Of a stretch of DNA of 64,000 nt, positions 1 through 64,000 are shown piece after piece. This DNA comes from Microbispora amethystogenes (GTDB lineage: Bacteria; Actinomycetota; Actinomycetes; Streptosporangiales; Streptosporangiaceae), in assembly GCF_016863015.1 (NCBI RefSeq), contig NZ_BOOB01000008.1, positions 1-64,000 on the forward strand. Reading direction: 5' to 3'. A program made the translations under genes and the position numbers. Every line of letters begins with the position of its first letter. Position 1 is the first letter of the stretch. A model generated the notes under the pieces. It saw only the letters and a list, made by a program, of their open reading frames with translations. It was not told the DNA's origin and did no database searches.

Positions 1-90
1 AGGCCACGAACGCGGTGCAGGCCACGAACGCGGTGCAGGCCACGAACGCGGTGCAGGCCACGAACGCGGTGCAGGCCACGAACGCGGTGC
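1..90. repeat. 18-bp tandem repeat, five copies
   Basis: Five uninterrupted identical copies of AGGCCACGAACGCGGTGC run from the window edge, so the array may continue upstream. The unit length is a multiple of three and reads as a six-residue repeat (QATNAV) on the plus strand, but no ribosome binding site or family match supports a gene. It lies directly before a stem-loop, so it may be the 3' part of an intergenic array. Confidence 0.9.
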
Positions 91-91
91 A

Positions 92-121
92 GGCCCGCCC
101 GGCTGGGGAGCCGGGCGGGCC
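92..121. terminator. Perfect 13-bp stem-loop, probable terminator
   Basis: Arms 92-104 and 109-121 are perfectly complementary around a GGGG loop. There is no T-run, which is usual for actinobacterial terminators. It sits downstream of the minus-strand GlsB-type gene and of whatever precedes the window, so it could end transcripts from either side. Confidence 0.6.
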
Positions 122-165
122 TGCGCCGTTGATTGGGGCGGGAGCCGCCCTACCTTGCGAGTGCC

Positions 166-435
166 TTACACCCGCGACCCTCGCTTCAGGCCGGCGACGA
201 TGCCGACACCGACGACGGCCAGTACGACCTGCATGACCAGTTCGATCCAGTCGATGCCATCCGTCGTGGCAACGCCCATGGCCTGGGCGATCGCGGTACC
301 GATGAGGGCCGCGACGATGCCGACGACGATCGTCAGGACCCAACCGATCGGCTGCCGCCCGGGCAGGAGCAGGCGACCCACCGCGCCGATGATCGCGCCG
401 ATGATGATAGCGCCGAGAATGGATGCGATTGTCAT
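166..435 (-). CDS. GlsB/YeaQ/YmgE family stress-response membrane protein
   Basis: The 89-residue protein is nearly all membrane: hydrophobic segments at about residues 3-24, 30-52 and 64-84, rich in Gly-xxx-Gly spacing, with the short Arg/Pro turn (LLLPGRQPIG) typical of the transglycosylase-associated/YeaQ family. A GGGAGG ribosome binding site six bases before the ATG fixes the start. Family members are small inner-membrane proteins induced by envelope or general stress; the biochemical role is unknown. It stands alone between a stem-loop and the ispF terminator, so it is probably monocistronic. Confidence 0.85.
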   Translation of the reverse strand: MTIASILGAIIIGAIIGAVGRLLLPGRQPIGWVLTIVVGIVAALIGTAIAQAMGVATTDGIDWIELVMQVVLAVVGVGIVAGLKRGSRV

Positions 436-512
436 ATCGACCTCCCGTTGAGGGTGACCCTTTCATCCTCGAACTGTGGGCTACCCCATGGGACGGGAAT
501 ATGCATCCCACG

Positions 513-567
513 AAAGAAAAAAAAGGGGGCGGCGGCTCGACTCCGCGCCTGGTTCGTGCCGCCGCCC
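513..567 (-). terminator. Intrinsic terminator with T-tract, end of carD-ispF operon
   Basis: Arms 527-536 and 558-567 (GGGCGGCGGC against its complement) enclose a 21-nt loop. Read on the minus strand the stem is followed by a run of eight T residues (plus-strand A517-524). A GC stem plus long T-tract is the textbook Rho-independent form, unlike the other hairpins in this window, which lack T-runs. Confidence 0.75.
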
Positions 568-628
568 ACGTGATAGTGAGACGCGCCGGGTCTCAATCAG
601 GTTGGCATGTCCGATTGGAACGGGACAT

Positions 629-1102
629 TCACGCCGGCACAATCAGGGCGGTCGCGATGGCCGCGATGCCTTCGCCCCTGCCGGTGAGCCCGAGACCGTC
701 GGTCGTGGTGGCGCTGACGCTCACCGGAGCCCCCGCGGCGGCCCCCAGGGCCTTCTCCGCCTCCGCGCGGCGGGGTGCGACCTTCGGCCGGTTCCCGATG
801 ATCTGCACCGCCAGGTTGCCGATCTCGAAACCGGCCGCCCGCACCTGCCGTGCCGCCTCCTCCAGGAGCGTGACGCCCGCGGCGCCGGCCCAGCGGGGGT
901 CGGCGGTCCCGAAGAGCGCGCCGACGTCTCCGAGCCCGGCCGCCGACAGCAGCGCGTCGCAGCACGCGTGGGCCGCCGCGTCACCGTCCGAGTGGCCGGC
1001 CAGCCCGGTCTCGCCCGGCCAGAACAGCCCGGCGAGATGAAGATCTCTTCCCGAAGCGAAAGGGTGGACGTCGACCCCGACGCCCACCCTTGGCAATGTC
1101 AT
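629..1102 (-). CDS. ispF: 2-C-methyl-D-erythritol 2,4-cyclodiphosphate synthase
   Basis: A 157-residue protein of normal family length. IspF converts CDP-methylerythritol 2-phosphate to the cyclic diphosphate in the MEP isoprenoid pathway. Visible signatures are the metal ligands D11 and H13 in GVDVHPF, the GHSDGD segment with H45 as the likely third ligand, and [18 protein letters not shown] near the C-terminus, which forms the substrate pocket. It begins two bases after the carD stop, so the two are co-transcribed. The pathway neighbour ispD, often found between carD and ispF in other actinobacteria, is absent here. Confidence 0.97.
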
Positions 1103-1104
1103 GT

Positions 1105-1587
1105 TCAGGAGTTGAGCACCTCGTCGAGCAGGGCCTCGGCCTTGTCCTCGTTGGTCTTCTCGGCCAGCGCGAGCTCGCTGACGAGGATCTGGCGCGCCTT
1201 GGCGAGCATGCGCTTCTCACCGGCGGACAGGCCGCGCTCCTTGTCGCGCCGCCACAGGTCGCGCACGACTTCGGCCACCTTGTTGACGTCTCCCGACGCC
1301 AGCTTCTCAAGGTTGGCCTTGTAGCGGCGGGACCAGTTGGTGGGCTCCTCCGTGTGCGGCATGCGCAGCACGTCGAAGACCCGCTCGAGTCCTTCTTGGC
1401 CGACGACGTCGCGCACCCCGACGAGCTCGGCATTCTCTGCTGGTACCTGTACGGTCAGGTCGCCCTTGTCGACCTTGAGCACCAGGTAGGTCTTTTCCTC
1501 ACCCTTGATGGTTCGGGTCGTGATGGCCTCGATCCGAGCAGCCCCATGGTGGGGGTAGACGACAGTGTCGCCGACCTGGAAAGTCAT
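1105..1587 (-). CDS. carD: CarD family RNA polymerase-binding transcription factor
   Basis: A 160-residue CarD. The N-terminal Tudor-like RNA-polymerase interaction domain starts [18 protein letters not shown], and the helical C-terminal DNA-binding part contains [18 protein letters not shown]. In actinobacteria CarD binds the beta subunit and stabilises open complexes, chiefly at rRNA and housekeeping promoters. The ATG at 1585-1587 was chosen because AAGGGG lies about eight bases upstream and homologues start [17 protein letters not shown]; the reading frame stays open upstream but that part is not conserved-looking. First gene of the carD-ispF operon. Confidence 0.96.
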
Positions 1588-1843
1588 GTGACGAGTACCC
1601 CTTCCGCTGTACTCCAGAGTACCACGCGGTTCCCGCCTCCCGGAACAGTGAAAGAAACATAACTGCAGGTCAAAGCCTCGTTTTGGGGCTTGACAAGCCA
1701 TCCACTCTGTGAATGGGCCTATGCGACACAAGGGGTGACCTGCGGTGCTACGGGTCACGGGCGGGAGCCGACGCCGGACCGGAGACCGGCGCGGATAAGG
1801 TGATTGCTGCCCATACACGTGCGTACCAAGGAGACCTCGTACC

Positions 1844-2500
1844 GTGACCAGCAGCAGCCGTCGCAGGGCGATCGCCGTTGCCGCGCTCCTCGCCGCCGCC
1901 ATCCCTGCGCTGGCCGCGTGTGGCGCCGGTTTCGACGCCAACACCAATGTGCCGTACGCCCCCGGCGAGGCCGGGGTCCTCATCTCCGATGACGGTTCCG
2001 GCCAGGCCTACGGCATGAACGGCATCAAGATCCCGCAGGCGTTCATCCTCGGGCCGGACTCCGGCGAGCAGATCGCCGCCGGTGGATCGGCGCCGATCCA
2101 CCTCACCGTCCTGAACGGCACGGGGGCCGCGGACCAGCTCGTCGGCATCGTGCCCGAGGAGCAGAAGGCCACCTCGGCGAAGGTGCCGAGCCCCATCACG
2201 CTGGAGCCCGGCGCACTCGCCAAGACCACCGGCGTCACGGTCGAGGGGCTGAAGACGCCGCTGCGCGGTGGCGAGACCATCCAGCTCACCCTGCAGTTCC
2301 AGAAGGCCGGCGACATCCCGGTCGTCGCGCCCGTCGTCACCCGCAGCCGGGAGTACGCCACGCTGTCCCCGGCCCCCCAGACGACGCCCACGCCGGCGGC
2401 CTCGGCCCCGGCCGGCGAGAGCCCGGCGCCGGCGGACGCCACGCTGCCCGAGGCCGGCCAGGCCGCGCCCTCCGGCTCCCCGAGCGCCCCTGCCGGGTGA
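1844..2500 (+). CDS. Secreted lipoprotein, PCu(A)C/DUF461-like
   Basis: The 218-residue product starts with a basic tail, a hydrophobic stretch and the lipobox LAAC (Cys about residue 26), so it should be a lipid-anchored extracytoplasmic protein. A beta-rich middle ([20 protein letters not shown]) resembles the copper chaperone PCu(A)C fold found at this place next to carD in related genomes, but I see none of the Met/His copper ligands. The last 50 residues are Pro/Ala/Ser-rich and probably span the cell wall. GTG start at 1844 is supported by AAGGAGA upstream. Divergent from carD; converges on regX3. Confidence 0.7.
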
Positions 2501-2534
2501 GGGCCCAGAAGGCGCGCCTGAGAGGAAAACACGA

Positions 2535-2564
2535 GAGCCCCTGTCCGCGACCGGACAGGGGCTC
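2535..2564. terminator. Bidirectional terminator hairpin
   Basis: Perfect 13-bp stem, arms 2535-2547 and 2552-2564, four-base loop. It sits between the ends of the convergent lipoprotein gene and regX3 and can serve both. Confidence 0.75.
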
Positions 2565-2576
2565 ATGCCGTACGGA

Positions 2577-3266
2577 TCACTCCTCGGCCGGGTCGAACTT
2601 GTAGCCCAGTCCGCGTACGGTCAGGATGCAGCGGGGGTTGGACGGGTCGGCCTCGACCTTGGCGCGCAGCCGCTTGACGTGGACGTCGAGCGTCTTGGTG
2701 TCGCCCACGTAGTCGGCGCCCCAGACCCGGTCGATGAGCTGGCCGCGGGTGAGCACCCGGCCGGCGTTGCGCAGCAGCACCTCCAGCAGCTCGAACTCCT
2801 TGAGCGGAAGCTGCACCTGCCGGCCGCGCACGGCCACGATGTGCCGGTCGACGTCCATGCGGACCGGCCCGCCGGTCAGCACCGCCGACTCCATCTCCTC
2901 GACGTCGCCCTGACGGCGCAGCACCGCGCGGATGCGCGCCACCAGCTCGCGGGACGAGAACGGCTTGGTCACGTAGTCGTCGGCGCCCAGCTCCAGGCCG
3001 ACGACCTTGTCGATCTCACTGTCCTTGGCCGTCAGCATGATGACGGGCACCTTGGAGCGCTGCCGGAGCGACCGGCAGACCTCGGTTCCGGGCAGGCCCG
3101 GCAGCATCAGGTCGAGCAGGACGAGATCGGCTCCGTTGCGGTCGAACGTCTCCAGGGCCTCGGGGCCGGTGGCCGCCACGGCGACCTCGAACCCCTCCTT
3201 CCTGAGCATGTACGACAGGGCGTCCGAGAACGACTCCTCGTCCTCGACGACGAGTACCCGAGTCAT
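2577..3266 (-). CDS. regX3: OmpR-type response regulator of the phosphate system (RegX3/PhoP)
   Basis: The 229-residue protein has an N-terminal receiver domain (acidic pocket VEDEE, phospho-acceptor Asp in LVLLDLMLPG, Lys in YVTKPF) and a C-terminal winged helix (LKEFELLEVLL, RVLTRGQLIDRVWG, TLDVHVKRLRAK). In actinobacteria this regulator, called RegX3 in mycobacteria and PhoP in Streptomyces, activates phosphate-starvation genes by binding PHO boxes. It overlaps the kinase gene by four bases (ATGA), so the pair is translationally coupled. Context with phoU and a PHO-box-like array confirms the assignment. Confidence 0.93.
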   Translation of the reverse strand: MTRVLVVEDEESFSDALSYMLRKEGFEVAVAATGPEALETFDRNGADLVLLDLMLPGLPGTEVCRSLRQRSKVPVIMLTAKDSEIDKVVGLELGADDYVTKPFSSRELVARIRAVLRRQGDVEEMESAVLTGGPVRMDVDRHIVAVRGRQVQLPLKEFELLEVLLRNAGRVLTRGQLIDRVWGADYVGDTKTLDVHVKRLRAKVEADPSNPRCILTVRGLGYKFDPAEE

Positions 3267-4453
3267 TTAGCGGCCTCCTGGGGGATGGTCGTGCTTGGTA
3301 CGGGGACCGCCTGACCGCCGAACGCGGGAAGGCGAAGCGTGAAGGTGGATCCGGAGCCTTCCTTGCTCCACACGGTGACCTCGCCCCCGTGGGCGCCGGC
3401 CACGTGTTTGACTATCGCGAGCCCCAGCCCGGTGCCGCCGGTGGCCCGCGACCTCGCCGCGTCGACGCGGAAGAACCGCTCGAAGATGCGTTCCTGGGCG
3501 CTCTCGGGGATGCCGATGCCCTGGTCGCTCACGCTCACCTCGACGGCGTTCCCGGCCGGTCTGGCGCTGATGACGACCCGGGTGTGCTCGGGGCTGTAGG
3601 CGACGGCGTTGTCGATGAGGTTGCGCAGGGCGGTGACGAGAAGCTCCTCGTCGCCCCAGACCTTGAGCCCCTCGGTGCCGCCCGCCACCAGCGTGATGTC
3701 CTTCGCCGCCGCCTTGGTGTTGCACCGGTCGATGGCCTCGTGGACGGTCTCGTCCACCGGCACCTGCTCCGGCGCGGGGATGGGCTCGCCGCCCTGGATC
3801 CGCGACAGCGTGATGAGGTCCTGCACCAGGTAGGTCAGCCGGGCGGCCTCGTGCTGCATCCGGCCGGAGAACCTCTTGACGGCCTCGGGGTCGTCGGCGG
3901 CGTCCTCTATGGTCTCGGCGAGCAGGCTCAGCGCGCCGACCGGCGTCTTCAGCTCGTGGCTGACGTTGGCCACGAAGTCCCGGCGTACGGCCTCGACCCG
4001 CTGGCGCTCGGTCTGGTCCTCGGCGAGCACGAGCACCTGCCCGTGGGAGCCCAGCGGGGCCACCCGGACCGCGAACGACGTGGACTCCTGCCCGAACTTG
4101 CGCCCGGCGGTCTCGATCTCGCTCTCGCGGATCTCGCCGTCCCGGCGGACCTTCCGGGCCAGCGCGAGCAGTTCGGCGGCCATCAGCGACTCTCCGCGTA
4201 CGAGGCCGAAGGCGCGCGCCGCCGAGCTCGCACGCAGCACCCGGTCCTCGCGGTCGAGCACGACCGCCGAGGAGGGCAGCACGGCCAGCACCGACGCCAC
4301 GCCCGGAGGCAGGGTGTCGTCCACCGGGTCCGGCTCGGGTGGCTTGTACGTCTGCCGTCGGATCGCGAGCATGACGAAGGAGCCGAGGACGAATCCGCCC
4401 ATCGCCGCCAGGCTCGCCAGCAACTCGTTCACATTCAGCAGCCTAGGCGGCAT
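3263..4453 (-). CDS. senX3: Phosphate-sensing histidine kinase (SenX3/PhoR)
   Basis: A 396-residue membrane kinase: one N-terminal membrane segment (about residues 10-33), a PAS-like domain (VLDREDRVLRASSAARAFGL), HisKA with the phospho-accepting His in NVSHELKTPVGAL, and HATPase motifs NLIDNAVAYSP, DQGIGIPE and GTGLGLAIVK. It phosphorylates the downstream-encoded regulator under phosphate limitation. I chose the ATG at 4451-4453 because GGAGG lies eight bases upstream; the in-frame GTG at 4466-4468 would overlap that ribosome binding site. The promoter region is shared with the divergent phoU. Confidence 0.92.
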   Translation of the reverse strand: MPPRLLNVNELLASLAAMGGFVLGSFVMLAIRRQTYKPPEPDPVDDTLPPGVASVLAVLPSSAVVLDREDRVLRASSAARAFGLVRGESLMAAELLALARKVRRDGEIRESEIETAGRKFGQESTSFAVRVAPLGSHGQVLVLAEDQTERQRVEAVRRDFVANVSHELKTPVGALSLLAETIEDAADDPEAVKRFSGRMQHEAARLTYLVQDLITLSRIQGGEPIPAPEQVPVDETVHEAIDRCNTKAAAKDITLVAGGTEGLKVWGDEELLVTALRNLIDNAVAYSPEHTRVVISARPAGNAVEVSVSDQGIGIPESAQERIFERFFRVDAARSRATGGTGLGLAIVKHVAGAHGGEVTVWSKEGSGSTFTLRLPAFGGQAVPVPSTTIPQEAAK

Positions 4454-4505
4454 TTCGGGTTCCTCCACCTGTCCGACCAGGCACGACTCTTCTGTTTCCG
4501 GAAAA

Positions 4506-4538
4506 GTTCATCCGGCGGTCGAAATTCGTTCATCGGCG
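4506..4538. promoter_or_regulatory. PHO-box-like array of three 11-bp units
   Basis: GTTCATCCGGC (4506-4516), GGTCGAAATTC (4517-4527) and GTTCATCGGCG (4528-4538) form three contiguous 11-bp direct units. The outer two match the GTTCAYC core of the actinobacterial PhoP/RegX3 site. The array lies between senX3-regX3 and phoU, as in Streptomyces, and ends seven bases before a -10 hexamer, placing it over the -35 region of phoU. Confidence 0.75.
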
Positions 4539-4544
4539 CGCGCG

Positions 4545-4550
4545 TAGCGT
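4545..4550 (+). promoter_or_regulatory. -10 element of a leaderless phoU promoter
   Basis: TAGCGT is followed by exactly seven bases and then the phoU ATG, the geometry expected if transcription starts on the A of the start codon. No Shine-Dalgarno sequence precedes the ATG. Confidence 0.6.
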
Positions 4551-4557
4551 GGCGGCC

Positions 4558-5217
4558 ATGCGCGACGCCTATCACGAAGAGCTGGCCGGTCTGACCGACC
4601 GCCTGGTGGAGATGACACGCCTGGTGCGGTCGGCCATGTCGAGGGGGACGACCGCCCTGCTCGACTCCGACCTGCAGCTGGCGGAGAGCGTCATCGCCCA
4701 GGACGCCGAGGTCGACCGGCTGCACATGGAGCTGGAAACCTCGATCTACGAACTGATGGCCACCCAGCAGCCGGTGGCGGTCGACCTGCGCACCGTCATC
4801 ACGGCGCTGCGGATGGCCGCCGACCTGGAGCGGATGGGCGACCTGGCCGAGCACATCGCGAAGATCGCCCGGATGCGTCACCCGGAGTCGGCCATCCCGG
4901 CCGAGCTGCGCGACACGTTCGTCGAGATGGGCGCCATCGCCGAGAACCTGATCACCAAGACGGGCAGCTGCATCGTCTCCCGCGACCTCGAGCTCGCCAA
5001 GGAGCTGGAGGCGGACGACGACGCGATGGACCGGCGGCACCGCCGCCTGTTCCGCGTCCTGCTCTCCAAGGACTGGGAGCACGGCATCGAGGCCGCGATC
5101 GACATCACGCTGGCCGGCCGCTACTACGAGCGGTACGCGGACCACGCCGTACGCGTCGCCCGCGACGTGGTGTACCTCGTCACGGGCACCCGCGACACGG
5201 ACGCCCTCACCGGCTGA
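4558..5217 (+). CDS. phoU: Phosphate signalling protein PhoU
   Basis: A 219-residue all-helical protein with two PhoU repeats, each carrying an E/D-rich metal-binding helix (ADLERMGDLAEHIAKIAR and the matching GRYYERYADHAVRVARD). PhoU links phosphate transport to the SenX3/PhoR kinase and keeps the response off when phosphate is plentiful. The ATG at 4558 gives MRDAYHEEL, the usual start; a GTG nine bases earlier is in frame but would lie inside the -10 element. Divergent from senX3-regX3 across a PHO-box-like array, so probably PhoP/RegX3-controlled. Confidence 0.93.
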   Translation: MRDAYHEELAGLTDRLVEMTRLVRSAMSRGTTALLDSDLQLAESVIAQDAEVDRLHMELETSIYELMATQQPVAVDLRTVITALRMAADLERMGDLAEHIAKIARMRHPESAIPAELRDTFVEMGAIAENLITKTGSCIVSRDLELAKELEADDDAMDRRHRRLFRVLLSKDWEHGIEAAIDITLAGRYYERYADHAVRVARDVVYLVTGTRDTDALTG

Positions 5218-5253
5218 CGCGCCACAGCGTACGGGGGACGGCGTACAGAAGCC

Positions 5254-5290
5254 GCGAAAGCCCCGGTCCTCGGGGGGCCGGGGCTCTCGC
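5254..5290 (+). terminator. Terminator hairpin after phoU
   Basis: Arms 5254-5269 and 5275-5290 pair almost fully (core AGCCCCGG against CCGGGGCT, one mismatch and one G-T pair) around a five-base loop, 36 bases after the phoU stop. Confidence 0.65.
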
Positions 5291-5328
5291 ATCCGTTCTG
5301 TCGCACCGGTCGCGTAGTCTGCGCTCCC

Positions 5329-6774
5329 GTGCCGAGACGATCATGGATCCTCTGGGCGGCGGCGGTGCTGACCGCGGCGGCTCCCACCCTTTACTTCTTG
5401 GTCGCGTCGATCCTGACCGGCGGTGGCGAGACCGTCGAAGGCTTCGTCACGGCGGTCTCGTCCGAGTGCCCGGGGTGGGCGATCTACGACCGGGTCTACT
5501 TCCCGGCGTATTCGGTCATCGGCTTTCCCCTCCTCGCGACCGACGGAGCCCCGCTGGTCGTCCTGGGCTTCGCAGGCTGGTGGCTCAGCGTCCGGAAAGG
5601 GCGGCTCCGGCTCGGCGGGATCATCGGCCGTAGCGTCGCCGTCGTCCTGCTCGTCCGCTACCTCCCCGAGTTCCTGCTCCCCACGCTGGACGCCGCCCTC
5701 GGCCCCGCGTGCCGGCAGCAGTGGGGGCCGCCCGGGCTGTTCGACTCACTGGTCGGGTGGGGGCTCTACGACTCCCTTCCGCCGCTGCTCATCCTGCTCG
5801 CCGTACGCGCTCCCCGGCGCGGGTTCGTGCGGCGCGGACCGGTCGCCCGTACGGCGGCGGCCGTCCTGACGGTGGCCGCGGTCGTCCTGCTGCCGACGGC
5901 GTCGGCCGCCGCCGGCAGGGTGAGCACCGCTCGGGAACTCGGCTGCGCCGGATACGGCGACGGCACCGTCACGGGGCTGACCACGGCGGAACGGCTCTTC
6001 CTCTGCGCGGTCCGCGGCCACGGCCTCCCGACCGACCCCTCGTACGGCTCCGGTGTCGAGGAGTGGGACGAGGTCACGGACGAGGTCGTCCTGGCCCAGG
6101 GGCGGCACCTGTGTGCGCTGGCGACCCGGCACGGAGGCGACATCGACGCGCGGGCCGTCCAGGAGGCACCGGAGGCGTCGCTGGCGGTCAAGCTCGCGAG
6201 CCTGTGCCCGGCCGTGGCCGGCGCGCGGCAGGCGGAGGAAGATCGGCAACAGGCGGAGTCGGACGCGTACGTCGCCGGGAAGGAGAAGGTGTGCGCGGCG
6301 CTGCCGCGGCACCGGCCCGAGATCAGGCCCGTACGGCAGCGCCGGGCCACGATGTGGACCGAGTTCTGGACCATCGACGGCTGGGAGGACGGCTACGAGG
6401 GCAGTGCCCCGGACCTGGTGCGGAACCTGGTGGGAAGCGACCGGGGCGCACTCGCGATCTGGGCCGCCGACGAGGTCGGGCACGCCTGCGTGACCGTCGA
6501 GTCCTACACCCGGCGGCCGCCCGTGGAGACCAGAGGCTGGGAGGAGGTGGTCGAGGTGGCGTACGAGAGCCCGACCGGCTCCCTGGAGCTCGTCGACGGC
6601 TATGGACAGAGATTGACGGGGCTCACCACGCGCGGGCCGGGCTCCTACCGGGTCAGGGTCCACCTGCGCGGCCGCGAGCTCGTCACCCAGGTGCCCGATC
6701 CCCCGGACGGCGCCGTACGGATCCTGGTCGAGGTCTTCCCCGGCAGGGCGAAGAAGACCGTCGTCTACAAGTAG
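5329..6774 (+). CDS. Membrane protein of unknown function with extracytoplasmic domain
   Basis: I do not recognise this 481-residue protein. It has about five hydrophobic segments in the first 200 residues (near 8-27, 65-85, 100-115, 150-160 and 180-197), then a soluble region of about 280 residues. The soluble part contains Cys-bearing helices (HLCALATRHGGD, ASLCPAV, KEKVCAAL) reminiscent of DUF732-type helical domains, and a beta-rich end with GSYRVRVHLRGRE, seen in other actinobacterial hypothetical proteins. GTG start at 5329; TAGTCT lies eight bases upstream, suggesting a leaderless mRNA. Monocistronic, bounded by two hairpins. Confidence 0.6.
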   Translation: MPRRSWILWAAAVLTAAAPTLYFLVASILTGGGETVEGFVTAVSSECPGWAIYDRVYFPAYSVIGFPLLATDGAPLVVLGFAGWWLSVRKGRLRLGGIIGRSVAVVLLVRYLPEFLLPTLDAALGPACRQQWGPPGLFDSLVGWGLYDSLPPLLILLAVRAPRRGFVRRGPVARTAAAVLTVAAVVLLPTASAAAGRVSTARELGCAGYGDGTVTGLTTAERLFLCAVRGHGLPTDPSYGSGVEEWDEVTDEVVLAQGRHLCALATRHGGDIDARAVQEAPEASLAVKLASLCPAVAGARQAEEDRQQAESDAYVAGKEKVCAALPRHRPEIRPVRQRRATMWTEFWTIDGWEDGYEGSAPDLVRNLVGSDRGALAIWAADEVGHACVTVESYTRRPPVETRGWEEVVEVAYESPTGSLELVDGYGQRLTGLTTRGPGSYRVRVHLRGRELVTQVPDPPDGAVRILVEVFPGRAKKTVVYK

Positions 6775-6852
6775 GCCGCGCCGCTGCGTTGCTTTGCCGC
6801 GCCTTCGGCACGGCGGGCTCGGGGCGCGCACGTCCGCTGTCGTGCACACGGA

Positions 6853-6887
6853 CACGGCCGCGCCCCTCGGGGAGGGGCGCGGCCGTG
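6853..6887. terminator. Bidirectional terminator, 16-bp perfect stem
   Basis: Arms 6853-6868 and 6872-6887 are perfectly complementary with a three-base loop, between the convergent membrane protein gene and gpmA. Confidence 0.8.
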
Positions 6888-6903
6888 GTGACGGATGTGG
6901 GGG

Positions 6904-7647
6904 TTACTTCTTGCCCTGGTTGGCGACGGCCTCGATGGCGGCCGCGGCGGCGGCGGGGTCGAGGTACTCGCCCTTGCCGACCGGGCGGAAGTCGGCGTCG
7001 AGCTCGTAGCGCAGCGGGATGCCGGTGGGGATGTTCAGGCCCGCGATCTCGGCGTCGCTGATGCCCTCCAGGTGCTTGACCAGCGCGCGCAGGGAGTTGC
7101 CGTGCGCCACCACCAGCACGTCGCGGCCGGCCGCCAGGTCGGGGACGATCTCGTCGTACCAGTACGGCAGCATCCGGCCGACGACGTCCTTGAGGCACTC
7201 GGTGCGCGGCACCAGCTCCGACGGCAGCAGCGAGTAGCGGCCATCGCCGAGCTGGGAGTACTCGTCGTCGTCGGCGATCGGCGGCGGCGGCACGTCGTAC
7301 GACCGGCGCCACAGCATGAACTGCTCGTCGCCGAACTCGGCGCGGGTCTGCGCCTTGTCCTTGCCCTGGAGCGCGCCGTAGTGGCGCTCGTTGAGCCGCC
7401 AGGAACGCTTCACCGGGAGCCACAGCAGGTCGGCCGCCTCAAGGGCGATGTTCGCGGTCCTGATGGCCCGGGTGAGCACCGAGGTGTGCACCACGTCGGG
7501 CCGGATGCCGGCCTCGAGGAGCAGCTGCCCGCCGCGCCGCGCCTCCTCCTCGCCGGTCGGTGAGAGGGTGACGTCCACCCAACCGGTGAACAGGCCCTTG
7601 ACGTTCCATTCGCTCTCACCGTGCCGCAGCAGCACCAAAGTAGCCAT
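6904..7647 (-). CDS. gpmA: 2,3-bisphosphoglycerate-dependent phosphoglycerate mutase
   Basis: A 247-residue enzyme interconverting 3- and 2-phosphoglycerate in glycolysis. The catalytic histidine lies in [10 protein letters not shown] (H9), the second His in [11 protein letters not shown], and [15 protein letters not shown] and the [11 protein letters not shown] loop are typical of the cofactor-dependent enzyme. It is the last of three minus-strand genes mshA-YbjN-gpmA, an order shared with M. tuberculosis Rv0486-Rv0489. TAGGAT (7655-7660 complement) seven bases before the ATG suggests its own leaderless transcript. Confidence 0.96.
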
Positions 7648-7654
7648 GCGGCCA

Positions 7655-7660
7655 ATCCTA
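7655..7660 (-). promoter_or_regulatory. -10 element, leaderless gpmA
   Basis: TAGGAT on the minus strand, seven bases before the gpmA ATG; no ribosome binding site is present. Confidence 0.5.
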
Positions 7661-7686
7661 TCGGCGTACGGTTGACGGCCCGTTGG

Positions 7687-8172
7687 TCAGGAGTCGACGA
7701 CCCGGGCGAAGGCCTGGAGGTTCGCCAGCGACTCGCCGCGCTTGACCCGCCACTCCCACTCGCGCCTGATGGACGACGCGAAGCCCAGCTCGAGAGCGCG
7801 GTCGAACGACTCGTCCGAGTAGGTGAGCACGCAGCCGAGGATGCGGTCGATCTCCTCGCCGGTCACCGCGCCGAGCGGCAGCCGGCCGACCAGGTGCACG
7901 TCGCCCACGGCGTCGACGGCGAAGTGGACGCCGTACATCGAGCCGTTCTTGTGCAGCAGCCAGCGGTAGAACTCGGCGTGGTTCTCGTCCGGCTGCCGGC
8001 AGAAGAACGCCTCGACGGTCAGCGCCTGGTCGCCGACGACGAGCCAGGTCATGGTGGCGAGCTTGTGCCGGCCCGGCAGCTTGACCAGGAACGCACCCGG
8101 TTTGGGCTGTTCGTAGGACAGCTCGGCGGACTCCAGCGCCGACTCGATCACGGCTTCGAGCTCGGTTCTCAT
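7687..8172 (-). CDS. YbjN domain-containing protein
   Basis: A 161-residue soluble protein with the YbjN fold pattern: an acidic N-terminal helix (ELEAVIESALESA), a beta-sheet core (GAFLVKLPGRHKLATMTWLVVG), the FYRWLLHKNGSMYGVHFAVD segment and a C-terminal helix. Related YbjN-like proteins resemble type III secretion chaperones in fold, but the role is not settled. It starts nine bases after the mshA stop, so it shares that operon, the same order as Rv0486-Rv0487 in M. tuberculosis. TAGGCT six bases before the ATG could also give a leaderless mRNA. Confidence 0.85.
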   Translation of the reverse strand: MRTELEAVIESALESAELSYEQPKPGAFLVKLPGRHKLATMTWLVVGDQALTVEAFFCRQPDENHAEFYRWLLHKNGSMYGVHFAVDAVGDVHLVGRLPLGAVTGEEIDRILGCVLTYSDESFDRALELGFASSIRREWEWRVKRGESLANLQAFARVVDS

Positions 8173-8181
8173 CCCGCCAGC

Positions 8182-9465
8182 CTACGAGCTGACCGCGATG
8201 GGGGTCCGGTGGAGCTGGGCCTTGGCGCCGGCGTAGACCTCGGCGAGGCGGGCGGCGGTCGCCGACCAGCCGAAGGCGGTCGCGTGCTCCACGGCGTTGG
8301 CGGCGAGCGCGGCGAGCCGGTCGGGACGCCCGGTCAGCAGGCCCAGCTCCCGCGCCCAGTCGTGCGGGTCGTGCCCGTCGACCAGTACGCCGGACACGCC
8401 GTCCCGGACGGCGGTGCGCAGCCCGCCGACCGCCGCCGCGACGACGGGGGTGCCGCACGCCTGCGACTCCAGCGCCACCAGCCCGAACGACTCGTTGTGC
8501 GAGGGCACGACGGTCACGTCGGCGGCCCGGTACCAGTCGGCGAGCTCCTGCTGCGGGGCGGGCGGCGCGAGCCGTACGACGTCGGCGATGCCGAGCTCGG
8601 CGGCGAGGTCGCTGAGCAGCGCGGGACGGGCGAGGCCGTTGCCGCTGGGCCCGCCGACGCAGGCGACGACGAGCCGCGACCGCAGCGAGGGGTCCTCGAC
8701 GAGCATCCGGGCGGCGGCCCTGAGCAGCACGTCGGGGGCCTTGAGCGGCTGGATGCGGCCCACGAACAGCAGCACGTGCGCGTCCCGCGGCAGGCCGAGG
8801 CGGCGCCGGGCGGCGCCCTTCGACGCGGGCTGGAAGACGGCGAGGTTCACGCCGGGGTTGACCACGGCCACGCGCTCACGCGGCGCCTTGTAGAGGTCGA
8901 TCAGCTCCTCCGCCTCGGCGGCGGTGTTGGCGACCAGGCGGTCGGCGACCTCCACGACCTGTTCCTCGCCCAGCACCCGCATCGCCGGCTCCGGCTTGTC
9001 GCCCTCCGCGAGCAGGGCGTTCTTGACCTTGGCCATCGTGTGCATGGTGTGCACGAGCGGCACGCCCCAGCGTTCCTTGGCCAGCCAGCCCACCTGGCCG
9101 GACAGCCAGTAGTGGGAGTGGATCACGTCGTAGCGGCCGGGGTCGTACATCGCCTCGGTGCGCAGGACGCCGGACAGGAAGCCGCACAGCTGGCCGGGCA
9201 GGTCGGCGCGGCCGAGCTCCTCGTACGGCCCCGCCGTGACGTGACGGACCAGCACGCCGGGGCTCAGCTCGGCCTCCGGGGGCAGATCGCGTGCGGTGCG
9301 CCGCGTGAAGATCTCGACCTCGATGCCGAGCGCGGCGAGCCGCTTGGCGACCTCGACGATGTAGACGTTCATGCCGCCCGCGTCGCCCGTGCCCGGCTGG
9401 TCAAGCGGGGACGTGTGCACGCTTATGGTCGCGACGCGGTTGACCCGACGCCGAAAGACCGACAC
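8182..9465 (-). CDS. mshA: D-inositol-3-phosphate glycosyltransferase, mycothiol biosynthesis
   Basis: A 427-residue GT4-family (GT-B fold) glycosyltransferase that transfers GlcNAc from UDP-GlcNAc to inositol 3-phosphate, the first step of mycothiol synthesis. Seen are the acceptor-side motifs [19 protein letters not shown] and [24 protein letters not shown] at the domain hinge, and the nucleotide-sugar motif [20 protein letters not shown]. The GTG at 9463-9465 was chosen because GGAGGTGG precedes it; the frame extends 14 codons upstream through that site. An mshD-like gene lies at 55,397 in the same window. Confidence 0.95.
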
Positions 9466-9611
9466 CCGAACCACCTCCGAAAGGCTTACAACCACCAAAA
9501 TCATCACCGGATTCCCCGACAGGTGTGAGCATCGGGGGCCCTGAGAGGATGGCGGCTGCCTCAGGGGGACTCCCGGGGGCGCCTGAGGAGCGGCGTAGAG
9601 GGAGGATGGCG

Positions 9612-10379
9612 GTGACGATGACCGATCCGACGGTCAGGACCGCGCTGGTGACCGGTGCGAGCAGCGGCATCGGCGAGGCGACGGCCCGGCGGCTCGCCGC
9701 GGAGGGATACCGGGTGGTGGCCGCGGCGCGGCGGCGGGACCGGCTCGACGCGCTGGCGGCCGAGGTGCCGGGCGTCCGCGCGGTGACGCTCGACGTGACC
9801 GACCAGGCGTCGGTGGACGCGCTGGCCGCCTCGCTCGACCGCTGCGACGTCCTGGTGAACAACGCGGGTGGCGCGTTCGGGCTGGAGCCGGTGGCCGAGG
9901 CGCGGGTGGACGACTGGCAGCGGATGTACGACGTGAACGTGCTCGGCGCCCTGCGGGTGACCAGGGCGCTGCTGCCGAAGCTCGTCGCGTCGGGTGACGG
10001 CGTGCTGGTGATGCTCACCTCGACGGCGGCCTTCGTGTCGTACGAGGGAGGCGGCGGCTACTGCGCGGCCAAGCACGCGCAGACCGCGATGACCGAGACC
10101 CTCCGCCTGGAGCTGTGCGGCGAGCCGGTGCGGGTGGTCGAGGTCGCCCCGGGCATGGTGAAGACCGACGAGTTCGCCCTGACCCGGTTCGGCGGCGACG
10201 CCGAGCGGGCGGCCAAGCTGTACGAGGGCGTCCCCGACCCCCTGACCGCGGACGACATCGCCGACGTGATCGCCTTCGCGGTGACCCGCCCGGCCCACGT
10301 GAACATCGACCGGCTGGTCGTGCGGCCCCGGGCCCAGGCCGCCCAGCACAAGGTGCACCGGGTCACGTCCGGGTCATGA
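9612..10379 (+). CDS. Short-chain dehydrogenase/reductase
   Basis: A 255-residue classical SDR with cofactor loop [19 protein letters not shown], and the catalytic YxxxK in YCAAKHAQ, preceded by STAAF. The Arg-rich turn AARRRDR after the second strand suggests NADP(H). The profile is closest to the YdfG/serine-dehydrogenase-like group; the substrate is unknown. GTG at 9612 is the best start (GGGAGG six bases upstream); ATG 9606 or 9618 are alternatives. Its stop overlaps the next start (ATGA). Confidence 0.88.
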
Positions 10380-11221
10380 GGCCGGCCCGGCCCGGGCGGC
10401 CCGGACGGCCCGTCGGGGCGGTCACCCGCGGCACCACCGGGCACAACCGGCTGCGCCGCTGCGACCGCTGGATCGCCGCCGTGTACGGCCCGCTGCTGCG
10501 CTCGGGCCGCGCGGGGACGGCGCCGCCGCTGGTGGTCGACCTCGGCTACGGCGCGTCCCACGTCACGACGACCGAGCTGTTCACCCGGCTGCGCCGGGTC
10601 TGCCCGGTGGTCGAGGTGGTGGGCGTGGAGATCGACCCCGAGCGGGTCGCGGCTGCCAAACCGTACGAGCGGGAGGGGCTGTCGTTCGTCAGGGGCGGTT
10701 TCGAGCTGCCGGTCCCCCGCCCGCCGCTGATCGTCCGCGCGTTCAACGTGCTGAGGCAGTACGGCGAGGACGAGGCGTGGGCGCACTGGGACCTGCTCCG
10801 CGCCGGCCTGCACCCCTCGGGAGTGGTCGTCGAGGGCACCTGCTCGGAGATCGGCCACCGCGCGACCTGGGTGGCGCTCGGCGCCGAGGGGCCGCGGACG
10901 CTGACCTTCGCGGCCCGCTTCACCGGCTTCGGGCGGCCGTCCGACCTGGCCGAACGGCTGCCCAAGACGTTGATCCACCGCAACGTCCCCGGGCAGCCGG
11001 TCCACGCGTTCCTGGCGGACTGGGACCGCGCCTGGGCGACCTGCGCCCCCTTCGGCGCGTACGGCGCCCGGCAGCGCTGGATCAAAGCGGCCGAGCTGGT
11101 GGCGCGGGACTGGCCGGTGGAGACCCTGCCGCCGACGGGAGGCCCGGGACGGTGGCGGCTCGGCGAGCTGACCCTTCCCTGGAGCGGCGTCTCCCCCGTC
11201 GGCTCCTCCGGCGGTTGGTAA
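10376..11221 (+). CDS. Class I SAM-dependent methyltransferase-like protein
   Basis: A 281-residue protein starting within the previous stop (ATGA overlap). The SAM-binding glycine motif is VVDLGYGASHVTT with an acidic residue at the next strand end (VVGVEIDPERV), and VRAFNVLRQYGEDEAW occupies motif IV. The N-terminal GTTGHNRLRRCDRWI is typical of a conserved actinobacterial family found near mshA. The substrate is unknown. Translational coupling with the dehydrogenase suggests a shared pathway or simple co-expression. Confidence 0.8.
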   Translation: MRPARPGRPGRPVGAVTRGTTGHNRLRRCDRWIAAVYGPLLRSGRAGTAPPLVVDLGYGASHVTTTELFTRLRRVCPVVEVVGVEIDPERVAAAKPYEREGLSFVRGGFELPVPRPPLIVRAFNVLRQYGEDEAWAHWDLLRAGLHPSGVVVEGTCSEIGHRATWVALGAEGPRTLTFAARFTGFGRPSDLAERLPKTLIHRNVPGQPVHAFLADWDRAWATCAPFGAYGARQRWIKAAELVARDWPVETLPPTGGPGRWRLGELTLPWSGVSPVGSSGGW

Positions 11222-11224
11222 CGT
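11219..11224 (+). promoter_or_regulatory. -10 element, leaderless acetyltransferase gene
   Basis: TAACGT is followed by seven bases and the ATG at 11232. It overlaps the stop codon of the methyltransferase gene. Confidence 0.45.
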
Positions 11225-11231
11225 CCGGGCC

Positions 11232-11759
11232 ATGCGTTTCGTCCTCGACCCGGAGATGACCCCCGAGCTTTTCGAGCAGCTCCTGCACTGCTGGGCGGAG
11301 GTGACCAACGCGGACGGCGCCGTGGGCTTCGTGCCTCCCGTGACGCCCGACGTCATCAGGCCGACGGCGGAGAAGGCGTTCGCCCGCACCCGCTCCGGCG
11401 GCGGCCCGGCGGCCCCGGACCGCCTCCTCGCCGGGTTCGGCGACGACGGCGAGGTCGCCGCCTGGCTCATCCTGGCCGACAACGACTCGCGCCTGCGGGC
11501 GCACTGGCGGTGGGTGCTGCGGGTCATGGTCCACCCCAAGCACCAGGGCAGGGGGTACGGCCGGGCCCTGCTGCGCGCGGCCGACGACGCCGCGCGGTCC
11601 CTCGGCCTGGAGGCGCTGCAGCTCACCTGCCGCGGCGGCACCGGAGTGGACGCCTTCTACGCGAGCGCGGGTTACCAGGAGGTCGGCCGGGTGCCCCGCT
11701 CGATCCGGCTGGCCCCCGGCGACGAGCGGGACGAGATCTACATGATCAGGTGGCTGTGA
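11232..11759 (+). CDS. GNAT family N-acetyltransferase
   Basis: A 175-residue single-domain GNAT. The acetyl-CoA site is VMVHPKHQGRGYGRALLRAA (the Q/RxxGxG/A motif), followed by LQLTCRGGTGVDAFYASAGY, where the Tyr-containing end matches the usual motif B. The substrate is not predictable. It lies 10 bases after the methyltransferase and may be read from that operon or from its own leaderless promoter. Confidence 0.85.
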   Translation: MRFVLDPEMTPELFEQLLHCWAEVTNADGAVGFVPPVTPDVIRPTAEKAFARTRSGGGPAAPDRLLAGFGDDGEVAAWLILADNDSRLRAHWRWVLRVMVHPKHQGRGYGRALLRAADDAARSLGLEALQLTCRGGTGVDAFYASAGYQEVGRVPRSIRLAPGDERDEIYMIRWL

Positions 11760-11774
11760 ATTCCGGCCCAACGC

Positions 11775-12305
11775 TCAGGGCGACTCCGCAAGAGCGGTCT
11801 CGAACGCGGCATAGGCTGCGTTACTGAACAGTACGAACCGCACCTCGCGGACGGTGGACGCGGCCTGCCGCGCGGTGGTCATCCGTACGGTGGTCAGCGC
11901 GATGCGGGCGGCGTCCTCCATCGGCCACCGGTAGACCCCCGTGGAGATGGCGGGGAAGGCCACGGTGGCGGCGCCCAGCCGGTCGGCGACGGCCAGCGAC
12001 TCCCGATAGCAGGAGGCCAGCAGATGGGATCGGTCCTCACCCCGCGAGTACACGGGCCCGACCGTGTGGATCACCCATCGGGCGGGCAGCCGTCCGGCGG
12101 TGGTCTCGACGGCCTGCCCGGCGGGCAGTCCTCCCGCGTACCGGGAGGCGCGCAGCGCCCGGCACTCCTCCAGGATCGCGGGGCCGCCGCGCCGGTGGAT
12201 GGCTCCATCCACGCCTCCGCCGCCCAGCAGGGACGAGTTGGCCGCGTTGACGACCGCGTCGACCCGCTGCTCGGTGATGTCTCCCTCGACCAGAACGATG
12301 TCCAT
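11775..12305 (-). CDS. Macrodomain protein, probable O-acetyl-ADP-ribose deacetylase
   Basis: A 176-residue stand-alone macrodomain. The ADP-ribose pocket motifs are visible: GDITEQRVDAVVNAANSSL, GGGGVDGAIHRRGG and the phosphate loop FPAISTGVYRWP. Bacterial MacroD-type enzymes hydrolyse O-acetyl-ADP-ribose and mono-ADP-ribosylated aspartate/glutamate. The ATG at 12303-12305 is supported by GAGAGG eight bases upstream. It converges on the acetyltransferase gene and is divergent from the BlaI regulator, sharing a 51-bp promoter region with a GTAGTACTAC palindrome. Confidence 0.93.
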   Translation of the reverse strand: MDIVLVEGDITEQRVDAVVNAANSSLLGGGGVDGAIHRRGGPAILEECRALRASRYAGGLPAGQAVETTAGRLPARWVIHTVGPVYSRGEDRSHLLASCYRESLAVADRLGAATVAFPAISTGVYRWPMEDAARIALTTVRMTTARQAASTVREVRFVLFSNAAYAAFETALAESP

Positions 12306-12327
12306 GTGCGTCACCTCTCTACAGGAC

Positions 12328-12337
12328 GTAGTACTAC
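12328..12337. promoter_or_regulatory. Palindrome, candidate BlaI-family operator
   Basis: GTAGTACTAC is a perfect 10-bp palindrome made of TAGTA/TACTA half-sites like those bound by BlaI/MecI repressors. It lies 20 bases before the blaI-like GTG and 23 bases from the divergent macrodomain gene. Confidence 0.5.
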
Positions 12338-12356
12338 CCCAGGTAGCCTTGGAGGT

Positions 12357-12713
12357 GTGAAGGGACTGGGAGAGCTCGAACGCAGCATCATGGACATTCT
12401 CTGGGCGGAGAACGCGCCGCTCACCGCCCGCGAGGTCGGGCGTCTCATCGAGGACCGCGACCTCGCGCCGACGACCGTGATGACCGTGCTCGACCGGCTG
12501 TCCCGCAAGGGGTTCCTCACCCGCACCCGGGACGGGCGCGCCTGGCGCTACCAGCCCGCCGCGAGCCGCGACGCGTACGTCGCCGAGCTCATGCTCGAAG
12601 CCCTCGACATGACCGGCGACCGGGACGCGGCGCTGACCCGCTTCGCCCGGGCCGTCTCCGGGACCGAGGCCGAGATTCTCCGGAAAGCGCTCACGGAGCT
12701 GGGGGAAGAGTGA
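12357..12713 (+). CDS. BlaI/MecI/CopY family transcriptional repressor
   Basis: A 118-residue winged-helix repressor: LGELERSIMDILWAENAPLT, the recognition region APTTVMTVLDRLSRKGFL and the wing TRTRDGRAWRYQPA, then a short helical dimerisation tail. In this family the repressor is inactivated by a partner M56-type membrane peptidase, and such a gene follows directly with a four-base overlap (GTGA). The GTG at 12357 is preceded by GGAGG with short spacing. A role in beta-lactam or envelope stress is plausible, but no beta-lactamase is adjacent. Confidence 0.93.
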   Translation: MKGLGELERSIMDILWAENAPLTAREVGRLIEDRDLAPTTVMTVLDRLSRKGFLTRTRDGRAWRYQPAASRDAYVAELMLEALDMTGDRDAALTRFARAVSGTEAEILRKALTELGEE

Positions 12714-13636
12714 TCGCGGCGGCGGTCCTAGCCGCGCTCGCGACGACCTGCGCGCTGGCCGCGTGGCGGCTGACCTTCGCGCGCTGGACCTGGCGTGCCC
12801 CGCGCACGGCGATCCTGCTGTGGCAGTCGCTCGGGGTGACCTGGGGCCTCGCCTCCACCGGCGCGCTGCTCGCCTTCGCCCTCGGCCCGTACGGCAAGGG
12901 GGTCGTGCACGGCCTGGCCGAGTTCCTGGCGGGCTTCCTGGCGAGCGTGGGCTCCAGCGTGCGCGACCCGTACGACGCGATCCGGCTGGCCGCGCTGGTC
13001 GCGGGCCTGTCCCTGCTCACGGTGCTGGTGGCCCTGCCGCTCGCGGCGGGGGCGCAGACGCTGCGGGCCCGTCGCAGGCACCGGCTGCTGCTCGCGCTGG
13101 TGGCCAGGGACGAACCGGCCGTGCCCGGCGTGCGGGTGGTCGACTTCCCCGGCGCCGCCGCCTACTGCCTGCCCGGGCTGAAGTCGCAGGTCGTCATCAG
13201 CGACGGCACCCTGCACCTGCTGTCGTCCGCCGAGTTGGAGGCCGTGCTCGCGCACGAGGCCGCGCACGTGCGCGAACGCCACGACCTGGTGCTGCTGCCG
13301 TTCGCCGCCCTGCGCCGCGCCCTGCCGTGGTCGAAGCTGGTCCGCGACGCGCAGGCGTCGGTCGAGCTGCTGATCGAGATGGCCGCCGACGACCGCGCCC
13401 GCCGGCGCTGCTGCCCGCGCAGGCTGGCCACGGCCCTGCTGCGGTTCGGCACCTCGGCCGCGCTGCCCACCCCGCAGGGCGCGCTCGGCGCGTCCGCGTC
13501 GTCGGGCGTGATGGCCAGGGTCGACCGGCTCGTGCGTCCCGAGGTGGCCCTTCCCCCCGCGCAGCGCTTCCTGATCCTGACGGGGTCGGTGGTGCTCGCG
13601 ACCAGCGCGCCGCTGCTCTGGCTGCTCCCCGGCTGA
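12710..13636 (+). CDS. M56 family membrane metallopeptidase (BlaR1/MecR1-like)
   Basis: The 308-residue protein has about four transmembrane segments (near 3-17, 42-62, 95-117 and 285-305) and a cytoplasmic zinc peptidase domain with HEAAHVRERHD as the HExxH motif. It lacks the extracellular penicillin-binding sensor domain of true BlaR1, so the signal it senses is unknown. It overlaps the upstream blaI-like gene by four bases, so the two form a peptidase/repressor pair in which cleavage of the repressor would relieve repression at their own promoter. Confidence 0.88.
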   Translation: MIAAAVLAALATTCALAAWRLTFARWTWRAPRTAILLWQSLGVTWGLASTGALLAFALGPYGKGVVHGLAEFLAGFLASVGSSVRDPYDAIRLAALVAGLSLLTVLVALPLAAGAQTLRARRRHRLLLALVARDEPAVPGVRVVDFPGAAAYCLPGLKSQVVISDGTLHLLSSAELEAVLAHEAAHVRERHDLVLLPFAALRRALPWSKLVRDAQASVELLIEMAADDRARRRCCPRRLATALLRFGTSAALPTPQGALGASASSGVMARVDRLVRPEVALPPAQRFLILTGSVVLATSAPLLWLLPG

Positions 13637-13702
13637 GACCGCTTCCCGGCTCGACCGTTTCCTTGCGCACGCTTGGGTGTTAGCTGAAGTTAGCCATCGA
13701 GT

Positions 13703-13714
13703 TTGCAATTGCAA
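13703..13714. promoter_or_regulatory. 12-bp palindrome upstream of XRE regulator
   Basis: TTGCAATTGCAA is a perfect palindrome 24 bases before the regulator start. A TTAGC direct repeat lies just upstream at about 13,680-13,694. Its position suggests an autoregulatory operator, but no binding evidence can be read from sequence. Confidence 0.4.
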
Positions 13715-13737
13715 GCAGTGCGATGCAGACTGGGGAC

Positions 13738-14172
13738 ATGGAACTGCCCAAGGTCGGCTCGCTCGGTGAGTACATCCGCCAGCAGCGGCAGCAGGCGAAG
13801 ATCTCACTCCGCCAGCTCGCCGCGCAGGCAGGCGTGTCGAACCCTTACCTGAGCCAGGTCGAACGGGGCTTGCGCAAGCCGAGCGCGGAGATACTGAACC
13901 AGATCGCCAAGGGTCTGCACATCTCCGCCCAGGCGCTGTACGTCCAGGCCGGCCTCATCGAGGACCGCGAGCCGCACAGCGACGTGCTGGCCGCGATCCG
14001 GGCCGACGTGGCGCTCACCTCGCGGCAACGCCAGGTGCTCATCGATATCTACGAGTCGTTCCGCAAGGAGAACCGGGCCGGCGCCGCGCAGCCGCCGCAA
14101 TCGGCTGTGCATCTCGGGGACGACCCGGTTCCCTCGCGTGACGGCTTGACGCCGGATTCGCAGGAAGGATAA
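13738..14172 (+). CDS. XRE family helix-turn-helix regulator
   Basis: A 144-residue protein with an N-terminal lambda-repressor-like domain (LGEYIRQQRQQAKISLRQLA, then AGVSNPYLSQVERGLRKPS as the recognition helix) and a C-terminal helical tail ending in a disordered stretch. It corresponds by order to M. tuberculosis Rv0474, the regulator before hbhA. The ATG at 13738 was preferred over one 15 bases upstream because GGGGA precedes it. The hbhA-like gene starts three bases after its stop. Confidence 0.88.
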   Translation: MELPKVGSLGEYIRQQRQQAKISLRQLAAQAGVSNPYLSQVERGLRKPSAEILNQIAKGLHISAQALYVQAGLIEDREPHSDVLAAIRADVALTSRQRQVLIDIYESFRKENRAGAAQPPQSAVHLGDDPVPSRDGLTPDSQEG

Positions 14173-14175
14173 CCC

Positions 14176-14640
14176 ATGACCACCATCGTCACCCAGGCCA
14201 AGAAGCTCACCGAGAGCAAGCCGTTCTACGCCCTGACCGGGGCCGGCGACTTCGCCGTGGAGAAGGCCCGCGCCTACGCCTCCACGGTGCAGGACAGGGC
14301 CGAGACCGTCGCGCGTGAGCTGCCCGAGAAGGCCCGCGCCTACGCCTTCACCGTGCAGGACAGGGCCGAGACCGTCGCGCGTGAGCTGCCGGAGAGGGCC
14401 AAGGGCTACGCCGACGCCGCCGCCACCCAGATCAACCGGCTGTACGACGACCTCGCCACCCGTGGCCGCAAGGTCGTCAGCCGGGTGAGCGGCGAGGCCG
14501 CGCTGGAGCTCACCGAGGTCTCGGAGACCGCCGAGCCGGCGATCGCCGCCGAGGTCACCTCCGGGACCACGGCCGGGACCACCGCCGGGAAGCGGACCAC
14601 GGCCGGCCGCACCCGCGCCACCACCGCGAAGCGTGGCTGA
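14176..14640 (+). CDS. hbhA: HbhA-like heparin-binding haemagglutinin family protein
   Basis: A 154-residue, mostly helical, Ala/Glu/Arg-rich protein. A 22-residue block (EKARAYASTVQDRAETVAR-ELP) occurs twice in tandem, giving an amphipathic coiled coil. The tail is Thr/Arg/Lys-rich but lacks the KKAxAKK repeats that make mycobacterial HbhA bind heparin, so adhesin function should not be assumed; membrane or lipid association is as likely. GGAAGG lies upstream of the ATG. Position between an XRE regulator and a DUF2516 gene matches Rv0474-Rv0475-Rv0476. Confidence 0.8.
   Translation: MTTIVTQAKKLTESKPFYALTGAGDFAVEKARAYASTVQDRAETVARELPEKARAYAFTVQDRAETVARELPERAKGYADAAATQINRLYDDLATRGRKVVSRVSGEAALELTEVSETAEPAIAAEVTSGTTAGTTAGKRTTAGRTRATTAKRG
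14260..14391 (+). repeat. 66-bp tandem duplication inside the hbhA-like gene
   Basis: Two adjacent 66-bp copies, about 14,260-14,325 and 14,326-14,391, differ at only a few positions and encode two 22-residue helical blocks. The high DNA identity points to a recent in-frame duplication. Confidence 0.85.
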
Positions 14641-14771
14641 TCTCCCGCCCGCGCGAGCGACACCGCGGCCCGTCTCCCCCTGCGGGAGGCGGGCCGCCGC
14701 CGTCCACGCCACCTGTCGGCGGCGCCCATTAGTCTTGGGGTCGTCGGCGACCTTGACCATGCGGAGAACCA

Positions 14772-15098
14772 ATGTTCGGGCTGCACGGAATCCTCTCCAT
14801 CATCTTCTGGCTGCTCTCCCTGGCGGCCTTCCTGCTGTGCGTCGTGGCGCTGGTCCACGCCGTGCGCATCCCGGCCCGGGCCTTCCCGGCGGCGGGCAAG
14901 CAGACCAAGCAGCTCTGGCTGGTCATCCTGGGCTTCGCGACGCTGTTCACCTTCGCCGCGGCGGTCCAGTACCTGGGCGCGCTGAGCATCTTCACGATCG
15001 CGGCGGTCATCGCGGCGGGCATCTACCTCGCCGACGTGAAGCCCGCGGTCAACGAGCAGAAGGGCGGCGGCAACCAGGGCCCGTACGGACCCTGGTGA
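14772..15098 (+). CDS. DUF2516 family small membrane protein
   Basis: A 108-residue protein with three hydrophobic helices (about 5-28, 48-66 and 70-86), the polar loop VRIPARAFPAAGKQTKQLW between the first two, and a soluble Gly/Asn/Pro-rich tail ending in GPYGPW. DUF2516 proteins are conserved in actinobacteria next to hbhA; the function is unknown. It lies 131 bases after the hbhA-like gene. Confidence 0.85.
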   Translation: MFGLHGILSIIFWLLSLAAFLLCVVALVHAVRIPARAFPAAGKQTKQLWLVILGFATLFTFAAAVQYLGALSIFTIAAVIAAGIYLADVKPAVNEQKGGGNQGPYGPW

Positions 15099-15100
15099 CG

Positions 15101-15124
15101 GGGGCGGCGCCCCAAAGCCGCCCC
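15101..15124. terminator. Short hairpin between convergent genes
   Basis: Arms 15101-15108 (GGGGCGGC) and 15117-15124 pair perfectly around an eight-base loop, between the DUF2516 gene and corA ends. Confidence 0.5.
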
Positions 15125-15133
15125 GAAGCCGGC

Positions 15134-16105
15134 TCAGAGCCAGTCGCGCGCCCGGAACACCCGGTAGAGCGCGGCGGAGACGACCACGATCAGCGCGCTG
15201 GACGTCCAGAAGCCCCAGTGATGCCCGAAGCCGGGGAACGGGATGTTCTGGCCGTAGAATCCGGTGATCAAGGTCGGCACCGCGATGATCGCGGCCCAGC
15301 TGGTCACCCGCTTCATGATCAGGTTCATCCTGTTGTCCTGCATGGTCAGCTGCGTCTCACGGATGTTGCCGATCAGGTCGCGCAGCGACTCGGTCCATTC
15401 ACTCGCGCGCAGGACCTGGTCGTACACGTCCTGGAAGTACGGCGCCATCTCCCCGTCGCCGATCGTGCCGTTGCGGCGCAGGAGCGTGCTCACGGCCTCC
15501 CGCATGGGCATCACGACCCGGCGGAGCATGACCAGGCTCTTGCGCAGCTCGAACGTGCGCCGCTGCTCCCCGGGGCTGACCGGCCGCTCGCCGAAGACCG
15601 TGTCCTCCAGGTCCTCCACCTGTTCGTCCATCGCCTCGACGGCCTCGAAGTGGCTGTCCACCACGTAGTCGAGCAGGCCGTGCAGCAGGAACGCGACGCC
15701 GTGCCGGGCGAGGTCCGCCCCGTCGTCCCAGCGCCGCATCACCTCCTCGATCGAGAACTCGTCCGACTGCCGCACGGTGACCAGCGCGTTCGAGGTGATG
15801 AAGGCGGTGGCCGGGGTGACCCGCACCCGGCCGGACTCCGCGTCGAAGGCCGAAACGTAGACGCTCAGGAACATGTGGCCGTCGTAGACGTCCAGCTTGG
15901 GCCGCTGCCGGCGTTGCAGCGCGTCCTCCACCGCCAGGGCGTGCAGCCCGAGCTCCTCGCTGATCGCGTGGAGGTCCTCCTCCGTGGGGTCGCACATGTC
16001 GAACCACACCACGGCCGCGGGATCCTTGACGTGTTCGGAGACGTCGGCGACCGGAAAGCCCTCGGCCTCCAGGACGCCGTTCCGGTACAACCGGGTGTGT
16101 CCCAT
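15134..16105 (-). CDS. corA: CorA family divalent-cation transporter, GQN variant
   Basis: A 323-residue CorA-fold protein: a large cytoplasmic alpha/beta N-terminal domain, the long helix ending LTMQDNRMNLIMKRVTSW, and two C-terminal membrane helices. The pore signature at the end of TM1 reads GFYGQNIPFPG; the Met of the Mg-selective GMN motif is Gln here, a change seen in a subset of actinobacterial CorA proteins, so Mg specificity is uncertain. The ATG at 16103-16105 gives MGHTRLYRNG; TAGGGT eight bases upstream suggests a leaderless start. Divergent from the DUF2207 gene. Confidence 0.88.
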   Translation of the reverse strand: MGHTRLYRNGVLEAEGFPVADVSEHVKDPAAVVWFDMCDPTEEDLHAISEELGLHALAVEDALQRRQRPKLDVYDGHMFLSVYVSAFDAESGRVRVTPATAFITSNALVTVRQSDEFSIEEVMRRWDDGADLARHGVAFLLHGLLDYVVDSHFEAVEAMDEQVEDLEDTVFGERPVSPGEQRRTFELRKSLVMLRRVVMPMREAVSTLLRRNGTIGDGEMAPYFQDVYDQVLRASEWTESLRDLIGNIRETQLTMQDNRMNLIMKRVTSWAAIIAVPTLITGFYGQNIPFPGFGHHWGFWTSSALIVVVSAALYRVFRARDWL

Positions 16106-16113
16106 GGACGGTA

Positions 16114-16157
16114 ACCCTACCGACCCCGCGAAACGTGTCGGAGGGGACCGATAAGGT
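16114..16157. promoter_or_regulatory. Divergent leaderless promoters of corA and DUF2207 gene
   Basis: Within the 60-bp gap, TAGGGT (minus strand, 16114-16119) and TAAGGT (plus strand, 16152-16157) each lie eight bases before a start codon, and neither gene has a ribosome binding site. The two polymerase sites would overlap, so expression may be mutually exclusive. Confidence 0.45.
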
Positions 16158-16165
16158 TTCGGCTC

Positions 16166-17857
16166 ATGCTGGATCTCGCGCGCCGGCTCGGACCGGCGGC
16201 ACCGCTCGCCGCCCTCGCCGTCCTCGCCGTCTCCCCCGCGCACGCCTCCCCCGCACCCGCCCAGCCCGCGTACGCACAGCCCGCGCGTGCCGCGGCGACG
16301 GCGCCGGTCGAGAAGGACGAGGTGACCCTGGATCTCCGCCGGGACGGCGTGCTCCACGTGAAGGAGACGGTCGCCCCCGCCGGCGTGACGGTGCGGCGCA
16401 CGCCGATCACCCGCACCCGTTTCGACGACGGCCACGACCGCGTCTACCGCCTCTCCAACGTCAAGGGCGGCTCGTACGACGGGGAGACCCTGACGTTCGG
16501 GGGCACGGTCGAGTACGACGTGACCGGCGCGGTCGCGCCCGTCGCCGACGGCGCGGGCGGCGGAGGTGAGGAGCTGCGCTGGTTCGCGGTGTCCGGCCCG
16601 GTGCGGGAGGCGGTGGTGACCGTGACCGGCCCGGGCAGGGTGCAGAACCTGTCCTGCTTCGCGGGCGAGCCCGGCGCGGCCACGGCCTGCACCGGCGCGT
16701 CGGTCGACGAGACCGGCGCGACCGCCACGTTCGAGCAGCAGGACCTCCGGCAGGGCCAGACGCTCACCGTCGTCGTCGGCTATCCGAAGGGCGCGACCGG
16801 CGCGGCCCCGATCCTGGAGCGCAGGTTCGAGCTTTCCAACGCGTTCGCGCTCAACGCGGTGACCGGCGGGTCGCTCGCGGCGCTGCTGGTCCTGCTGCTG
16901 GGCGGCGTGGCGCTGCTCTACTGGACGCGCGGGCGCGACGCCCGGGTGATCGGCGGTGAGGCCGCCGGAACCACAGGCGATTGGATGGGACAGGTCAGCG
17001 GGCACGGCGACGGGCGCTTCACCCCGCCGGACGGGGTGCGGCCCGGGCAGATCGGCACGCTGGTCGACGAGCAGGCCGATGTGGTCGACGTGACCGCGAC
17101 CCTCGTCGACCTCGCCGTGCGCGGCTTCCTGCGGATCGACGAGCAGCCCCGGCAGACGTACGAGGCCCCGGACTGGTGCCTGGTCAAGCTGCCCGGCGCC
17201 CCGATCGGCGACCTGCTCCCCTACGAGCGCGCGCTCTGGGACGCGGTCTTCGACGGCCGCGACAGGGTGCTGCTGTCGCAGTTGCACGGGTCCTTCGCCG
17301 CGCGCCTCACGGCGGTGCGCGACGCGCTCTACCAGGACGTGGTGGACCAGGGCTGGTTCGCCCGGCGGCCCGACTCGGTGCGGTCACGCTGGACCACCCT
17401 CGGGGTGGCGGTGCTCGCGCTCGGGGTGGTCGCCACGGTCCTGCTCGCCTGGTTCACGTCGTACGGCCTGCTGGGACCGGCTCTGATCATCGCGGGCGCG
17501 GCCCTGGCCTTCGGCGGCCAGTACATGCCGGCCAAGACCGCCAAGGGCGCCGAGGCGCTGGCGCACACGCTCGGCTTCCGGGAGTACCTCGCCCACGCGA
17601 GCGTCGACGACGTGCCCCCGGACCGCCGGGTGGAGCTGTTCTCCCGCTACCTGCCGTACGCGGTGATCTTCGACAACGTGGACCGATGGGCGAGGATCGT
17701 CGGCGCGTTCACCGGCGACGGCCGGCAGGCCGACCACCTGTACTGGTATCAGGGACCGGCGGAGTGGGACCTGTCCAGGTTCGCCGACTCGATGCGGACG
17801 TTCACGCTGACCACCTCGGGCGCGATCTCGTCCTCCCGCCAGTTCCGCTCCCTCTGA
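16166..17857 (+). CDS. DUF2207 domain-containing membrane protein
   Basis: A 563-residue protein with signal peptide (about 1-28, cleavage near AHA-S), an extracytoplasmic beta-rich DUF2207 domain (about 40-225), a membrane helix at about 232-252, a cytoplasmic region containing a winged-helix-like segment (LVDLAVRGFLRIDEQ), two closely spaced membrane helices (about 408-450) and a C-terminal cytoplasmic part with FSRYLPYAVIFDNVDRWARI. The family is widespread in Gram-positives and of unknown function. The ATG is the first in-frame start with a plausible promoter. Confidence 0.8.
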   Translation: MLDLARRLGPAAPLAALAVLAVSPAHASPAPAQPAYAQPARAAATAPVEKDEVTLDLRRDGVLHVKETVAPAGVTVRRTPITRTRFDDGHDRVYRLSNVKGGSYDGETLTFGGTVEYDVTGAVAPVADGAGGGGEELRWFAVSGPVREAVVTVTGPGRVQNLSCFAGEPGAATACTGASVDETGATATFEQQDLRQGQTLTVVVGYPKGATGAAPILERRFELSNAFALNAVTGGSLAALLVLLLGGVALLYWTRGRDARVIGGEAAGTTGDWMGQVSGHGDGRFTPPDGVRPGQIGTLVDEQADVVDVTATLVDLAVRGFLRIDEQPRQTYEAPDWCLVKLPGAPIGDLLPYERALWDAVFDGRDRVLLSQLHGSFAARLTAVRDALYQDVVDQGWFARRPDSVRSRWTTLGVAVLALGVVATVLLAWFTSYGLLGPALIIAGAALAFGGQYMPAKTAKGAEALAHTLGFREYLAHASVDDVPPDRRVELFSRYLPYAVIFDNVDRWARIVGAFTGDGRQADHLYWYQGPAEWDLSRFADSMRTFTLTTSGAISSSRQFRSL

Positions 17858-17869
17858 TCCCATTCCTGC

Positions 17870-18454
17870 TCAGCCGGTGCGGTGGCGCCGGTAGTGGCGG
17901 GCGACCCGGGCACGGTTGCCACATCGCGTCGCCGAGCACCAGCGCCGGCGTGGATGCGCGGGCAGGAACAGCATCACGCAGTCGTCGGCCGCGCATTCGC
18001 GCACGTTCGTGACCGCCGGGTCGGTCAGCAGGTCGGCGACGGCCTCGGCGAGCACCGCGGCCAGGCGGACACCCGGCGGCCCGTCCCTGCGCGGCGCCGC
18101 GATGACGGCGGCGCCGTCCCACGTCAGCGCCCGGATCGCGGGCGCTGCCCGCTGCGCCTGGTTGATGCCTCGTAGGGACGCCTCGGGAGGACGGCCGCTC
18201 CGGCGGACCTGCTCGATGGCGGCCCGCGCGTGATCCCGCACCTCGTGCACGGCGGTGAGATCGCGGCCGGTCAGTGGCGGCGCGACGCCGTCCGCGTCGA
18301 ATACTCCGGCGAGCCGATCGGCCTCAAGAGCCAGCCAGGCCCGCAGTCCCTCGATCGTGGCGATCAGGTCGGCCGGGGCTCCCGACAGGCGCGGCCGGGT
18401 GTTGATCAGATCGAGAGCGAGCGGCTCTCCGGTCAGCGGGACGAAATCGGTCAT
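17870..18454 (-). CDS. CGNR zinc finger/ABATE domain regulator
   Basis: A 194-residue protein with an N-terminal ABATE-type (stress-induced regulator) domain beginning FVPLTGEPLALDLINTRP and a C-terminal CGNR zinc finger, ECAADDCVMLFL...RRWCSATRCGNRARVARHY, whose four Cys residues bind zinc. Such proteins act as transcription regulators. ATG 18454 is preferred to 18475 because a four-copy CCTAATGC-type operator begins just beyond it and TAGCAT lies seven bases upstream (leaderless). Divergent from an alpha/beta hydrolase gene, its likely target. Confidence 0.88.
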   Translation of the reverse strand: MTDFVPLTGEPLALDLINTRPRLSGAPADLIATIEGLRAWLALEADRLAGVFDADGVAPPLTGRDLTAVHEVRDHARAAIEQVRRSGRPPEASLRGINQAQRAAPAIRALTWDGAAVIAAPRRDGPPGVRLAAVLAEAVADLLTDPAVTNVRECAADDCVMLFLPAHPRRRWCSATRCGNRARVARHYRRHRTG

Positions 18455-18457
18455 GCG

Positions 18458-18537
18458 CCTAATGCTAAATCCCATGAAAAGGCATTAGGCTAACGATCAC
18501 CCCACCTAATGCCTAAGCCAATGAAGGGAGCATTAGG
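18458..18537. promoter_or_regulatory. Four evenly spaced operator sites between CGNR regulator and hydrolase
   Basis: CCTAATGC (18458-18465), GGCATTAGG (18481-18489), CCTAATGCC (18505-18513) and GCATTAGG (18530-18537) are one motif in alternating orientation, centres about 24 bp apart. They cover the whole divergent promoter region, from the -10 of the regulator to the ribosome binding site of the hydrolase. This is the layout of a cooperative repressor site, most simply for the CGNR protein itself. Confidence 0.75.
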
Positions 18538-18545
18538 AGATGGCG

Positions 18546-19421
18546 ATGTTCGCCGTTCCGCGCACGCGTCACCGGCACGTCGACGTCGACGGCGTACGGG
18601 TCTTCTACCGGGAGTCGGTCCCGGACGAGGGCGGTGGCGACGTCCCCGTGATGCTGCTGCTGCACGGGTTCCCCTCGGCCTCACACCAGTTCCGCCGGCT
18701 GATCGACGTGCTCGGCGCCCGCTACCGGTTGATCGCGCCCGACTACCCCGGCTTCGGGCACACCGAGGCGCCCACCGGCTTCATCTACACCTTCGACAAC
18801 CTCGCTCACGTGACGGAGGGCTTCGTCGAGCGGCTCGGGCTGACCCGGTTCGTCATGTACGTCTTCGACTTCGGCGCCCCGGTGGGCTTCCGGCTGGCGG
18901 CCCGGCACCCCGAACGGATCGCCGGCCTCGTCGTGCAGAACGGCAACGCGTACGAGGAGGGACTGTCGGCGGGCGCCCGCGCCTTCGTCGCGCTGCGCCC
19001 GGACGTCGAAGGCGACGAGGACAGAGTGCGCACGCTGCTGACGCAGGAGGCGACGCGCGCCCAGTACGAGGGCGGGACGGCCGACCCCACCCTGGTGGCG
19101 CCGGACGGCTGGACCCTCGACCAGCACTTCCTCGACCTGCCAGGACGCAAGGAGGCACAGGTCGCCCTGGCTTTCGACTACCACACCAATGTGGAGCGGT
19201 ATCCGACCTGGCAGGCATGGCTGCGCCGGCACCGGCCGCCCGCGCTCATCGTGTGGGGCCGCGACGACCCGTTCTTCCCCGAGCCCGGAGCCCACGCCTA
19301 CCTGCGCGACCTGCCCGACGCCGAACTGCACGTACTCGACACCGGTCACTTCGCGCTGGAGGACCGGCTTCCCGAAATCGCTCCCCTGATCGCCGCCTTC
19401 CTCGACCGCATCTGGAAGTGA
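18546..19421 (+). CDS. Alpha/beta hydrolase, epoxide hydrolase/haloalkane dehalogenase-like
   Basis: A 291-residue alpha/beta-fold hydrolase. The oxyanion motif is HGFPSASHQFR, the nucleophile elbow VFDFGAPVGFRLA carries Asp rather than Ser, and WGRDDPFF and DTGHFALED supply the acid and His. An Asp nucleophile points to the epoxide hydrolase/dehalogenase branch rather than esterases. ATG 18546 is preferred to 18540 because AGGAG is then six bases upstream. Divergent from the CGNR regulator and probably controlled by it through the shared operator array. Confidence 0.88.
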   Translation: MFAVPRTRHRHVDVDGVRVFYRESVPDEGGGDVPVMLLLHGFPSASHQFRRLIDVLGARYRLIAPDYPGFGHTEAPTGFIYTFDNLAHVTEGFVERLGLTRFVMYVFDFGAPVGFRLAARHPERIAGLVVQNGNAYEEGLSAGARAFVALRPDVEGDEDRVRTLLTQEATRAQYEGGTADPTLVAPDGWTLDQHFLDLPGRKEAQVALAFDYHTNVERYPTWQAWLRRHRPPALIVWGRDDPFFPEPGAHAYLRDLPDAELHVLDTGHFALEDRLPEIAPLIAAFLDRIWK

Positions 19422-19482
19422 CGGCGGCCGGAAAGCGACAGCGGCCGGAAAGCGACGGCGGCGGAAAGCGACGGCGGCCGGT
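19420..19482. repeat. Short 17-bp imperfect tandem repeat
   Basis: GACGGCGGCCGGAAAGC recurs about 3.7 times (19420-19436, 19437-19453, a 16-bp copy, then a partial) between the ends of the convergent hydrolase and asparaginase genes. It starts on the hydrolase stop codon. Confidence 0.75.
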
Positions 19483-20423
19483 CAGACGGCGTGGACGCGG
19501 ACCTCCCCGACCGGGACCCCGCCGCCGAACAGCGGCGTGGTCGCGAGCCCGGCGAGCTCGGGGGCGTCGATCCCGGCCGCGCGCAGGGCGGCGACGGTGA
19601 CGGGCACGCGGGCCCGGCCGCCGCCGTCCACGATCTTCACCGCACCGGCCCGGCCCTCGGCGTCGGCGAAGGCGTCGAACGCCTCCGCGCCCGACTTCAC
19701 CAGCAGCCCGGGGACGGCCCGCATCAGCACGGCCTCGGCCCGGGTTGTGCCGCTCGTCCACTCGGGGTGCGCGCGCATCGCGTCGGCGACGCGCCGCTCG
19801 GGGCTGCCGTCCGGGGCGAGCGTGAGGCGGCGGAAGGCGCGGGCCACCGCCGCCATCGAGACGAAGAACAGCGGCGCGCCGCAGCCGTCCACACCGGTCG
19901 CCGCGACCCGTTCACCGGTGAGCTCCTCCACCGTGGCGCGGATCGCGCGCTGCAACGGGTGCCCGGGATGCAGGTAGTCGTCCACCGGCCAGCCGTTGAC
20001 CACGCAGGTGGCGAGCATCGCCGCGTGCTTGCCCGAGCAGTTCATGAAGACCCGGCGGGCCTCGCCGTACTGCCGCAGGACCTGGCGGCTCGCCTCCTCG
20101 TCCAGCGGCAGGTCCTCGGGGCAGCGCAGGAAGGACTCGTCCAGCCCCGCGCCCGCGAGGATCTTCCGGGTGCCGTCGACGTGGAAGGACTCCCCGCTGT
20201 GGCTGGCGGCGGCCAGCGCGAGCAGCTCCCCCTCCAGCGGCAGGCCGGCCCGGACCATCGCGAGCGCCTGCAGCGGCTTCATCGCGGAGCGCGGCGAGGC
20301 GAGGCTCGCCGTGTCCCCGCGCACGAGGGCCGGGGAACCGTCCGCCCCGATCACGTGCACGCGTGCGCGGTGCACCGACTCGACGAATCCCGAACGGACG
20401 ACCTCTACCACTATCTCCGACAT
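19482..20423 (-). CDS. Asparaginase (type II, Rhizobium-etli type)
   Basis: A 313-residue enzyme of the family that includes R. etli AsnII, with the expected blocks [52 protein letters not shown] and [14 protein letters not shown]. The Ser/Lys of the SxxK and the SGKH segment belong to the catalytic serine-type site of this class. It should hydrolyse L-asparagine to aspartate and ammonia. TAGACT lies seven bases before the ATG, suggesting a leaderless transcript; the reading frame extends far upstream but only as out-of-family sequence. Divergent from dtd. Confidence 0.9.
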
Positions 20424-20430
20424 GGGGCGC

Positions 20431-20436
20431 AGTCTA
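20431..20436 (-). promoter_or_regulatory. -10 element, leaderless asparaginase gene
   Basis: TAGACT on the minus strand, seven bases before the ATG at 20423. Confidence 0.45.
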
Positions 20437-20468
20437 CGAAGCCCCCGGACATGGCAGAATCCGGGGGC

Positions 20469-20894
20469 ATGCGTGCGGTCGTACAGCGGGTCAGTTCCGC
20501 GTCGGTTGTGGTGGAGGGCCGTGTCGTCGGAGCGATCGACGAACCCGGCCTGCTGGTGCTCGTGGGCGTCACCCACACCGACGGCCGGACCGAGGCGGCG
20601 CGGCTCGCCGCCAAACTCTGGGGGCTGCGGATCCTGCACGGCGAGAAGTCGTGTTCCGACGTCGGCGCCCCGCTGCTGGTCATCAGCCAGTTCACCCTGT
20701 ACGGCGACGCCCGCAGGGGCCGCAGGCCCACCTGGCAGTCGGCCGCTCCCGGCCCGGTGGCCGAGCCGCTGGTGGAGGCGGTGGTGGCCGAACTGCGGAC
20801 GCTCGGCGCGCGGGTCGAGACCGGCCTCTTCGGCGCCGACATGAAGGTGACCCTCACCAACGACGGCCCGATCACCCTCGTCCTCGACGTCTGA
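20469..20894 (+). CDS. dtd: D-aminoacyl-tRNA deacylase
   Basis: A 141-residue Dtd that hydrolyses D-amino acids from tRNA and guards translation fidelity. Signatures are [17 protein letters not shown], the [15 protein letters not shown] motif (catalytic Thr/Gln region) and the second-subunit loop [16 protein letters not shown] (the GP cis-proline variant reads NDGP). The ATG at 20469 fits the family N-terminus. Divergent from asparaginase with a 45-bp gap. Confidence 0.96.
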
Positions 20895-21034
20895 GCCCCG
20901 CGCAAGCCCCCACGAGAGCCTCCACGTGGGCCTCCGGGGCACAGGTTCCGGACGAGGCCTGATCCGCACCGGCCGGGGGATCTGCCCGGCCGGTCGACGC
21001 GGATGACCAGCAGGGCTGATCGGCGGGGGAACCG

Positions 21035-22111
21035 TCAGCGGACGCGGCGGCGCAGGGCGGGGTCGATGTGCACGTTGCGGCCCGCGTCCGGCGGCACGAC
21101 GACCTCCTGGCTCGCCGCCACCCCACCGGCCAGCAGGTCGATGTCCACCGGCACCGTCCGCTTGACGACCGCGAGGGCGATCGGGCCCAGCTCGTAGTGG
21201 CGGGCCGAGGAGCCCACGAACCCGAGCTGGCCGGGCTCGGCGGCGCCCTCCACGGCCGCCTCCGGCTCCGCCTCGACCGGGGTGCTCACGCCGAGCGTCA
21301 CCGGGGCGCCATGGGGCGGCAGGTCGTCGACGCTGCCGTCGAGGTGCAGGAAGACCAGGCGGCGGGGCGGGTGGCCGAGGTTGTGCACCCGGGCGACCGT
21401 CTCCTGCCCCCGGTAACAGCCCTTGTTCAGGTGGACCGCCACGCCGATCCAGCCGACCTCGTGGGGGATCGTCTTGTGGTCGGTCTCGAACCCGAGCCTG
21501 GGCACGTGGGCCGCGATGCGCAGCGCCTCGTAGGCCCACAGCCCGGCGGGGCGCAGGCCCAGCTCCTCCGGGAGACCGGCCAGCCGGTCGCGCGGCACGA
21601 GCAGATCGCCGCCCATCACGACGGTCCCCTCGGGAAGCGCGCGGCCCTCCTCCAGAGCCACGGGCTCACCCGCGGGGGCGGGCGGGGCGACGGAGACCAC
21701 CGCGTAGTCCGAGGTGACCTCGGCGATCTCGACCCGCAGCATGAACCGCATCTTCTCCAGGAAGGCGACCAGCTCCGCCGCGGTGCCCGGCTCCACGTGC
21801 GCCCACACGGCCTCGCCGTCGTCCACCAGGGTCAGGTGGTGCTCGACGCGGCCCTGGCCGTCCAGCAGCAGCGCCTGGGCGGGCGTGCCCGGCCGGAGCG
21901 TGTCCAGCTTCTGGGAGCTGAGGTCGTTGAGCCAGCCGAGCCGGTCGGGCCCGGCGACGCGCACGACCTCGCGGTCGCTCCGGTCGACCAGCGCCTGCCC
22001 CGCCGCGAGCGCGCGCTGCTCGGCGTAGGGGTCGCCGTAGTGGGCCGCCACCGTCTCGTCCGGCGCCTGCGCGGCCACCGCGCCGGATGTGTCAAGCAAA
22101 GGGCTCCGCAT
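21035..22111 (-). CDS. ygfZ: Folate-binding protein YgfZ/GcvT family
   Basis: A 358-residue protein of the YgfZ/COG0354 family, related to glycine cleavage T protein, which supports Fe-S cluster assembly or repair in a folate-dependent way. The family signature KGCYRGQETVAR with its conserved Cys is intact at about residues 237-248, and GWLNDLSSQKLD and LLLDGQGRVEHHL mark the N-terminal folate-binding domain. In Streptomyces the gene sits near fur and dtd; here a stressosome operon lies between ygfZ and fur. Confidence 0.92.
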   Translation of the reverse strand: MRSPLLDTSGAVAAQAPDETVAAHYGDPYAEQRALAAGQALVDRSDREVVRVAGPDRLGWLNDLSSQKLDTLRPGTPAQALLLDGQGRVEHHLTLVDDGEAVWAHVEPGTAAELVAFLEKMRFMLRVEIAEVTSDYAVVSVAPPAPAGEPVALEEGRALPEGTVVMGGDLLVPRDRLAGLPEELGLRPAGLWAYEALRIAAHVPRLGFETDHKTIPHEVGWIGVAVHLNKGCYRGQETVARVHNLGHPPRRLVFLHLDGSVDDLPPHGAPVTLGVSTPVEAEPEAAVEGAAEPGQLGFVGSSARHYELGPIALAVVKRTVPVDIDLLAGGVAASQEVVVPPDAGRNVHIDPALRRRVR

Positions 22112-22162
22112 GCCCCAAGGCTATTCGGTCCCCCGCTCCCGTCGCGGCCCCGGCTCGCCCCC

Positions 22163-22207
22163 TGTGGACAACGGAGCTGTGGACAACGGAGCTGCGGACA
22201 ACCGGGC
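22163..22207. promoter_or_regulatory. Three tandem DnaA-box-like sequences
   Basis: A 15-bp unit repeats three times (22163-22177, 22178-22192, 22193-22207). Its core TGTGGACAA is the exact complement of TTGTCCACA, the GC-rich actinobacterial DnaA box; the third copy, TGCGGACAA, has one change. All face the same way at 15-bp spacing, in the gap between ygfZ and the SpoIIE gene. No other origin features are visible, so a titration or regulatory site is likelier than oriC. Confidence 0.6.
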
Positions 22208-22227
22208 GGTGAGCGGCAGGGGTGACG

Positions 22228-23802
22228 TCAGCACGGCGCGCGGCAGATGGCGACCAGCGCCACGTCGTCCTCGCGGGCCCCGAACGTGGCGATGAGCCGG
22301 TCGCAGAAGCTCTCCAGGTCCTCGCCCACGTCTTCGGCCTGCTGGCGGGCGATCTCCAGGCTCTCGTCGAGCAGTTTGTCGCGGTCCTCGATCAGCCCGT
22401 CGGTGAACAGCACCATCGTGGCGCCCTCGGCCAGGTGAAGCCGGTCCACCCGGTACCGCTCCTCGGCCACGCCCAGCAGCAGGTTCCCGAACCGGTGATA
22501 GGCCGCCTCCCGGCCCGCCATCAGCGGCGGGATGTGCCCGGCGTTCACGAGTTCGATCTCACCCGTCTCCGGGTCGAGCAGGAGGATGCAGACGGTCGCC
22601 GTCATCCGGGGGTGATAGCGCCGCAGGACCGCGTTGAGCAGGCTCATCGACCGGGCCGGGTCGACCGCCTCGATCACCGACGCCCGCAGCGCGTATCGGA
22701 GCTCCGCCATCACGGTGGCGGCGTGCAGCGAGTGGCCCTGCACGTCGCCGAGCGCGATCAGCACCCGGTCGCCCAGTCGCAGGACCTCGTAGAAGTCCCC
22801 GCCCACCTCCACGTTGTCCACCGCGGGCTGATACCGCACGGCGATCCGCATGCCCGGCACGGGCGGGATCGTCTCGGGCAGCAGGCTGCGCTGCAGCGTC
22901 AGCGCGATCGTGTGCTCCTCGGCGTACGCGCGGGCCGCGTCGACGGCCAGGGCGATCGCCTGCCCGAACTGCCGCAGCAGGCTCATCTCGTCGCCGTCGA
23001 GCGGCCGGTCCGACTCCACGCCCAGGAAGACCGGCGGCCTGCCCGACTTCGTACGGCACAGCACGCCCGACACGCCCCCGGCCACCTCGCTGTCGGGGAC
23101 GATGGCGGCCCATCTCGAATTGTCCAGGTCGAACGTCCACACCCCGGTGGAGTCACCGACGGCGATGGCGGTGAGCTTGTCGAGAGTGTCGGGCCGCACC
23201 GGCCGGGCCGAGGCGGCCTCGCCGGGCCTGGCGGCGAACCTGCGCAGCGTCCCGTCCGGCGACACCGCCAGCACCCGCGCGAACCGGTCCACCAGCCGGG
23301 AGCAGCCCTCGGCGGCCACCGACAGCAGCCGCTCGAAGTCGTCCGCCTCGTTCAGCAGCAGCGTGATCTCGGCGAGCATGCTCAGCCGGGCCGCCATCCG
23401 CTCGGCCCGCTGCCGCGCCCGGTAGTAGCGCAGCATCGCCCGGACCGTCGCCGCGAACTCGTCGGGCTGGATCGGCTCGGAGAGGTACGCGTCGGCCCCG
23501 CGCTCCAGCCCCTCGGCGCGGTCGGCCGGCGTGATCGCGTTGCCGGACACCTGGATCACCGGGATCGAGGCGGTCTCGGGGTTGGCTTTGATCTTCTCGC
23601 AGACCTCCATGCCCCCGAGGTCGGGCATCCGCACGTCGAGGACGACCAGGTCCGGCCTGAGCGTCCCGACGAGGGCCAGCGCCTCCTCGCCGCCGCCGGC
23701 CTCCACCACGCGGTGCCCCGCCCGCCGCAGCCAGCTGGACAGGATGTAGCGCTTGGTCGGGAGGTCGTCGACCACGAGCACGGTCGCCGCGGCGTCAATC
23801 AT
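22228..23802 (-). CDS. Receiver-GAF-SpoIIE (PP2C) phosphatase
   Basis: A 524-residue protein: an N-terminal receiver domain (VLVVDDLPTKRY, phospho-acceptor LVVLDVRMPDLGG), a linker/GAF-like region (about 140-290) and a C-terminal PP2C-type SpoIIE phosphatase with GGDFYEVLRLGD, ALGDVQGHSLHAA, LFTDGLIE and the metal-binding REDDVALV. Such proteins dephosphorylate STAS-domain partners. It is the last gene of the stressosome operon and overlaps the hybrid kinase by eight bases; ATG 23802 has GGAGGTG upstream. The kinase REC/HisKA upstream is a likely phosphate source for its receiver. Confidence 0.92.
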   Translation of the reverse strand: MIDAAATVLVVDDLPTKRYILSSWLRRAGHRVVEAGGGEEALALVGTLRPDLVVLDVRMPDLGGMEVCEKIKANPETASIPVIQVSGNAITPADRAEGLERGADAYLSEPIQPDEFAATVRAMLRYYRARQRAERMAARLSMLAEITLLLNEADDFERLLSVAAEGCSRLVDRFARVLAVSPDGTLRRFAARPGEAASARPVRPDTLDKLTAIAVGDSTGVWTFDLDNSRWAAIVPDSEVAGGVSGVLCRTKSGRPPVFLGVESDRPLDGDEMSLLRQFGQAIALAVDAARAYAEEHTIALTLQRSLLPETIPPVPGMRIAVRYQPAVDNVEVGGDFYEVLRLGDRVLIALGDVQGHSLHAATVMAELRYALRASVIEAVDPARSMSLLNAVLRRYHPRMTATVCILLLDPETGEIELVNAGHIPPLMAGREAAYHRFGNLLLGVAEERYRVDRLHLAEGATMVLFTDGLIEDRDKLLDESLEIARQQAEDVGEDLESFCDRLIATFGAREDDVALVAICRAPC

Positions 23803-25492
23803 CGGCCCCACCTCCGCGCCGCGCGGCGACCGCCTCCCTGACCGCCTCCCTGACCGTCTCCAGCAGCCGGTCGCGGCGCAGCCCGTGCTTGCTCAGCGAC
23901 AGATGCGCGCTCTCCTGCTCGTCCAGCGCTCCCGACACCGTGACCACGGGCACCTCCCGGAGGATCTCGTCCTCGGCCATCCGCTGCCGCAGGGCGGCGC
24001 CGTCGAGGCGAGGCATGAACAGGTCGACCAGGGCGACGTCCGGGACGTGCTCACGCATCCGTTCGAGGGCTTCGTACCCGTCGGCGGCCTCGTCCACTAC
24101 GGCGGCGAAGCCGAACAGCAGACGCCGGGCGAGCGCGCGGAACCCCGCGTCGTCGTCGGCCACCAGCACATGGCCGATCTCGGGGCTCGCCATCCGGTGC
24201 GGCACCCGCAGCTCCACCGTCGTCCCCTCCCCCTGCCTGCTCGACAGCTCCAGCGTGCCACCGAGCGCCTCCGCGAGCCTGCGGGCGTACGGCAGGCCGA
24301 GGCCGGTCCCCTTCGCCTTGAGCTGGAGCGGCCCGGGCACCTGGAAGAACTCCTCGAAGACGCGCTCCAGGAACTCCTCGGGGATGCCGACGCCGGTGTC
24401 GGAGATGGTGAAGACGACTTCGGCCATCTCCGGGTCGACCTCGGCGCTCAGCCGCACCTCACCCTCCTGGGTGAATTTCAGCGCGTTGCTGAGCAGGTTG
24501 CGCAGGATCCGGGTGAGCATGACCTCGTCGACGAGCATCTCGCCGACCTCGGGGGACACCTCGATGACCAGGCCGACCCCCTCCGCCCGTACGGCGGTGT
24601 GCAGTGTCCCGCGCAGCGCCTCGGCCAGTGCGACGACGTCCACCAGCGACGGCTCCGGGTCGAGCCGGCCCGACTCGGCCTTGGCCAGGTCGAGCAGCTC
24701 CCCCACCAGGCCGAGCAGCGTCTCCGCGCTGCTGCCGATGAGGTTCACCTGGTGCTCCTGCTCCTCGCTCAGCGGCTGGCCCCCCTGGCCGACCATGAGC
24801 CGGACCAGCCCGATGATCGAGGTCAGCGGCAGCCGCAGCTCGTGGCTCACGCTGGCCCAGAACCGCTGTCTGGCCTCGGCGGCGCTGCGCAGCTGGGACG
24901 ACTTCTCGTCCAGCTCGGCGTAGAGCGCCACGACCCCCCGGTTGGTCTCCTCCAGCTCCGCCGACAGCTGGTTGTACAGCGCCATCACGCCCTGGTTGGT
25001 CTCCTCCAGCTCGCCGTTGAGCCGCAGGACCTCCTCCAGCGTGCGGGCCAGCTCCTTGTTCTGCTCGCGCAGCTCGTCCAGCGCGGTGGCGGGCGCCAGC
25101 GGCGCCAGCTCGGCCCGGATGTCGGCGGCCGAGGGGCTCCGCCGGTGCCCCGGCACCCGCTTCACCAGCGTGACGCGCCCCTCCTCCGCGGCCAGGGTGA
25201 CCTCGTCGACCAGGCGGCCGGCGAGCGTCAGGCCCTCGCTGCGCCGCATGCCGTGCCCGTCGCCGTACTCGACGGTGACGACCACCCGGTCCTCGGCCAG
25301 GCTGAAGGTCACGTGTCCTGCCGCGCCCGAGGCCAGCACCTCGCGGCCGATCTCGCTGAGCGCGGTCGCCATGCGGATCTGGTCCTGCGACTCCATGCCC
25401 ACGAGCTCGGCGATCCGCCTGCCGAGCCGCCGGACCGCGAAGACGTCCTGGTCTCCGCTGATGTCCGCGCGGGTGAGCACCTCGCCCGTCAC
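23795..25492 (-). CDS. Hybrid histidine kinase with N-terminal RsbT-like domain
   Basis: The 565-residue protein has, in order, an RsbT/anti-sigma-like HATPase module (RRLGRRIAELVGMESQDQI), a coiled-coil signalling helix with two ELEETN-type repeats (about 150-200), HisKA (FWASVSHELRLPLTSI), HATPase (NLLSNALKFTQEGE, DTGVGIPEE, GTGLGLPYARR) and a C-terminal receiver (VLVADDDAGFRA, LVDLFMPRLDG). GTG 25492 overlaps the previous stop by four bases (GTGA). It sits in a stressosome operon, so it may turn stressosome output into phosphorelay signalling. Confidence 0.9.
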   Translation of the reverse strand: MTGEVLTRADISGDQDVFAVRRLGRRIAELVGMESQDQIRMATALSEIGREVLASGAAGHVTFSLAEDRVVVTVEYGDGHGMRRSEGLTLAGRLVDEVTLAAEEGRVTLVKRVPGHRRSPSAADIRAELAPLAPATALDELREQNKELARTLEEVLRLNGELEETNQGVMALYNQLSAELEETNRGVVALYAELDEKSSQLRSAAEARQRFWASVSHELRLPLTSIIGLVRLMVGQGGQPLSEEQEHQVNLIGSSAETLLGLVGELLDLAKAESGRLDPEPSLVDVVALAEALRGTLHTAVRAEGVGLVIEVSPEVGEMLVDEVMLTRILRNLLSNALKFTQEGEVRLSAEVDPEMAEVVFTISDTGVGIPEEFLERVFEEFFQVPGPLQLKAKGTGLGLPYARRLAEALGGTLELSSRQGEGTTVELRVPHRMASPEIGHVLVADDDAGFRALARRLLFGFAAVVDEAADGYEALERMREHVPDVALVDLFMPRLDGAALRQRMAEDEILREVPVVTVSGALDEQESAHLSLSKHGLRRDRLLETVREAVREAVAARRGGGADD

Positions 25493-26541
25493 GGCCGCTG
25501 CCTCAGCGTCACGACGCAGGCGTCGTCCCTTCGGCTGCCGGCGTCGCGCAGCAGGGTGGCGCCGATCACGGCCGGGGTACGGGCGAACAGGCCGGGGAAG
25601 GACGCGGGGTCCCACCGGTCGGTGAGGCCGTCGGAGTGCAGCACCACCGTGGCGTGCGACGGCAGCGCGTACTCGTACTGCTGCGGGCGCCGGCCCTTGT
25701 GCCCGGCGATGCCCGGCAGGGAGATCATGCCCTGGCGGCCCTCGGCGTGCGCGATCCAGCCCGAGATGTTGCCCAGCCCGGCGTACGACACGGTCTCGCG
25801 CTCGACCCTGACGACGGCCACCGCGCCCCCTCTGGTGTGGCCCAGCCCGCGGTGCACGCGTTCCAGCGCGGCGACGGGCGGGGCGAGGGGGTCCTCCAGG
25901 AACAGCCGGACCGCCTCGCGGGAGGCGTGCGCGGCGGCGGCGCCGTGGCCGAGCCCGTCGCAGAGGACGGCCGTGATCACGCCGCCGGTGTCGACCACGG
26001 CGTAGGAGTCGCCGCAGACCGTCTCCTCGCCGATCGGGCGGCGGATCCCGCTCGCGCGCAGCGGCGGCTCGGGCGGGCCGTCCGCGGTGAAGTGCGTCAC
26101 CAGGACGGTGCCCCGGCCCGGCATGCTGTGGACGTCCCAGGCCGAGGCCATGCGGGCGATGGCGCCCAGCCCGATGCCGAGGGTTCCCGAGGTGGAGAAG
26201 CCGTCCCGCAGGGCGCGGGCGAGGTCGGCGATTCCCGGTCCGCGGTCGACGGTCACCAGCTCGACCACGCCCGGCCGCTCGCCGTGCGCGCGCACCAGGA
26301 CGACGCCGTCCTCGGCGTGCTTGACCAGGTTCGAGACCGCCTCGGTGACCGCGACAGCCACCTGGCCCGTGCGGTTCTGGTCGAACCCGGCGGCGGTCGC
26401 GAGCGCGACCGCCGACCTGCGGACGGCGCCGATCACGCTGGGATCGGTGGCGCGGACCCAGACGTCCTCGTGACGGCCGGCCACGCGGCCCTCACCCGGT
26501 TCGCCTGACGGTCCTGCCACTGGGCCACTCAACGGGACCAC
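25489..26541 (-). CDS. RsbT-like ATPase fused to RsbX/SpoIIE phosphatase
   Basis: The 350-residue protein fuses a Bergerat-fold ATP-binding module (AVAVTEAVSNLVKHAED, VDRGPGIADL, GTLGIGLGAIARMAS) to a PP2C-type phosphatase (CGDSYAVVDTGG, VLCDGLGHGAAAA, VLHSDGLTDRW, RRDDACVV). The phosphatase part resembles RsbX, which resets stressosomes by dephosphorylating RsbR/RsbS. Kinase-like and phosphatase modules in one chain suggest both switching directions. The GTG at 26541 overlaps the rsbT end by 13 bases; there is no better start downstream. Confidence 0.88.
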   Translation of the reverse strand: MVPLSGPVAGPSGEPGEGRVAGRHEDVWVRATDPSVIGAVRRSAVALATAAGFDQNRTGQVAVAVTEAVSNLVKHAEDGVVLVRAHGERPGVVELVTVDRGPGIADLARALRDGFSTSGTLGIGLGAIARMASAWDVHSMPGRGTVLVTHFTADGPPEPPLRASGIRRPIGEETVCGDSYAVVDTGGVITAVLCDGLGHGAAAAHASREAVRLFLEDPLAPPVAALERVHRGLGHTRGGAVAVVRVERETVSYAGLGNISGWIAHAEGRQGMISLPGIAGHKGRRPQQYEYALPSHATVVLHSDGLTDRWDPASFPGLFARTPAVIGATLLRDAGSRRDDACVVTLRQRP

Positions 26542-26930
26542 TTGGTCACCGTGATGCGGGTGCCCTCTCCGGGGGCGGAGACCAGGTCGAACTCGTCGAC
26601 GAGCCGCCGCGACCCGCTCAGGCCGAGCCCGAGACCGCCTCCGGTGGTGAAGCCGTCGGTCATCGCCTGCGCGATGTCGGAGATGCCGGGGCCCTCGTCG
26701 GAGAAGACCAGCCGCAGGCCCGGCCGCAGTCCGGTGGAGACCTTCTCGACCTCCACCCGCCCGCCACCGGCGTGCACCAGGACGTTCCTGGCCAGCTCGC
26801 TTGCGGCGGTCACGATCTTGGTTTGGTCGACCAGGGAGAGCCCGATCTCGGCCGCCACGCTCCTGACCTTCTGGCGGACCAGTACGACGTCACCGTTGGT
26901 GGCGATGGGCATCTCCTGCGGCCCGCTCAC
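26529..26930 (-). CDS. rsbT: Stressosome serine/threonine kinase RsbT
   Basis: A 133-residue single-domain Bergerat-fold kinase: TAASELARNVLVHAGGG (N box), FSDEGPGISDIAQAM (G1) and GGGLGLGLSGSRRLVDEF (G2). RsbT phosphorylates the STAS domains of RsbR and RsbS and is released from the stressosome on activation. It overlaps rsbS by four bases (GTGA) and the next gene by 13. No RsbU-type partner with the usual N-terminal RsbT-binding domain is obvious in the operon, so its released target is unclear. Confidence 0.92.
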   Translation of the reverse strand: MSGPQEMPIATNGDVVLVRQKVRSVAAEIGLSLVDQTKIVTAASELARNVLVHAGGGRVEVEKVSTGLRPGLRLVFSDEGPGISDIAQAMTDGFTTGGGLGLGLSGSRRLVDEFDLVSAPGEGTRITVTKWSR

Positions 26931-27292
26931 CCCTCGGCGCTCCTCGCGTGCTCCAGCATCACGACTCCCTTTTCGAGGTTGAGGGCCGTACGCACGCCGC
27001 CGAGCGACAGCCCCAGCTCCACCAGCGTGATCGCCACGGCGGGCCGCATCCCGACCACCACGGTCTCGGCGTCGAGCATGCGCGTCATCGCGGCGATGGT
27101 GGACAGCATCCGGCCGATGAACGAGTCGACGATCTCCACGGCGGTGATGTCGATGATCACCCCGCGTGCCCCTCTGGACACGACCGTGTCGGCCAGGTCC
27201 TCCTGGAGGGTGAGCACGCTCTGGTCGTCCAGATCGATCTGGATGGAGACGATCAGGATGTCGCCGAGCTTGAGGATCGGCACGCGCTCCAT
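26927..27292 (-). CDS. rsbS: Stressosome scaffold STAS protein RsbS
   Basis: A 121-residue single STAS domain. The phospho-acceptor Ser sits in VEIVDSFIGRML, matching the DSF motif of B. subtilis RsbS, and the second half VVVGMRPAVAITLVELG is typical. RsbS and RsbR build the stressosome core that holds RsbT. ATG 27292 overlaps the rsbR stop by one base (TGATG), showing translational coupling. Confidence 0.92.
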   Translation of the reverse strand: MERVPILKLGDILIVSIQIDLDDQSVLTLQEDLADTVVSRGARGVIIDITAVEIVDSFIGRMLSTIAAMTRMLDAETVVVGMRPAVAITLVELGLSLGGVRTALNLEKGVVMLEHARSAEG

Positions 27293-28125
27293 CAGTCGCG
27301 CTCCGCCCTGACCGCGACCCGGGTGGTCGCGGCGCCCTTGAGCTGCACGCCGCTGCGCGACAGCGCGTACGCGAGGGCGTCGGCGAGCGACGCCTTCGTG
27401 ACGATGTCGCCGAACTCGATGCCCAGCGTGACGATGGTGTGCGCGATCTGCGGGCGGATGCCGGAGATCACACACTCCGCGCCCATCAGCCGGGCCGCGA
27501 CGACGGTCTTGAGCAGGTGCTGCGCGACCTCGGTGTCCACCGCGGGCACGCCGGTGATGTCGATCACCGCGTGCTCCGAGCCGGTGTCCACCAGGGTCTG
27601 CAGCAGCTTCTCCATCACCACCTGCGTGCGGGCGGAGTCGAGCGTGCCGACCAGCGGCACCGCGACGATCCCCTCCCACAGCTTCACGACGGGCGTCGAG
27701 AGTTCGAGAAGCTGCTCGGCCTGATCAATGATGATCTTCTCGCGGGCGGCGGAGTAGGTCTCGAAGGTGAACAGTCCAAGATCGTCGATTAGCCGCGACA
27801 GCCAGGCGAAGCCCCGAAGCGCGTCGCCCTGCCCGTCGGCCTCGACCTGTTCGTACACCGCTTCCTTCAGCGAGAACACGACCCGGGCGGTGTCGGAGGG
27901 GGTGTAGCCCTGCCGGGCGCGGGCGCGGGACAGCTCGCCGAGCAGACCGCGTACGTCCGCGAGGTCGGCGTCGCCGGCGAGGGCCGTGCGCAACGCCTGG
28001 TGCAGGTCCCGGAGCTCGTCGATCGGAGCGCCGGATATCTGGCTCCACCGCCGCAGCAGCGGCCCCTCCTCGGATATGAATATCTCAACGATGCGCCGCC
28101 GGGCGGCGTCCGCGGGAACGGTCAC
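27292..28125 (-). CDS. rsbR: Stressosome sensor RsbR
   Basis: The 277-residue protein has an N-terminal helical domain with a non-haem-globin-like pattern (about 10-145) and a C-terminal STAS domain. Both Thr residues phosphorylated in B. subtilis RsbRA appear to be conserved, in VGTLDSARTQVVMEKLL and PAVDTEVAQHLLK. RsbR proteins sense stress through the N-terminal domain. GTG 28125 was chosen because AGGAG lies five bases upstream; the frame stays open to a TTG 15 bases before. First gene of the six-gene operon. Confidence 0.92.
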   Translation of the reverse strand: MTVPADAARRRIVEIFISEEGPLLRRWSQISGAPIDELRDLHQALRTALAGDADLADVRGLLGELSRARARQGYTPSDTARVVFSLKEAVYEQVEADGQGDALRGFAWLSRLIDDLGLFTFETYSAAREKIIIDQAEQLLELSTPVVKLWEGIVAVPLVGTLDSARTQVVMEKLLQTLVDTGSEHAVIDITGVPAVDTEVAQHLLKTVVAARLMGAECVISGIRPQIAHTIVTLGIEFGDIVTKASLADALAYALSRSGVQLKGAATTRVAVRAERD

Positions 28126-28223
28126 ATGTACTCCTGACAACGGCCAAGATGTCTCATCGCAACGCTACCGTCATGAGGACGTAGTACCGCCCACAACTGG
28201 GACATTCCCGGCGTACCGGAAGG

Positions 28224-28634
28224 TCAGCGGCACTTCCGGCAGGTGCCGAAGACGGTGAGATGGCGCACGTCGGTCGCGAAGCCCAGCTCCGCGTCGAGGG
28301 CCGAGACGAGGCCGTCCACCAGCGGAGGTGCCACCTCGGTGACCTCGCCGCAGCCCCGGCAGACGAGGTGGACGTGATCGGCCTCGGAGGCGAGGTGATA
28401 CGTCGGTGCGCCGTGGCCGAGGTGGGTGTGGGTGACGAGCCCGAGCTCCTCCAGCAGTTCGAGGGTCCGGTAGACCGTCGAGATGTTGACCCCTCTGGCC
28501 GTCCGCTGCACCCGGGCGCAGATGTCCTCCGGCGTCGCGTGCCCCAGCTCGGTGACCGCTTCCAGCACGAGCTGGCGCTGGGGGGTGATCCGGTAGCCGC
28601 GGGCCCGCAGCTCCTCGTGCCAAGTCTCGGCCAT
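28224..28634 (-). CDS. Fur family metalloregulator
   Basis: A 136-residue Fur-fold regulator: winged helix (GYRITPQRQLVLEAVTELGH, VNISTVYRTLELLEELGLV), the metal-site region HTHLGHGAPTYHLASEADHVHLVC, and structural zinc Cys pairs CRGCGE and CRKCR. Whether it senses Fe, Zn or peroxide cannot be decided from the motifs. ATG 28634 fits the family start; TAAACT seven bases upstream suggests a leaderless transcript. It lies just downstream of the stressosome operon promoter region on the same strand. Confidence 0.9.
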   Translation of the reverse strand: MAETWHEELRARGYRITPQRQLVLEAVTELGHATPEDICARVQRTARGVNISTVYRTLELLEELGLVTHTHLGHGAPTYHLASEADHVHLVCRGCGEVTEVAPPLVDGLVSALDAELGFATDVRHLTVFGTCRKCR

Positions 28635-28641
28635 GACCAGA

Positions 28642-28647
28642 AGTTTA
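28642..28647 (-). promoter_or_regulatory. -10 element, leaderless fur-family gene
   Basis: TAAACT on the minus strand, seven bases before the ATG at 28634; no ribosome binding site. Confidence 0.5.
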
Positions 28648-28702
28648 GGTCGTGGCGTCAAGATCGGGCTCCGCCACGCCACCGGGGCGGCCGATAATCC
28701 GC

Positions 28703-28731
28703 TTGCCCCTTCGCGGATCGCTCGCATAACT
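28703..28731 (+). promoter_or_regulatory. Promoter of the 13-codon ORF transcript
   Basis: TTGCCC (28703-28708) and CATAAC (28725-28730) are separated by 16 bases, a fair vegetative promoter. A start near 28,737 would give a short leader of about 27 nt before the small ORF. Confidence 0.45.
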
Positions 28732-28763
28732 TGAAGGCACGCAGAAGGGAGGTGGTCCAAACA

Positions 28764-28805
28764 ATGGTTGATCATTATTGGGCTAGCGAGGTGGCTGTCC
28801 GCTAG
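28764..28805 (+). CDS. 13-residue small ORF with strong ribosome binding site
   Basis: The ORF reads MVDHYWASEVAVR and stops with TAG. GGGAGGTGGTC eight to twelve bases upstream is almost fully complementary to the 16S rRNA 3' end, much stronger than most genes here. Behind it lie a near-perfect palindrome (28832-28849) and a T-rich hairpin (28955-28976), and the next plus-strand gene is about 6 kb away, so this is not an attenuator leader for an adjacent gene. I do not recognise it. It may be a small mRNA or dual-function RNA encoded between fur and nitrobindin genes. Confidence 0.5.
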   Translation: MVDHYWASEVAVR

Positions 28806-28831
28806 GACTCGTCCATCTGGACCTTCCGTCT

Positions 28832-28849
28832 GGATGTCGTACGACGTCC
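28832..28849. promoter_or_regulatory. Near-perfect 18-bp palindrome
   Basis: GGATGTCGTACGACGTCC differs from its complement at one symmetric pair. It lies 26 bases after the small ORF and could be an operator or an RNA stem. Confidence 0.3.
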
Positions 28850-28954
28850 CGGCGAATCCTCGACAGTCACCGGAACCCCGGGCAGCCGGCGGCCGCGGAC
28901 GAATGTCCCCGGCCATGGTCCAGCCGGCCCGTCTCCTCAGGAGGCGGAGCGCGC

Positions 28955-28976
28955 CCGGGGTTTCTCTTTTCCCCGG
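28955..28976 (+). terminator. Candidate terminator of the small transcript
   Basis: CCGGGG and CCCCGG pair around a T-rich ten-base loop (28961-28970). The stem is only six bases, so support is modest. Confidence 0.3.
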
Positions 28977-28997
28977 CTGACGCGACCTCTGCTCCCG

Positions 28998-29495
28998 TCA
29001 GGCCTGCTCGTCGAAGTCGCCGGTCCTCCTGAGCTCCGCGGAGGCGTGCGACTGCAGCGGGTGCCCCACCGCCGCCATGTCGTAGGCGTACATGAGGTTG
29101 CCGTTCACCAGGCCGTAGAGCCGGTGGCCCGCGTTGTACTCCTTGGCCGTCGTGGTGCGCGCGACCACGTCCGTACGCAACTCGATCTTGTGGAAGACGA
29201 CCTCTCCCACGTAGATCTCGACGATGCCGGTGGGATGCGCGAGGCACACCTCGATCTGGCGGCCGGGCTGGATGCGCCAGAAGCCGGACTCGGTGGACAG
29301 CGGCCTGACCTTGTTGCCCTCGGCGTCCAGCAGCCAGCTGCGGCTCCGGTAGCTCAGGAACGGCTTCCCGTTGTGCCCGAACACGACCTCCTGGCCGAAG
29401 TTGGCGCTCTCCATGGTGGGATAGCCGATCACGCCGGCCCCCTCCCAGCGGCCCAGGAGGAAGGCGATCGGCTCAAGGTCGGGGTGTACGTCCAT
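28998..29495 (-). CDS. Nitrobindin family haem-binding beta-barrel protein
   Basis: A 165-residue lipocalin-like barrel of the FABP/nitrobindin (DUF1794) family. The N-terminal signature LEPIAFLLGRWEGAGVIGYP and C-terminal HPLQSHASAELRR with the probable proximal haem His are present. Bacterial nitrobindins bind ferric haem, detoxify peroxynitrite and may scavenge NO. TAAGCT seven bases before the ATG suggests a leaderless transcript. The neighbourhood with a fur gene matches Streptomyces. Confidence 0.9.
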   Translation of the reverse strand: MDVHPDLEPIAFLLGRWEGAGVIGYPTMESANFGQEVVFGHNGKPFLSYRSRSWLLDAEGNKVRPLSTESGFWRIQPGRQIEVCLAHPTGIVEIYVGEVVFHKIELRTDVVARTTTAKEYNAGHRLYGLVNGNLMYAYDMAAVGHPLQSHASAELRRTGDFDEQA

Positions 29496-29502
29496 GGAGA
29501 CG

Positions 29503-29508
29503 AGCTTA
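29503..29508 (-). promoter_or_regulatory. -10 element, leaderless nitrobindin gene
   Basis: TAAGCT on the minus strand, seven bases before the ATG at 29495. It overlaps the 3' flank of the response regulator gene. Confidence 0.5.
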
Positions 29509-29523
29509 GAGGCGGCGGGAGGC

Positions 29524-30183
29524 TCAGCGGCCGAGACCGGCGTCCCGCGCCCGGATGATCGCCTCCGCCCGGTCGGCCGCCTGGATCTTGCCGAGCACCG
29601 CGTGCACGTGGTTGCGCACGGTCTTCTGGGACAGGAACAGCCGCGCGGCGATGTCGCCGTTCGACAGCCCGGCGGCCACCAGGTCGAGCACCTCGTGCTC
29701 GCGGGCGGTGAGGCCGGGGAACGCCGCGGCGGCGGCGCCGCTCTGCGGCCTCGGGGCCAGGAACTCGGTGATCCGCCCGGCGAGGACCGCCCCGAACACC
29801 ACGCCGCCGCCGGACACGGTGGTGATCGCGCGCACCACCTCCTCGGGCTCGGCGCCCTTGAGCAGGTAGCCGCGCGCGCCGGCGCGGAGCGCCTCGAAGA
29901 TCGTGCCGTCCTCCTCCGACATGGTCAGCACCACGACACCGGTCTCCGGGCGTTCCCGCAGGATGTGGCGGGTGGCCTCGATGCCGTCCATGCCGGGCAT
30001 CGAGACGTCCATGACCACCACGTCGGGCTCGTTCCGGGCGGCCTGCTCGACGGCCTCGGCGCCGGTCGCGGCGGTCCCGACGACCTCGACCTCGTCGATG
30101 CTGCCCAGCAGGGCCGCGAAGCCCTCGCGGAACACCGGGTGGTCGTCCACCACGAGCACCCTCACCGGGGGCTTTCCCGTCAT
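29524..30183 (-). CDS. NarL/LuxR family response regulator
   Basis: The 219-residue protein has a receiver domain (VRVLVVDDHPVFREG, phospho-Asp in DVVVMDVSMPGMDG, Lys in GYLLKGA) and a C-terminal LuxR helix-turn-helix (LTAREHEVLDLVAAG, IAARLFLSQKTVRNHVHAVLG). It overlaps the sensor kinase stop by four bases (ATGA), so it is its cognate regulator. The target genes are unknown. Confidence 0.93.
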   Translation of the reverse strand: MTGKPPVRVLVVDDHPVFREGFAALLGSIDEVEVVGTAATGAEAVEQAARNEPDVVVMDVSMPGMDGIEATRHILRERPETGVVVLTMSEEDGTIFEALRAGARGYLLKGAEPEEVVRAITTVSGGGVVFGAVLAGRITEFLAPRPQSGAAAAAFPGLTAREHEVLDLVAAGLSNGDIAARLFLSQKTVRNHVHAVLGKIQAADRAEAIIRARDAGLGR

Positions 30184-32300
30184 ATCCCTACCTCTTCCGT
30201 CGTCTCCTCTTGCGGCGCGGCCTCTCGCCTCGGGGCGGGCGGTCCGACGGGCAGCCTCGCCCGCACCAGGGTGCCGCCGGATCCGGCTGAGGTCACGCTG
30301 CACGACCCGCCGAGTTCGGCGGCCCGTTCGCGCAGGGAGACGAGGCCCACGCCGCTCACCGCTCCGGCGCCGAGGCCGACCCCGTCGTCGGTCGTCGCGA
30401 CGTCCAGGCACCCCTCCTCGCCGTCGCGGGTGAGGGTGATCACGCACTCCGTGGCCCGCGCGTGCCGGACCACGTTCGTGAGGGCTTCGGACGCGATCCG
30501 GTACGCCGCCACCTCGACCGCCGCCGGGAGGTCGGACAGGTCGCCGTGCTCCTCGACCCGGATGGTCAGCCCCGGGGTCCGCAGCCGCTCCGCCTGCTGC
30601 CGGATCGCTCCGACCAGGCCGACGTCGTCGAGCGCGGGCGGCCGCAGGCCGTGCACCAGGCGCCGCACCTCGGTGAGCATCCCGCTGAGCTCCTGCCGGG
30701 CCAGGCCGAGGATCCGGTCGGCCTCCTCCGGCGAGCGGCGGCCGGTGATCCGCGCGGTGTCGATCCGGGAGGCGACCGCGGCCAGGGCCGGCCCGAGACC
30801 GTCGTGCAACTCGCGGCGCAGGCGGCGGCGTTCGTCCTCCACCGCCGCGACCAGGCGCTCGCGGCCGGCCTGCAACTCCTCCGCGAGGCGTACGGCGCGG
30901 GCGGCCGCGGCGGCCTGCCGGACCAGGTCGGCCAGCAGCCGTTCGTCGTTCGAGGAGAGCCGGGTGCGGGAGGGCGCCTGGCGGGGCAGCAGCAGCCGGC
31001 CGATCTCCTCGCCGCGGTAGGTGATGGGCAGGGCGCGTGTGCCGGCGGGACGCTCGCCGTCCTCGACCAGCAGCCGTTCGCCGTTGACCTGCTCGATTTC
31101 TACCCCGACGTACGGCGTCCGGAAGGCCCGCGCGACCGTCCGTGCCAGCGTGAGAAGCTGCGTCCCGGAGTCGTCGGCGCGCTCAAGCCTCTCTGCGAGC
31201 CCGGAGATCACCCGGTAGGGATCGTCCCGTTCGCCGACGACCCAGCGCCGCACCAGCCGCCACAGCCGGTGCCGTAGCTGCGCGTACAGGATGGCCACCG
31301 CGAAGACGGCGATGACCAGCCGCTCCCCCTCGTTCAGGCGCGGCCCGAGCAGGCGGCCCGCGCCGCCGAGCACCAGCAGGTCGAGCAGGAGGGTCAGGGC
31401 GAGCAGGGCGCCGTACACCACCGTCCCGCCGAGCAGCCGGTCGATGTCGACGAGGTCCGGCTTGACGATCCCGACCGCGACCGATGCGGCCGTGATGGCC
31501 AGGGCGGTGTCGAGGCCGACGGTGCCGAACTCGTTCGGCAGCAGCCGGATGGTCAGCATGACCAGCAGATCGGCCACGGCCGCCCACAGCAGCCAGCGCA
31601 TGCGCGCCCGGCCGATGCCGGCCGAGCTCCGGTAACGCCGCACCACCACGACGAACGGCGCGACGAGGCTCAGCGGGACGCACAGTTGCGCCACCAGGAG
31701 CACCCCGGTCCAGACGGCGTCCGGCAGCGGGACGTGGAGCGGATCGAGGTCGAGGGAGGTCAGCGGCGCGGGGATGGGGCGGGAGTCGGAGGTCGCCTGC
31801 GCGACGGCGGACGGCGCCGCGACCAGGACCAGCGGGAGCAGGCTCGTCAGGGCCAGGCTGACCAGCGTGATCCCCCGCCACCAGCCCGTGGGCATCTTCC
31901 CATCGGGGTAGAGCAGGAGCACCAGCGGCAGCAGCAGCAACAGGCCCGCGCCGAGCCGCTGGTAGACGAAGTGGGCCGCCGATCCGCCCGGGAGCGCGGG
32001 GTGGTGCATGGTGGCGTAGGCGAGCCAGGAGGCGGCCGCGTCGTCCATCGCCCACCAGGCGCCGAAGACCGCCATGAGCCGGCCCAGGGGATGGCGCGGG
32101 TGCCGGGTGAGCACCGCCGTGCCGGCGGTGGCCAGCGCGACGCCCACCAACGCGTCGGGACCCGCCGGAGGCAGGTCGAGCAGGGCCCGGTGGGCCTGCG
32201 GCACCCGCAGGCCCACCAGCGCCGCCGTCACCGCGGCGGCCACCGCGACCACGAGGAACGCGAGCCCCGCGATGTTCAGGCGCGCAGGCCAACGAACCAT
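30180..32300 (-). CDS. NarL-type membrane histidine kinase (HisKA_3)
   Basis: The 706-residue protein has about eight to ten hydrophobic segments in the first 330 residues, a GAF-like cytoplasmic domain (about 375-465, LERADDSGTQLLTLARTVAR), then HisKA_3 with the phospho-accepting His in RRELHDGLGPALAAV and an HATPase domain (EALTNVVRHARATE, DDGVGLGAGAVSGVGLVSLRER). The signal is unknown. I chose ATG 32300 (MVRWPARLNIAGL) just before the first membrane helix; the open frame upstream is not protein-like. Pairs with the downstream regulator by an ATGA overlap. Confidence 0.88.
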   Translation of the reverse strand: MVRWPARLNIAGLAFLVVAVAAAVTAALVGLRVPQAHRALLDLPPAGPDALVGVALATAGTAVLTRHPRHPLGRLMAVFGAWWAMDDAAASWLAYATMHHPALPGGSAAHFVYQRLGAGLLLLLPLVLLLYPDGKMPTGWWRGITLVSLALTSLLPLVLVAAPSAVAQATSDSRPIPAPLTSLDLDPLHVPLPDAVWTGVLLVAQLCVPLSLVAPFVVVVRRYRSSAGIGRARMRWLLWAAVADLLVMLTIRLLPNEFGTVGLDTALAITAASVAVGIVKPDLVDIDRLLGGTVVYGALLALTLLLDLLVLGGAGRLLGPRLNEGERLVIAVFAVAILYAQLRHRLWRLVRRWVVGERDDPYRVISGLAERLERADDSGTQLLTLARTVARAFRTPYVGVEIEQVNGERLLVEDGERPAGTRALPITYRGEEIGRLLLPRQAPSRTRLSSNDERLLADLVRQAAAAARAVRLAEELQAGRERLVAAVEDERRRLRRELHDGLGPALAAVASRIDTARITGRRSPEEADRILGLARQELSGMLTEVRRLVHGLRPPALDDVGLVGAIRQQAERLRTPGLTIRVEEHGDLSDLPAAVEVAAYRIASEALTNVVRHARATECVITLTRDGEEGCLDVATTDDGVGLGAGAVSGVGLVSLRERAAELGGSCSVTSAGSGGTLVRARLPVGPPAPRREAAPQEETTEEVGI

Positions 32301-32383
32301 CACAAACTGCACCAAAGCAGTGTGCCGCAGCCGGCGCGGGATGTCCCTAGTGCGTATCGGGTGGTGAGCGAAGGGCCGGGCGA

Positions 32384-32464
32384 TCACTCGTCGTGGCCGA
32401 GGAAGTCCTCGATCTTCTTGGTGTAGCCGTGGCTGCGACCGTCCGCTGAGACCGCCTGGGCGGG
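32384..32464 (-). pseudogene. Possible C-terminal remnant of an unidentified gene
   Basis: One minus-strand frame reads PAQAVSADGRSHGYTKKI then EDFLGHDE and a stop, with third-position GC and a charged, protein-like composition; the sequence then changes character toward the inverted repeat at 32,496. It may be the leftover 3' end of a gene lost when this patch was rearranged. I cannot name the family. Confidence 0.3.
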
Positions 32465-32495
32465 ACCTATGCATGCCCCAATGAGCCGGGCGGCC

Positions 32496-32530
32496 CCATG
32501 GAGGTCGACGGCAACCGTCGACCTCCATGG
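32496..32530. terminator. Long perfect stem-loop (16 bp, 3-nt loop)
   Basis: Arms 32496-32511 and 32515-32530 are perfectly complementary, with weaker outer complementarity (ACCTATG 32465-32471 against CATAGGT 32536-32542). It follows the minus-strand secreted-protein gene and probably terminates it. The extended symmetry could also be a mobile-element end. Confidence 0.6.
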
Positions 32531-32617
32531 AAGCCCATAGGTCACCCGGCCGCCACCCATGAGAGTGCCCCGTCGCGGCGGAGCATGTCCACGACCGGCA
32601 TGGACGCGGGATTCAGA

Positions 32618-33043
32618 TCATGACCATGATGCATATGCCTCGATCGTGTGGGCCTTTCCCTTCAGACTGATGCGCATGTAGTAGGCCTCGCCGGGCCTCA
32701 CAGTGACGGAGGTCCCGTGGTAGGTTCCGCCGCAGAAGTACCAGCTCGAGGTCGCTCGGACATGCTTGTCTTTCGTGCGTACCAGCTGGACTCGGTATCG
32801 CGTGCCGTCACCTCCGTTCGAGCACTTCGCCCTGCCATAGAGGTGCCTTCCGGTGGGGACGAAGTCTTTCGTAGGCCAGTATTTGGTAGGACTGTGCTTA
32901 TGCGGTCCCCAATGGCCGCTACTCCGCTGTGATTGGACGACCGCTGGTCTCGAAGTGGTGCTTGCGTCTGCCTGAACGGCGTTGGCACCAGTCACTAGCG
33001 CTACTGCGGACAGGATGACGGCGATCTTTTCCGTAACCACCAC
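32618..33043 (-). CDS. Secreted protein of unknown function
   Basis: The 141-residue product begins with a signal peptide (KIAVILSAVALVTGANAVQA, cleavage near ADA-S). The mature part is basic and rich in His, Tyr and Trp, with two Cys residues (AKCSNGG, WYFCGGTYHG) that could form a disulfide, and a beta-like end SVTVRPGEAYYMRISLKG. No family recognised. Base composition is less GC-rich than the flanking genes. GTG 33043 is supported by AAGGGAG six bases upstream. A 17-bp direct repeat upstream suggests control by the adjacent AraC regulator. Confidence 0.6.
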   Translation of the reverse strand: MVVTEKIAVILSAVALVTGANAVQADASTTSRPAVVQSQRSSGHWGPHKHSPTKYWPTKDFVPTGRHLYGRAKCSNGGDGTRYRVQLVRTKDKHVRATSSWYFCGGTYHGTSVTVRPGEAYYMRISLKGKAHTIEAYASWS

Positions 33044-33106
33044 AACGCACTCCCTTCTCGTCTTCGATCGGTGCCGGCTCAGCTTCGGCCCCTCGATCAT
33101 CACGGG

Positions 33107-33112
33107 AAGCTA
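33107..33112 (-). promoter_or_regulatory. -10 element of the secreted-protein gene
   Basis: TAGCTT on the minus strand lies 12 bases downstream of the proximal AraC-type half-site, so the half-site covers the -35 position, as expected for a class II activator. Confidence 0.4.
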
Positions 33113-33123
33113 TTCACAGTGCC

Positions 33124-33161
33124 TTAGCTGGGTGCGCCAGGTACTTAGCTGTGTGTGCCAG
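33124..33161. promoter_or_regulatory. 17-bp direct repeat with 4-bp gap, candidate AraC-family operator
   Basis: Half-sites 33124-33140 and 33145-33161 match at 15 of 17 positions (TTAGCTG then GTG and GCCAG shared) and are separated by GTAC. Two 17-bp direct half-sites 21 bp apart is exactly the araI1-araI2 geometry. The site lies between an AraC-family gene, whose stop it overlaps, and a secreted-protein gene 81 bp downstream. Confidence 0.65.
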
Positions 33162-34122
33162 CCTGGGTGCTGTGGTGGTGTGCTTGGTTCCGGTAATCGC
33201 TGGGGGTGATGCCGTGCAGGGCGCGGAAGGCGCGGGTGAAATCTGCGGGGTGGGGGAAGCCCCAGCGTGCTGCGATGGCCTGGATGGACATGTGGCGCTT
33301 CGAAGGGTCAGCCAGGTCTCGGCGACAATGTTCAAGGCGTTGGCCGCGTATCCAGGAGCGGACGGTCACGCCGTGCTGTTGGAAAAGCCTGTGCAGTGAG
33401 CGGACCGAGATGTGGTGGGCTCCTGCTATCTCGCCCGCAGTAAGGGCGGTGTCGCCGAGGTGGCGCTCGATGAACGAGGTGATGCGCATGTACAGGGCGC
33501 GTTGACGGGAGTCGGCGGGAATATCACCCTCACGCTCCAGGAAGTGCGCCAATGTAGCGGTGACCAGGTCCAGGCCGACGGTGCCGAGTCGTACGGCGTC
33601 ATGTGGCGTATAGCTCGTGCTGTCTCCTGCCAGGTGGGTGAGGAAGCCTGTCAGCAAGCGTCCCATGCCCTGATCTCCGGGAAGGGGCCGGCAGATGAGC
33701 TGATTGATGTAGCGGGCTGGTAAGGGAACCAGCGTACGGGGGAACTGGATGAGGATGTTCCCGCCGTCGGCGTGGATATCGAAGGGGCGCGAGCTTTCGA
33801 AAAGCACGAGTTCACCCGGCCGGAGCGCAGCGCGATTGCGATTCTGCTCGATCACATGGCGACCGGAGCTCGTGACGCCGAGGCCAAGAATTTCCGGGTC
33901 CGAGGCGCGGATCAACTTCGGGGTTCTCCGTGTGAGGAAGGACGAGTACGCCATCGCCGATACCTGGACCGCTCCCAGCGGCATCATGCTGAACCATCCG
34001 CGGAAGACATCTGTATCGAGCAACTTGAACGATGTCGGCATCAGCGCATCCGCGACGACTTCCTCCCACACTGAAAGAGCATCCCGCGCCGGGAAGTCGT
34101 TGCTGTCGAAAACCTTCTCCAT
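33145..34122 (-). CDS. AraC family transcriptional regulator
   Basis: A 325-residue regulator with an AraC_binding_2-type N-terminal domain (DFPARDALSVWEEVVADAL, LRPGELVLFESSRPFDIHADGG) and a C-terminal double helix-turn-helix (TAGEIAGAHHISVRSLHRLF, IQAIAARWGFPHPADFTRAF, GITPSDYR). The ATG at 34122 gives MEKVFDSNDFPARDA; the ribosome binding site is weak. The downstream secreted-protein gene is a likely target through an araI-like direct repeat. It belongs to the accessory patch, bordered by decayed genes. Confidence 0.88.
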   Translation of the reverse strand: MEKVFDSNDFPARDALSVWEEVVADALMPTSFKLLDTDVFRGWFSMMPLGAVQVSAMAYSSFLTRRTPKLIRASDPEILGLGVTSSGRHVIEQNRNRAALRPGELVLFESSRPFDIHADGGNILIQFPRTLVPLPARYINQLICRPLPGDQGMGRLLTGFLTHLAGDSTSYTPHDAVRLGTVGLDLVTATLAHFLEREGDIPADSRQRALYMRITSFIERHLGDTALTAGEIAGAHHISVRSLHRLFQQHGVTVRSWIRGQRLEHCRRDLADPSKRHMSIQAIAARWGFPHPADFTRAFRALHGITPSDYRNQAHHHSTQAGTHS

Positions 34123-34215
34123 GGATTTCGGAGTCCGTACGTGCGGACGGCTGCCGCGCCGCTCAGGGCCTGGGGCGCCCGGCACTCACTCCGGCCGAGC
34201 CGCCACACGGCACCG

Positions 34216-34347
34216 TCAGGAGACGTTGAAGCGCTGGTTCCAGTTTCCGCCGCACTCCCAGACCTGCAGCGGTTTGCCGTTGCCGTAGGTGGCGCCGGTG
34301 ACGTCGAGGCCGGCGGCCGCGATCGCGGAGACCTTCCTGGTTCGCAT
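34216..34347 (-). pseudogene. Truncated secreted ricin-type lectin (CBM13) gene
   Basis: A GGGAGG ribosome binding site and a start of a signal peptide (MRTRKVSAIAAA) run directly into GLDVTGATYGNGKPLQVWEC and NWNQRFNVS, one subdomain of a ricin B-type lectin with its QxW-like motif. A full lectin domain is about 130 residues; this is 43 with most of the signal peptide missing. An in-frame internal deletion of a secreted, lectin-tailed protein explains it best. Confidence 0.6.
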
Positions 34348-34451
34348 CCTGGAGCCTCCCTTGGGATCGGTCCCTGAGCGCCTGCTTATCGGCCCATGGG
34401 GCGGAGATCGAGCTGGGAACAGCCCGGGAAACATTGTATGCGCTAGCAAAG

Positions 34452-34466
34452 GTGCCGTAAAGGCAC
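34452..34466. repeat. Small inverted repeat near transposase remnant
   Basis: GTGCC and GGCAC flank GTAAA. It lies between the lectin fragment and the transposase remnant, in a locally AT-richer stretch with repeated AAAGG words; it may be a trace of an insertion end. Confidence 0.25.
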
Positions 34467-34501
34467 TGGTAAAGGCGCCGGTATATGCCATTTAGCCTTT
34501 T

Positions 34502-34617
34502 TCATCCTGAGTAGCGGTCGTCTTCGACGGCTTGCAGGACGAGGACGGCCTGCACGATCGGGGTGGCGCGGTGAGGGCAGCAGCGGAGCTTTGACAGCAG
34601 CTTCCACGCTTTCACAG
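34502..34617 (-). pseudogene. C-terminal remnant of an IS5-like (DDE_Tnp_4) transposase
   Basis: One minus-strand frame reads VKAWKLLSKLRCCPHRAT and PIVQAVLVLQAVEDDRYSG before a stop. This matches the last helix of IS5-group DDE transposases (K-x-W-x-L-L-x-K-x-R-C-C/S...VLxL). The upstream part is missing; the sequence loses coding character above about 34,617. Evidence of past insertion and decay in this patch. Confidence 0.6.
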
Positions 34618-34800
34618 GGTCGCTCGCGGATCGCATTCGAACCGTCTCGTCCAGGACGCGCGTCCCGTCCGTCCTGGGACACGACGCGGGCCCGGAATCG
34701 GGACGCCGCGCCCTGACGGCCTGGGGCGGCGGCCCAGCAGGATCGTCCTCGTCGCCGCGGTGATCCCCACCGCCGCTCCCCCCGAATCGAAGGAATCCCG

Positions 34801-35445
34801 ATGACCAGCACCTCCCGTGTCCCGGGCGCCGCCGCTCCCACCGCCTCCTCCGCCGCCGCTCCCGCCAAGGGCATCGCCGAATCGACGGTGCGCCGGCTGG
34901 CCCTGGGCCTCTCCACCGGCGCCCTGACCTGGTCGGCCGTCAGCTTCGTCTACGGCTTCGACGTCGCGGGCGACCCGGCCACGATGATCACCGATCTCGG
35001 CGCCCTGGCGTTCCAGATCGGCGCCCAGTGCCTCCTCACGATCATGCTCCGTACCGGCGCGACCGGCGTGAGCCGGGTGGCGCGCGGCATGGTGCAGGTC
35101 GAGCGGGTGCTGATGTCCCTGGCCATGGTGTGGAGCTTGGTCCACGGGCTCTTCCCGGCCGCGCGTGACACGGTCTGGCTCGGGATCCTCGACGCGTTCT
35201 GGCCGCTGTCGATGCTGGGCATGTTCGTGCTCGGCGTCAAGATCGCCATCACCGGCCGGTGGCGCGGGGCGGCCCGCCTGTGGCCGCTCGTCGCCGAGAG
35301 CTGGGTGGTCGTGACCCTCCCGACTCTGGCGATCTTCGGCACTCCCGTCTCCGACGTCGTCGGCGCGACCCACCTGCTGGTGGGATACACCACCCTCGGA
35401 CTCATCCTCGCCTTCCGCCCCGACCTGGTGCGCGGCGGGAAGTGA
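34801..35445 (+). CDS. Membrane protein of unknown function
   Basis: The 214-residue protein has an Ala/Ser/Pro-rich cytoplasmic N-terminus (1-25) and about five or six membrane helices (near 32-52, 62-85, 95-115, 125-148, 160-180 and 185-205). I do not recognise the family. AAGGAA precedes the ATG. The 180 bases upstream show no promoter I can defend. It lies at the border between the degraded accessory patch and the conserved DsrE-gatD-murT genes. Confidence 0.65.
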   Translation: MTSTSRVPGAAAPTASSAAAPAKGIAESTVRRLALGLSTGALTWSAVSFVYGFDVAGDPATMITDLGALAFQIGAQCLLTIMLRTGATGVSRVARGMVQVERVLMSLAMVWSLVHGLFPAARDTVWLGILDAFWPLSMLGMFVLGVKIAITGRWRGAARLWPLVAESWVVVTLPTLAIFGTPVSDVVGATHLLVGYTTLGLILAFRPDLVRGGK

Positions 35446-35470
35446 GTGACGGCAGACCGGCCCGGCGGAC

Positions 35471-35476
35471 TAGGCT
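35471..35476 (+). promoter_or_regulatory. -10 element, leaderless DsrE gene
   Basis: TAGGCT is followed by six bases and the ATG at 35483. Confidence 0.4.
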
Positions 35477-35482
35477 TCCGTC

Positions 35483-35845
35483 ATGGCACGATCTTTGGTG
35501 ATCAAGGTGACGGCCGGGGCGGACGCCCCGGAGCGCTGCAACCAGGCCTTCACGGTCGCGGCGGCGGCGCTGGCGAGCGGTGTCCCGGTCTCGCTCTGGC
35601 TGACCGGCGAGTCCTCCTGGTTCGCCCTGCCGGGACGGGCCAAGGAGTTCGCCCTGGCCGAGGCCGCACCGCTGGAGGACCTGCTCGCCGCCGTCCTCGC
35701 GGCGGGCCGGGTCACGCTCTGCACGCAGTGCGCCGCCCGCAGGGACATCACGGTGGACGACGTCATCGACGGGGTCCGCATCGCGGGGGCCCCCACGTTC
35801 GTCGAGGAGATCCTGGGCGAGGGCGTGCAGGCGCTCGTCTACTGA
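35483..35845 (+). CDS. DsrE/DsrF-like sulfur-relay family protein
   Basis: A 120-residue DsrE-fold protein. LVIKVTAGADAPERCNQAFT and the flavodoxin-like core are typical, and the Cys pair in VTLCTQCAARRDI could carry persulfide sulfur. Such proteins occur near sulfurtransferase and DUF1416 genes in Streptomyces; here those are 12 kb away. Followed by a strong hairpin. Confidence 0.85.
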   Translation: MARSLVIKVTAGADAPERCNQAFTVAAAALASGVPVSLWLTGESSWFALPGRAKEFALAEAAPLEDLLAAVLAAGRVTLCTQCAARRDITVDDVIDGVRIAGAPTFVEEILGEGVQALVY

Positions 35846-35870
35846 TACTGCTCCGGGCTCTCTGAGCAAC

Positions 35871-35895
35871 CCCCCGGTCCCTCAGGGACCGGGGG
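35871..35895. terminator. Terminator, 11-bp perfect stem
   Basis: Arms 35871-35881 and 35885-35895 with a three-base loop lie between the convergent DsrE and gatD genes. Confidence 0.8.
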
Positions 35896-35905
35896 CGCTG
35901 GCGTG

Positions 35906-36613
35906 TCAGGCGGGCAGCACCGCGCGCAGGCGCTCGTCGCGCAGCGCCTGGTACCAGCCGTCGTCGATCGCGGGCAGCGGCCCGGTCACCCAGCCCAGCA
36001 GCAGGTCGGCCAGCGCGGGGTTGCGGGCGAGCGCCGGGCCGTGCAGGTAGGTGCCGATGATCCGGCCCGCGTAGCAGCCCTCGGTGCCGTCGCCGTTACC
36101 GGTGCCGACGACCGTCCGGGACAGCGGGCGCACCCCCGGACCCAGCCTGGTCACGCCCATGTGGTTCTCGAACCCGGTCAGCGTGGGCAGCCCCAGCGCG
36201 GGGTCGACATCGGCGGCCAGTTCGCCGACCGCGCGCCGCTCGCCCCGCCCCGAGCTGATGTCGAGCAGGCCGACGCCGGACACCGGCTGGCCCTCCTCGC
36301 CGCCGAACACCGTGCCCATGATCTGGTAGCCGGCGCAGACCGCCAGCAGGGCCGCGCCCCGCTGGATCGCGGCGTGCAGGCCGCCGTCGCGGCGCAGCCG
36401 CTCGGCGCCGAGGATCTGCGGCCGGTCCTCGCCGCCGCCGATCAGGTAGACGTCGCCCTGCTGCGGCACGGGGTCGGAGGAGCGCACGTGGATGGTCCGG
36501 GTGGGGATCCCCCTGGCCCGGGCCCGCTGCTCCAGCACCAGGACGTTCCCCTGGTCCCCGTACGTGCTGAGCAGGTCGGGATAGATCCAGACGATGGACA
36601 ATTCAGACGGCAC
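35906..36613 (-). CDS. gatD: Lipid II isoglutaminyl synthase, glutamine amidotransferase subunit
   Basis: A 235-residue CobB/CobQ-like glutamine amidotransferase. The nucleophile Cys is in LLAVCAGYQIMG and the catalytic His in IIGTYLHGPAL. With MurT it amidates the alpha-carboxyl of D-Glu in the lipid II stem peptide, needed for efficient cross-linking. The GTG at 36613 overlaps the murT end by 11 bases, so the subunits are translationally coupled. Confidence 0.94.
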   Translation of the reverse strand: MPSELSIVWIYPDLLSTYGDQGNVLVLEQRARARGIPTRTIHVRSSDPVPQQGDVYLIGGGEDRPQILGAERLRRDGGLHAAIQRGAALLAVCAGYQIMGTVFGGEEGQPVSGVGLLDISSGRGERRAVGELAADVDPALGLPTLTGFENHMGVTRLGPGVRPLSRTVVGTGNGDGTEGCYAGRIIGTYLHGPALARNPALADLLLGWVTGPLPAIDDGWYQALRDERLRAVLPA

Positions 36614-37877
36614 GGCCGAACTCCGCTCGGATCTGCTGGAACGCGGTGTAGTTGGCGATCACGTCGATCTTGCCGGGGGCGAGGACTGCCACCGCCTGCT
36701 CGAACGAGTCGCAGAGCTGGAAGGGCACCTCCGCGACGGCGAGCCGCAGCGCGAGGTCGAGCCGGCGCTCGCCGGTGACCAGCACCGGCCGCCCCCGCAG
36801 GATGCGGTAGTCGACGTCCCACAGCCAGGAGGTGTCGCGGCCGTCCGGCCCCTGCGCGTTCACCGACAGGATGATCGGCAGCGCCGGGTCGGCGACGTCG
36901 AACGCCTCCAGCCAGCCGGCCGGGTTCTTGGCCAGCAGCAGCCGCAGCGACCTGCCCTCCCGCTCGACGGTGGTGTAGCGGCCCGCGACCGAGGTGACCG
37001 TACGCAGCCGGGGCAGCGCCCGGCCGGGGTCGAGGCCCAGCGTCTCGGCGACCGCCAGCGCGACGGCGGCGTTCGCCCGGTTCGCCTGGCCGGGAAGCTG
37101 GAGGTCCAGCCGCCAGCGCTGCCCGCGGGGGTCGATCACGTCCTCGCCGTCGAGCACCCAGTTGGGCTCGGGACGGTGGAAGGTGCACTCGCGGCAGGCC
37201 CAGCTGGTGTCGGCGAGCTGGGCGGCGGTCAGATTCTGCCCGCCGTTGCCGAACCCGGCCCGGTCGAGCGGGCCGCCGCACTCGGGGCAGCACCAGGAGT
37301 CCTCCCGCCAGCGCTGCCCGGCCGCCACCCACGTCACCCGGGCGGCCGTGGAGGCGCCCCAGGTGACCAGCGGGTCGTCGCAGTTGGCGATCACGTGGGC
37401 GGGCCGGCCCGCGAGCGCGCGGCGCCACTTCTGGGCCAGCAGCCAGATCTCGGCCGCCCGGTCCATCTGGTCGCGGCTCAGGTTCATCAGGGCGACGATC
37501 CCGGCCTCGGTGGTGTCCAGCACCTCGGGGAGGTACTTCTCGTCCACCTCCAGCACGCCGTACGGCGCGCCCTTGCTGGAGGCGAGCGCCGACACGTGCC
37601 CGGCGGGCATGTTGGCGCCGAACGCGTTCGTCGCCACGTCGCCGAGCTCCTGCAGCGCCGAGGTGATGAGACGGGTCGTCGTGGTCTTGCCGTTCGTCGC
37701 GCTGACCAGGACGAGCTTGCGGTCGGCCGCGAGCTTGCGCAGCAGGTCGGGCTCCAGCATCAGGCCCACCCTGCCGCCGATCACCGAGCCGTCGCCGCGC
37801 CCGGTGGCCCTGGACAGCGTCGCGGCCGTACGGCCCAGAGCACTGGCGAGCTGGGCCCGCAACGGAAGCTGACTCAT
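36603..37877 (-). CDS. murT: Lipid II isoglutaminyl synthase, MurT subunit
   Basis: A 424-residue Mur-ligase-like ATPase with P-loop SATNGKTTTTRLI, the central ligase domain, an inserted Cys4 zinc ribbon (CCPECGGPLD and WACRECTFHRPE) and the C-terminal DUF1727 domain. It activates lipid II for amidation with ammonia from GatD. TAGGAT six bases before the ATG suggests a leaderless transcript. It lies just downstream of the HerA-like gene on the same strand, 28 bases away. Confidence 0.95.
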   Translation of the reverse strand: MSQLPLRAQLASALGRTAATLSRATGRGDGSVIGGRVGLMLEPDLLRKLAADRKLVLVSATNGKTTTTRLITSALQELGDVATNAFGANMPAGHVSALASSKGAPYGVLEVDEKYLPEVLDTTEAGIVALMNLSRDQMDRAAEIWLLAQKWRRALAGRPAHVIANCDDPLVTWGASTAARVTWVAAGQRWREDSWCCPECGGPLDRAGFGNGGQNLTAAQLADTSWACRECTFHRPEPNWVLDGEDVIDPRGQRWRLDLQLPGQANRANAAVALAVAETLGLDPGRALPRLRTVTSVAGRYTTVEREGRSLRLLLAKNPAGWLEAFDVADPALPIILSVNAQGPDGRDTSWLWDVDYRILRGRPVLVTGERRLDLALRLAVAEVPFQLCDSFEQAVAVLAPGKIDVIANYTAFQQIRAEFGRAV

Positions 37878-37883
37878 GCCCAG

Positions 37884-37889
37884 ATCCTA
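37884..37889 (-). promoter_or_regulatory. -10 element, leaderless murT-gatD operon
   Basis: TAGGAT on the minus strand, six bases before the murT ATG, in the 28-bp gap after the HerA-like gene. Confidence 0.45.
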
Positions 37890-37905
37890 GTGCCCCTCCT
37901 TGAAA

Positions 37906-40900
37906 TCACGATCCGAAGGACAGCTCGGCGGGGGTGTCGCCGTCGAAGGGCAGCACGAACCGGCGGGGCCAGGACAGGACGGTCTCCAGCCAGCCCGCGC
38001 TCATCGTCTGGGCGACGTACTTGACCCGCTCGCGGGGCTCGACGCCGATGGCGACCGTCGTCACGTCACGCTGGATGCCCTCGTGCTCGTCGTCGCCGAG
38101 GATGACCCGCCAGGCGAGCGCACGGTTGCGGTCCACCTCCATCGACAGCGGGTGGTGGCGCAGCGCCTTGGCCCGGTGGCCCAGCAGCTCCGTGCGCACG
38201 CCGACCGCCACCGCGCCCTCGGCCGGCTCGGCGCCGTTGACCCCCTGGTGGGGGTACGGCCGCCCGGAGGGGTCGGTGCCGAACAGCGGATACTCCATCG
38301 CCGGAGCCGGACTGCGCAGGTTGGGCGCGGGATGCCCGAACGGGAACAACCGGTCCACCTCGTGCAGCCAGCGGACCTGCGGAATGACCCAGGCCGCGCC
38401 CGGCCGCTCGCCGGCGCGCATCGGCGGCTCGCCCTCCGCGCCGTCCGCCTGACCGGCCGCGAGCAGCCCGGCCGCGACCTCGGCGGCCTTCTCGGTGAGC
38501 AGCGCGGGGTCGAACCAGGTGCGCAGCGACCAGGCCCGGCGCGACACCGACCGCTCGACCAGCGTGGCCAGCAGGCACTCGCGCCGCTTGACCGGCAGCT
38601 CCGCCCAGATGTCGGCGAGCACGCGCGGCACGCCCGGCAGCGACCGGTTCGTCACGAACGCCAGGACGGCCGTGTCGGTCCAGATGCGCAGCCAGGCCCA
38701 CTCGGGGGCCACCGCGAGCAGGTCGGCCTCGCGCAACTCCACCAGCGTGCAGGCCTTGCCCGTACGGCACTCGCGCCCGCAGGCGGCCGAGCGGCGGCCG
38801 CAGATCGGCGGGACCGGGCCGAGCGTCTCGCGCTCGCGGTCCTCCCCCAGCGGCACCTGCACGCGCAGCGGGCGGTCCATGCCGTCGGCGAACACCGCGG
38901 CGAAGCCCGGCTGGAGCGACACGACCTGACGCGACTGGTCCTCGCTCAGGTTCATCGCCGCGCCGACCAGCGCGCGGTCGTCCTCGGCCGGGAGCCGGTG
39001 CACGACCTTGAGCGCGGTGTTCTTCACCACGTCGGAGACGAGCTTGGTCGGGATCTGCTCGGCCACGACGATGCCCTCGCCGTACGCCCTGATCTCGGCG
39101 AGCATCCCGGCCAGCAGTTCGACGGCGTGGGTGGAGGCCCGCTGGGAACCCCGGTCGCGCAGCAGCCGGTGGGCCTCCTCGATCACGATGACGTGCCGCA
39201 GGCCGCCGACGCCGTCCTCGGCCCGGGGTTCGGAGCGCGGTTCGGAGCGGGCCCGCATCCGCAGGTGCTCGACGATCCGGATGATCAGCGTGCCCATGAG
39301 GAACGCCTTGTCCTCGTCGTTGGCGACGTCCTCGATCGCGAGCACCACGTTGCGCTGGAGCAGGCCGCCGATGTCGGCCGGGTGGCCGCCCTCGAAGAAC
39401 CGGCCCGCGCTGCCGACACGCAGGCTGCGCAGGCGCAGGCTGATGAAGCCCTCGACGTCGGCCTGGACCTCGTTGCCGTAGCCGATCTCCTGGATGACCT
39501 CCAGCGCGTGCTGCTGAAGCTGCTCCAGCGTCGGCACGGCCGGCTGCACGGCGGCCCCCGGGATGCCGCCGCCGGTCACCACGTCCCAGCCGTTGGCCTC
39601 GTAGACGCGCTGCAGCGCCAGCGACATGATCTGCGGGAACGGCTCCTCGGCGTCGAAGGCCGCCTGGAACAGCGCCCTGACCATGTCGATGTGCGCCTGC
39701 ACGGGATAGCCGGGCTCGGGCGCGAGCGGGTTGACGCTGATCGGCACGTTGTCCGGCGCCGAGGGGTTGATGACGGTCAGCGGGGCCAGGTGCTCGACCC
39801 GGCCGGCCATCGCGGCGTATTCCGACTTGGCCGGTTCGATGGCCAGCCAGGGGATGCCCGCGATCGTGAGCTGCTCCAGCAGGTGCCGTACGGTCTGGGA
39901 CTTGCCGGAGCCGGTGGCGCCGGTGACGAAGGCGTGGCGGTTCAGCGTCGCGAGCGGCACGCGGAACGCGCCGACGGCGCGGTCCTGCCCGTCGACGATC
40001 GCGCCGAGGTCGATCGACTCCGCCGAGCCCTCCACGTCGGCCTCGCTCGTCACGTCGAAGAAGCCGGCGTCGAGCACCCGGACCCCCGGCACCTCCCGGC
40101 GCGGCAGCCCGGCGAGCGCGGCGAGGGCCCCCGCCGTCGCCGCGAACGGCGCCGCCGCGCCGTCGGCCGAGTCCTGCAGGTCGACGGCGAGCGCCTCGGC
40201 GAAGCCGTACACCGACTCGCTCGCGCCGTCCCCCGACAGGGCGGGCAGCGTCATGGCGCTGCGCAGCCGGTAGGGGTGATGGCTCATCTCCACCGAGCCG
40301 ACCAGCACCGGCGCGATCTGGCGCAGTTCGTCCGGGCCCGCCGCGCCGGCCAGCACCCGTACGTTCCACAGACCGGCCTCGCGGAACGCGTCCAGCTCCT
40401 GCATCCGGCGCTCGGCCCGCTCGGCGTCGAACCGCGACCGCTCGGAGGCGTCGCCGTACTGCCGCAGCACGTTGAGCTGGGTGCGCAGGTGGGCCACCTC
40501 GGCGTCGAGCAGGTCGGTCGGCTCGGCGACGACCACCCAGGCGAACGGCCGGGACATGAGCGTGACCAGCGTCGACTCGAAGAGCGTGGGCCGCTTGGGC
40601 TCGTCCGGCTCCGGCTCGCGCCTGCCGTAGAGCGGCGGGGCCTGGCGGCCGGGGCACGGCGTCCAGACCAGGTCGGCGAGATCGGCCAGCCACTCGTCGC
40701 CGATCTCCACACCCCGCGCGCCGCCGGGGAACAGCAGCGGCTGCGGGCCGGTGACCGGCGGCTCCGGGGCCGAGGCCGCCCGGCGCGGCGGCTTGGGCGG
40801 CGTGAGCGGTCCCGCGTTGGTGATCAGCTCCAGCGGGGCACCCGACCCACGCGACAGCCAGCCGATGACGAACGGCCGGTTGCGCTGCGCGGCGGACAGG

Positions 40901-41007
40901 ACCGCGGGGAGCACCGTGACGAAGTCCCACTCCGCGGACGAAGTGCGCGAGGGAGCGGTGATCGCCTGGATCCGGTACCACGGCCCGCTCAGAGGGAACG
41001 GATGCAA
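37906..41007 (-). CDS. HerA/FtsK-superfamily ATPase, DUF853-like
   Basis: The 1033-residue protein has an N-terminal region without clear homology (1-300), then a HerA-type P-loop ATPase: Walker A GATGSGKSQ at about 363-371, Walker B VIVIEEAHRLL at about 606-616, and a sensor-like ADDRALVGAAMNLSEDQ. A Cys cluster (C736, C743, C747, C753) looks like a zinc site. HerA/VirB4/FtsK relatives pump DNA or protein through hexameric rings. TTG 41007 is the start, with GAGGGG five bases upstream. Downstream of, and probably co-transcribed with, the 645-residue membrane protein gene. Confidence 0.8.
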   Translation of the reverse strand: MHPFPLSGPWYRIQAITAPSRTSSAEWDFVTVLPAVLSAAQRNRPFVIGWLSRGSGAPLELITNAGPLTPPKPPRRAASAPEPPVTGPQPLLFPGGARGVEIGDEWLADLADLVWTPCPGRQAPPLYGRREPEPDEPKRPTLFESTLVTLMSRPFAWVVVAEPTDLLDAEVAHLRTQLNVLRQYGDASERSRFDAERAERRMQELDAFREAGLWNVRVLAGAAGPDELRQIAPVLVGSVEMSHHPYRLRSAMTLPALSGDGASESVYGFAEALAVDLQDSADGAAAPFAATAGALAALAGLPRREVPGVRVLDAGFFDVTSEADVEGSAESIDLGAIVDGQDRAVGAFRVPLATLNRHAFVTGATGSGKSQTVRHLLEQLTIAGIPWLAIEPAKSEYAAMAGRVEHLAPLTVINPSAPDNVPISVNPLAPEPGYPVQAHIDMVRALFQAAFDAEEPFPQIMSLALQRVYEANGWDVVTGGGIPGAAVQPAVPTLEQLQQHALEVIQEIGYGNEVQADVEGFISLRLRSLRVGSAGRFFEGGHPADIGGLLQRNVVLAIEDVANDEDKAFLMGTLIIRIVEHLRMRARSEPRSEPRAEDGVGGLRHVIVIEEAHRLLRDRGSQRASTHAVELLAGMLAEIRAYGEGIVVAEQIPTKLVSDVVKNTALKVVHRLPAEDDRALVGAAMNLSEDQSRQVVSLQPGFAAVFADGMDRPLRVQVPLGEDRERETLGPVPPICGRRSAACGRECRTGKACTLVELREADLLAVAPEWAWLRIWTDTAVLAFVTNRSLPGVPRVLADIWAELPVKRRECLLATLVERSVSRRAWSLRTWFDPALLTEKAAEVAAGLLAAGQADGAEGEPPMRAGERPGAAWVIPQVRWLHEVDRLFPFGHPAPNLRSPAPAMEYPLFGTDPSGRPYPHQGVNGAEPAEGAVAVGVRTELLGHRAKALRHHPLSMEVDRNRALAWRVILGDDEHEGIQRDVTTVAIGVEPRERVKYVAQTMSAGWLETVLSWPRRFVLPFDGDTPAELSFGS

Positions 41008-41104
41008 TGAGACCCCTCAGTCGACGACGAACAGGGAAGAGACTCCTTCAACGATCAGTCCCGCACACCGTGGTTGACGATGCCCTTACCGGCCGCGGAC
41101 CGTG

Positions 41105-43042
41105 TCATGGCCGCTTGCGCCAGTCGAGGCGGGGCGGCGGGGGGCCGAGGTTCGGGGGGACCTCGGGCAGCGTGGGCTCGGCGGGCTCCGGCTCCGGCTC
41201 GGGCTCGGGTTCGCGCGGCGTCAGGGCGGCCCGGCGGATCTCCTCGAACTCCCCCAGCGTCGTCTTCGGGAAGGTGAGTATCGCCGGGTTCGCGTCCGCC
41301 AGGCGCACCTGGCGTCCCTCCGCCGTCGAGTAGGTGACGATCACCGACGTCGTGGGAAGCTGTTGGAGCTGGTGCGGCTCGACCAGGAACTCCCGCGACC
41401 GCTGCAGCACCCCGTCGGCCACCGTGGGTGCGCGCCGGCCCCACTCGGTCGACTCCGTGATGTCCTCGCGCAGGTCGCCCTCCCGCATGTCCTCCCCCTC
41501 CGTACGGCCCTCGCCGACGGTGGAGGTGTAGAACCCGCTCGGGGCGTGGACCGCCGTGCTGAACGTCTCGGTGAGCTGGGCGAGTTCGAGGCGGTGTTCG
41601 GTGCCGACGTGCTCGCTGGCCACCCGGGCGTCCTCGGCGTTGCCCAGCCGCATGAACGCGACGGCCGCGTGCCCCCGGCCGAGCCGTTCACGTACGGTCG
41701 GGGTGAGGCTGCGGTAGGTGAGGACGAGCCCGGTGCGCGAGGTCTCGCAGGCGTCCATCAGCCGGTCGAGCACGTCGCCGCGGAGCTTGTCCGCGCCCGC
41801 GACGATGATCGTGTGGTACCAGGGCCGCTCGCTGGCCGGCGACTGGCGCAGGATGTGCGTGAGCGCGGTCGCGACGTACGTGCCGAGCACCCGGTTGCCG
41901 AACACGCCCGCCTGCCGGTCCATGCTGACCACCCGCAACCGCGCGGGCGGCAGCCGTACGGCCTCGGAGCCCAGCGTCTCCAGCTTGCGCAGCTGGGACT
42001 CCAGCGCCCAGGCCCGCTCGATGACCACCCGGTCGGCCACGCCCCGGCCGAACAGCGTGCCGATGCGTTCGAGCTGGGAGGCGGTCAGCAGGCCGTACTT
42101 CATGTCGTCGCGCGGGTCGCCCACCTGCGCGAGCGCCCGCAGCGCGGCGGTCACCTGGCTGATCGTGGCGTTCTCGCCGAGGACCTCCAGCACGCGCTCC
42201 AGGATCGCGTTGTCGAAGCCGATGTCCCTGCTGGTCTCCTCGCTGACGCTCACCACGTGGGCGAGCACGTCGGCGAACGCCTCGGGCTTGAGCGTCGCCC
42301 CCAGGTCGAGCTTGGGCAGGTCGACCGGGAGCACCCAGACGAGCGGGTCGTCCCCGCCCCGGCGGGCCAGCTCGATGAGGTCCTTGGCGATCGCGCCCTC
42401 GGACAGGTCGAGCACGGTGAGGTGGCCGCCACTGTAGAGGCGGGTCGCGCCGATCAGCGTGACCAGGGCCGACCAGCCGGCCAGCGTGCCGCCGGCCACG
42501 TCGACCCGGTCGATGTCGTCCGGCACCGCCACGGCGTACCAGGTGATCTGCTTGTCGAAGCGGTTCTTCTTCTCGGCCCAGTCGCGGTACTTCGCGGCGT
42601 GCTCCTCCTGGGCGGTGACGATCTCCCGCTGCCGCCGCTCCTGCTCCCGCAGCGCCTTACGGCGGCGCTCGTCGAGCCGCTCGTTGACCGTACGGTCGCC
42701 CTGCCGGATGGCGTAGGTGCAGATGGCGGCCACGCCGCCCGCGGCGACCAGCCCGAGCAGCACGAACGACCAGGTGAGCAGGCCGCTCACGCCGAGGACG
42801 AGGATCCCGGTGGCCAGCACGGCCATGAACGTGCGGAACAGCCGGACCGGATGGTTCAGCAGGTCCTTCTGCAGGCGCTCCCGGTGAACCCAGTCGGTGG
42901 TGTCGGCGGGAGGCTCGGCGACGTCCTCGCGCGCCGGCCGCTTCGGCGGCGGCCCCGGATCGGGGTACAGCAGAGCGTACTGCCAGCCCAGGTAGATCCG
43001 GTCCGCCTGCAACTGGGCATGCTCGGGGTGCGGGTCGCCCAC
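41105..43042 (-). CDS. Membrane protein resembling a VirD4/TraG-type ATPase without P-loop
   Basis: A 645-residue protein with two membrane helices (about 71-87 and 89-110), a charged coiled coil (115-165), then a RecA-like layout: the P-loop position reads AGGTLAGWSA with no Lys, later WYHTIIVAGADKL at the Walker B position lacks acidic DE, and TGLVLTYRSLT and AAVAFMRLGNAEDA follow as in coupling proteins. The tail is a Glu-Pro repeat and proline-rich. I infer a catalytically dead coupling-protein-like component. GTG 43042 has GGAGGG upstream. Paired with the HerA-like ATPase 97 bases downstream. Confidence 0.6.
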   Translation of the reverse strand: MGDPHPEHAQLQADRIYLGWQYALLYPDPGPPPKRPAREDVAEPPADTTDWVHRERLQKDLLNHPVRLFRTFMAVLATGILVLGVSGLLTWSFVLLGLVAAGGVAAICTYAIRQGDRTVNERLDERRRKALREQERRQREIVTAQEEHAAKYRDWAEKKNRFDKQITWYAVAVPDDIDRVDVAGGTLAGWSALVTLIGATRLYSGGHLTVLDLSEGAIAKDLIELARRGGDDPLVWVLPVDLPKLDLGATLKPEAFADVLAHVVSVSEETSRDIGFDNAILERVLEVLGENATISQVTAALRALAQVGDPRDDMKYGLLTASQLERIGTLFGRGVADRVVIERAWALESQLRKLETLGSEAVRLPPARLRVVSMDRQAGVFGNRVLGTYVATALTHILRQSPASERPWYHTIIVAGADKLRGDVLDRLMDACETSRTGLVLTYRSLTPTVRERLGRGHAAVAFMRLGNAEDARVASEHVGTEHRLELAQLTETFSTAVHAPSGFYTSTVGEGRTEGEDMREGDLREDITESTEWGRRAPTVADGVLQRSREFLVEPHQLQQLPTTSVIVTYSTAEGRQVRLADANPAILTFPKTTLGEFEEIRRAALTPREPEPEPEPEPAEPTLPEVPPNLGPPPPRLDWRKRP

Positions 43043-43188
43043 GGGCCCTCCATGTCCGCCTAAGGTCACAGCGTAGGATCTGGAAGCCCTGTCAGGGCGA
43101 GCTTCTCGCCATTCGGACCTATTTCCCGCCGGCGCCTGGAACCTATGGGGCCCATGGGGCGATTGTGATCGTACTACCATCGCTTGCC

Positions 43189-43848
43189 ATGACGTCATCC
43201 CCCAATGGCGGCGGCCGACGACGCCCGGTGCTGGTCCCGGTCGCCTCCGCGCTGGCCGTGGTGGGCATCGGCGTCACCGCCGCCTTCGGCGGCCTGCGCG
43301 ACGCACCGGACAAGCCTCCGCCCACGGCCTCGCCCGGCGACACGATCGACCAGGGGCAGTTCCGCACCCAGTTCATCAAGGCGATCGACACCACGGAGAA
43401 GGGCAGCTTCGGCGACGCCAAGCGCTATCTGGAGCTCGTCGTCAAGGTCACCAACATGGGCGACGAGACCGCCTCGGTCGGCATGGTGCCGCAGCCCGGG
43501 AAGGGCTTCAGCCAGACCGGCACCTTCGCCGGCTCGCTGCTGCGGACCCGCCCCGAGATGAAGAGCGAGTACGGCCCGCGGGCCTCGGTGCTGAGCTACG
43601 GGATCGAGAGCCAGCAGCTTCATCCGGGGATCACCACCACGGTCGTGGTGAAGTACGAGCTCCAGCCCACCGCGACCGCGCCCGAGGAGATCAGCCTCGA
43701 CCTGGGTTCGTTCGAGTACCGGGCGCTGGGCGGCCGCGACCAGACCCGCAGCTGGATGCTCAAGGGCGAAGGCGGGGACAAAGACGGCCCGTTCGAGCCC
43801 GAGGTCGCCACGCGGATCACCCTTCCGGTGCGGAAGGAGAGCAGCTGA
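43189..43848 (+). CDS. Membrane-anchored extracytoplasmic protein, component A
   Basis: A 219-residue protein with one N-terminal membrane anchor (about 12-33) and a beta-rich outer domain (YLELVVKVTNMGDETASVGM, TTTVVVKYELQPTA) with the pattern of DUF4352/Ig-like domains. It is the first of three plus-strand genes linked by overlaps (one base, then four), divergent from the VirD4-like gene over 146 bp. No family name recognised. TACCAT eight bases before the ATG may be a leaderless promoter. Confidence 0.65.
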   Translation: MTSSPNGGGRRRPVLVPVASALAVVGIGVTAAFGGLRDAPDKPPPTASPGDTIDQGQFRTQFIKAIDTTEKGSFGDAKRYLELVVKVTNMGDETASVGMVPQPGKGFSQTGTFAGSLLRTRPEMKSEYGPRASVLSYGIESQQLHPGITTTVVVKYELQPTATAPEEISLDLGSFEYRALGGRDQTRSWMLKGEGGDKDGPFEPEVATRITLPVRKESS

Positions 43849-44525
43849 TGGCATTGGTACAGGCAGAGAGCCGTACGTCCCGCCGGGCCCCCGCCGGCCG
43901 GCCTCGCAGGCGCGGGCTGGGCAGGCGTCTCGCCGCCGGGGTGGCGGGCATCGTGCTCGCGGCGGCGGCCGTCTACGCGCAGCAGAACTTCGCGATGTCC
44001 TTCGAGCAGCGCACCTCGTTCCTGACCTACAAGGGCCGGATCGGTGAAACGGTGGCGACCAAGCGCTTCTCCGTGAAGGTCGTGTCGGTCACCGCCGCCC
44101 GCGCCGTGGACACGGCGGACTACTCCGGCAAGGTGACCAAGGTGGGGACGAGCCATCTGTTCCTGCTGATCGACGTCACCGCGACCAGCGCCCGTGAGCC
44201 CATGAAGCTGAGCAAGTACAGTCCGCCCCTCCTCCTCACCCGGGATGGCCGGCGTTACCTGCCCACCGACAAGGTCGACGAGAGCCTGACCCTGTTCAAC
44301 CGGTACATCCAGCCGGGATTCTGGACGAGCGGACCGCTCGTCTTCGAGGTGCCCAAGGACGCGGTGCCGGGCGCGAGCCTCGTCTTCATCCCGCCCGTCA
44401 GCCCGCTGGTCGTCGACAACTTCGCGCCCGAGGCGCAGGTCGACCTGGATCTGTCCGGCGCCGCCGCCGACCGGCTGATCGCGCAGGCGGAGGACTACCA
44501 CACACTGGCGGGCCCGAGCCGATGA
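43848..44525 (+). CDS. Membrane-anchored extracytoplasmic protein, component B
   Basis: A 225-residue protein with a short basic cytoplasmic tail, a membrane helix (about 26-46) and an outer domain whose strands (FSVKVVSVTAARAV, LFLLIDVTATSARE, LVFEVPKDAVPGASLVFI) fit DUF4352-like immunoglobulin folds. Its ATG overlaps the upstream stop by one base and its stop overlaps the next start by four (ATGA), so the three are one translational unit. Function unknown. Confidence 0.65.
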   Translation: MALVQAESRTSRRAPAGRPRRRGLGRRLAAGVAGIVLAAAAVYAQQNFAMSFEQRTSFLTYKGRIGETVATKRFSVKVVSVTAARAVDTADYSGKVTKVGTSHLFLLIDVTATSAREPMKLSKYSPPLLLTRDGRRYLPTDKVDESLTLFNRYIQPGFWTSGPLVFEVPKDAVPGASLVFIPPVSPLVVDNFAPEAQVDLDLSGAAADRLIAQAEDYHTLAGPSR

Positions 44526-45544
44526 CCGAGACGCCCATGGACGGAAATCCGCCGAGGAACGACCAGGACGCCCGCGACTGGTTCGCGCCCCCGGCCGACC
44601 AGCCCACCGACATCGCCTCGGACATCACCTACAGCGGCGCGTTGCCGCCGCGGCCCATGCCGACGGCGCCGCCGTCCATCCCGATCCCCGGGAAGCTGGC
44701 CCCGCCGACGGACCTGCGCGTGTGGCCGCCTCCGGAGCCCGAGGGCGAGGACAGGTCCACCCAGCCGTTCCCCGCGCTGCGGACGAACCGGCAGCCGCCG
44801 CCCCGGGCGCTCGTGCCCACGGCCCCTCCCTCCGCGGTGCCTCCCCCCACAGCGCCTCCCCTCGCCGCCCCTCCGGACCCCTCCGCCGTGATGCCGCTCG
44901 GTGCCCCGGCGTACGGCGTGCCGGCGGAAGCGCCCGGCGTGGACCTCGCCGTGGCCACGGACGCGCCCGCTTCGCCCGCACGGCGGCGGACGGGCCTGCT
45001 GATCGGCGGCGCGGTGCTGTCCGTCGCGCTCACCGTCGCGGCCCCCTCGGTCTTCGGCTACCGGGCCTTCGAGTACGGCCGTCCGGACTACACCGTCCAC
45101 GTCGTGCCGCCCGGCCAGGCCGGGACCGTGCAGCACGTGTCATGGCAGGCCACCGTCGAGAAGATCAAGGACCCCAGCGGCAAGCCGGACCGGTCCGACC
45201 GGCAGTGGATGAAGATCGTGGCCACCAGGACCGCGCTCGACGCCGAGGGCGCCATCCGCCACGGAGCGCCGGCGGATGTCAAGCTCACCGACCGGGCCGG
45301 GCGCACCTGGCAGGTGGAGACGCTGAACAACGAGACGCCGCCCGACGTCAATGACAACAAGGTCGGCACGCCGTACCGGATGGAGATGCTGGGGGTGGTC
45401 CCGCCCTCGGTGGCCGACCAGGTCGAGGTCACCATCCGCCCGAGCACCTACCGGGACGTGCCCGGGCAGTCGGCGGCGGACTTCGTCAAGGACGCCTTCA
45501 GCTCGACGGAGAAGGACGACCAGGTTCTGCGCTTCCGGCGGTGA
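44522..45544 (+). CDS. Membrane-anchored protein with proline-rich cytoplasmic arm, component C
   Basis: The 340-residue protein has a 150-residue Pro/Ala-rich, disordered N-terminal arm, one membrane helix (about 156-178) and a beta-rich outer domain of about 150 residues (VQHVSWQATVEKIKDPSG, QVEVTIRPSTYRDVPG). The arm could recruit the cytoplasmic ATPases encoded divergently. Its 3' end overlaps the convergent polytopic gene by 47 bases. Confidence 0.65.
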   Translation: MTETPMDGNPPRNDQDARDWFAPPADQPTDIASDITYSGALPPRPMPTAPPSIPIPGKLAPPTDLRVWPPPEPEGEDRSTQPFPALRTNRQPPPRALVPTAPPSAVPPPTAPPLAAPPDPSAVMPLGAPAYGVPAEAPGVDLAVATDAPASPARRRTGLLIGGAVLSVALTVAAPSVFGYRAFEYGRPDYTVHVVPPGQAGTVQHVSWQATVEKIKDPSGKPDRSDRQWMKIVATRTALDAEGAIRHGAPADVKLTDRAGRTWQVETLNNETPPDVNDNKVGTPYRMEMLGVVPPSVADQVEVTIRPSTYRDVPGQSAADFVKDAFSSTEKDDQVLRFRR

Positions 45545-46841
45545 CCGGCTCCCGGCCCTCCGCTCTACCCTCCGTCCGGGCCCGGGTCGCGGCGAGGTCG
45601 AACGTGGCGGCGATCAGGCACATGGTCACCAGGGTCACGACCAGATCCGTCACGTAACCGACCGGCTCACCGGTCGCGAACCAGAGGTATGGCTCCTCAC
45701 TCGCGGTGAGATAACGGCCCGCCCTCCCGAGGAAGTCACCGCCGATGTGCAGGCCGACGTAACACAGCGCGAAGAGGCCGAACAGCGGCGCGCCTCCACG
45801 GGCCGTCAGGCGCAGGGAGTTCAGCAGCGGGATCCAGCGGCCCGTCCACCCGGCGCTCAGCTTGGCCAGCGCCCGCCTCGTCCAGTCGTGCGTGCGCTCC
45901 AGGTGCACCGCCGCCTGCTCCAGGCGCGTCCCTCTGATCGTCGTCTGGGTGTCCTCCGCGTACGCGCCGTACACGAGGATGCCGACCGTCAGCCACGCGA
46001 GCGGGACGGCCAGGGCCTCGATCACGTACGGCCAGACCTCCCCCAGCCACTCCGAGACCTGCTGCCACCCGGGGATGCCCCCCTCCGCTCCGGCCACGAG
46101 GTCGTGCCAGGCGGCGACGGCGGACCGGCCGCCGATCCAGTCGGAGCGCGCCCCCACGACGGCGCCGACCGCGTTGATGCCGTAGAAGGCGAACGCCAGC
46201 TCGCCGAAGGTGGCGAGCACGCCGGAGAACCGGCCGTTCCCCGCCTCGTGGCGGCGGCCGAAGTACCACTTCACCCCGTAGGCGACCACCATCGTCGCGA
46301 GGGAGACCTTCGGGTCCAGGTTCATCAGCCCGGCCATCACCCCGCTCTTGTCGCCGCTGCCGCCGTCGAGCACGAGGCGGTCCGGCTGCCGCATCATGTC
46401 GATGTTCATGAAGTCGTGGGCGTCCTCCTTGACGAACCCCCAGGTGGTGTAGATGCCGGCGAAGACGAGCGCGGTCCGGTTGAGGGCGCCCAGCAGGCTC
46501 TCCTTGGCCTCACCGCCGGCACGCCGTGCCCGGGTCTCCAGCAGCGCCTCGCGGACGACGTACAGCATGCCGACGGTCGTGGCGAGAGACGTCATCACGA
46601 CGAGCGTGAACAGGAACATCACCAGGACCAGCCGGGCCTGGTACCACGAGCCGTGCGAGACGGTCGCGGCCAGCAGGAGCAGGCCCCACCGGACGAGCCG
46701 TCCGAGCGAGAACCAGATGATCAGCGGGAGCGCGCACTTCGCGAGGATCCGCAGGGCGTGCAGCGGCAACGCGTACGGCGACAGCATCCAGGCGAACCTG
46801 CGGGGGGCGGGCAGTGCGGACGTTCCGGACACCTGCCGCAT
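45498..46841 (-). CDS. Polytopic membrane protein, component D
   Basis: A 447-residue protein with about nine hydrophobic helices (near 25-55, 65-95, 115-135, 170-190, 205-225, 260-290, 340-365 and 385-410). A polar charged loop RGTRLEQAAVHLERTHDW lies between the sixth and seventh. No family recognised. GGGAG lies nine bases before the ATG. It converges on the three-gene unit with a 47-base coding overlap. It could be the membrane channel or scaffold of the same machine, an inference from position only. Confidence 0.6.
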   Translation of the reverse strand: MRQVSGTSALPAPRRFAWMLSPYALPLHALRILAKCALPLIIWFSLGRLVRWGLLLLAATVSHGSWYQARLVLVMFLFTLVVMTSLATTVGMLYVVREALLETRARRAGGEAKESLLGALNRTALVFAGIYTTWGFVKEDAHDFMNIDMMRQPDRLVLDGGSGDKSGVMAGLMNLDPKVSLATMVVAYGVKWYFGRRHEAGNGRFSGVLATFGELAFAFYGINAVGAVVGARSDWIGGRSAVAAWHDLVAGAEGGIPGWQQVSEWLGEVWPYVIEALAVPLAWLTVGILVYGAYAEDTQTTIRGTRLEQAAVHLERTHDWTRRALAKLSAGWTGRWIPLLNSLRLTARGGAPLFGLFALCYVGLHIGGDFLGRAGRYLTASEEPYLWFATGEPVGYVTDLVVTLVTMCLIAATFDLAATRARTEGRAEGREPVTAGSAEPGRPSPSS

Positions 46842-46863
46842 GTTATCGGCTCCCGCTTCCCCC

Positions 46864-46882
46864 TACGGCTCATGAAGCCGTA
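46864..46882. promoter_or_regulatory. Inverted repeat upstream of the polytopic membrane gene
   Basis: TACGGCT and AGCCGTA flank CATGA, 22 bases before the minus-strand start. A possible operator. The rest of 46842-47101 contains only weak short reading frames and nothing I can support. Confidence 0.3.
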
Positions 46883-47101
46883 TCACCGGCATTGACCCGA
46901 AGCTTCACTGCCTGCCACGAGAAGCATCCCAACGCTCCCCTGCTCATCGCGCAGCAGGCTAATGATCTCGTGAGTCGTCATGGTTGTCGTGGCGCTTCCC
47001 AGCAGCCGACGGGCAGCCAGCCCTCCGCGGCTGGTCGCCTCACCACATTCGGTGGATTCGCCTCTCACCGTCCGACCGTCCTCTTGGCGCGCCCTACCAT
47101 G

Positions 47102-47380
47102 TCAGGCCACGTGAAGCCACGCGCGCAGTGCTCGGCGAATGACTTCGCTGGCGCTCGTTTGATCGCGCTTGGCCCTTGTGATCAGCGCGGAGCGCAACTC
47201 GGGATCGAGCCTCACCGGAACCACGTCGGCAGGCGCGGAACCGATGGGTCGCCTACCCCCCCGGCGGCGAAGGGTGTCCACGTCATATCCGGCTTCGGCT
47301 TCTTCCGCCAGTGCGGCTATCAGCTCGTCCGTAACCGGTACACCGCCCGAGGTCGGGAGATCCTCATCCATCCTAGACAT
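47102..47380 (-). CDS. Ribbon-helix-helix antitoxin
   Basis: A 92-residue protein with an acidic N-terminal half (PVTDELIAALAEEAEAGYDV) and a C-terminal CopG/Arc-type ribbon-helix-helix domain (PVRLDPELRSALITRAK then TSASEVIRRALRAWL). It overlaps the upstream toxin gene by eight bases and has a GGAGGGA ribosome binding site inside it. As in other type II systems it should neutralise the toxin and repress the pair. Confidence 0.82.
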   Translation of the reverse strand: MSRMDEDLPTSGGVPVTDELIAALAEEAEAGYDVDTLRRRGGRRPIGSAPADVVPVRLDPELRSALITRAKRDQTSASEVIRRALRAWLHVA

Positions 47381-47645
47381 GCTCCCTCCTCACTCCTCCT
47401 CGCAAGAGACTTCGGTACTTGCGCCTCATCGGCATCGCATGTATCGCCAGCTCTCGGCCGTCATCAAGGCAGAGCACGATAGTTTCCAGCAAGTTTCCCG
47501 CACGGTCCGGCCCAAGTCGCAGCTCCCGCCGCGGCCCCTCTTCATCCTCGTCAGCGAGGGGGTAGGCGATAAGGAACCCCCTTGTCGCGTGGACGACATC
47601 TTCGTAGGCGATGCCGTGCTTGAGCGCGGCCTTGTGCACCTCCAT
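47373..47645 (-). CDS. BrnT-like toxin of a type II toxin-antitoxin pair
   Basis: A 90-residue basic protein of the small KHGI-type family (AALKHGIAYEDVVHATRG, RELRLGPDRAGNLLETIV, ELAIHAMPMRRKYRSLL). Members pair with ribbon-helix-helix antitoxins and resemble BrnT/RelE RNases; the exact activity here is inferred. TACGTT seven bases before the ATG suggests a leaderless transcript. Toxin first, antitoxin second, with an eight-base overlap. Confidence 0.72.
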   Translation of the reverse strand: MEVHKAALKHGIAYEDVVHATRGFLIAYPLADEDEEGPRRELRLGPDRAGNLLETIVLCLDDGRELAIHAMPMRRKYRSLLRGGVRREHV

Positions 47646-47652
47646 GGTAGCA

Positions 47653-47658
47653 AACGTA
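47653..47658 (-). promoter_or_regulatory. -10 element, leaderless toxin-antitoxin operon
   Basis: TACGTT on the minus strand, seven bases before the toxin ATG. Confidence 0.45.
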
Positions 47659-47706
47659 ATACGAAACGCATGGCCACGGAGGGTAAATGACCGACTACTA
47701 AGCCGG

Positions 47707-47740
47707 AAGGCCGGTGCGTTCGCGGGAACGCACCGGCCTT
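47707..47740 (-). terminator. Terminator, 15-bp perfect stem
   Basis: Arms 47707-47721 and 47726-47740 with a GCGG loop, 18 bases after the DUF1416 stop on the minus strand. Confidence 0.8.
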
Positions 47741-47757
47741 CGGGGTGAAGAGGTGGA

Positions 47758-48060
47758 TCAGACGGCGACCGAGAGCTGGGCGACCTCGCCGAGCTTGGCC
47801 TCGACGGCGACGTCCTTGGTGACGCCGCCGCCGGCGATGATGCGGACGGTCCACTGGCCGGGAGCGGCGAAGAAGCGGAAGACGCCCTCGTCGGAGACGA
47901 CGACCTCGCCGGTGAACTCGCCGCTGTGGTCCAGCAGGCGGGCGTACGCCGTGCCGGCGCCGGTGACGACGCCCTGGATCACGGCCTGGTTGGACAGGTC
48001 GATGCCGGCCGGCAGCGCGACGGTCTGCTCAGGAGCAGCGCAACCCTGTGTGGTGGTCAT
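47758..48060 (-). CDS. DUF1416 domain-containing protein
   Basis: A 100-residue beta-sandwich protein (QAVIQGVVTGAGTAYARLLD, GVFRFFAAPGQWTVRI) with two N-terminal Cys-free Thr-rich residues and one Cys at GCAAPEQ. DUF1416 proteins follow the thiosulfate sulfurtransferase in actinobacteria; a role in sulfur transfer is assumed from context. The start overlaps the sulfurtransferase stop by one base (TGATG). Confidence 0.9.
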   Translation of the reverse strand: MTTTQGCAAPEQTVALPAGIDLSNQAVIQGVVTGAGTAYARLLDHSGEFTGEVVVSDEGVFRFFAAPGQWTVRIIAGGGVTKDVAVEAKLGEVAQLSVAV

Positions 48061-48899
48061 CAGCGGGCCTCTCCCAACTCGATCGGCACGCCCACGAGCG
48101 AGCCGTACTCGGTCCACGATCCGTCGTAGTTCTTGACGTTGGGCTGGTCGAGCAGCTCGTGCAGCACGAACCAGGTGTGCGCGGAGCGCTCGCCGATGCG
48201 GCAGTAGGCGATGGTGTCCTTGGCGAGGTCCACGCCGGCGCCGGAGTAGAGCTCGCGGAGCTCGTCGTCGGAGCGGAAGGTGCCGTCGTCGTTGGCCGCC
48301 TTCGACCACGGGATGTTGCGGGCGGTCGGCACGTGGCCGCCGCGCTGCGCCTGCTCCTGCGGCAGGTGGGCCGGGGCGAGCAGCTTGCCGGTGAACTCGT
48401 CGGGCGAGCGCACGTCGACCAGGTTCTGCTTGCCGATCGCGGCGACGACGTCGTCGCGGAAGGCGCGGATGTCGTTGTCCGGCTCCTGCGCGGTGTACTG
48501 GGTGGCGGGACGCTCGACCGCGTCCTTGACCAGCTCGCGGGACTCCAGCTCCCACTTCTTGCGCCCGCCGTCGAGCAGCTTGACGTTCGCGTGGCCGTAC
48601 ACCTTGAAGTACCAGTAGGCGTAGGAGGCGAACCAGTTGTTGTTGCCACCGTAGAGGATCACGGTGTCGTCGTTGGCGATGCCGCGGGACGAGAGCAGCG
48701 CCTCGAAGCCGGCCTTGTCGACGAAGTCGCGGCGGACCGGGTCCTGCAGGTCGGTCCTCCAGTCGATCCTCACGGCGCCGCGGATGTGGCCCTTGTCGTA
48801 GGCGCTGGTGTCCTCGTCGACCTCGACGAGCACGACACCCGGTGTGTCGAGGTTGGCCTCGACCCAGTCGGCGTCCACCAGAACGGCGGAGCGGCTCAT
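48060..48899 (-). CDS. Thiosulfate/3-mercaptopyruvate sulfurtransferase
   Basis: A 279-residue two-domain rhodanese. The second domain carries the catalytic Cys in AYCRIGERSAHTWF; the first (HIRGAVRIDWRTDLQD, LYGGNNNWFASYAYWYF) is inactive as usual. It transfers sulfane sulfur from thiosulfate or mercaptopyruvate. Its ATG lies in the 3' end of the decayed DUF4395 gene. A Cys-rich leader peptide about 320 bases upstream suggests attenuation by cysteine supply. Confidence 0.95.
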   Translation of the reverse strand: MSRSAVLVDADWVEANLDTPGVVLVEVDEDTSAYDKGHIRGAVRIDWRTDLQDPVRRDFVDKAGFEALLSSRGIANDDTVILYGGNNNWFASYAYWYFKVYGHANVKLLDGGRKKWELESRELVKDAVERPATQYTAQEPDNDIRAFRDDVVAAIGKQNLVDVRSPDEFTGKLLAPAHLPQEQAQRGGHVPTARNIPWSKAANDDGTFRSDDELRELYSGAGVDLAKDTIAYCRIGERSAHTWFVLHELLDQPNVKNYDGSWTEYGSLVGVPIELGEAR

Positions 48900-49162
48900 T
48901 GGATTCTCCCAGGTTGTAGACGGCGGATGAGCAGGTACGTTGCGCAGCCCGGGCGGACCCGGACGCTGCGTTGGGGAAGGCGGCCGGCGGTGCCGCTGCC
49001 GCACCCAGGGCCTGTACGGTGATCCTCCACGCGAACCCGATCAGTCCCACGAGCGCGTGCCCCAGCCCGGCGATCCACCCCGGCGGCGCCGAGGTTTCGG
49101 CACGCGAGGGCGGCCGTGGACGCGGCCGCGTCGGATCGGGAGCCACGAGGGTCGATGTGCAT
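48896..49162 (-). pseudogene. Decayed DUF4395 membrane protein gene
   Basis: The frame starts MHIDPRGSR and ends CATYLLIRRLQPG, both diagnostic ends of DUF4395 proteins, which normally precede this sulfurtransferase. The middle is wrong: about 60 residues are missing and the homologous segment (ALVGLIGFAWRITVQALG, PAAFPNAASGSARAA) lies in the +1 frame. At least two frameshifts plus a deletion therefore separate intact ends. The 88-residue open frame should not be taken as a functional protein. Confidence 0.75.
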
Positions 49163-49192
49163 CGTGGGAAACTCCTGAAGGATTCTCGGAGC

Positions 49193-49207
49193 GCGGCGTC
49201 ACGCCGC
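49193..49207 (-). promoter_or_regulatory. Attenuator-like hairpin after the leader peptide
   Basis: GCGGCGT and ACGCCGC pair around one central base, 12 bases after the leader-peptide stop. Its position fits a structure whose formation depends on ribosome progress over the Cys codons. Confidence 0.45.
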
Positions 49208-49218
49208 AGGAATCACCC

Positions 49219-49302
49219 TCAGGCCATGCGACAGAGCGATGTCGCGACGCGGCAGAAGTCCACCGCCCGCCGCTTCGTGAGCAGCTCTGTCGTGGGAGTC
49301 AT
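49219..49302 (-). CDS. Cysteine-sensing leader peptide
   Basis: The 27-residue ORF begins MTPTTELLTKRR and ends AVDFCRVATSLCRMA. The pattern RRxVDxCRxxTxxCR is shared by short leader peptides found before sulfur-metabolism genes across actinobacteria. Two Cys codons near the end would stall ribosomes when Cys-tRNA is scarce and alter folding of the RNA behind it. It precedes the DUF4395 remnant and the sulfurtransferase-DUF1416 genes. Confidence 0.8.
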   Translation of the reverse strand: MTPTTELLTKRRAVDFCRVATSLCRMA

Positions 49303-49334
49303 GGCCACGACAGTACCTTCCGTCTCGACATCTG

Positions 49335-49805
49335 TCACACCTTGTCCGATGGATGAGATGAGCCATGAGACGTTCCATCCACGGCGACGCCGAGAGCGGC
49401 GATCACGTCGGCCTTGCGCGGCTGGCCGGACGCCTTTTTCACCACGTTTCCCGCGCCGTCGAGGACGAGCACCGTGGGGGTGCTCCGCACCTCGAACCGC
49501 CGGACCAGATCCAGGCGCGACTCCGCGTCGATCTCGACGTGGCGCACGCCCGGCACCAGGCCGGCCACCTCGCCGAGGATCCGGCGGGTCGCCCGGCAGG
49601 GCTGGCAGAACGCGGTGGAGAACTGCACGAGCGTGGCCCGCTCCCCCAGCTCGGCGCCGAGGTCGGCGGCCAGGATCAGGCCGAGCTCGCCTCTCGTCGC
49701 CGGGGCGTGTTCCACTGCCCGCGTCCTCCCGTCGCGCCGTCCGAGAACCGGCCCGGCGGCCACGTTCGGGACGAGCGTGACCATCCGGGTCGCGATGCCT
49801 GCCAT
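49335..49805 (-). CDS. Thioredoxin family protein
   Basis: A 156-residue thioredoxin-fold protein with active site FSTAFCQPCRATRRIL (CxxC as CQPC) and the cis-Pro segment RSTPTVLVLDGAGNVV. The N-terminal 35 residues contain a weak hydrophobic stretch but no clear signal peptide. CQPC is unusual against WCGPC, so the redox partner may be specific. ATG 49805 was chosen; a TTG 12 bases upstream is possible. It precedes the sulfurtransferase cluster, as in Streptomyces. Confidence 0.85.
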   Translation of the reverse strand: MAGIATRMVTLVPNVAAGPVLGRRDGRTRAVEHAPATRGELGLILAADLGAELGERATLVQFSTAFCQPCRATRRILGEVAGLVPGVRHVEIDAESRLDLVRRFEVRSTPTVLVLDGAGNVVKKASGQPRKADVIAALGVAVDGTSHGSSHPSDKV

Positions 49806-49873
49806 CGCCGTCTGCAACCCTCCGTACGCCGGGGCTGATTCCCGGCCCGGGTCACGGAAAGGTCACAGGACGC

Positions 49874-50743
49874 TCAGAGCCTCGCGGCGACCAGTGTGCG
49901 GCCGTCGGCGCCGGCGAGTTCCACGCGCTCGATCTGGCCGGGGCTCAGCGCCGTCGAGCCCTCGAAGACCATCTTCGGCCCGCGGTACTCCCCGCGCTCG
50001 ACCGTCCAGGTGCCGAGGACCGAGACGGTGCCGTCCTTCCCGATCACGCGGAGCGCGCACACCGTCCCCGCGGGCACCCCGGCGACCCTCGCGACGACCT
50101 GCGTCCCGCCCTCGTGCGGGACGAACCGTACGGTCAGCCGCATGTCGCCGTTGCTGCCGCGGGCCTCCGGTGAGGCGGTGACGGTCGCCTCCGCGGGCGG
50201 CTGCTCGACCTTCCTCGCCACGGTGCCGGGCGACGGCACAGGTGAGGCCTGGGCGTTGAAGATCTGCGGGATCTCGTCGTTGCCCACCTTGGGCGCCTGG
50301 GCCGCGGCGGCGTCAGAGGCGGCGCCGGCGGCGGCCGCGCTACCCGCCCCGGCGTCGGGCGCGGTCGCGTACTCCGGTGCGGCGACGGCCGACCCCGCCA
50401 CGGTGTCCTGCGACGCGGTCTGCGCCGCCGACAGCCAGGCCGTGCCGCCCACGGCCGCGACGACGACGGACGCGGCGAGCGCCAGCAGCACGCGGGACCG
50501 ACGCCCTCTCTTCGCCGATGCGGCGACCAGCCGGTCGAGCACGGCGCGCGGCGGCGCGGCGGCGCGCTCGACGTCCTCGGCCGACACGAGCGCCAGCAGG
50601 GGCGGCAGCCCCGACAGCGCGGCCAGCTCCGCCCGGCACTCCGCGCAGGTCTCCAGGTGGGCCTCGACCTCGGCGGCCTCCTCCGCGTCAAGCGCCCCGA
50701 GGACGTGCACGCCGAGTGAGATCCGCACCTCCTCGCAGGTCAT
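49874..50743 (-). CDS. Anti-sigma factor, zf-HC2/RskA type
   Basis: A 289-residue transmembrane anti-sigma factor: N-terminal zinc-binding anti-sigma domain with H-x3-C-x2-C in EAHLETCAECRAEL, a membrane helix (about 85-105), a 70-residue Ala/Pro linker and a C-terminal RskA-type outer domain (TQVVARVAGVPAGTVCALRV, LSPGQIERVELAG). It should hold the co-transcribed ECF sigma factor until an envelope signal triggers proteolysis. Overlaps the sigma gene by four bases. Confidence 0.9.
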   Translation of the reverse strand: MTCEEVRISLGVHVLGALDAEEAAEVEAHLETCAECRAELAALSGLPPLLALVSAEDVERAAAPPRAVLDRLVAASAKRGRRSRVLLALAASVVVAAVGGTAWLSAAQTASQDTVAGSAVAAPEYATAPDAGAGSAAAAGAASDAAAAQAPKVGNDEIPQIFNAQASPVPSPGTVARKVEQPPAEATVTASPEARGSNGDMRLTVRFVPHEGGTQVVARVAGVPAGTVCALRVIGKDGTVSVLGTWTVERGEYRGPKMVFEGSTALSPGQIERVELAGADGRTLVAARL

Positions 50744-51252
50744 GGTGCCAGCCCCCGTTCCTCCAGGGCGAGTTTGAGCGCTCGGAGGGCGTAGTAGGTC
50801 CGCGACTTGACCGTCCCCTGCGGGATGCCGAGGACCTCCGACGCCTCCTTCACCGATCTCCCCCGGTAGTACGTCTCCATGAGCACCTCACGGTGCTCCG
50901 GCCTGAGCGAGGCCAGCGCCTCCGCCACCCCCCACGACTCGACGGCGCGGTCGAGCTCGTCGTCGGCGGGCAGCACGGCGAGCGCCTCGTCCCCCGTCTC
51001 CTGCGGCCTGGACCGGCGGGCCCGGTGCTGGTCGACAACGATGTTGCGGGCGACGGTGAACAGCCAGGCGCGCACCGGGCGTCCTTCGAGCACCCCGGGG
51101 TTGCGCCAGGCCCGGAGCAGCGTCTCCTGCACCACGTCCTCCGCTCTGCCCGGATCGCCGGTCAGCCGCAGCACGTAGCCGTACAACGGCCCTGCGTGGT
51201 CATCGAAAAGCGCGCGCACGAGTTCCTCGTCGGCGGTTCCGGCTGGACTCAC
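50740..51252 (-). CDS. ECF RNA polymerase sigma factor
   Basis: A 170-residue ECF sigma with region 2 (LVRALFDDHAGPLYGYVLRL, AEDVVQETLLRAWR) and region 4 (LASLRPEHREVLMETYYRGR, VLGIPQGTVKSRTYYAL). The start is uncertain: GTG 51252 with GAAG upstream gives a normal length, while the frame is open to ATG 51342, which would add 30 residues containing a 12-bp tandem repeat and overlap the LmeA-like gene. SigL/SigK-type by partner architecture. Its anti-sigma factor is encoded next. Confidence 0.88.
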   Translation of the reverse strand: MSPAGTADEELVRALFDDHAGPLYGYVLRLTGDPGRAEDVVQETLLRAWRNPGVLEGRPVRAWLFTVARNIVVDQHRARRSRPQETGDEALAVLPADDELDRAVESWGVAEALASLRPEHREVLMETYYRGRSVKEASEVLGIPQGTVKSRTYYALRALKLALEERGLAP

Positions 51253-51325
51253 ACCTTCTTCACGTACGAAGCGGCGGAGTGGTTCGGCGGTGTGACCAGC
51301 CTCACGCGAGCCGTCACGTGAGCCG

Positions 51326-52006
51326 TCACCTGAAGGAGACATCACTTGCGGTGCCCTGGACCGCGAGTCCTTCACTGGTCGAGGTGACGCGGGTGACCCG
51401 CAGGTTCAGCGGCAGGTTCTTCACCGGGACCGTGAAGGAGATGAGCCGCTCGGGGTTGGGCACCGGAATCGCGCCCGCGAGCCGCACGTTCGCCGGCGTG
51501 AGCCGGATCCCGTCCTTGATCGTCTCGATCTTCATGTCGGCGGTGACCGGCACCTGGTTCCCGAGCACGGTCACGTTGCCCGAGACGCGGAGCTTGTCGT
51601 CGCCGGTGCCCTCGACCTTGATGCCGGCCGGCGCGTGGGCGGACAGGGTCCGGCGCGAGATGACCACGGTCCCCGCCACCCGGTCGGCCTTGATCTTGGT
51701 GGCCGCGGCGTTCTGGATCAGGTCGGCGAGCGGGGCGGTCACGCCGTAGAGCGTGGCGTCGATGCGTTCGAGCCGGACACCCTCCCGCTCCACCTGGCCG
51801 ATGCCGATGGCGATCTCCTCGTAGCGCCCGGAGAACGCCTGCGTGAGGAACGGAAGGCCCTTCACCTGCACCGAGGGCGGCTGCGCCAGGTCGTACTGCG
51901 CCTCGATCTGGCGGGCGATCTCCCGCTGCACGCCGACGACGGCCACCCGGTCGAGCACGACGAGCAGGATGGCGAGCAGAACCACGGCCACGACCAGCTT
52001 GCGCAT
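51326..52006 (-). CDS. DUF2993/LmeA family phospholipid-binding protein
   Basis: A 226-residue protein with an N-terminal membrane anchor or uncleaved signal (KLVVAVVLLAILLVVLD) and a beta-rich lipid-binding domain (VKGLPFLTQAFSGRYEEIAI, IPVPNPERLISFTVPVKNLP). Mycobacterial LmeA of this family binds phosphatidylinositol lipids and supports envelope glycolipid elongation. A GGAGGAG ribosome binding site fixes the ATG. Gene order LmeA, MoaD, glnR matches Streptomyces. Confidence 0.85.
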   Translation of the reverse strand: MRKLVVAVVLLAILLVVLDRVAVVGVQREIARQIEAQYDLAQPPSVQVKGLPFLTQAFSGRYEEIAIGIGQVEREGVRLERIDATLYGVTAPLADLIQNAAATKIKADRVAGTVVISRRTLSAHAPAGIKVEGTGDDKLRVSGNVTVLGNQVPVTADMKIETIKDGIRLTPANVRLAGAIPVPNPERLISFTVPVKNLPLNLRVTRVTSTSEGLAVQGTASDVSFR

Positions 52007-52148
52007 CCGACTCCTCCGAAAGCGCCCGTACGATCAGCGTAGTGCCCCTGCCCGCGAGATTTGCCCGAGAACGGACAATGTCCGGAGTCGCGCCCATTCG
52101 CTGCGTACGCCGCGAGGGGTAAAGCTTGACGGGAGAGGCACGTGCCGC

Positions 52149-52397
52149 TCATCCCCCGGCGAATGGGGGCAAAACCTCTACCACAAATCCCTCGGGCAAC
52201 ATGATCGCGGCAGGGTCGCGGGTGCCCGCCGGGGCGCCGTCGACCAGGAAGGACGACCGGCGCAGCACGCGTTCCAGGGCCGCGTTCCGCCCGATCCCCG
52301 CGAGCAGGTCCGCCAGCGTGTCCGCGGCGGCGGCCTCCTCCGGCACACCGGCGGCCTCCTTGGCCGCCGCCCAGTAGCGAATCGTCCCCGTGGCCAT
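52149..52397 (-). CDS. MoaD/ThiS family sulfur carrier protein
   Basis: An 82-residue ubiquitin-fold sulfur carrier ending in PPFAGG, the C-terminal Gly-Gly that is adenylated and thiocarboxylated. GTIRYWAAAKEAAGVPEE is the usual N-terminus. It may serve molybdopterin, cysteine or thiamine pathways; the neighbouring sulfurtransferase suggests sulfur relay. Confidence 0.88.
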   Translation of the reverse strand: MATGTIRYWAAAKEAAGVPEEAAAADTLADLLAGIGRNAALERVLRRSSFLVDGAPAGTRDPAAIMLPEGFVVEVLPPFAGG

Positions 52398-52528
52398 GGT
52401 CAGCCCGCTCCCCTCGTACGCCGTGTCTCGGCAGGCGTCCGATCCATGTCACCTCCATGAAAGCTCTCCGTCACCGTCACGTTACGGTCTTAAACCACGT
52501 GACGTGTTGTTCACACGGGTGACGCGGA

Positions 52529-52557
52529 TTGGACGCAAAGTTCGTGTGGGCTACCCT
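52529..52557 (+). promoter_or_regulatory. glnR promoter
   Basis: TTGGAC (52529-52534), a 17-bp spacer and TACCCT (52552-52557) form a good vegetative promoter, giving a leader of about 107 nt before the GTG. The rest of 52398-52528 shows GTTAC/GTCAC words that could be GlnR half-sites, but I cannot define a box. Confidence 0.6.
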
Positions 52558-52670
52558 ACGAATTAATGGACTCGGGCGATGTGGCCCCCGGGTCCTTACA
52601 TGTTTGTACGGCTGTCGCGGTTTCCAGTGCTGCAAACGGCGCCGAGCCGACATGGTGCGAGGAGGCTCAT

Positions 52671-53384
52671 GTGAGCAATCTGCTCCTGCTGACCAACGCT
52701 CTGGAGCCGTCGGCGGAGGTGCTCCCGGCCCTCGGACTGCTTCTCCACTCGGTGCGGGTCGCCCCGGCCGAGGCCTCCGCTCTGATCGACGCGCCGCCCG
52801 CGGACGCCATCCTGGTCGACGCGCGCCGTGAGCTCGTGCAGGCCAAGAGCCTGTGCCGGCTGCTGCGCACGACCGGTGTCACCTGTCCGCTGATGGCGAT
52901 CGTGACCGAGGGCGGCCTGGCGGCGATGACGGCGGAGTGGGGCGTGGACGACGTCATCCTCGACACCGCCGGCCCCGCGGAGGTGGAGGCCCGGCTGCGG
53001 ATGTCCGTCGGGCGGCTGTCCCTGGCCGCCACGGAGGACGTCCCCGACGAGATCCGCAGCGGTGACCTGTCGATCGACGAGGCCACCTACACGGCCAGGC
53101 TGCGCGGCCGCGCGCTCGACCTCACGTTCAAGGAGTTCGAGCTGCTCAAGTATCTCGCCCAGCACCCGGGCCGGGTCTTCACCCGGGCCCAGCTGCTCCA
53201 GGAGGTCTGGGGCTACGACTACTTCGGCGGCACCCGGACCGTGGACGTCCACGTACGGCGGCTGCGGGCGAAGCTGGGAGCGGAGTACGAGGCGCTCATC
53301 GGCACGGTCCGCAACGTCGGCTACCGGTTCGTGCCCGACCGCGGCGGCGAGCAGCAGGCCGAGGCCGAGCCCGCCAGACGCTGA
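52671..53384 (+). CDS. glnR: Global nitrogen regulator GlnR
   Basis: A 237-residue atypical OmpR-type regulator. The N-terminal receiver keeps an Asp in [10 protein letters not shown] but lacks a full phosphorylation pocket, as in GlnR, and works without a dedicated kinase. The C-terminal winged helix ([38 protein letters not shown]) is nearly invariant in the family. GTG 52671 is preceded by GAGGAGG. It controls ammonium assimilation genes. Confidence 0.94.
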
Positions 53385-53395
53385 CTCCGGGCCTG

Positions 53396-53427
53396 AAGGC
53401 CCGCCCCCGCGGCGGGGGGCGGGCCTT
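53396..53427. terminator. Terminator, 13-bp perfect stem
   Basis: Arms 53396-53408 and 53415-53427 with a six-base loop, between the convergent glnR and 5'-nucleotidase genes. Confidence 0.8.
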
Positions 53428-53441
53428 CTGGCGTCCGCTTC

Positions 53442-55265
53442 CTACCGGACGAGGTTGATCCGTCCGGTGGCCGGCGGGGCGATCGGCGAGTGCGCGCCCA
53501 TGTAGGCGACGAACGCGTCGATGTCCAGCGGGCCGCTCCACAGGTTGGTGCCCTGGGTGAAGACGGTGAAGCCGTCGCCGCCGCCGACGAGGAAGTTGTT
53601 GGCGGCCACCCGGATCTGCTGGGCGTCGGTCACCGCGGTTCCGTTGATCTTGATGTCGGAGACCCGCGAGCCCTCCGGCTTGGTGGTGTCGAAGGTGTAG
53701 GTCAGCGACGAGGACGGCTGCAGGATCCGCTGGGTGATGCCGCCCGTGGTCGGGTCGACCTTCCAGATCTGCTGCTCAAGCAGCGCCTTGAACTGGGCCC
53801 CGGTGAGCGTGACCACCTGCATGAGGTTGTTGAACGGCTGCACCGTGAAGGCCTCGCCGTACGTCACGACCCCGTCGCCCTCCGCGCCGCTCTGCGGGAA
53901 GGTCAGGTCGGCGCGGACGCCGCCCGGGTTCATCAGCGCGATCTCGGCGTTGCCACCGGTCTTGGTCGCCTCCAGCTGCGCGTCGGCGATCAGGTCGCCG
54001 AGCGGGGTCTCGCCGACGTTGGTGCCCCGCCCGATGGTGGCGGTGATCGTGCCGATCGGCTTGTTGGCGACGGTGGAGACCCGCTCCTTCCAGGTGTTGA
54101 TGTACGTCTCGGTGTCGGCGTCCGGGGTGACGGTGCGGGTCACCACGTTGTTCTTGGCGACGACGCTGGAGCGGACGACGTCCTTGGTCCTACGGTCGAT
54201 CTTGAAGTCGATCTGGGTGATCGCGCGGCCGAACGAGGAGCCCTGGGTGTAGACGCGGTCCTGACCGGCCGGGTCCTTCACCTTGCAGACGTACGCCTGG
54301 TGGCTGTGGCCGCTGATGACCAGGTCGATCTGCGGGTCGAGCCCCTTGGCGATCCGCGAGCCTGCGCCGGGGACGACCGGGCAGGAGCTGGGGTCCTGGT
54401 TGGGCGTGATGTTGTCGCCCTCGTGCACCAGCACGACCTGCGCCTTGACGCCCTTGTGGGTGAGGAGCTTCGACACCTTGTTCGCGGCCGCGATCTCCTC
54501 GGTGAACTTGAGGCCCGCGATGCCGGAGGCGGTGACGATGCTGGGAGTGGTCTGGGTCACGAGGCCGATGAAGGCGACGTCCATCCCGTTGATCTTCTTG
54601 ACGAAGTAGGGCGGCAGGGCGTAGTCGCCGTTCGCCTCCTTCAGCACGTTGGCCCCGAGGTAGTCGAAGCTCGTGCCCTTCCACTTCCCGGCCGGGGAGC
54701 AGCCGTCGACCGGGTGGCAGCCGCCGTTCATGATGCGCTTGAGCTCGTTGATGCCCTCGTCGAACTCGTGGTTGCCCGCCGAGGAGGTGGCGAGGCCGAG
54801 CGTGTCGAGCAGCGCGGCGGTCGGCTCGTCGTGGTAGGCCGCGGACAGCAGCGGCGAGGCGCCGATGAGGTCGCCCGCGCCCACCAGGAGGGTGTTGTCG
54901 GTGCGCAGCTGCTTGAGGTGCGCGGCCAGGTAGGAGGCGCCGCCGGCGATCGAGTACTTGGCTCCCGCGATGCCGGTGAGCGAGCCGTCCGTGTCGGTGA
55001 GCGCCCCGTTGGGGTCGAGGATCCGGGAGCTGGACCCGGTCGGGGGCTCCAGGTTGCCGTGCAGGTCGTTGATGGTCAGCAACCGGACGGAGACGGAGGG
55101 GTCGGGCTTGTGGCCGTGGCCGGCCGGGGGCTTCGGCCCGTGGTTCGTTCCATGGGAAGCCGCCTGCGAAGCGGGATCGGCGGCGGCCGGGCTCACGGTG
55201 AGAGCCGCGGCGCCCAGGATCGCGGCGCCGGCGACGGCCAGTCGCGTCAGGGATGCTCGGGTCAT
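53442..55265 (-). CDS. Secreted 5'-nucleotidase/metallophosphatase (UshA-like)
   Basis: A 607-residue exported enzyme: signal peptide (1-29, AAA-D), His/Pro linker, metallophosphatase domain with LLTINDLHGNLEP, GAGDLIGASPL, GNHEFDEG and ISGHSHQAY as metal-binding motifs, and a C-terminal nucleotide-binding domain (NPGGVRADLTFP, AFTVQPFNNLMQVV, NNFLVGGGDGF). It releases phosphate and nucleosides from extracellular nucleotides. Near pit/DUF47 it may serve phosphate scavenging; no PHO box was found. Confidence 0.93.
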   Translation of the reverse strand: MTRASLTRLAVAGAAILGAAALTVSPAAADPASQAASHGTNHGPKPPAGHGHKPDPSVSVRLLTINDLHGNLEPPTGSSSRILDPNGALTDTDGSLTGIAGAKYSIAGGASYLAAHLKQLRTDNTLLVGAGDLIGASPLLSAAYHDEPTAALLDTLGLATSSAGNHEFDEGINELKRIMNGGCHPVDGCSPAGKWKGTSFDYLGANVLKEANGDYALPPYFVKKINGMDVAFIGLVTQTTPSIVTASGIAGLKFTEEIAAANKVSKLLTHKGVKAQVVLVHEGDNITPNQDPSSCPVVPGAGSRIAKGLDPQIDLVISGHSHQAYVCKVKDPAGQDRVYTQGSSFGRAITQIDFKIDRRTKDVVRSSVVAKNNVVTRTVTPDADTETYINTWKERVSTVANKPIGTITATIGRGTNVGETPLGDLIADAQLEATKTGGNAEIALMNPGGVRADLTFPQSGAEGDGVVTYGEAFTVQPFNNLMQVVTLTGAQFKALLEQQIWKVDPTTGGITQRILQPSSSLTYTFDTTKPEGSRVSDIKINGTAVTDAQQIRVAANNFLVGGGDGFTVFTQGTNLWSGPLDIDAFVAYMGAHSPIAPPATGRINLVR

Positions 55266-55383
55266 GACCCCCGACAGTAGAACGGCGATCTGATCGGGAA
55301 ATGGCGCAAAGATTACGATTCAGGGAGGCCACACCTGGCGTGTATTGCCGAAGCCCGCCGCCGGTGCGCGCCGGTCCCTCGCC

Positions 55384-55389
55384 TATGGT
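55384..55389 (+). promoter_or_regulatory. -10 element, leaderless mshD-like gene
   Basis: TATGGT is followed by seven bases and the ATG at 55397; no ribosome binding site. Confidence 0.5.
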
Positions 55390-55396
55390 GCGAGAC

Positions 55397-56314
55397 ATGA
55401 ACGTACGCGTGGAGATCACGGAAAGGCTCGATGACGAGCGGATTACGGCCGTGCTCGCTCTGGTGGGGGCGGCCGCCGAGGCCGACGGGGTGCGGCCGCT
55501 CAACGAGCACGTGATGCTCCAGGTGCGCTACGGCGGCGTCCCGGGGGCGAGAGCCGTACTGCTGCACAAGGACGGCGACCTGGCCGGTTTCGCCCACCTC
55601 GACCCGCCCGGCGACCCGGGCGGCCCCGAGGAGGGACCGAGCGGCGAACTCGTGGTGCGTCCGGCCCTCCGCGGGCTCGGCCTGGGCCGGCGGCTGCTGG
55701 ACGCGGTGCTGGAGACGAGCGGCGGCAGGATCCGCCTGTGGGCGCACGGCGACCTGCCCGCCGCCGCCCGCCTCGCCGCGAGCGCGGGCCTGACCCGGGC
55801 GCGGTCGCTGTGGCGGATGCGCCGGCCGCTGGCGGAGCCCCTGCCCACCGCCCCGCTCCCCGAAGGCGTACGGCTGCGCACGTTCGAGCCCGGGCGCGAC
55901 GAGCAGGCCTGGCTCGCGCTCAACGCGCAGGCCTTCGCCGCCCACCCCGAGCAGGGCTCCTGGACGATCGACGATCTTGAGCTGCGCGAACGCGAGCCGT
56001 GGTTCGACCCCGCCGGTTTCTTCCTCGCCGTACGGGGCGACACGCCGGTGGGCTTCCACTGGACCAAGGTGCACCGGGACGGCGACGGCGAGGACCGTGA
56101 GCCGATCGGGGAGGTGTACGTCGTGGGGGTCGGGCCCGGCGAGCGCGGCACGGGCCTCGGCCGGGCGCTGACGCTCGCCGGGCTCGCGCACCTGCGCGGC
56201 CTCGGCCTGGCCCGGGTGATGCTCTACGTGGACGAGGAGAACGCCGCGGCGGTCCGGCTCTACGAGTCGCTCGGGTTCACCCGGTGGATCACGGACGTGA
56301 TGTACCGCCGGTGA
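55397..56314 (+). CDS. mshD: Mycothiol synthase-like tandem GNAT acetyltransferase
   Basis: A 305-residue protein of two GNAT domains. The first (LVVRPALRGLGLGRRLLDAV) and second (YVVGVGPGERGTGLGRALTLAGL) both show acetyl-CoA motifs; the second is the catalytic one in MshD, and ARVMLYVDEENAAAVRLYESLGF is characteristic. It acetylates Cys-GlcN-inositol, the last step of mycothiol synthesis. The start ATG 55397 fits the leaderless -10. Confidence 0.93.
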   Translation: MNVRVEITERLDDERITAVLALVGAAAEADGVRPLNEHVMLQVRYGGVPGARAVLLHKDGDLAGFAHLDPPGDPGGPEEGPSGELVVRPALRGLGLGRRLLDAVLETSGGRIRLWAHGDLPAAARLAASAGLTRARSLWRMRRPLAEPLPTAPLPEGVRLRTFEPGRDEQAWLALNAQAFAAHPEQGSWTIDDLELREREPWFDPAGFFLAVRGDTPVGFHWTKVHRDGDGEDREPIGEVYVVGVGPGERGTGLGRALTLAGLAHLRGLGLARVMLYVDEENAAAVRLYESLGFTRWITDVMYRR

Positions 56315-56353
56315 CGACGGCGGGCCGGTCCCGAGGGGCGCCGGCCCGCCGGA

Positions 56354-57352
56354 TCATCCGAGGATGAGGTTGAGGATGAAGTAGCCGATCGCGGCGACGA
56401 CGGCCGCCGCCGGGATCGTCAGGACCCACGCGGTCACGATGCTGCCCGCGATGCCCCACCGTACGGCCGACAGCCGCTTGGTCGCGCCGACGCCCATGAT
56501 GGCGCTGGTGATGGTGTGGGTGGTCGAGATGGGGGCGCCGAACCCGAGGGCCGCCGTGTAGAGCACGCCCGCCGCGGCGGCCTCGGCCGCGAAGCCCTGC
56601 GGAGGGTCGAGGTGGATGATCCGGCGGCCGAGGGTACGCATGATCCGCCACCCACCGGCGTACGTGCCGAGGGAGATCGCCAGCGCCGAGGAGGTGATGA
56701 CCCATTCGGGGATGTGCGAGTCGGGAGAGGCGTAGCCGCCGACGACCAGGGCGAGGAAGATCACACCCATCGTCTTCTGCGCGTCCTGCAGGCCGTGGCC
56801 GAGGGCCATCGCGGCCGCCGACAGCGTCTGGGCGTACCTGAACCCCTTGCTGGCTTTGTGGGGGTTGGCCTTACGGAAGATCCACAAAATGGCGATCATG
56901 ATGATCGCGCCCAGGAGGAGCCCCACGACGGGGGACAGCACCATGGGGATGACGACCTTCTCGATCACCCCGCTCCAGTGCACGGACGCGCTCGCCGCCA
57001 GCGCCGAGCCGACGAGCCCGCCGATCAGGGCGTGGCTGCTCGACGACGGCAGGCCGAAGTACCAGGTGATGAGGTTCCACACGATGGCGCCGAACAGCGC
57101 CCCGCCGACGATGATCAGGCCGTGCCTGCCGTCCGGGGCGTCGATGATCCCCTTGCCCACGGTCGAGGCGACCGAGGTGCCGAGGTGGGCGCCGATGAAG
57201 TTCATGATCGCCGCCATGAGCAGCGCCACCCGGGGGGTCAGCGCCCGGGTGGAGACCGACGTGGCGATCGCGTTCGCGGCGTCGTGGAAGCCGTTCGTGT
57301 AGTCGAACACCAGCGCGATGACGACCACGCTGATGACAAGCGCGAGCTCCAC
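56354..57352 (-). CDS. pit: Inorganic phosphate transporter, Pit family
   Basis: A 332-residue transporter with about ten membrane helices and duplicated Pit signatures: DYTNGFHDAANAIAT, GLPSSSSHALIGGLVG, then AMALGHGLQDAQKTMG and GFGAPISTTHTITSAIMG. It imports metal-phosphate with protons at low affinity. The GTG start follows the DUF47 stop with no gap, so the two are translationally coupled. Confidence 0.95.
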   Translation of the reverse strand: MELALVISVVVIALVFDYTNGFHDAANAIATSVSTRALTPRVALLMAAIMNFIGAHLGTSVASTVGKGIIDAPDGRHGLIIVGGALFGAIVWNLITWYFGLPSSSSHALIGGLVGSALAASASVHWSGVIEKVVIPMVLSPVVGLLLGAIIMIAILWIFRKANPHKASKGFRYAQTLSAAAMALGHGLQDAQKTMGVIFLALVVGGYASPDSHIPEWVITSSALAISLGTYAGGWRIMRTLGRRIIHLDPPQGFAAEAAAAGVLYTAALGFGAPISTTHTITSAIMGVGATKRLSAVRWGIAGSIVTAWVLTIPAAAVVAAIGYFILNLILG

Positions 57353-57970
57353 TTAGCTTTCCTTGACCGCGATGGTCTCGACCGTGTTCGCGACGTGCTC
57401 GAAGGCGTCCGCGGCGAGCTCGAGCTGCTCGATGACCTCACGCATCTTCATGACGGTCAGCGCGTCGTACTCACCACTGAACAGCTTGGCCAGCAGCCGG
57501 CGGTAGACCTGGTCGGCCTGGTTCTCCAGCCGGTTGATCTCGATCCAGTACTCGTTGAGGTGCTGCATCGAGCGCAGGCGCGGCATCGCGTCCGCGGTGA
57601 GCTCGGCCGCCCTCTCCAGGACCTCGACCTGGCGTACGACCTCCTTGGGCAGATGGTCGATCTGGTAGAGGACGATCAGGTCGGCGGCGGCCTCCATGAA
57701 GTCCATCACGTCGTCGAGGTTCGACGCGAGGCGGTAGATGTCCTCACGGTCGAAGGGCGTGATGAAGCTCTCGTTGAGCCGGTTCATGATGGCGTGAGTG
57801 CGCTCGTCGCCCGCGTGTTCGCAGGCGCGCATCTTCTCGGCCAGGGCGTCACGGTCGGAACCGTCGCTGATGATCTCGACCAGCAGACGCGATGCGGTGA
57901 CGAGGTTGTTCGCCGAGTCGGCGAACAAGGCGTAGTAGCTGTCCTCACGGGGCGTGAGACGCAGGCGCAC
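57353..57970 (-). CDS. DUF47 family Pit accessory protein
   Basis: A 205-residue PhoU-like helical protein. ADSANNLVTASRLLVEIIS, FDREDIYRLASNLDDVMDFM and VLERAAELTADAMPRL fit DUF47 (TIGR00153). Such proteins are encoded next to pit and regulate its activity or metal balance. GGAGAA precedes the GTG. No convincing PHO box lies in the 155 bp upstream. Confidence 0.92.
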   Translation of the reverse strand: MRLRLTPREDSYYALFADSANNLVTASRLLVEIISDGSDRDALAEKMRACEHAGDERTHAIMNRLNESFITPFDREDIYRLASNLDDVMDFMEAAADLIVLYQIDHLPKEVVRQVEVLERAAELTADAMPRLRSMQHLNEYWIEINRLENQADQVYRRLLAKLFSGEYDALTVMKMREVIEQLELAADAFEHVANTVETIAVKES

Positions 57971-58125
57971 GTCGTTTCTCCAGTGTGCGGGGACGGTCCG
58001 CAGAGAAGGGTACGGGTTACCAGTGGAAATGCGAAGTTCAGGCCATGCAGGCCCGCTTGTAACCTACTCTTCCCCTCCGAGCTGCCCGGAACGGCTCCCG
58101 TGACACACTTGTTGCGTGGTTCGGC

Positions 58126-58701
58126 TCAGATCCTCGTCCGGTGGAAGTTGAGGAACGACCGGCTGGGCGTCGGCCCCCGCTGCCCCTGGTAGCGCGAGCC
58201 GTACCGGTCCGAGCCGTACGGGAACTCGGCGGGCGAGCTGAGCCGGAACATGCAGAGCTGGCCGATCTTCATGCCGGGCCACAGCTTGATCGGCAGCGTG
58301 GCGACGTTCGAGAGTTCGAGCGTCACGTGCCCTTGGAAGCCGGGGTCGATGAACCCGGCGGTGGAGTGCGTGAGCAGGCCCAGCCGGCCCAGGCTCGACT
58401 TGCCCTCAAGCCGCGAGGCGATGTCGTCCGGAAGGCTGATCACCTCGTACGTGCTGGCGAGCACGAACTCCCCCGGATGCAGGATGAACGGCTCGTCGCC
58501 CTCCGGCTCCACCTGCCGGGTCAGGTCGGGCTGCTCCATCGCCGGGTCGATGTGCGGGTAGCGGTGGTTCTCGAACACCCGGAAGTAGCGGTCCAGGCGT
58601 ACGTCGACACTGGACGGCTGGATCATCACCGGGTCGAAGGGGTCGAGCTTCACCCTGCCCGACTCGATCTCGGCGCGAAGGTCACGATCGGAAAGCAGCA
58701 C
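58126..58701 (-). CDS. dcd: dCTP deaminase
   Basis: A 191-residue enzyme with [35 protein letters not shown] and [16 protein letters not shown], the trimeric dUTPase/dCTP deaminase core. Actinobacterial members can be bifunctional (dCTP to dUMP); I cannot decide from the motifs. GTG start; TAGCCT six bases upstream suggests a leaderless mRNA. Confidence 0.95.
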
Positions 58702-58707
58702 GGTGCC

Positions 58708-58713
58708 AGGCTA
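58708..58713 (-). promoter_or_regulatory. -10 element, leaderless dcd
   Basis: TAGCCT on the minus strand, six bases before the dcd GTG. Confidence 0.4.
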
Positions 58714-58818
58714 GTAGGCCCGTTGAGCGCCGGTGCCGGGGATCTTCGCGTCGGGACTGCAGGAACACGCCCCGAATCCGCTACAGTAGGGGCAGCGACG
58801 GGCTCCACAGCCCGTCAC

Positions 58819-58889
58819 GCGGGTGTAGTTCAATGGCAGAACATCAGCTTCCCAAGCTGACAGCGCGGGTTCGATTCCCGTCACCCGCT
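58819..58889 (+). tRNA. tRNA-Gly, anticodon CCC
   Basis: A full cloverleaf: acceptor GCGGGTG/CACCCGC, D arm GTTC/GAAC, anticodon stem TCAGC/GCTGA with loop TTCCCAA (anticodon CCC, decoding GGG), and T arm GCGGG/CCCGT around TTCGATT. CCA is not encoded. Its 3' end lies 105 bases from an integrase gene, so the T arm and acceptor end are the likely attachment core. Confidence 0.95.
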
Positions 58890-58898
58890 CTCAGTGCG

Positions 58899-58936
58899 AA
58901 GGCCCAGGTCAGGACATAAATCCAGACCCGGGCCTT
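58899..58936 (-). terminator. Terminator after the integrase gene
   Basis: Arms 58899-58910 and 58925-58936 pair at 11 of 12 positions plus one G-T, around a 14-base loop, between the tRNA and the int stop. Confidence 0.6.
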
Positions 58937-58993
58937 GATTGTTTTCGGGGCGCTTTGATCTTCGCGTGCCATTAGCGTGCCATTAGCCCTTGA

Positions 58994-60325
58994 TCAGCTC
59001 ACCGGAGCCAGCAGCCCGGCCGGGCCGTCGTCCTCGTCGTCATCGCGTCCGATGATCTGCCGGTCGATGGCGTCCGTGATCGTCTTGTCGGCACCCCGTA
59101 CGGCGTGCTGGTAGATCATCGCCGCTCGGACGTTGTCGTGACCCATCCGGGCCATGAGGTCCTTGAGCCCCGCGCCCGACTCGGCGGCGAGCATGTTTCC
59201 AGTGTGACGCAGATCATGGAAGTGAAGGCCAGGGAGACCCATCTCCTTGACCACGTCCACCCAGCGCGTACGGGTGTTGAAGCCGCTACGCCGCAACGGG
59301 CCGCCTTTGGCACCGGGGAAGAGGAGCGCGCCCGGATCGTCCTGCACGTAGGTCGCCAGGTGCTCACGCAGGGCCGGAGCGATGCCTTGGGGGATGCCGA
59401 CCACACGCCGACCCGCCTTGGACTTGGGCGCCCCGAGAACCAGTTCACCCGTGGAGCGCTCGACGAAGGCCGCCCGAACGCGCACGGTCCCGGCGTCCAG
59501 GTCGAGGTCACTGCGGCGAAGGGCGCTCACCTCACCCCATCGCAGGCTCGCGAAGGTGGCGAGCAGGACCAGGGCGCGGAAACGCCTGTCCTGGGTGCAG
59601 TCGGCCCGCCCGTCCATCCCCATCGCCCAGAGCGTTCGTTCGGCCTCTGGGCGAGTCGTGAAGGCCTCGGGAAGGGTGCGCATCTCCCCGTGCCGCTGGA
59701 AGCGCAGCCGATAGGCGTTGCCCGTGAGCTTGCGGACGTTGCCGACAGGACGACGGCCGACCCGGTCCGCCAGGTCGAAGACCTGAGCCACAGTGAGGAC
59801 CGGACGCTCTTGCGCGTGCTCGTCGCCGGCCCCGCGGATTCGGCACGGGTTGCGCGGGATGATGTGGTCCTCTTGGGCCGCCGTCATCAGCACGGCCCGC
59901 AGCAGCCGGTATGCCTTGGCTGCCATGGACACCGAGACGCCGTTGCCGAGCAGGTCGGATCGCCACTGCCGAATCATCGCCGTCGAGAGCTTGCCGAGCT
60001 GGACCCCGCCGAGGTGCGGCGTGATGTGCTTCTTGAGCAGCCAGCTATAGAGATCGACAGTGCGGGGACGCAGGCCAGGGCGCTGGGAGATCCAGCTCTC
60101 GGCGTAGTCGCGGAGCTTGGCCTTGCCACGATCGGGGTCGGTCCACTCCCCCTTGATGATCTGAGCTTCGACAAGGGACAGCGCCCGCTCGGCGTCACTC
60201 TTGCGTTCATAGGTCTCGGCCCCGGAGCGCATCTGTCCGTCGGGGCCGGGATAGCGGATCTGGTAACGCCCGGAGGGAAGCTTCCGGATGTTGCCGAAAC
60301 GGCGGTGACCGTCCTTGTTGGCCAT
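58994..60325 (-). CDS. int: Tyrosine recombinase/integrase with duplicated arm-binding domain
   Basis: A 443-residue tyrosine integrase. Residues 9-50 form an AP2-like arm-binding domain (GNIRKLPSGRYQIRY), 70-165 the SAM-like core-binding domain, and 250-415 the catalytic domain with R262 (ASLRWGE), H370/R373 (HDLRHTG), a His in MGHDN and nucleophile Y405 (MIYQHAV). A second arm-like segment (191-235, GNVRKLTGNAYRLRF) is inserted before the catalytic core. It should integrate the element into the tRNA-Gly gene. One-base overlap with xis. Confidence 0.92.
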   Translation of the reverse strand: MANKDGHRRFGNIRKLPSGRYQIRYPGPDGQMRSGAETYERKSDAERALSLVEAQIIKGEWTDPDRGKAKLRDYAESWISQRPGLRPRTVDLYSWLLKKHITPHLGGVQLGKLSTAMIRQWRSDLLGNGVSVSMAAKAYRLLRAVLMTAAQEDHIIPRNPCRIRGAGDEHAQERPVLTVAQVFDLADRVGRRPVGNVRKLTGNAYRLRFQRHGEMRTLPEAFTTRPEAERTLWAMGMDGRADCTQDRRFRALVLLATFASLRWGEVSALRRSDLDLDAGTVRVRAAFVERSTGELVLGAPKSKAGRRVVGIPQGIAPALREHLATYVQDDPGALLFPGAKGGPLRRSGFNTRTRWVDVVKEMGLPGLHFHDLRHTGNMLAAESGAGLKDLMARMGHDNVRAAMIYQHAVRGADKTITDAIDRQIIGRDDDEDDGPAGLLAPVS

Positions 60326-60531
60326 CAGGCCGCCCTTCCGGTGACGTCATGGGCCGACAGGGGCGCGACCGTGCCCGCGACGACGAATGCGGTCAGTGCG
60401 GACTCGGAGATGCGGACGTGGCGACCGACCTTCACGAACTCGATGCGCCGTTCGGCCACCAGGCGGCGGACGAAGCGAACCGAGGTGTTCAGGTGGGCCG
60501 CCGCTTGCGGCACAGTGAGCAGTTGATCCAA
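60325..60531 (-). CDS. xis: Excisionase, MerR-type helix-turn-helix
   Basis: A 68-residue DNA-binding protein (LTVPQAAAHLNTSVRFVRRL, IEFVKVGRHVRISESALTAF) of the excisionase family. It overlaps the int start by one base (TGATG), so the two are coupled; it should steer the integrase toward excision. Confidence 0.9.
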   Translation of the reverse strand: MDQLLTVPQAAAHLNTSVRFVRRLVAERRIEFVKVGRHVRISESALTAFVVAGTVAPLSAHDVTGRAA

Positions 60532-60544
60532 GGTGTTCCTCCCT

Positions 60545-62104
60545 TCACGCGGCGGACTGAGTTGCCGAAAGATCTCGGCCCTCTGCTTGGGCCTGGAGTT
60601 GGTTCATGTGGTTGCGCCAGCGCTGGCGTTCGTGAACCGACCGCAGGAGACGCACGCCGATCGGGGCGAGTTCGGGATCACCGGGCTTGACCGGCTTCCA
60701 GAGGTAGCGGTGGGGATCAACCGGCTCGTCTTCGACGCCGAGGGCTTCCAGGACCCAGGTGCGGCGGTCCTGCTTGTGCTCGGTCAGGGTCTTGTTCGAC
60801 CATTTCCGCGAGACGAGGACGCGGCGGCCCGCGTAGCCGAGGTGGTCGGGCTTGTGTGCCTTGCCCTTGCACCGGCCCGGAGCCATCCCCGCTTTGGCGC
60901 CCTTGGGCTGCACCCCGTACCGCAGCCAGTTCGGGCAGGTCGGCGAGCACGGCTCGAACCGCAGCGCGTCGAGGAGCCGTTCGGCGTGAGCCTTCCGGCG
61001 TGGGTCGTCGGTGCCGAGGGCGTCGCCGAGGCTCTTGGTCAGGTACTTCGACAGGTACCCGATGAGTTGGTCGGCATCCGGGGTCCCGGCGAGGACGCCT
61101 TTGATGTCGAGCTGGTCGCCGAAGCGCAGCACGTGCAGGGGTTCGGCGTCCTCGTCGGCGTCGAGGGCGTCGAGGGCCTGTTCCCAGGTTGGCAGGACTT
61201 CCCCCGTGGTCGGGTCGAGGTAGCCGGCCCCGTCCTCCCACACCGGCAACGTGGCCGCGATGATCTGCCGTAGTTCCGCACGCGGCAGGGTGCCGCGGAT
61301 CGCCATGTGCAGGTGCGGTGCGAGCCGCTTCTGTGGTTCGACGGTGGCGAAGTACTGCACGTCGTACCCGGCGACCCGGCGGAGGTTCTGCACGAAGCGG
61401 TCGACGAGCTTGGAGAAGTGCAGTGCGTCGCGGGCTGCCCGCGTGTAGTCGTAGGCGTCCGGGTCGAGGGGTGCGCCCTCCAGTACTCGCCCGTACGACG
61501 GCAGCGTGAGGGTGACAAACATTGAGGGCCGGTAGGTCTTGCCGTCCGAGCCGGTGAAGGTCCGCCCGAGGGTGGTCTTGGTCATCTGCCGCTTCGGCAG
61601 GTCCGGGGCATCCTGCCGCCGCTTCGTTGACCGCGTGCGCTTGCCGGAGGTGCGGCCGAGGACGTTGCCGCGCATGCCCGCAGCGTTGATCTCCTCGTCC
61701 AGGTCCTCGATCGCGGCGTCCAGGTCGGTGGTGTCGCCGCCGGCCTTTTCGACCTCATCTCGCCAGGCTTGGACGTCGGCCCGCAGCTCCACGAGGTGAC
61801 GCTGATAGTCATCGGCGTTGTCGGGCAGGTTGATCGGTTCGTGGTCGAGGTGCCAGCCCTCCCGGCACTGCGCCCGCCGGAGTTGCCGGTTGCGCTTGGC
61901 ACACGGAGGGCACTTGCTTTCCAAGGTGGCGCCGCAGGGGACGTCGATGACCTCAACCTGTCCGGTGAGGATGTCCTGCCGCCGGAGAGGGACGGGCCGG
62001 ATGCAGACGCCGTACTGCTTGGCGATCTCTTCCACGACCTCACGGGCCAGCGGTTGTGCCATCCGGACGGCGCGGGGTGTGGAGCGGTCGTGCGCGTTGG
62101 TCAC
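60545..62104 (-). CDS. RepSA-type replication initiator
   Basis: A 519-residue rolling-circle initiator: an N-terminal Cys cluster (CPPCAKRNRQLRRAQC), the strand motif PSMFVTLTLPSYG, the HUH metal motif RLAPHLHMAIRG, the catalytic Tyr motif IGYLSKYLTKSL, and a Cys-rich C-terminal part. It would replicate the excised circle. GTG 62104 overlaps the zinc-ribbon gene by four bases. Confidence 0.88.
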   Translation of the reverse strand: MTNAHDRSTPRAVRMAQPLAREVVEEIAKQYGVCIRPVPLRRQDILTGQVEVIDVPCGATLESKCPPCAKRNRQLRRAQCREGWHLDHEPINLPDNADDYQRHLVELRADVQAWRDEVEKAGGDTTDLDAAIEDLDEEINAAGMRGNVLGRTSGKRTRSTKRRQDAPDLPKRQMTKTTLGRTFTGSDGKTYRPSMFVTLTLPSYGRVLEGAPLDPDAYDYTRAARDALHFSKLVDRFVQNLRRVAGYDVQYFATVEPQKRLAPHLHMAIRGTLPRAELRQIIAATLPVWEDGAGYLDPTTGEVLPTWEQALDALDADEDAEPLHVLRFGDQLDIKGVLAGTPDADQLIGYLSKYLTKSLGDALGTDDPRRKAHAERLLDALRFEPCSPTCPNWLRYGVQPKGAKAGMAPGRCKGKAHKPDHLGYAGRRVLVSRKWSNKTLTEHKQDRRTWVLEALGVEDEPVDPHRYLWKPVKPGDPELAPIGVRLLRSVHERQRWRNHMNQLQAQAEGRDLSATQSAA

Positions 62105-62292
62105 CGGTCACCGTCCCAGGAGCCGACGGGGTCGAGGAGGTCGGCCGGGCCGAGGCCATCGACCATCACCGAGGCCTTTTCGCCGCATTCGTGGCATTCG
62201 ACGATGCCGCGCACGGGGTCGAGCCAGAGCACATCGAGGGCGCCGCAGCCCGAGCAGCGCAGTCCGTCGAGGATGTGGGCCAGGCGCATCAT
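62101..62292 (-). CDS. Small zinc-ribbon protein of the element
   Basis: A 63-residue protein with CSGCG and CHECG pairs, a simple Cys4 zinc ribbon. Small proteins like this sit between tra and rep in many AICEs; the role is unknown. It overlaps both neighbours by four bases. Confidence 0.75.
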   Translation of the reverse strand: MMRLAHILDGLRCSGCGALDVLWLDPVRGIVECHECGEKASVMVDGLGPADLLDPVGSWDGDR

Positions 62293-62978
62293 CGGCCCTC
62301 CCCCGCGTACTCGGCGACCATCGCCCGGATATCCGTGTCAGAGACGTAGGCCGCACGCACCCGCACCGGATCAGGACTGGATTCGAGACGGACGTAGCCG
62401 ACGCCCGCGCCCAGCTCCGGGAGCGGTGAGATGTGGTCGGCCAGTGCGCCCCGGTCGCGGGCGCCGTCGCCGAGGACCATGTCCACCTGTTCGCTCTCGT
62501 CCAGCCGGAGGGCGATCTTGTCGGGGAACAGGTTGCGGATGTTCATGACCTCTTTGCGCGGGTCCTGAAGCGCGGCCATGACCCCGACGCCGACCGCGCG
62601 CCCTTGGGTGGTGAGCGTGGCCAGGGCCGCCGTGATCCGCTGGCGAAGTTGCTTGTCGGGCTGGTAGGCGGTCAGGAACGCCACCTCGTCGACGGGCACC
62701 AACACGAACGGGTCCGCCACGGTCGGCGTGTGGGAGCGCTGGAGGCCGGCGAACCGGTCGGCCCGCGCCTGCATCACGCACACGGCCTCATCGAGCAGAT
62801 CGGCGCACTCCTTCGGATCGGCCGCGTATCTCGCGCCGAACAGCGCTCGGCCGAAGGACAGTTCCATCCGCTTGGGGTCCAGCGCCCACACCTGCACCAG
62901 GCCCGCCCGCATCGCCGGGAGGAGCCCGCGGATTGTTGACCACAGGTAGGAGCCCTTACCGGCTCCGGTCGCTCCAGA
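62289..62978 (-). pseudogene. FtsK/SpoIIIE-type DNA translocase TraSA, N-terminally truncated
   Basis: About 230 residues from Walker A SGATGAGKGS through Walker B FVLVPVDEVAFL to the C-terminal arginine-finger region (MNIRNLFPDKIALRLDE) match AICE Tra proteins. Upstream of S-G-A-T the homology stops and the membrane and N-terminal part of a normal Tra are missing; a short frame continues to 63,026 through unrelated sequence. The element is probably unable to transfer by itself. Confidence 0.7.
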
Positions 62979-63025
62979 GGAACACGCACTGGAGACGATC
63001 CAGATGCACACCCGTCCGGATGGCA

Positions 63026-63297
63026 CCTCGAATGCGCCAATGCGAGTCGCCGACGCTCACATTGACCTCGGCATCGTCCACGCCCGACGCGGAGACCTTG
63101 ACGCAGCCGTCGAGCAAGGCATGGCCGCCTTCGACATCGAACGAAAGTCACTCACCGACCTCGTCAACCGAGCCGGAGACCTCGACCGCGTCCTACGTCA
63201 GCGCTACCGCCGCGAAACCCTCGCCAAAGACTTCCATGAGCGATACGCCCTCGCCCGTCGCGCGCTCACCGCTCACCGCCCTGATCTCCTAGATTGA
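63026..63297 (+). pseudogene. C-terminal fragment of a TPR-containing regulator
   Basis: The plus-strand frame from about 63,026 (RVADAHIDLGIVHARRGDLD...RRALTAHRPDLLD) has the tetratricopeptide end of actinobacterial XRE/TPR regulators. Its N-terminal helix-turn-helix part is absent because the sequence joins the cut tra gene near 62,980-63,040. An ATG at 63004 gives a 97-residue open frame but no ribosome binding site. Confidence 0.6.
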
Positions 63298-63355
63298 CCT
63301 GCGAGGGTGTAGAGGTCAGCGATCGGAGTAACTGCCTGGAGCAGCAGCGGTGGCA

Positions 63356-64000
63356 CTACATGTGAAAGTGCTCAATGAGGAACCGGTACTGGGATTCCAG
63401 CGTGTTATTCTTGGGCACAATCTCACCCTCAATGTTGGCATAAAGAGTCGTAACACCCTCGACAGTCGGGCCGGTCTGCCAGGGCAGCAGTACACCATCG
63501 AACCGATACTCGAAGACGCCAGTCGCCCATTTGATAGCATCCGGGACTCTTTCTAGCCTATCAATCGAGGTTGTAGAGAGAGCCACGACCAGGATCCAGG
63601 CGTCATCATGTTTCGACAGACTCAACTCGCGACCATTGATGTCCCATGCCCGCCAACGTTCGGGATTCTCCACATCCTCCCACATTACGATCGGCCGGTT
63701 CACTTGTTCCAGATGCGTGGCGCAAGAAGCCTTCACTTCGGCAAGATCCATATCAGGATCGAACATCCCAATAATCAATCCCACGGTTACATCAGACCGA
63801 CCTATGCGAAGGATTAATGTTATGGATTCACCGTTCCACGTTTCTAGTCTAGGCGCTCCACAACGCGCCATGAGGTCAGCCATCACGTAGTTGCCATTCG
63901 GCATGAACACAAACCTACTCGGGCACGCCATCAACGCCCTCATGAGAGCCTGGTCCTCTTCGACGGCCGAGATGTCCGCGACTACCAGCATTAGCCCCAC
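63356..64000 (-). CDS. Uncharacterised protein, partial at window edge
   Basis: At least 214 residues, running off the window end; a GTG lies at 63,998-64,000 but may be internal. The sequence is soluble, acidic and lower in GC than the chromosome (many AT-ending codons), indicating foreign origin. I do not recognise the family. No ribosome binding site can be judged. The 58 bases before it (63298-63355) hold nothing evident. Confidence 0.5.
   Translation of the reverse strand: MGLMLVVADISAVEEDQALMRALMACPSRFVFMPNGNYVMADLMARCGAPRLETWNGESITLILRIGRSDVTVGLIIGMFDPDMDLAEVKASCATHLEQVNRPIVMWEDVENPERWRAWDINGRELSLSKHDDAWILVVALSTTSIDRLERVPDAIKWATGVFEYRFDGVLLPWQTGPTVEGVTTLYANIEGEIVPKNNTLESQYRFLIEHFHM

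Follow-up and report, generated by a model that had tools for sequence, protein, structure and literature searches.

A candidate translocation ATPase pair of actinobacteria with a coupling-protein-like partner lacking the Walker lysine

In type IV secretion, VirB4 and a coupling protein act together with a membrane translocon of VirB3, VirB6 and VirB8, as described in PMC12102498. In this study, we analyzed a window of 64,000 nts (the whole stretch of DNA) from Microbispora amethystogenes, which holds two ATPase-like genes that were compared with the ATPases of that system. What appears to be new is a coupling-protein-like partner that lacks the Walker lysine family-wide and stands together with a DndH/VirB4-like motor and linked toxins; the ATPases themselves are related to known ones. 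A literature search found no description of this pair, and in three plasmid records its two genes bear no annotation beyond "hypothetical protein" and "ATP-binding protein".

The six genes and the two ATPases

The original prediction had placed six genes between positions 37906 and 46841, and six ORFs (here named H, T, A, B, C and M) are present there. All six are conserved in other genera, and chance ORFs are thereby excluded. H (37906-41007, minus strand) codes for a 1033-aa motor ATPase with an ATPase domain of HerA/VirB4/DndH type at about residues 320-725, preceded by an N-terminal region and followed by a helical C-terminal region with conserved Cys residues at 743, 747 and 753; its TTG start at 41007 agrees with homologs having GPWYRI near the start. 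T (41105-43042, minus strand) codes for a 645-aa membrane-anchored pseudo-ATPase with a TrwB/VirB4/DndH-type fold, in which Trp190 occupies the Walker lysine position. A (43165-43848, plus strand), which opens the A-B-C-M module, encodes a 227-aa single-TM extracytoplasmic protein and may start at ATG 43189 instead of 43165. B (43848-44525, plus strand) encodes 225 aa with a DUF4352 domain and an N-terminal hydrophobic stretch, and C (44522-45544, plus strand) encodes 340 aa, with an N-terminal arm rich in Pro, a single hydrophobic segment at 157 and an outer domain. M (45498-46841, minus strand), convergent to C, encodes a 447-aa polytopic membrane protein with four hydrophobic windows. The overlaps are 1 bp between A and B, 4 bp between B and C, and 47 bp, tail to tail, between C and M. 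No promoter-like sites were found between the genes, and terminator-like sites numbered 4 versus 1.7 (sd 1.4) in shuffles.

As to the flanking genes, a MurT-like gene (36603-37877, minus strand) follows H after a 28-bp gap, a gatD-like gene (35906-36601) comes next, and DUF1416-type and sulfurtransferase-like genes (47758-48899, minus strand) lie on the opposite flank. Elsewhere in the window, beside tRNA-Gly (58819-58890), the region 58994-62912 contains a phage-type integrase, a RepSA replication initiator (360 bits) and, under the cut-off, a weak match to FtsK, a set of the kind known from actinomycete integrative elements.

Most of the features predicted for the individual proteins were borne out. 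This applies to the Pro-rich arm, seen in C, and to the convergent polytopic membrane protein, which is M. The description of three single-TM, DUF4352-like proteins holds in part: B matches DUF4352 (PF11611; 31.9 bits against a cut-off of 25.9) and A, C and M gave nothing over the cut-off in Pfam, while hydropathy analysis gave one segment each in A and C and none over the threshold in B.

H was expected to be a HerA-type ATPase with intact Walker motifs, and it matches HerA_C and DUF87 above the Pfam cut-offs, with HerA families coming first; G363, G366, G368, K369, S370 and E610/E611 are invariant in 44 aligned H sequences. Full-length VirB4 aligns with the H model only at an rmsd of 14-16. 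The three conserved Cys residues suggest a putative metal site in the C-terminal region (residues 738-1033, window 37906-38796).

For T, the two predicted TM segments (starting at 68 and 87 by hydropathy) and the P-loop AGGTLAGWSA were both found. Among 63 distinct sequences, residue 190 is W in 57, R in five, A in one and K in none. T gave no notable match when searched against Pfam, PADLOC and NCBIfam, and hits to DUF6232 (E 0.07) and a response regulator (E 0.11) were treated as chance; Pfam matches across 43 T sequences were weak and inconsistent, and a T profile gave nothing significant against the PDB. Since these sequence searches were uninformative, the fold assignment rests on the AlphaFold model. 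The original prediction had asked whether the 645-residue protein folds as a RecA-type ATPase, and its model does match the TrwB/VirB4/DndH type, with TrwB/VirD4 ranked first in Foldseek; by VIA, the fold was tied among TrwB/VirD4, VirB4 and DndH-C.

A midpoint-rooted FastTree of 99 T sequences separated a window-family branch (29 sequences) from the rest (70 sequences) with support of 1.0 and 0.99. Within the window-family branch, a single clade is made up of the 13 T sequences whose stretch has no H. In L029-L035 and L044-L049, T lies beside murT with no H within the stretch; the MRLGNxEDA motif is altered (MRQP...) in most rows shown, and GG...GWSA is kept.

Distribution of the T-H pair and the A-B-C-M module

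We examined 100 genomes from the GTDB family of the window; T was present in 98, H in 76 and M in 63. T, H and M occurred together in 48 genomes, T and H in 27, T and M in 14 and T alone in nine, with one genome each for M alone and H alone; 75 of the 98 T-bearing genomes carry H and 62 carry M. At T identities of at least 70% (40 genomes), H was found in all 40 (within 1 kb of T in 38) and M in 38 (within 10 kb in 33). At 47-61% (36 genomes), H was found in 34 and M in nine (one within 10 kb), and at 35-40% (22 genomes), H was found in one and M in 15 (none within 10 kb). A spacing of M and T within 10 kb is thus seen for 33 of the 40 closest relatives versus 1 of the 58 others, where T-M and T-H distances are known only for pairs on one contig and many assemblies are fragmented.

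We also took 20 further stretches, 18 of them centered on M genes away from T. B adjoins M in all 18, A is recognized in 16 and C, by profile, in five. A-B-(C)-M forms a conserved module of its own in L143-L160; it adjoins sseA/DUF1416-like genes in L143, L144 and L158, and other copies adjoin a gene with a NUDIX-like box.

The combinations of T, H and M by genome, together with the occurrence of A-B-(C)-M away from T, divide the locus into two separable modules, T-H and A-B-C-M. The original prediction had joined all six genes into one envelope-spanning machine, in which A, B and C would be outer parts and M would be a channel. Such a machine would fit the closeness of M to T in 33 of the 40 genomes whose T is at least 70% identical, the Pro-rich arm of C, and the apparent single-TM proteins, some of them so armed, near H in three related genomes. 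It failed the co-occurrence test, with T and H but no M in 27 of 100 genomes and M without H in 15, and A-B-(C)-M occurs by itself elsewhere; we now regard one machine as improbable. A-B-C-M is an independent envelope module, which only the closest relatives have at one site with T-H. This corrects the first reading of the locus, in that the neighboring outer proteins belong to a separate module.

To follow the T-H pair in other actinobacteria, one genome per species (84,980 species) was scanned with an H pattern; 347 H-like places were confirmed and the best 80 fetched, a set biased to the Streptomyces branch, from which the query had started. H was called in 78 of the fetched loci and T in 62, and in 60 of the 78 T is found at most three called genes away from H; 17 of the 78 have no called T gene, some of them being cut by contig ends. 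Hosts of the pair include Streptomyces, Actinomadura, Actinoallomurus, Microlunatus, Micromonosporaceae, Pseudonocardiales and Catenulispora. The pairing of T with H is ancient. Within Streptomyces, H is patchy (11 of 199 genomes at E 1e-60, five of the 11 only at 37-40% identity), and a Streptomyces search added few new loci, L177 and L178 repeating L064 and L066. Likewise, L062 and L063, L040 and L119, and L037 and L099 are the same loci. A phylum-wide T profile search gave at least 6 of 296 at E 1e-10, a lower bound with four candidates scored per genome, and phage records contained two partial H matches.

Several of these loci have further features. In L024 (7207-8973) and L027 (10400-12520), another VirD4/TrwB-like ATPase gene lies directly upstream of T, with the P-loop GAADSGKT in L024, where TrwB_AAD_bind is over the cut-off, and GMSRTGVST in L027, where Pfam gave no match. 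A pair of related apparent single-TM proteins is encoded near H in L025, L026 and L028, with a long Pro-rich arm on one of the two in L026 and L028. In L022 and L028, T and H lie amid ESX type VII genes (EccB, and in L022 also WXG100 and subtilase); the possibility that T-H substitutes for EccC there was rejected, as both genomes retain an EccC-like ORF of 1324-1340 aa, 3 and 14 kb from EccB.

Genes downstream of H

Relatives of the window do have enzyme genes after H. The first or second gene after H matched ADPrib_exo_Tox (L062/L063), Peptidase_C2 (L058, L067, L071), RHS repeats (L133), Zeta_toxin (L141) or Imm49 (L131, L132, L136), and six of ten effector-like proteins searched against Pfam had no match (L107, L117, L122, L125, L132, L136). 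Among the 25 of 107 families listed for 139 genes in the two positions following H, DUF1361 was the commonest (14 genes), and Peptidase_C2 (four), Imm49 (three) and DUF6406 (two) also occurred. The latter three were absent among the 25 of 165 families listed for 135 distant control genes, a list that leaves room for single toxin matches among the controls.

A Pro/Glu/Asp content above 35% in the first 100 residues, a mark chosen after inspection of earlier data on H-downstream ORFs, was found in 16 of 74 ORFs downstream of H versus 1 of 366 controls (L063-L142). This comparison used plain ORFs, as the gene caller had missed several ORFs after H, and a few flagged or long ORFs in the set (L088, L110) look wrong-frame. 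A wider count of 17 of 76 versus 2 of 385 adds L179, which is the same protein as in L134, and L180, whose leader (0.57) is in agreement. The remaining 58 of the 74 ORFs miss the mark, and none of the 24 Actinomadura loci reaches it. Weaker marks were a Pro-rich pattern (11 of 74 versus 16 of 366 controls) and a 4-bp overlap (21 of 74 versus 69 of 366). Of 19 additional H loci in L016-L062 whose downstream sequence was long enough (two more were at a contig end), only L057 and L062 reached the mark, both outside the window's family.

In addition, three of 45 plasmid records matching H were examined, and all three have T, H and then an ORF overlapping H by 4 bp. Two of the three leaders pass the Pro/Glu/Asp mark (0.41 in S. 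clavuligerus and 0.44 in S. antimycoticus), with Nocardia below it at 0.31. The S. clavuligerus ORF is annotated as an ADP-ribosyltransferase; the S. antimycoticus protein presumably resembles a RelA/SpoT-type domain, and the Nocardia protein presumably a lipase-type domain. In the window, the next ORF after H is murT and the toxin/immunity arrangement is absent. A search of the window genome for PF03496 gave no match, though the controls gave no signal either.

Possible function of the T-H pair and comparison with known systems

We consider it possible, at a probability just short of even, that T-H is a type-IV-like export ATPase pair that exports toxins in some lineages and other cargo in the window. 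More tentative is the fuller statement that the pair may be the core of an unrecognized protein-export machine of monoderm actinobacteria, in which the catalytic lysine was lost ancestrally, toxins with Pro/Glu/Asp-rich leaders are the cargo in several lineages, and the exporter is vertically inherited in the window's family. From the comparative analysis we infer a physical T-H complex, export, its cargo, the leader as a signal and an H hexamer. T-H would be a two-protein membrane translocation ATPase related to VirB4/VirD4 of type IV secretion. T, held in the membrane by two TM helices, may serve as a membrane docking ring or substrate receptor, a role suggested by an ATPase site that lacks the Walker lysine throughout the family. 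H would be the soluble motor, probably a hexamer, that hydrolyzes ATP, docks on T and drives transport. In Streptomyces, Micromonosporaceae, Pseudonocardiales and their relatives, the most likely substrate is the product of the gene immediately downstream of H, predicted to consist of a Pro/Glu/Asp-rich leader, possibly acting as the export signal, and an exchangeable toxin domain, with a putative immunity gene next in some cases. In the window's close relatives, the pair stays by murT without an adjacent effector and might move some other cargo. If true, actinobacteria would have a toxin-export route that combines a live motor with a coupling protein dead by descent, and a gene pair with uninformative annotations would gain a meaning. 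It also becomes testable whether a pseudo-ATPase can act as the receptor ring of a secretion ATPase and whether a Pro/Glu/Asp-rich leader is an export signal.

Several observations weigh against export. In the structural models, H fits DndH, a DNA-restriction ATPase, better than VirB4, and T fits DndH-C as well as TrwB. At the sequence level, the best PADLOC match of H is the defense protein mad8, the window copy has no effector, and most H-downstream ORFs miss the Pro/Glu/Asp mark. The tie of T with DndH-C, and the one plasmid leader of three that fell below the mark, make export slightly less probable. Moreover, T occurs without H in 21 of the 22 genomes with T at 35-40% identity, for which the receptor-motor model gives no explanation. 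The main rival, though an unlikely one, is a DndH/HerA-like defense role: in a membrane-associated antiphage or anti-plasmid system, H would scan or pump DNA like HerA/DndH and T would tether it, the toxins being intracellular suicide effectors and the immunity-like genes antitoxins. However, H is found in 76 of 100 family genomes, often at one site, unlike a variable defense island, and T looks membrane-anchored. Pfam, PADLOC and NCBIfam gave no SIR2, DUF4297 or nuclease match for the five genes other than H in the window set, and the combination of a long leader, RHS and Imm49 resembles the exported polymorphic toxins of PMC3482391.

A still smaller probability is given to a domesticated conjugation system, in which T-H would derive from a conjugative element and still move DNA between hyphae. 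The TrwB and VirB4 folds would suit this origin, and 16 of the plasmid records with an H match are typed as mobilizable and six as conjugative; on the other hand, 23 of the 45 H-matching and 16 of the 19 T-matching records are of the non-mobilizable type, and no relaxase was found among the six genes by Pfam. One metagenome-assembled genome (L040) has relaxase and primase genes (102-4067), 5-6 kb from T, which count toward conjugation and could also belong to a mobile carrier of T-H. Finally, T may have taken on a cell-wall function together with MurT-GatD, for which H would be an optional partner. In 22 of 33 T loci, including all 13 of the clade without H nearby, murT is at most three genes away from T, but shared descent alone can give such synteny, and 11 of the 33 loci have no murT within three genes (in six of these T is at 49-56% identity, and the other five are second copies or distant forms); we consider this role quite unlikely.

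No EccC or WXG100 match of type VII secretion was found among the six genes by Pfam. Some T-H relatives share with the polymorphic toxin systems described in PMC3482391 a Pro/Glu/Asp-rich leader, an exchangeable toxin domain and an Imm49 gene, but the neighbor of these toxins is the T-H pair rather than T6SS, T7SS or PVC parts, and the window copy has no toxin. T has no significant sequence match to the VirD4/TrwB coupling protein and differs from it in lacking the Walker lysine in all 63 distinct sequences and in a Walker-B-like strand that ends in AGAD, but shares the N-terminal hydrophobic segments and a RecA-type fold with a helical insertion. H scores higher against DndH-C than against VirB4 (4ag5), and its N- and C-terminal regions have no significant sequence match in the PDB. 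What sets H apart from the HerA/DndH defense ATPases is its partner, which in the window is a membrane pseudo-ATPase.
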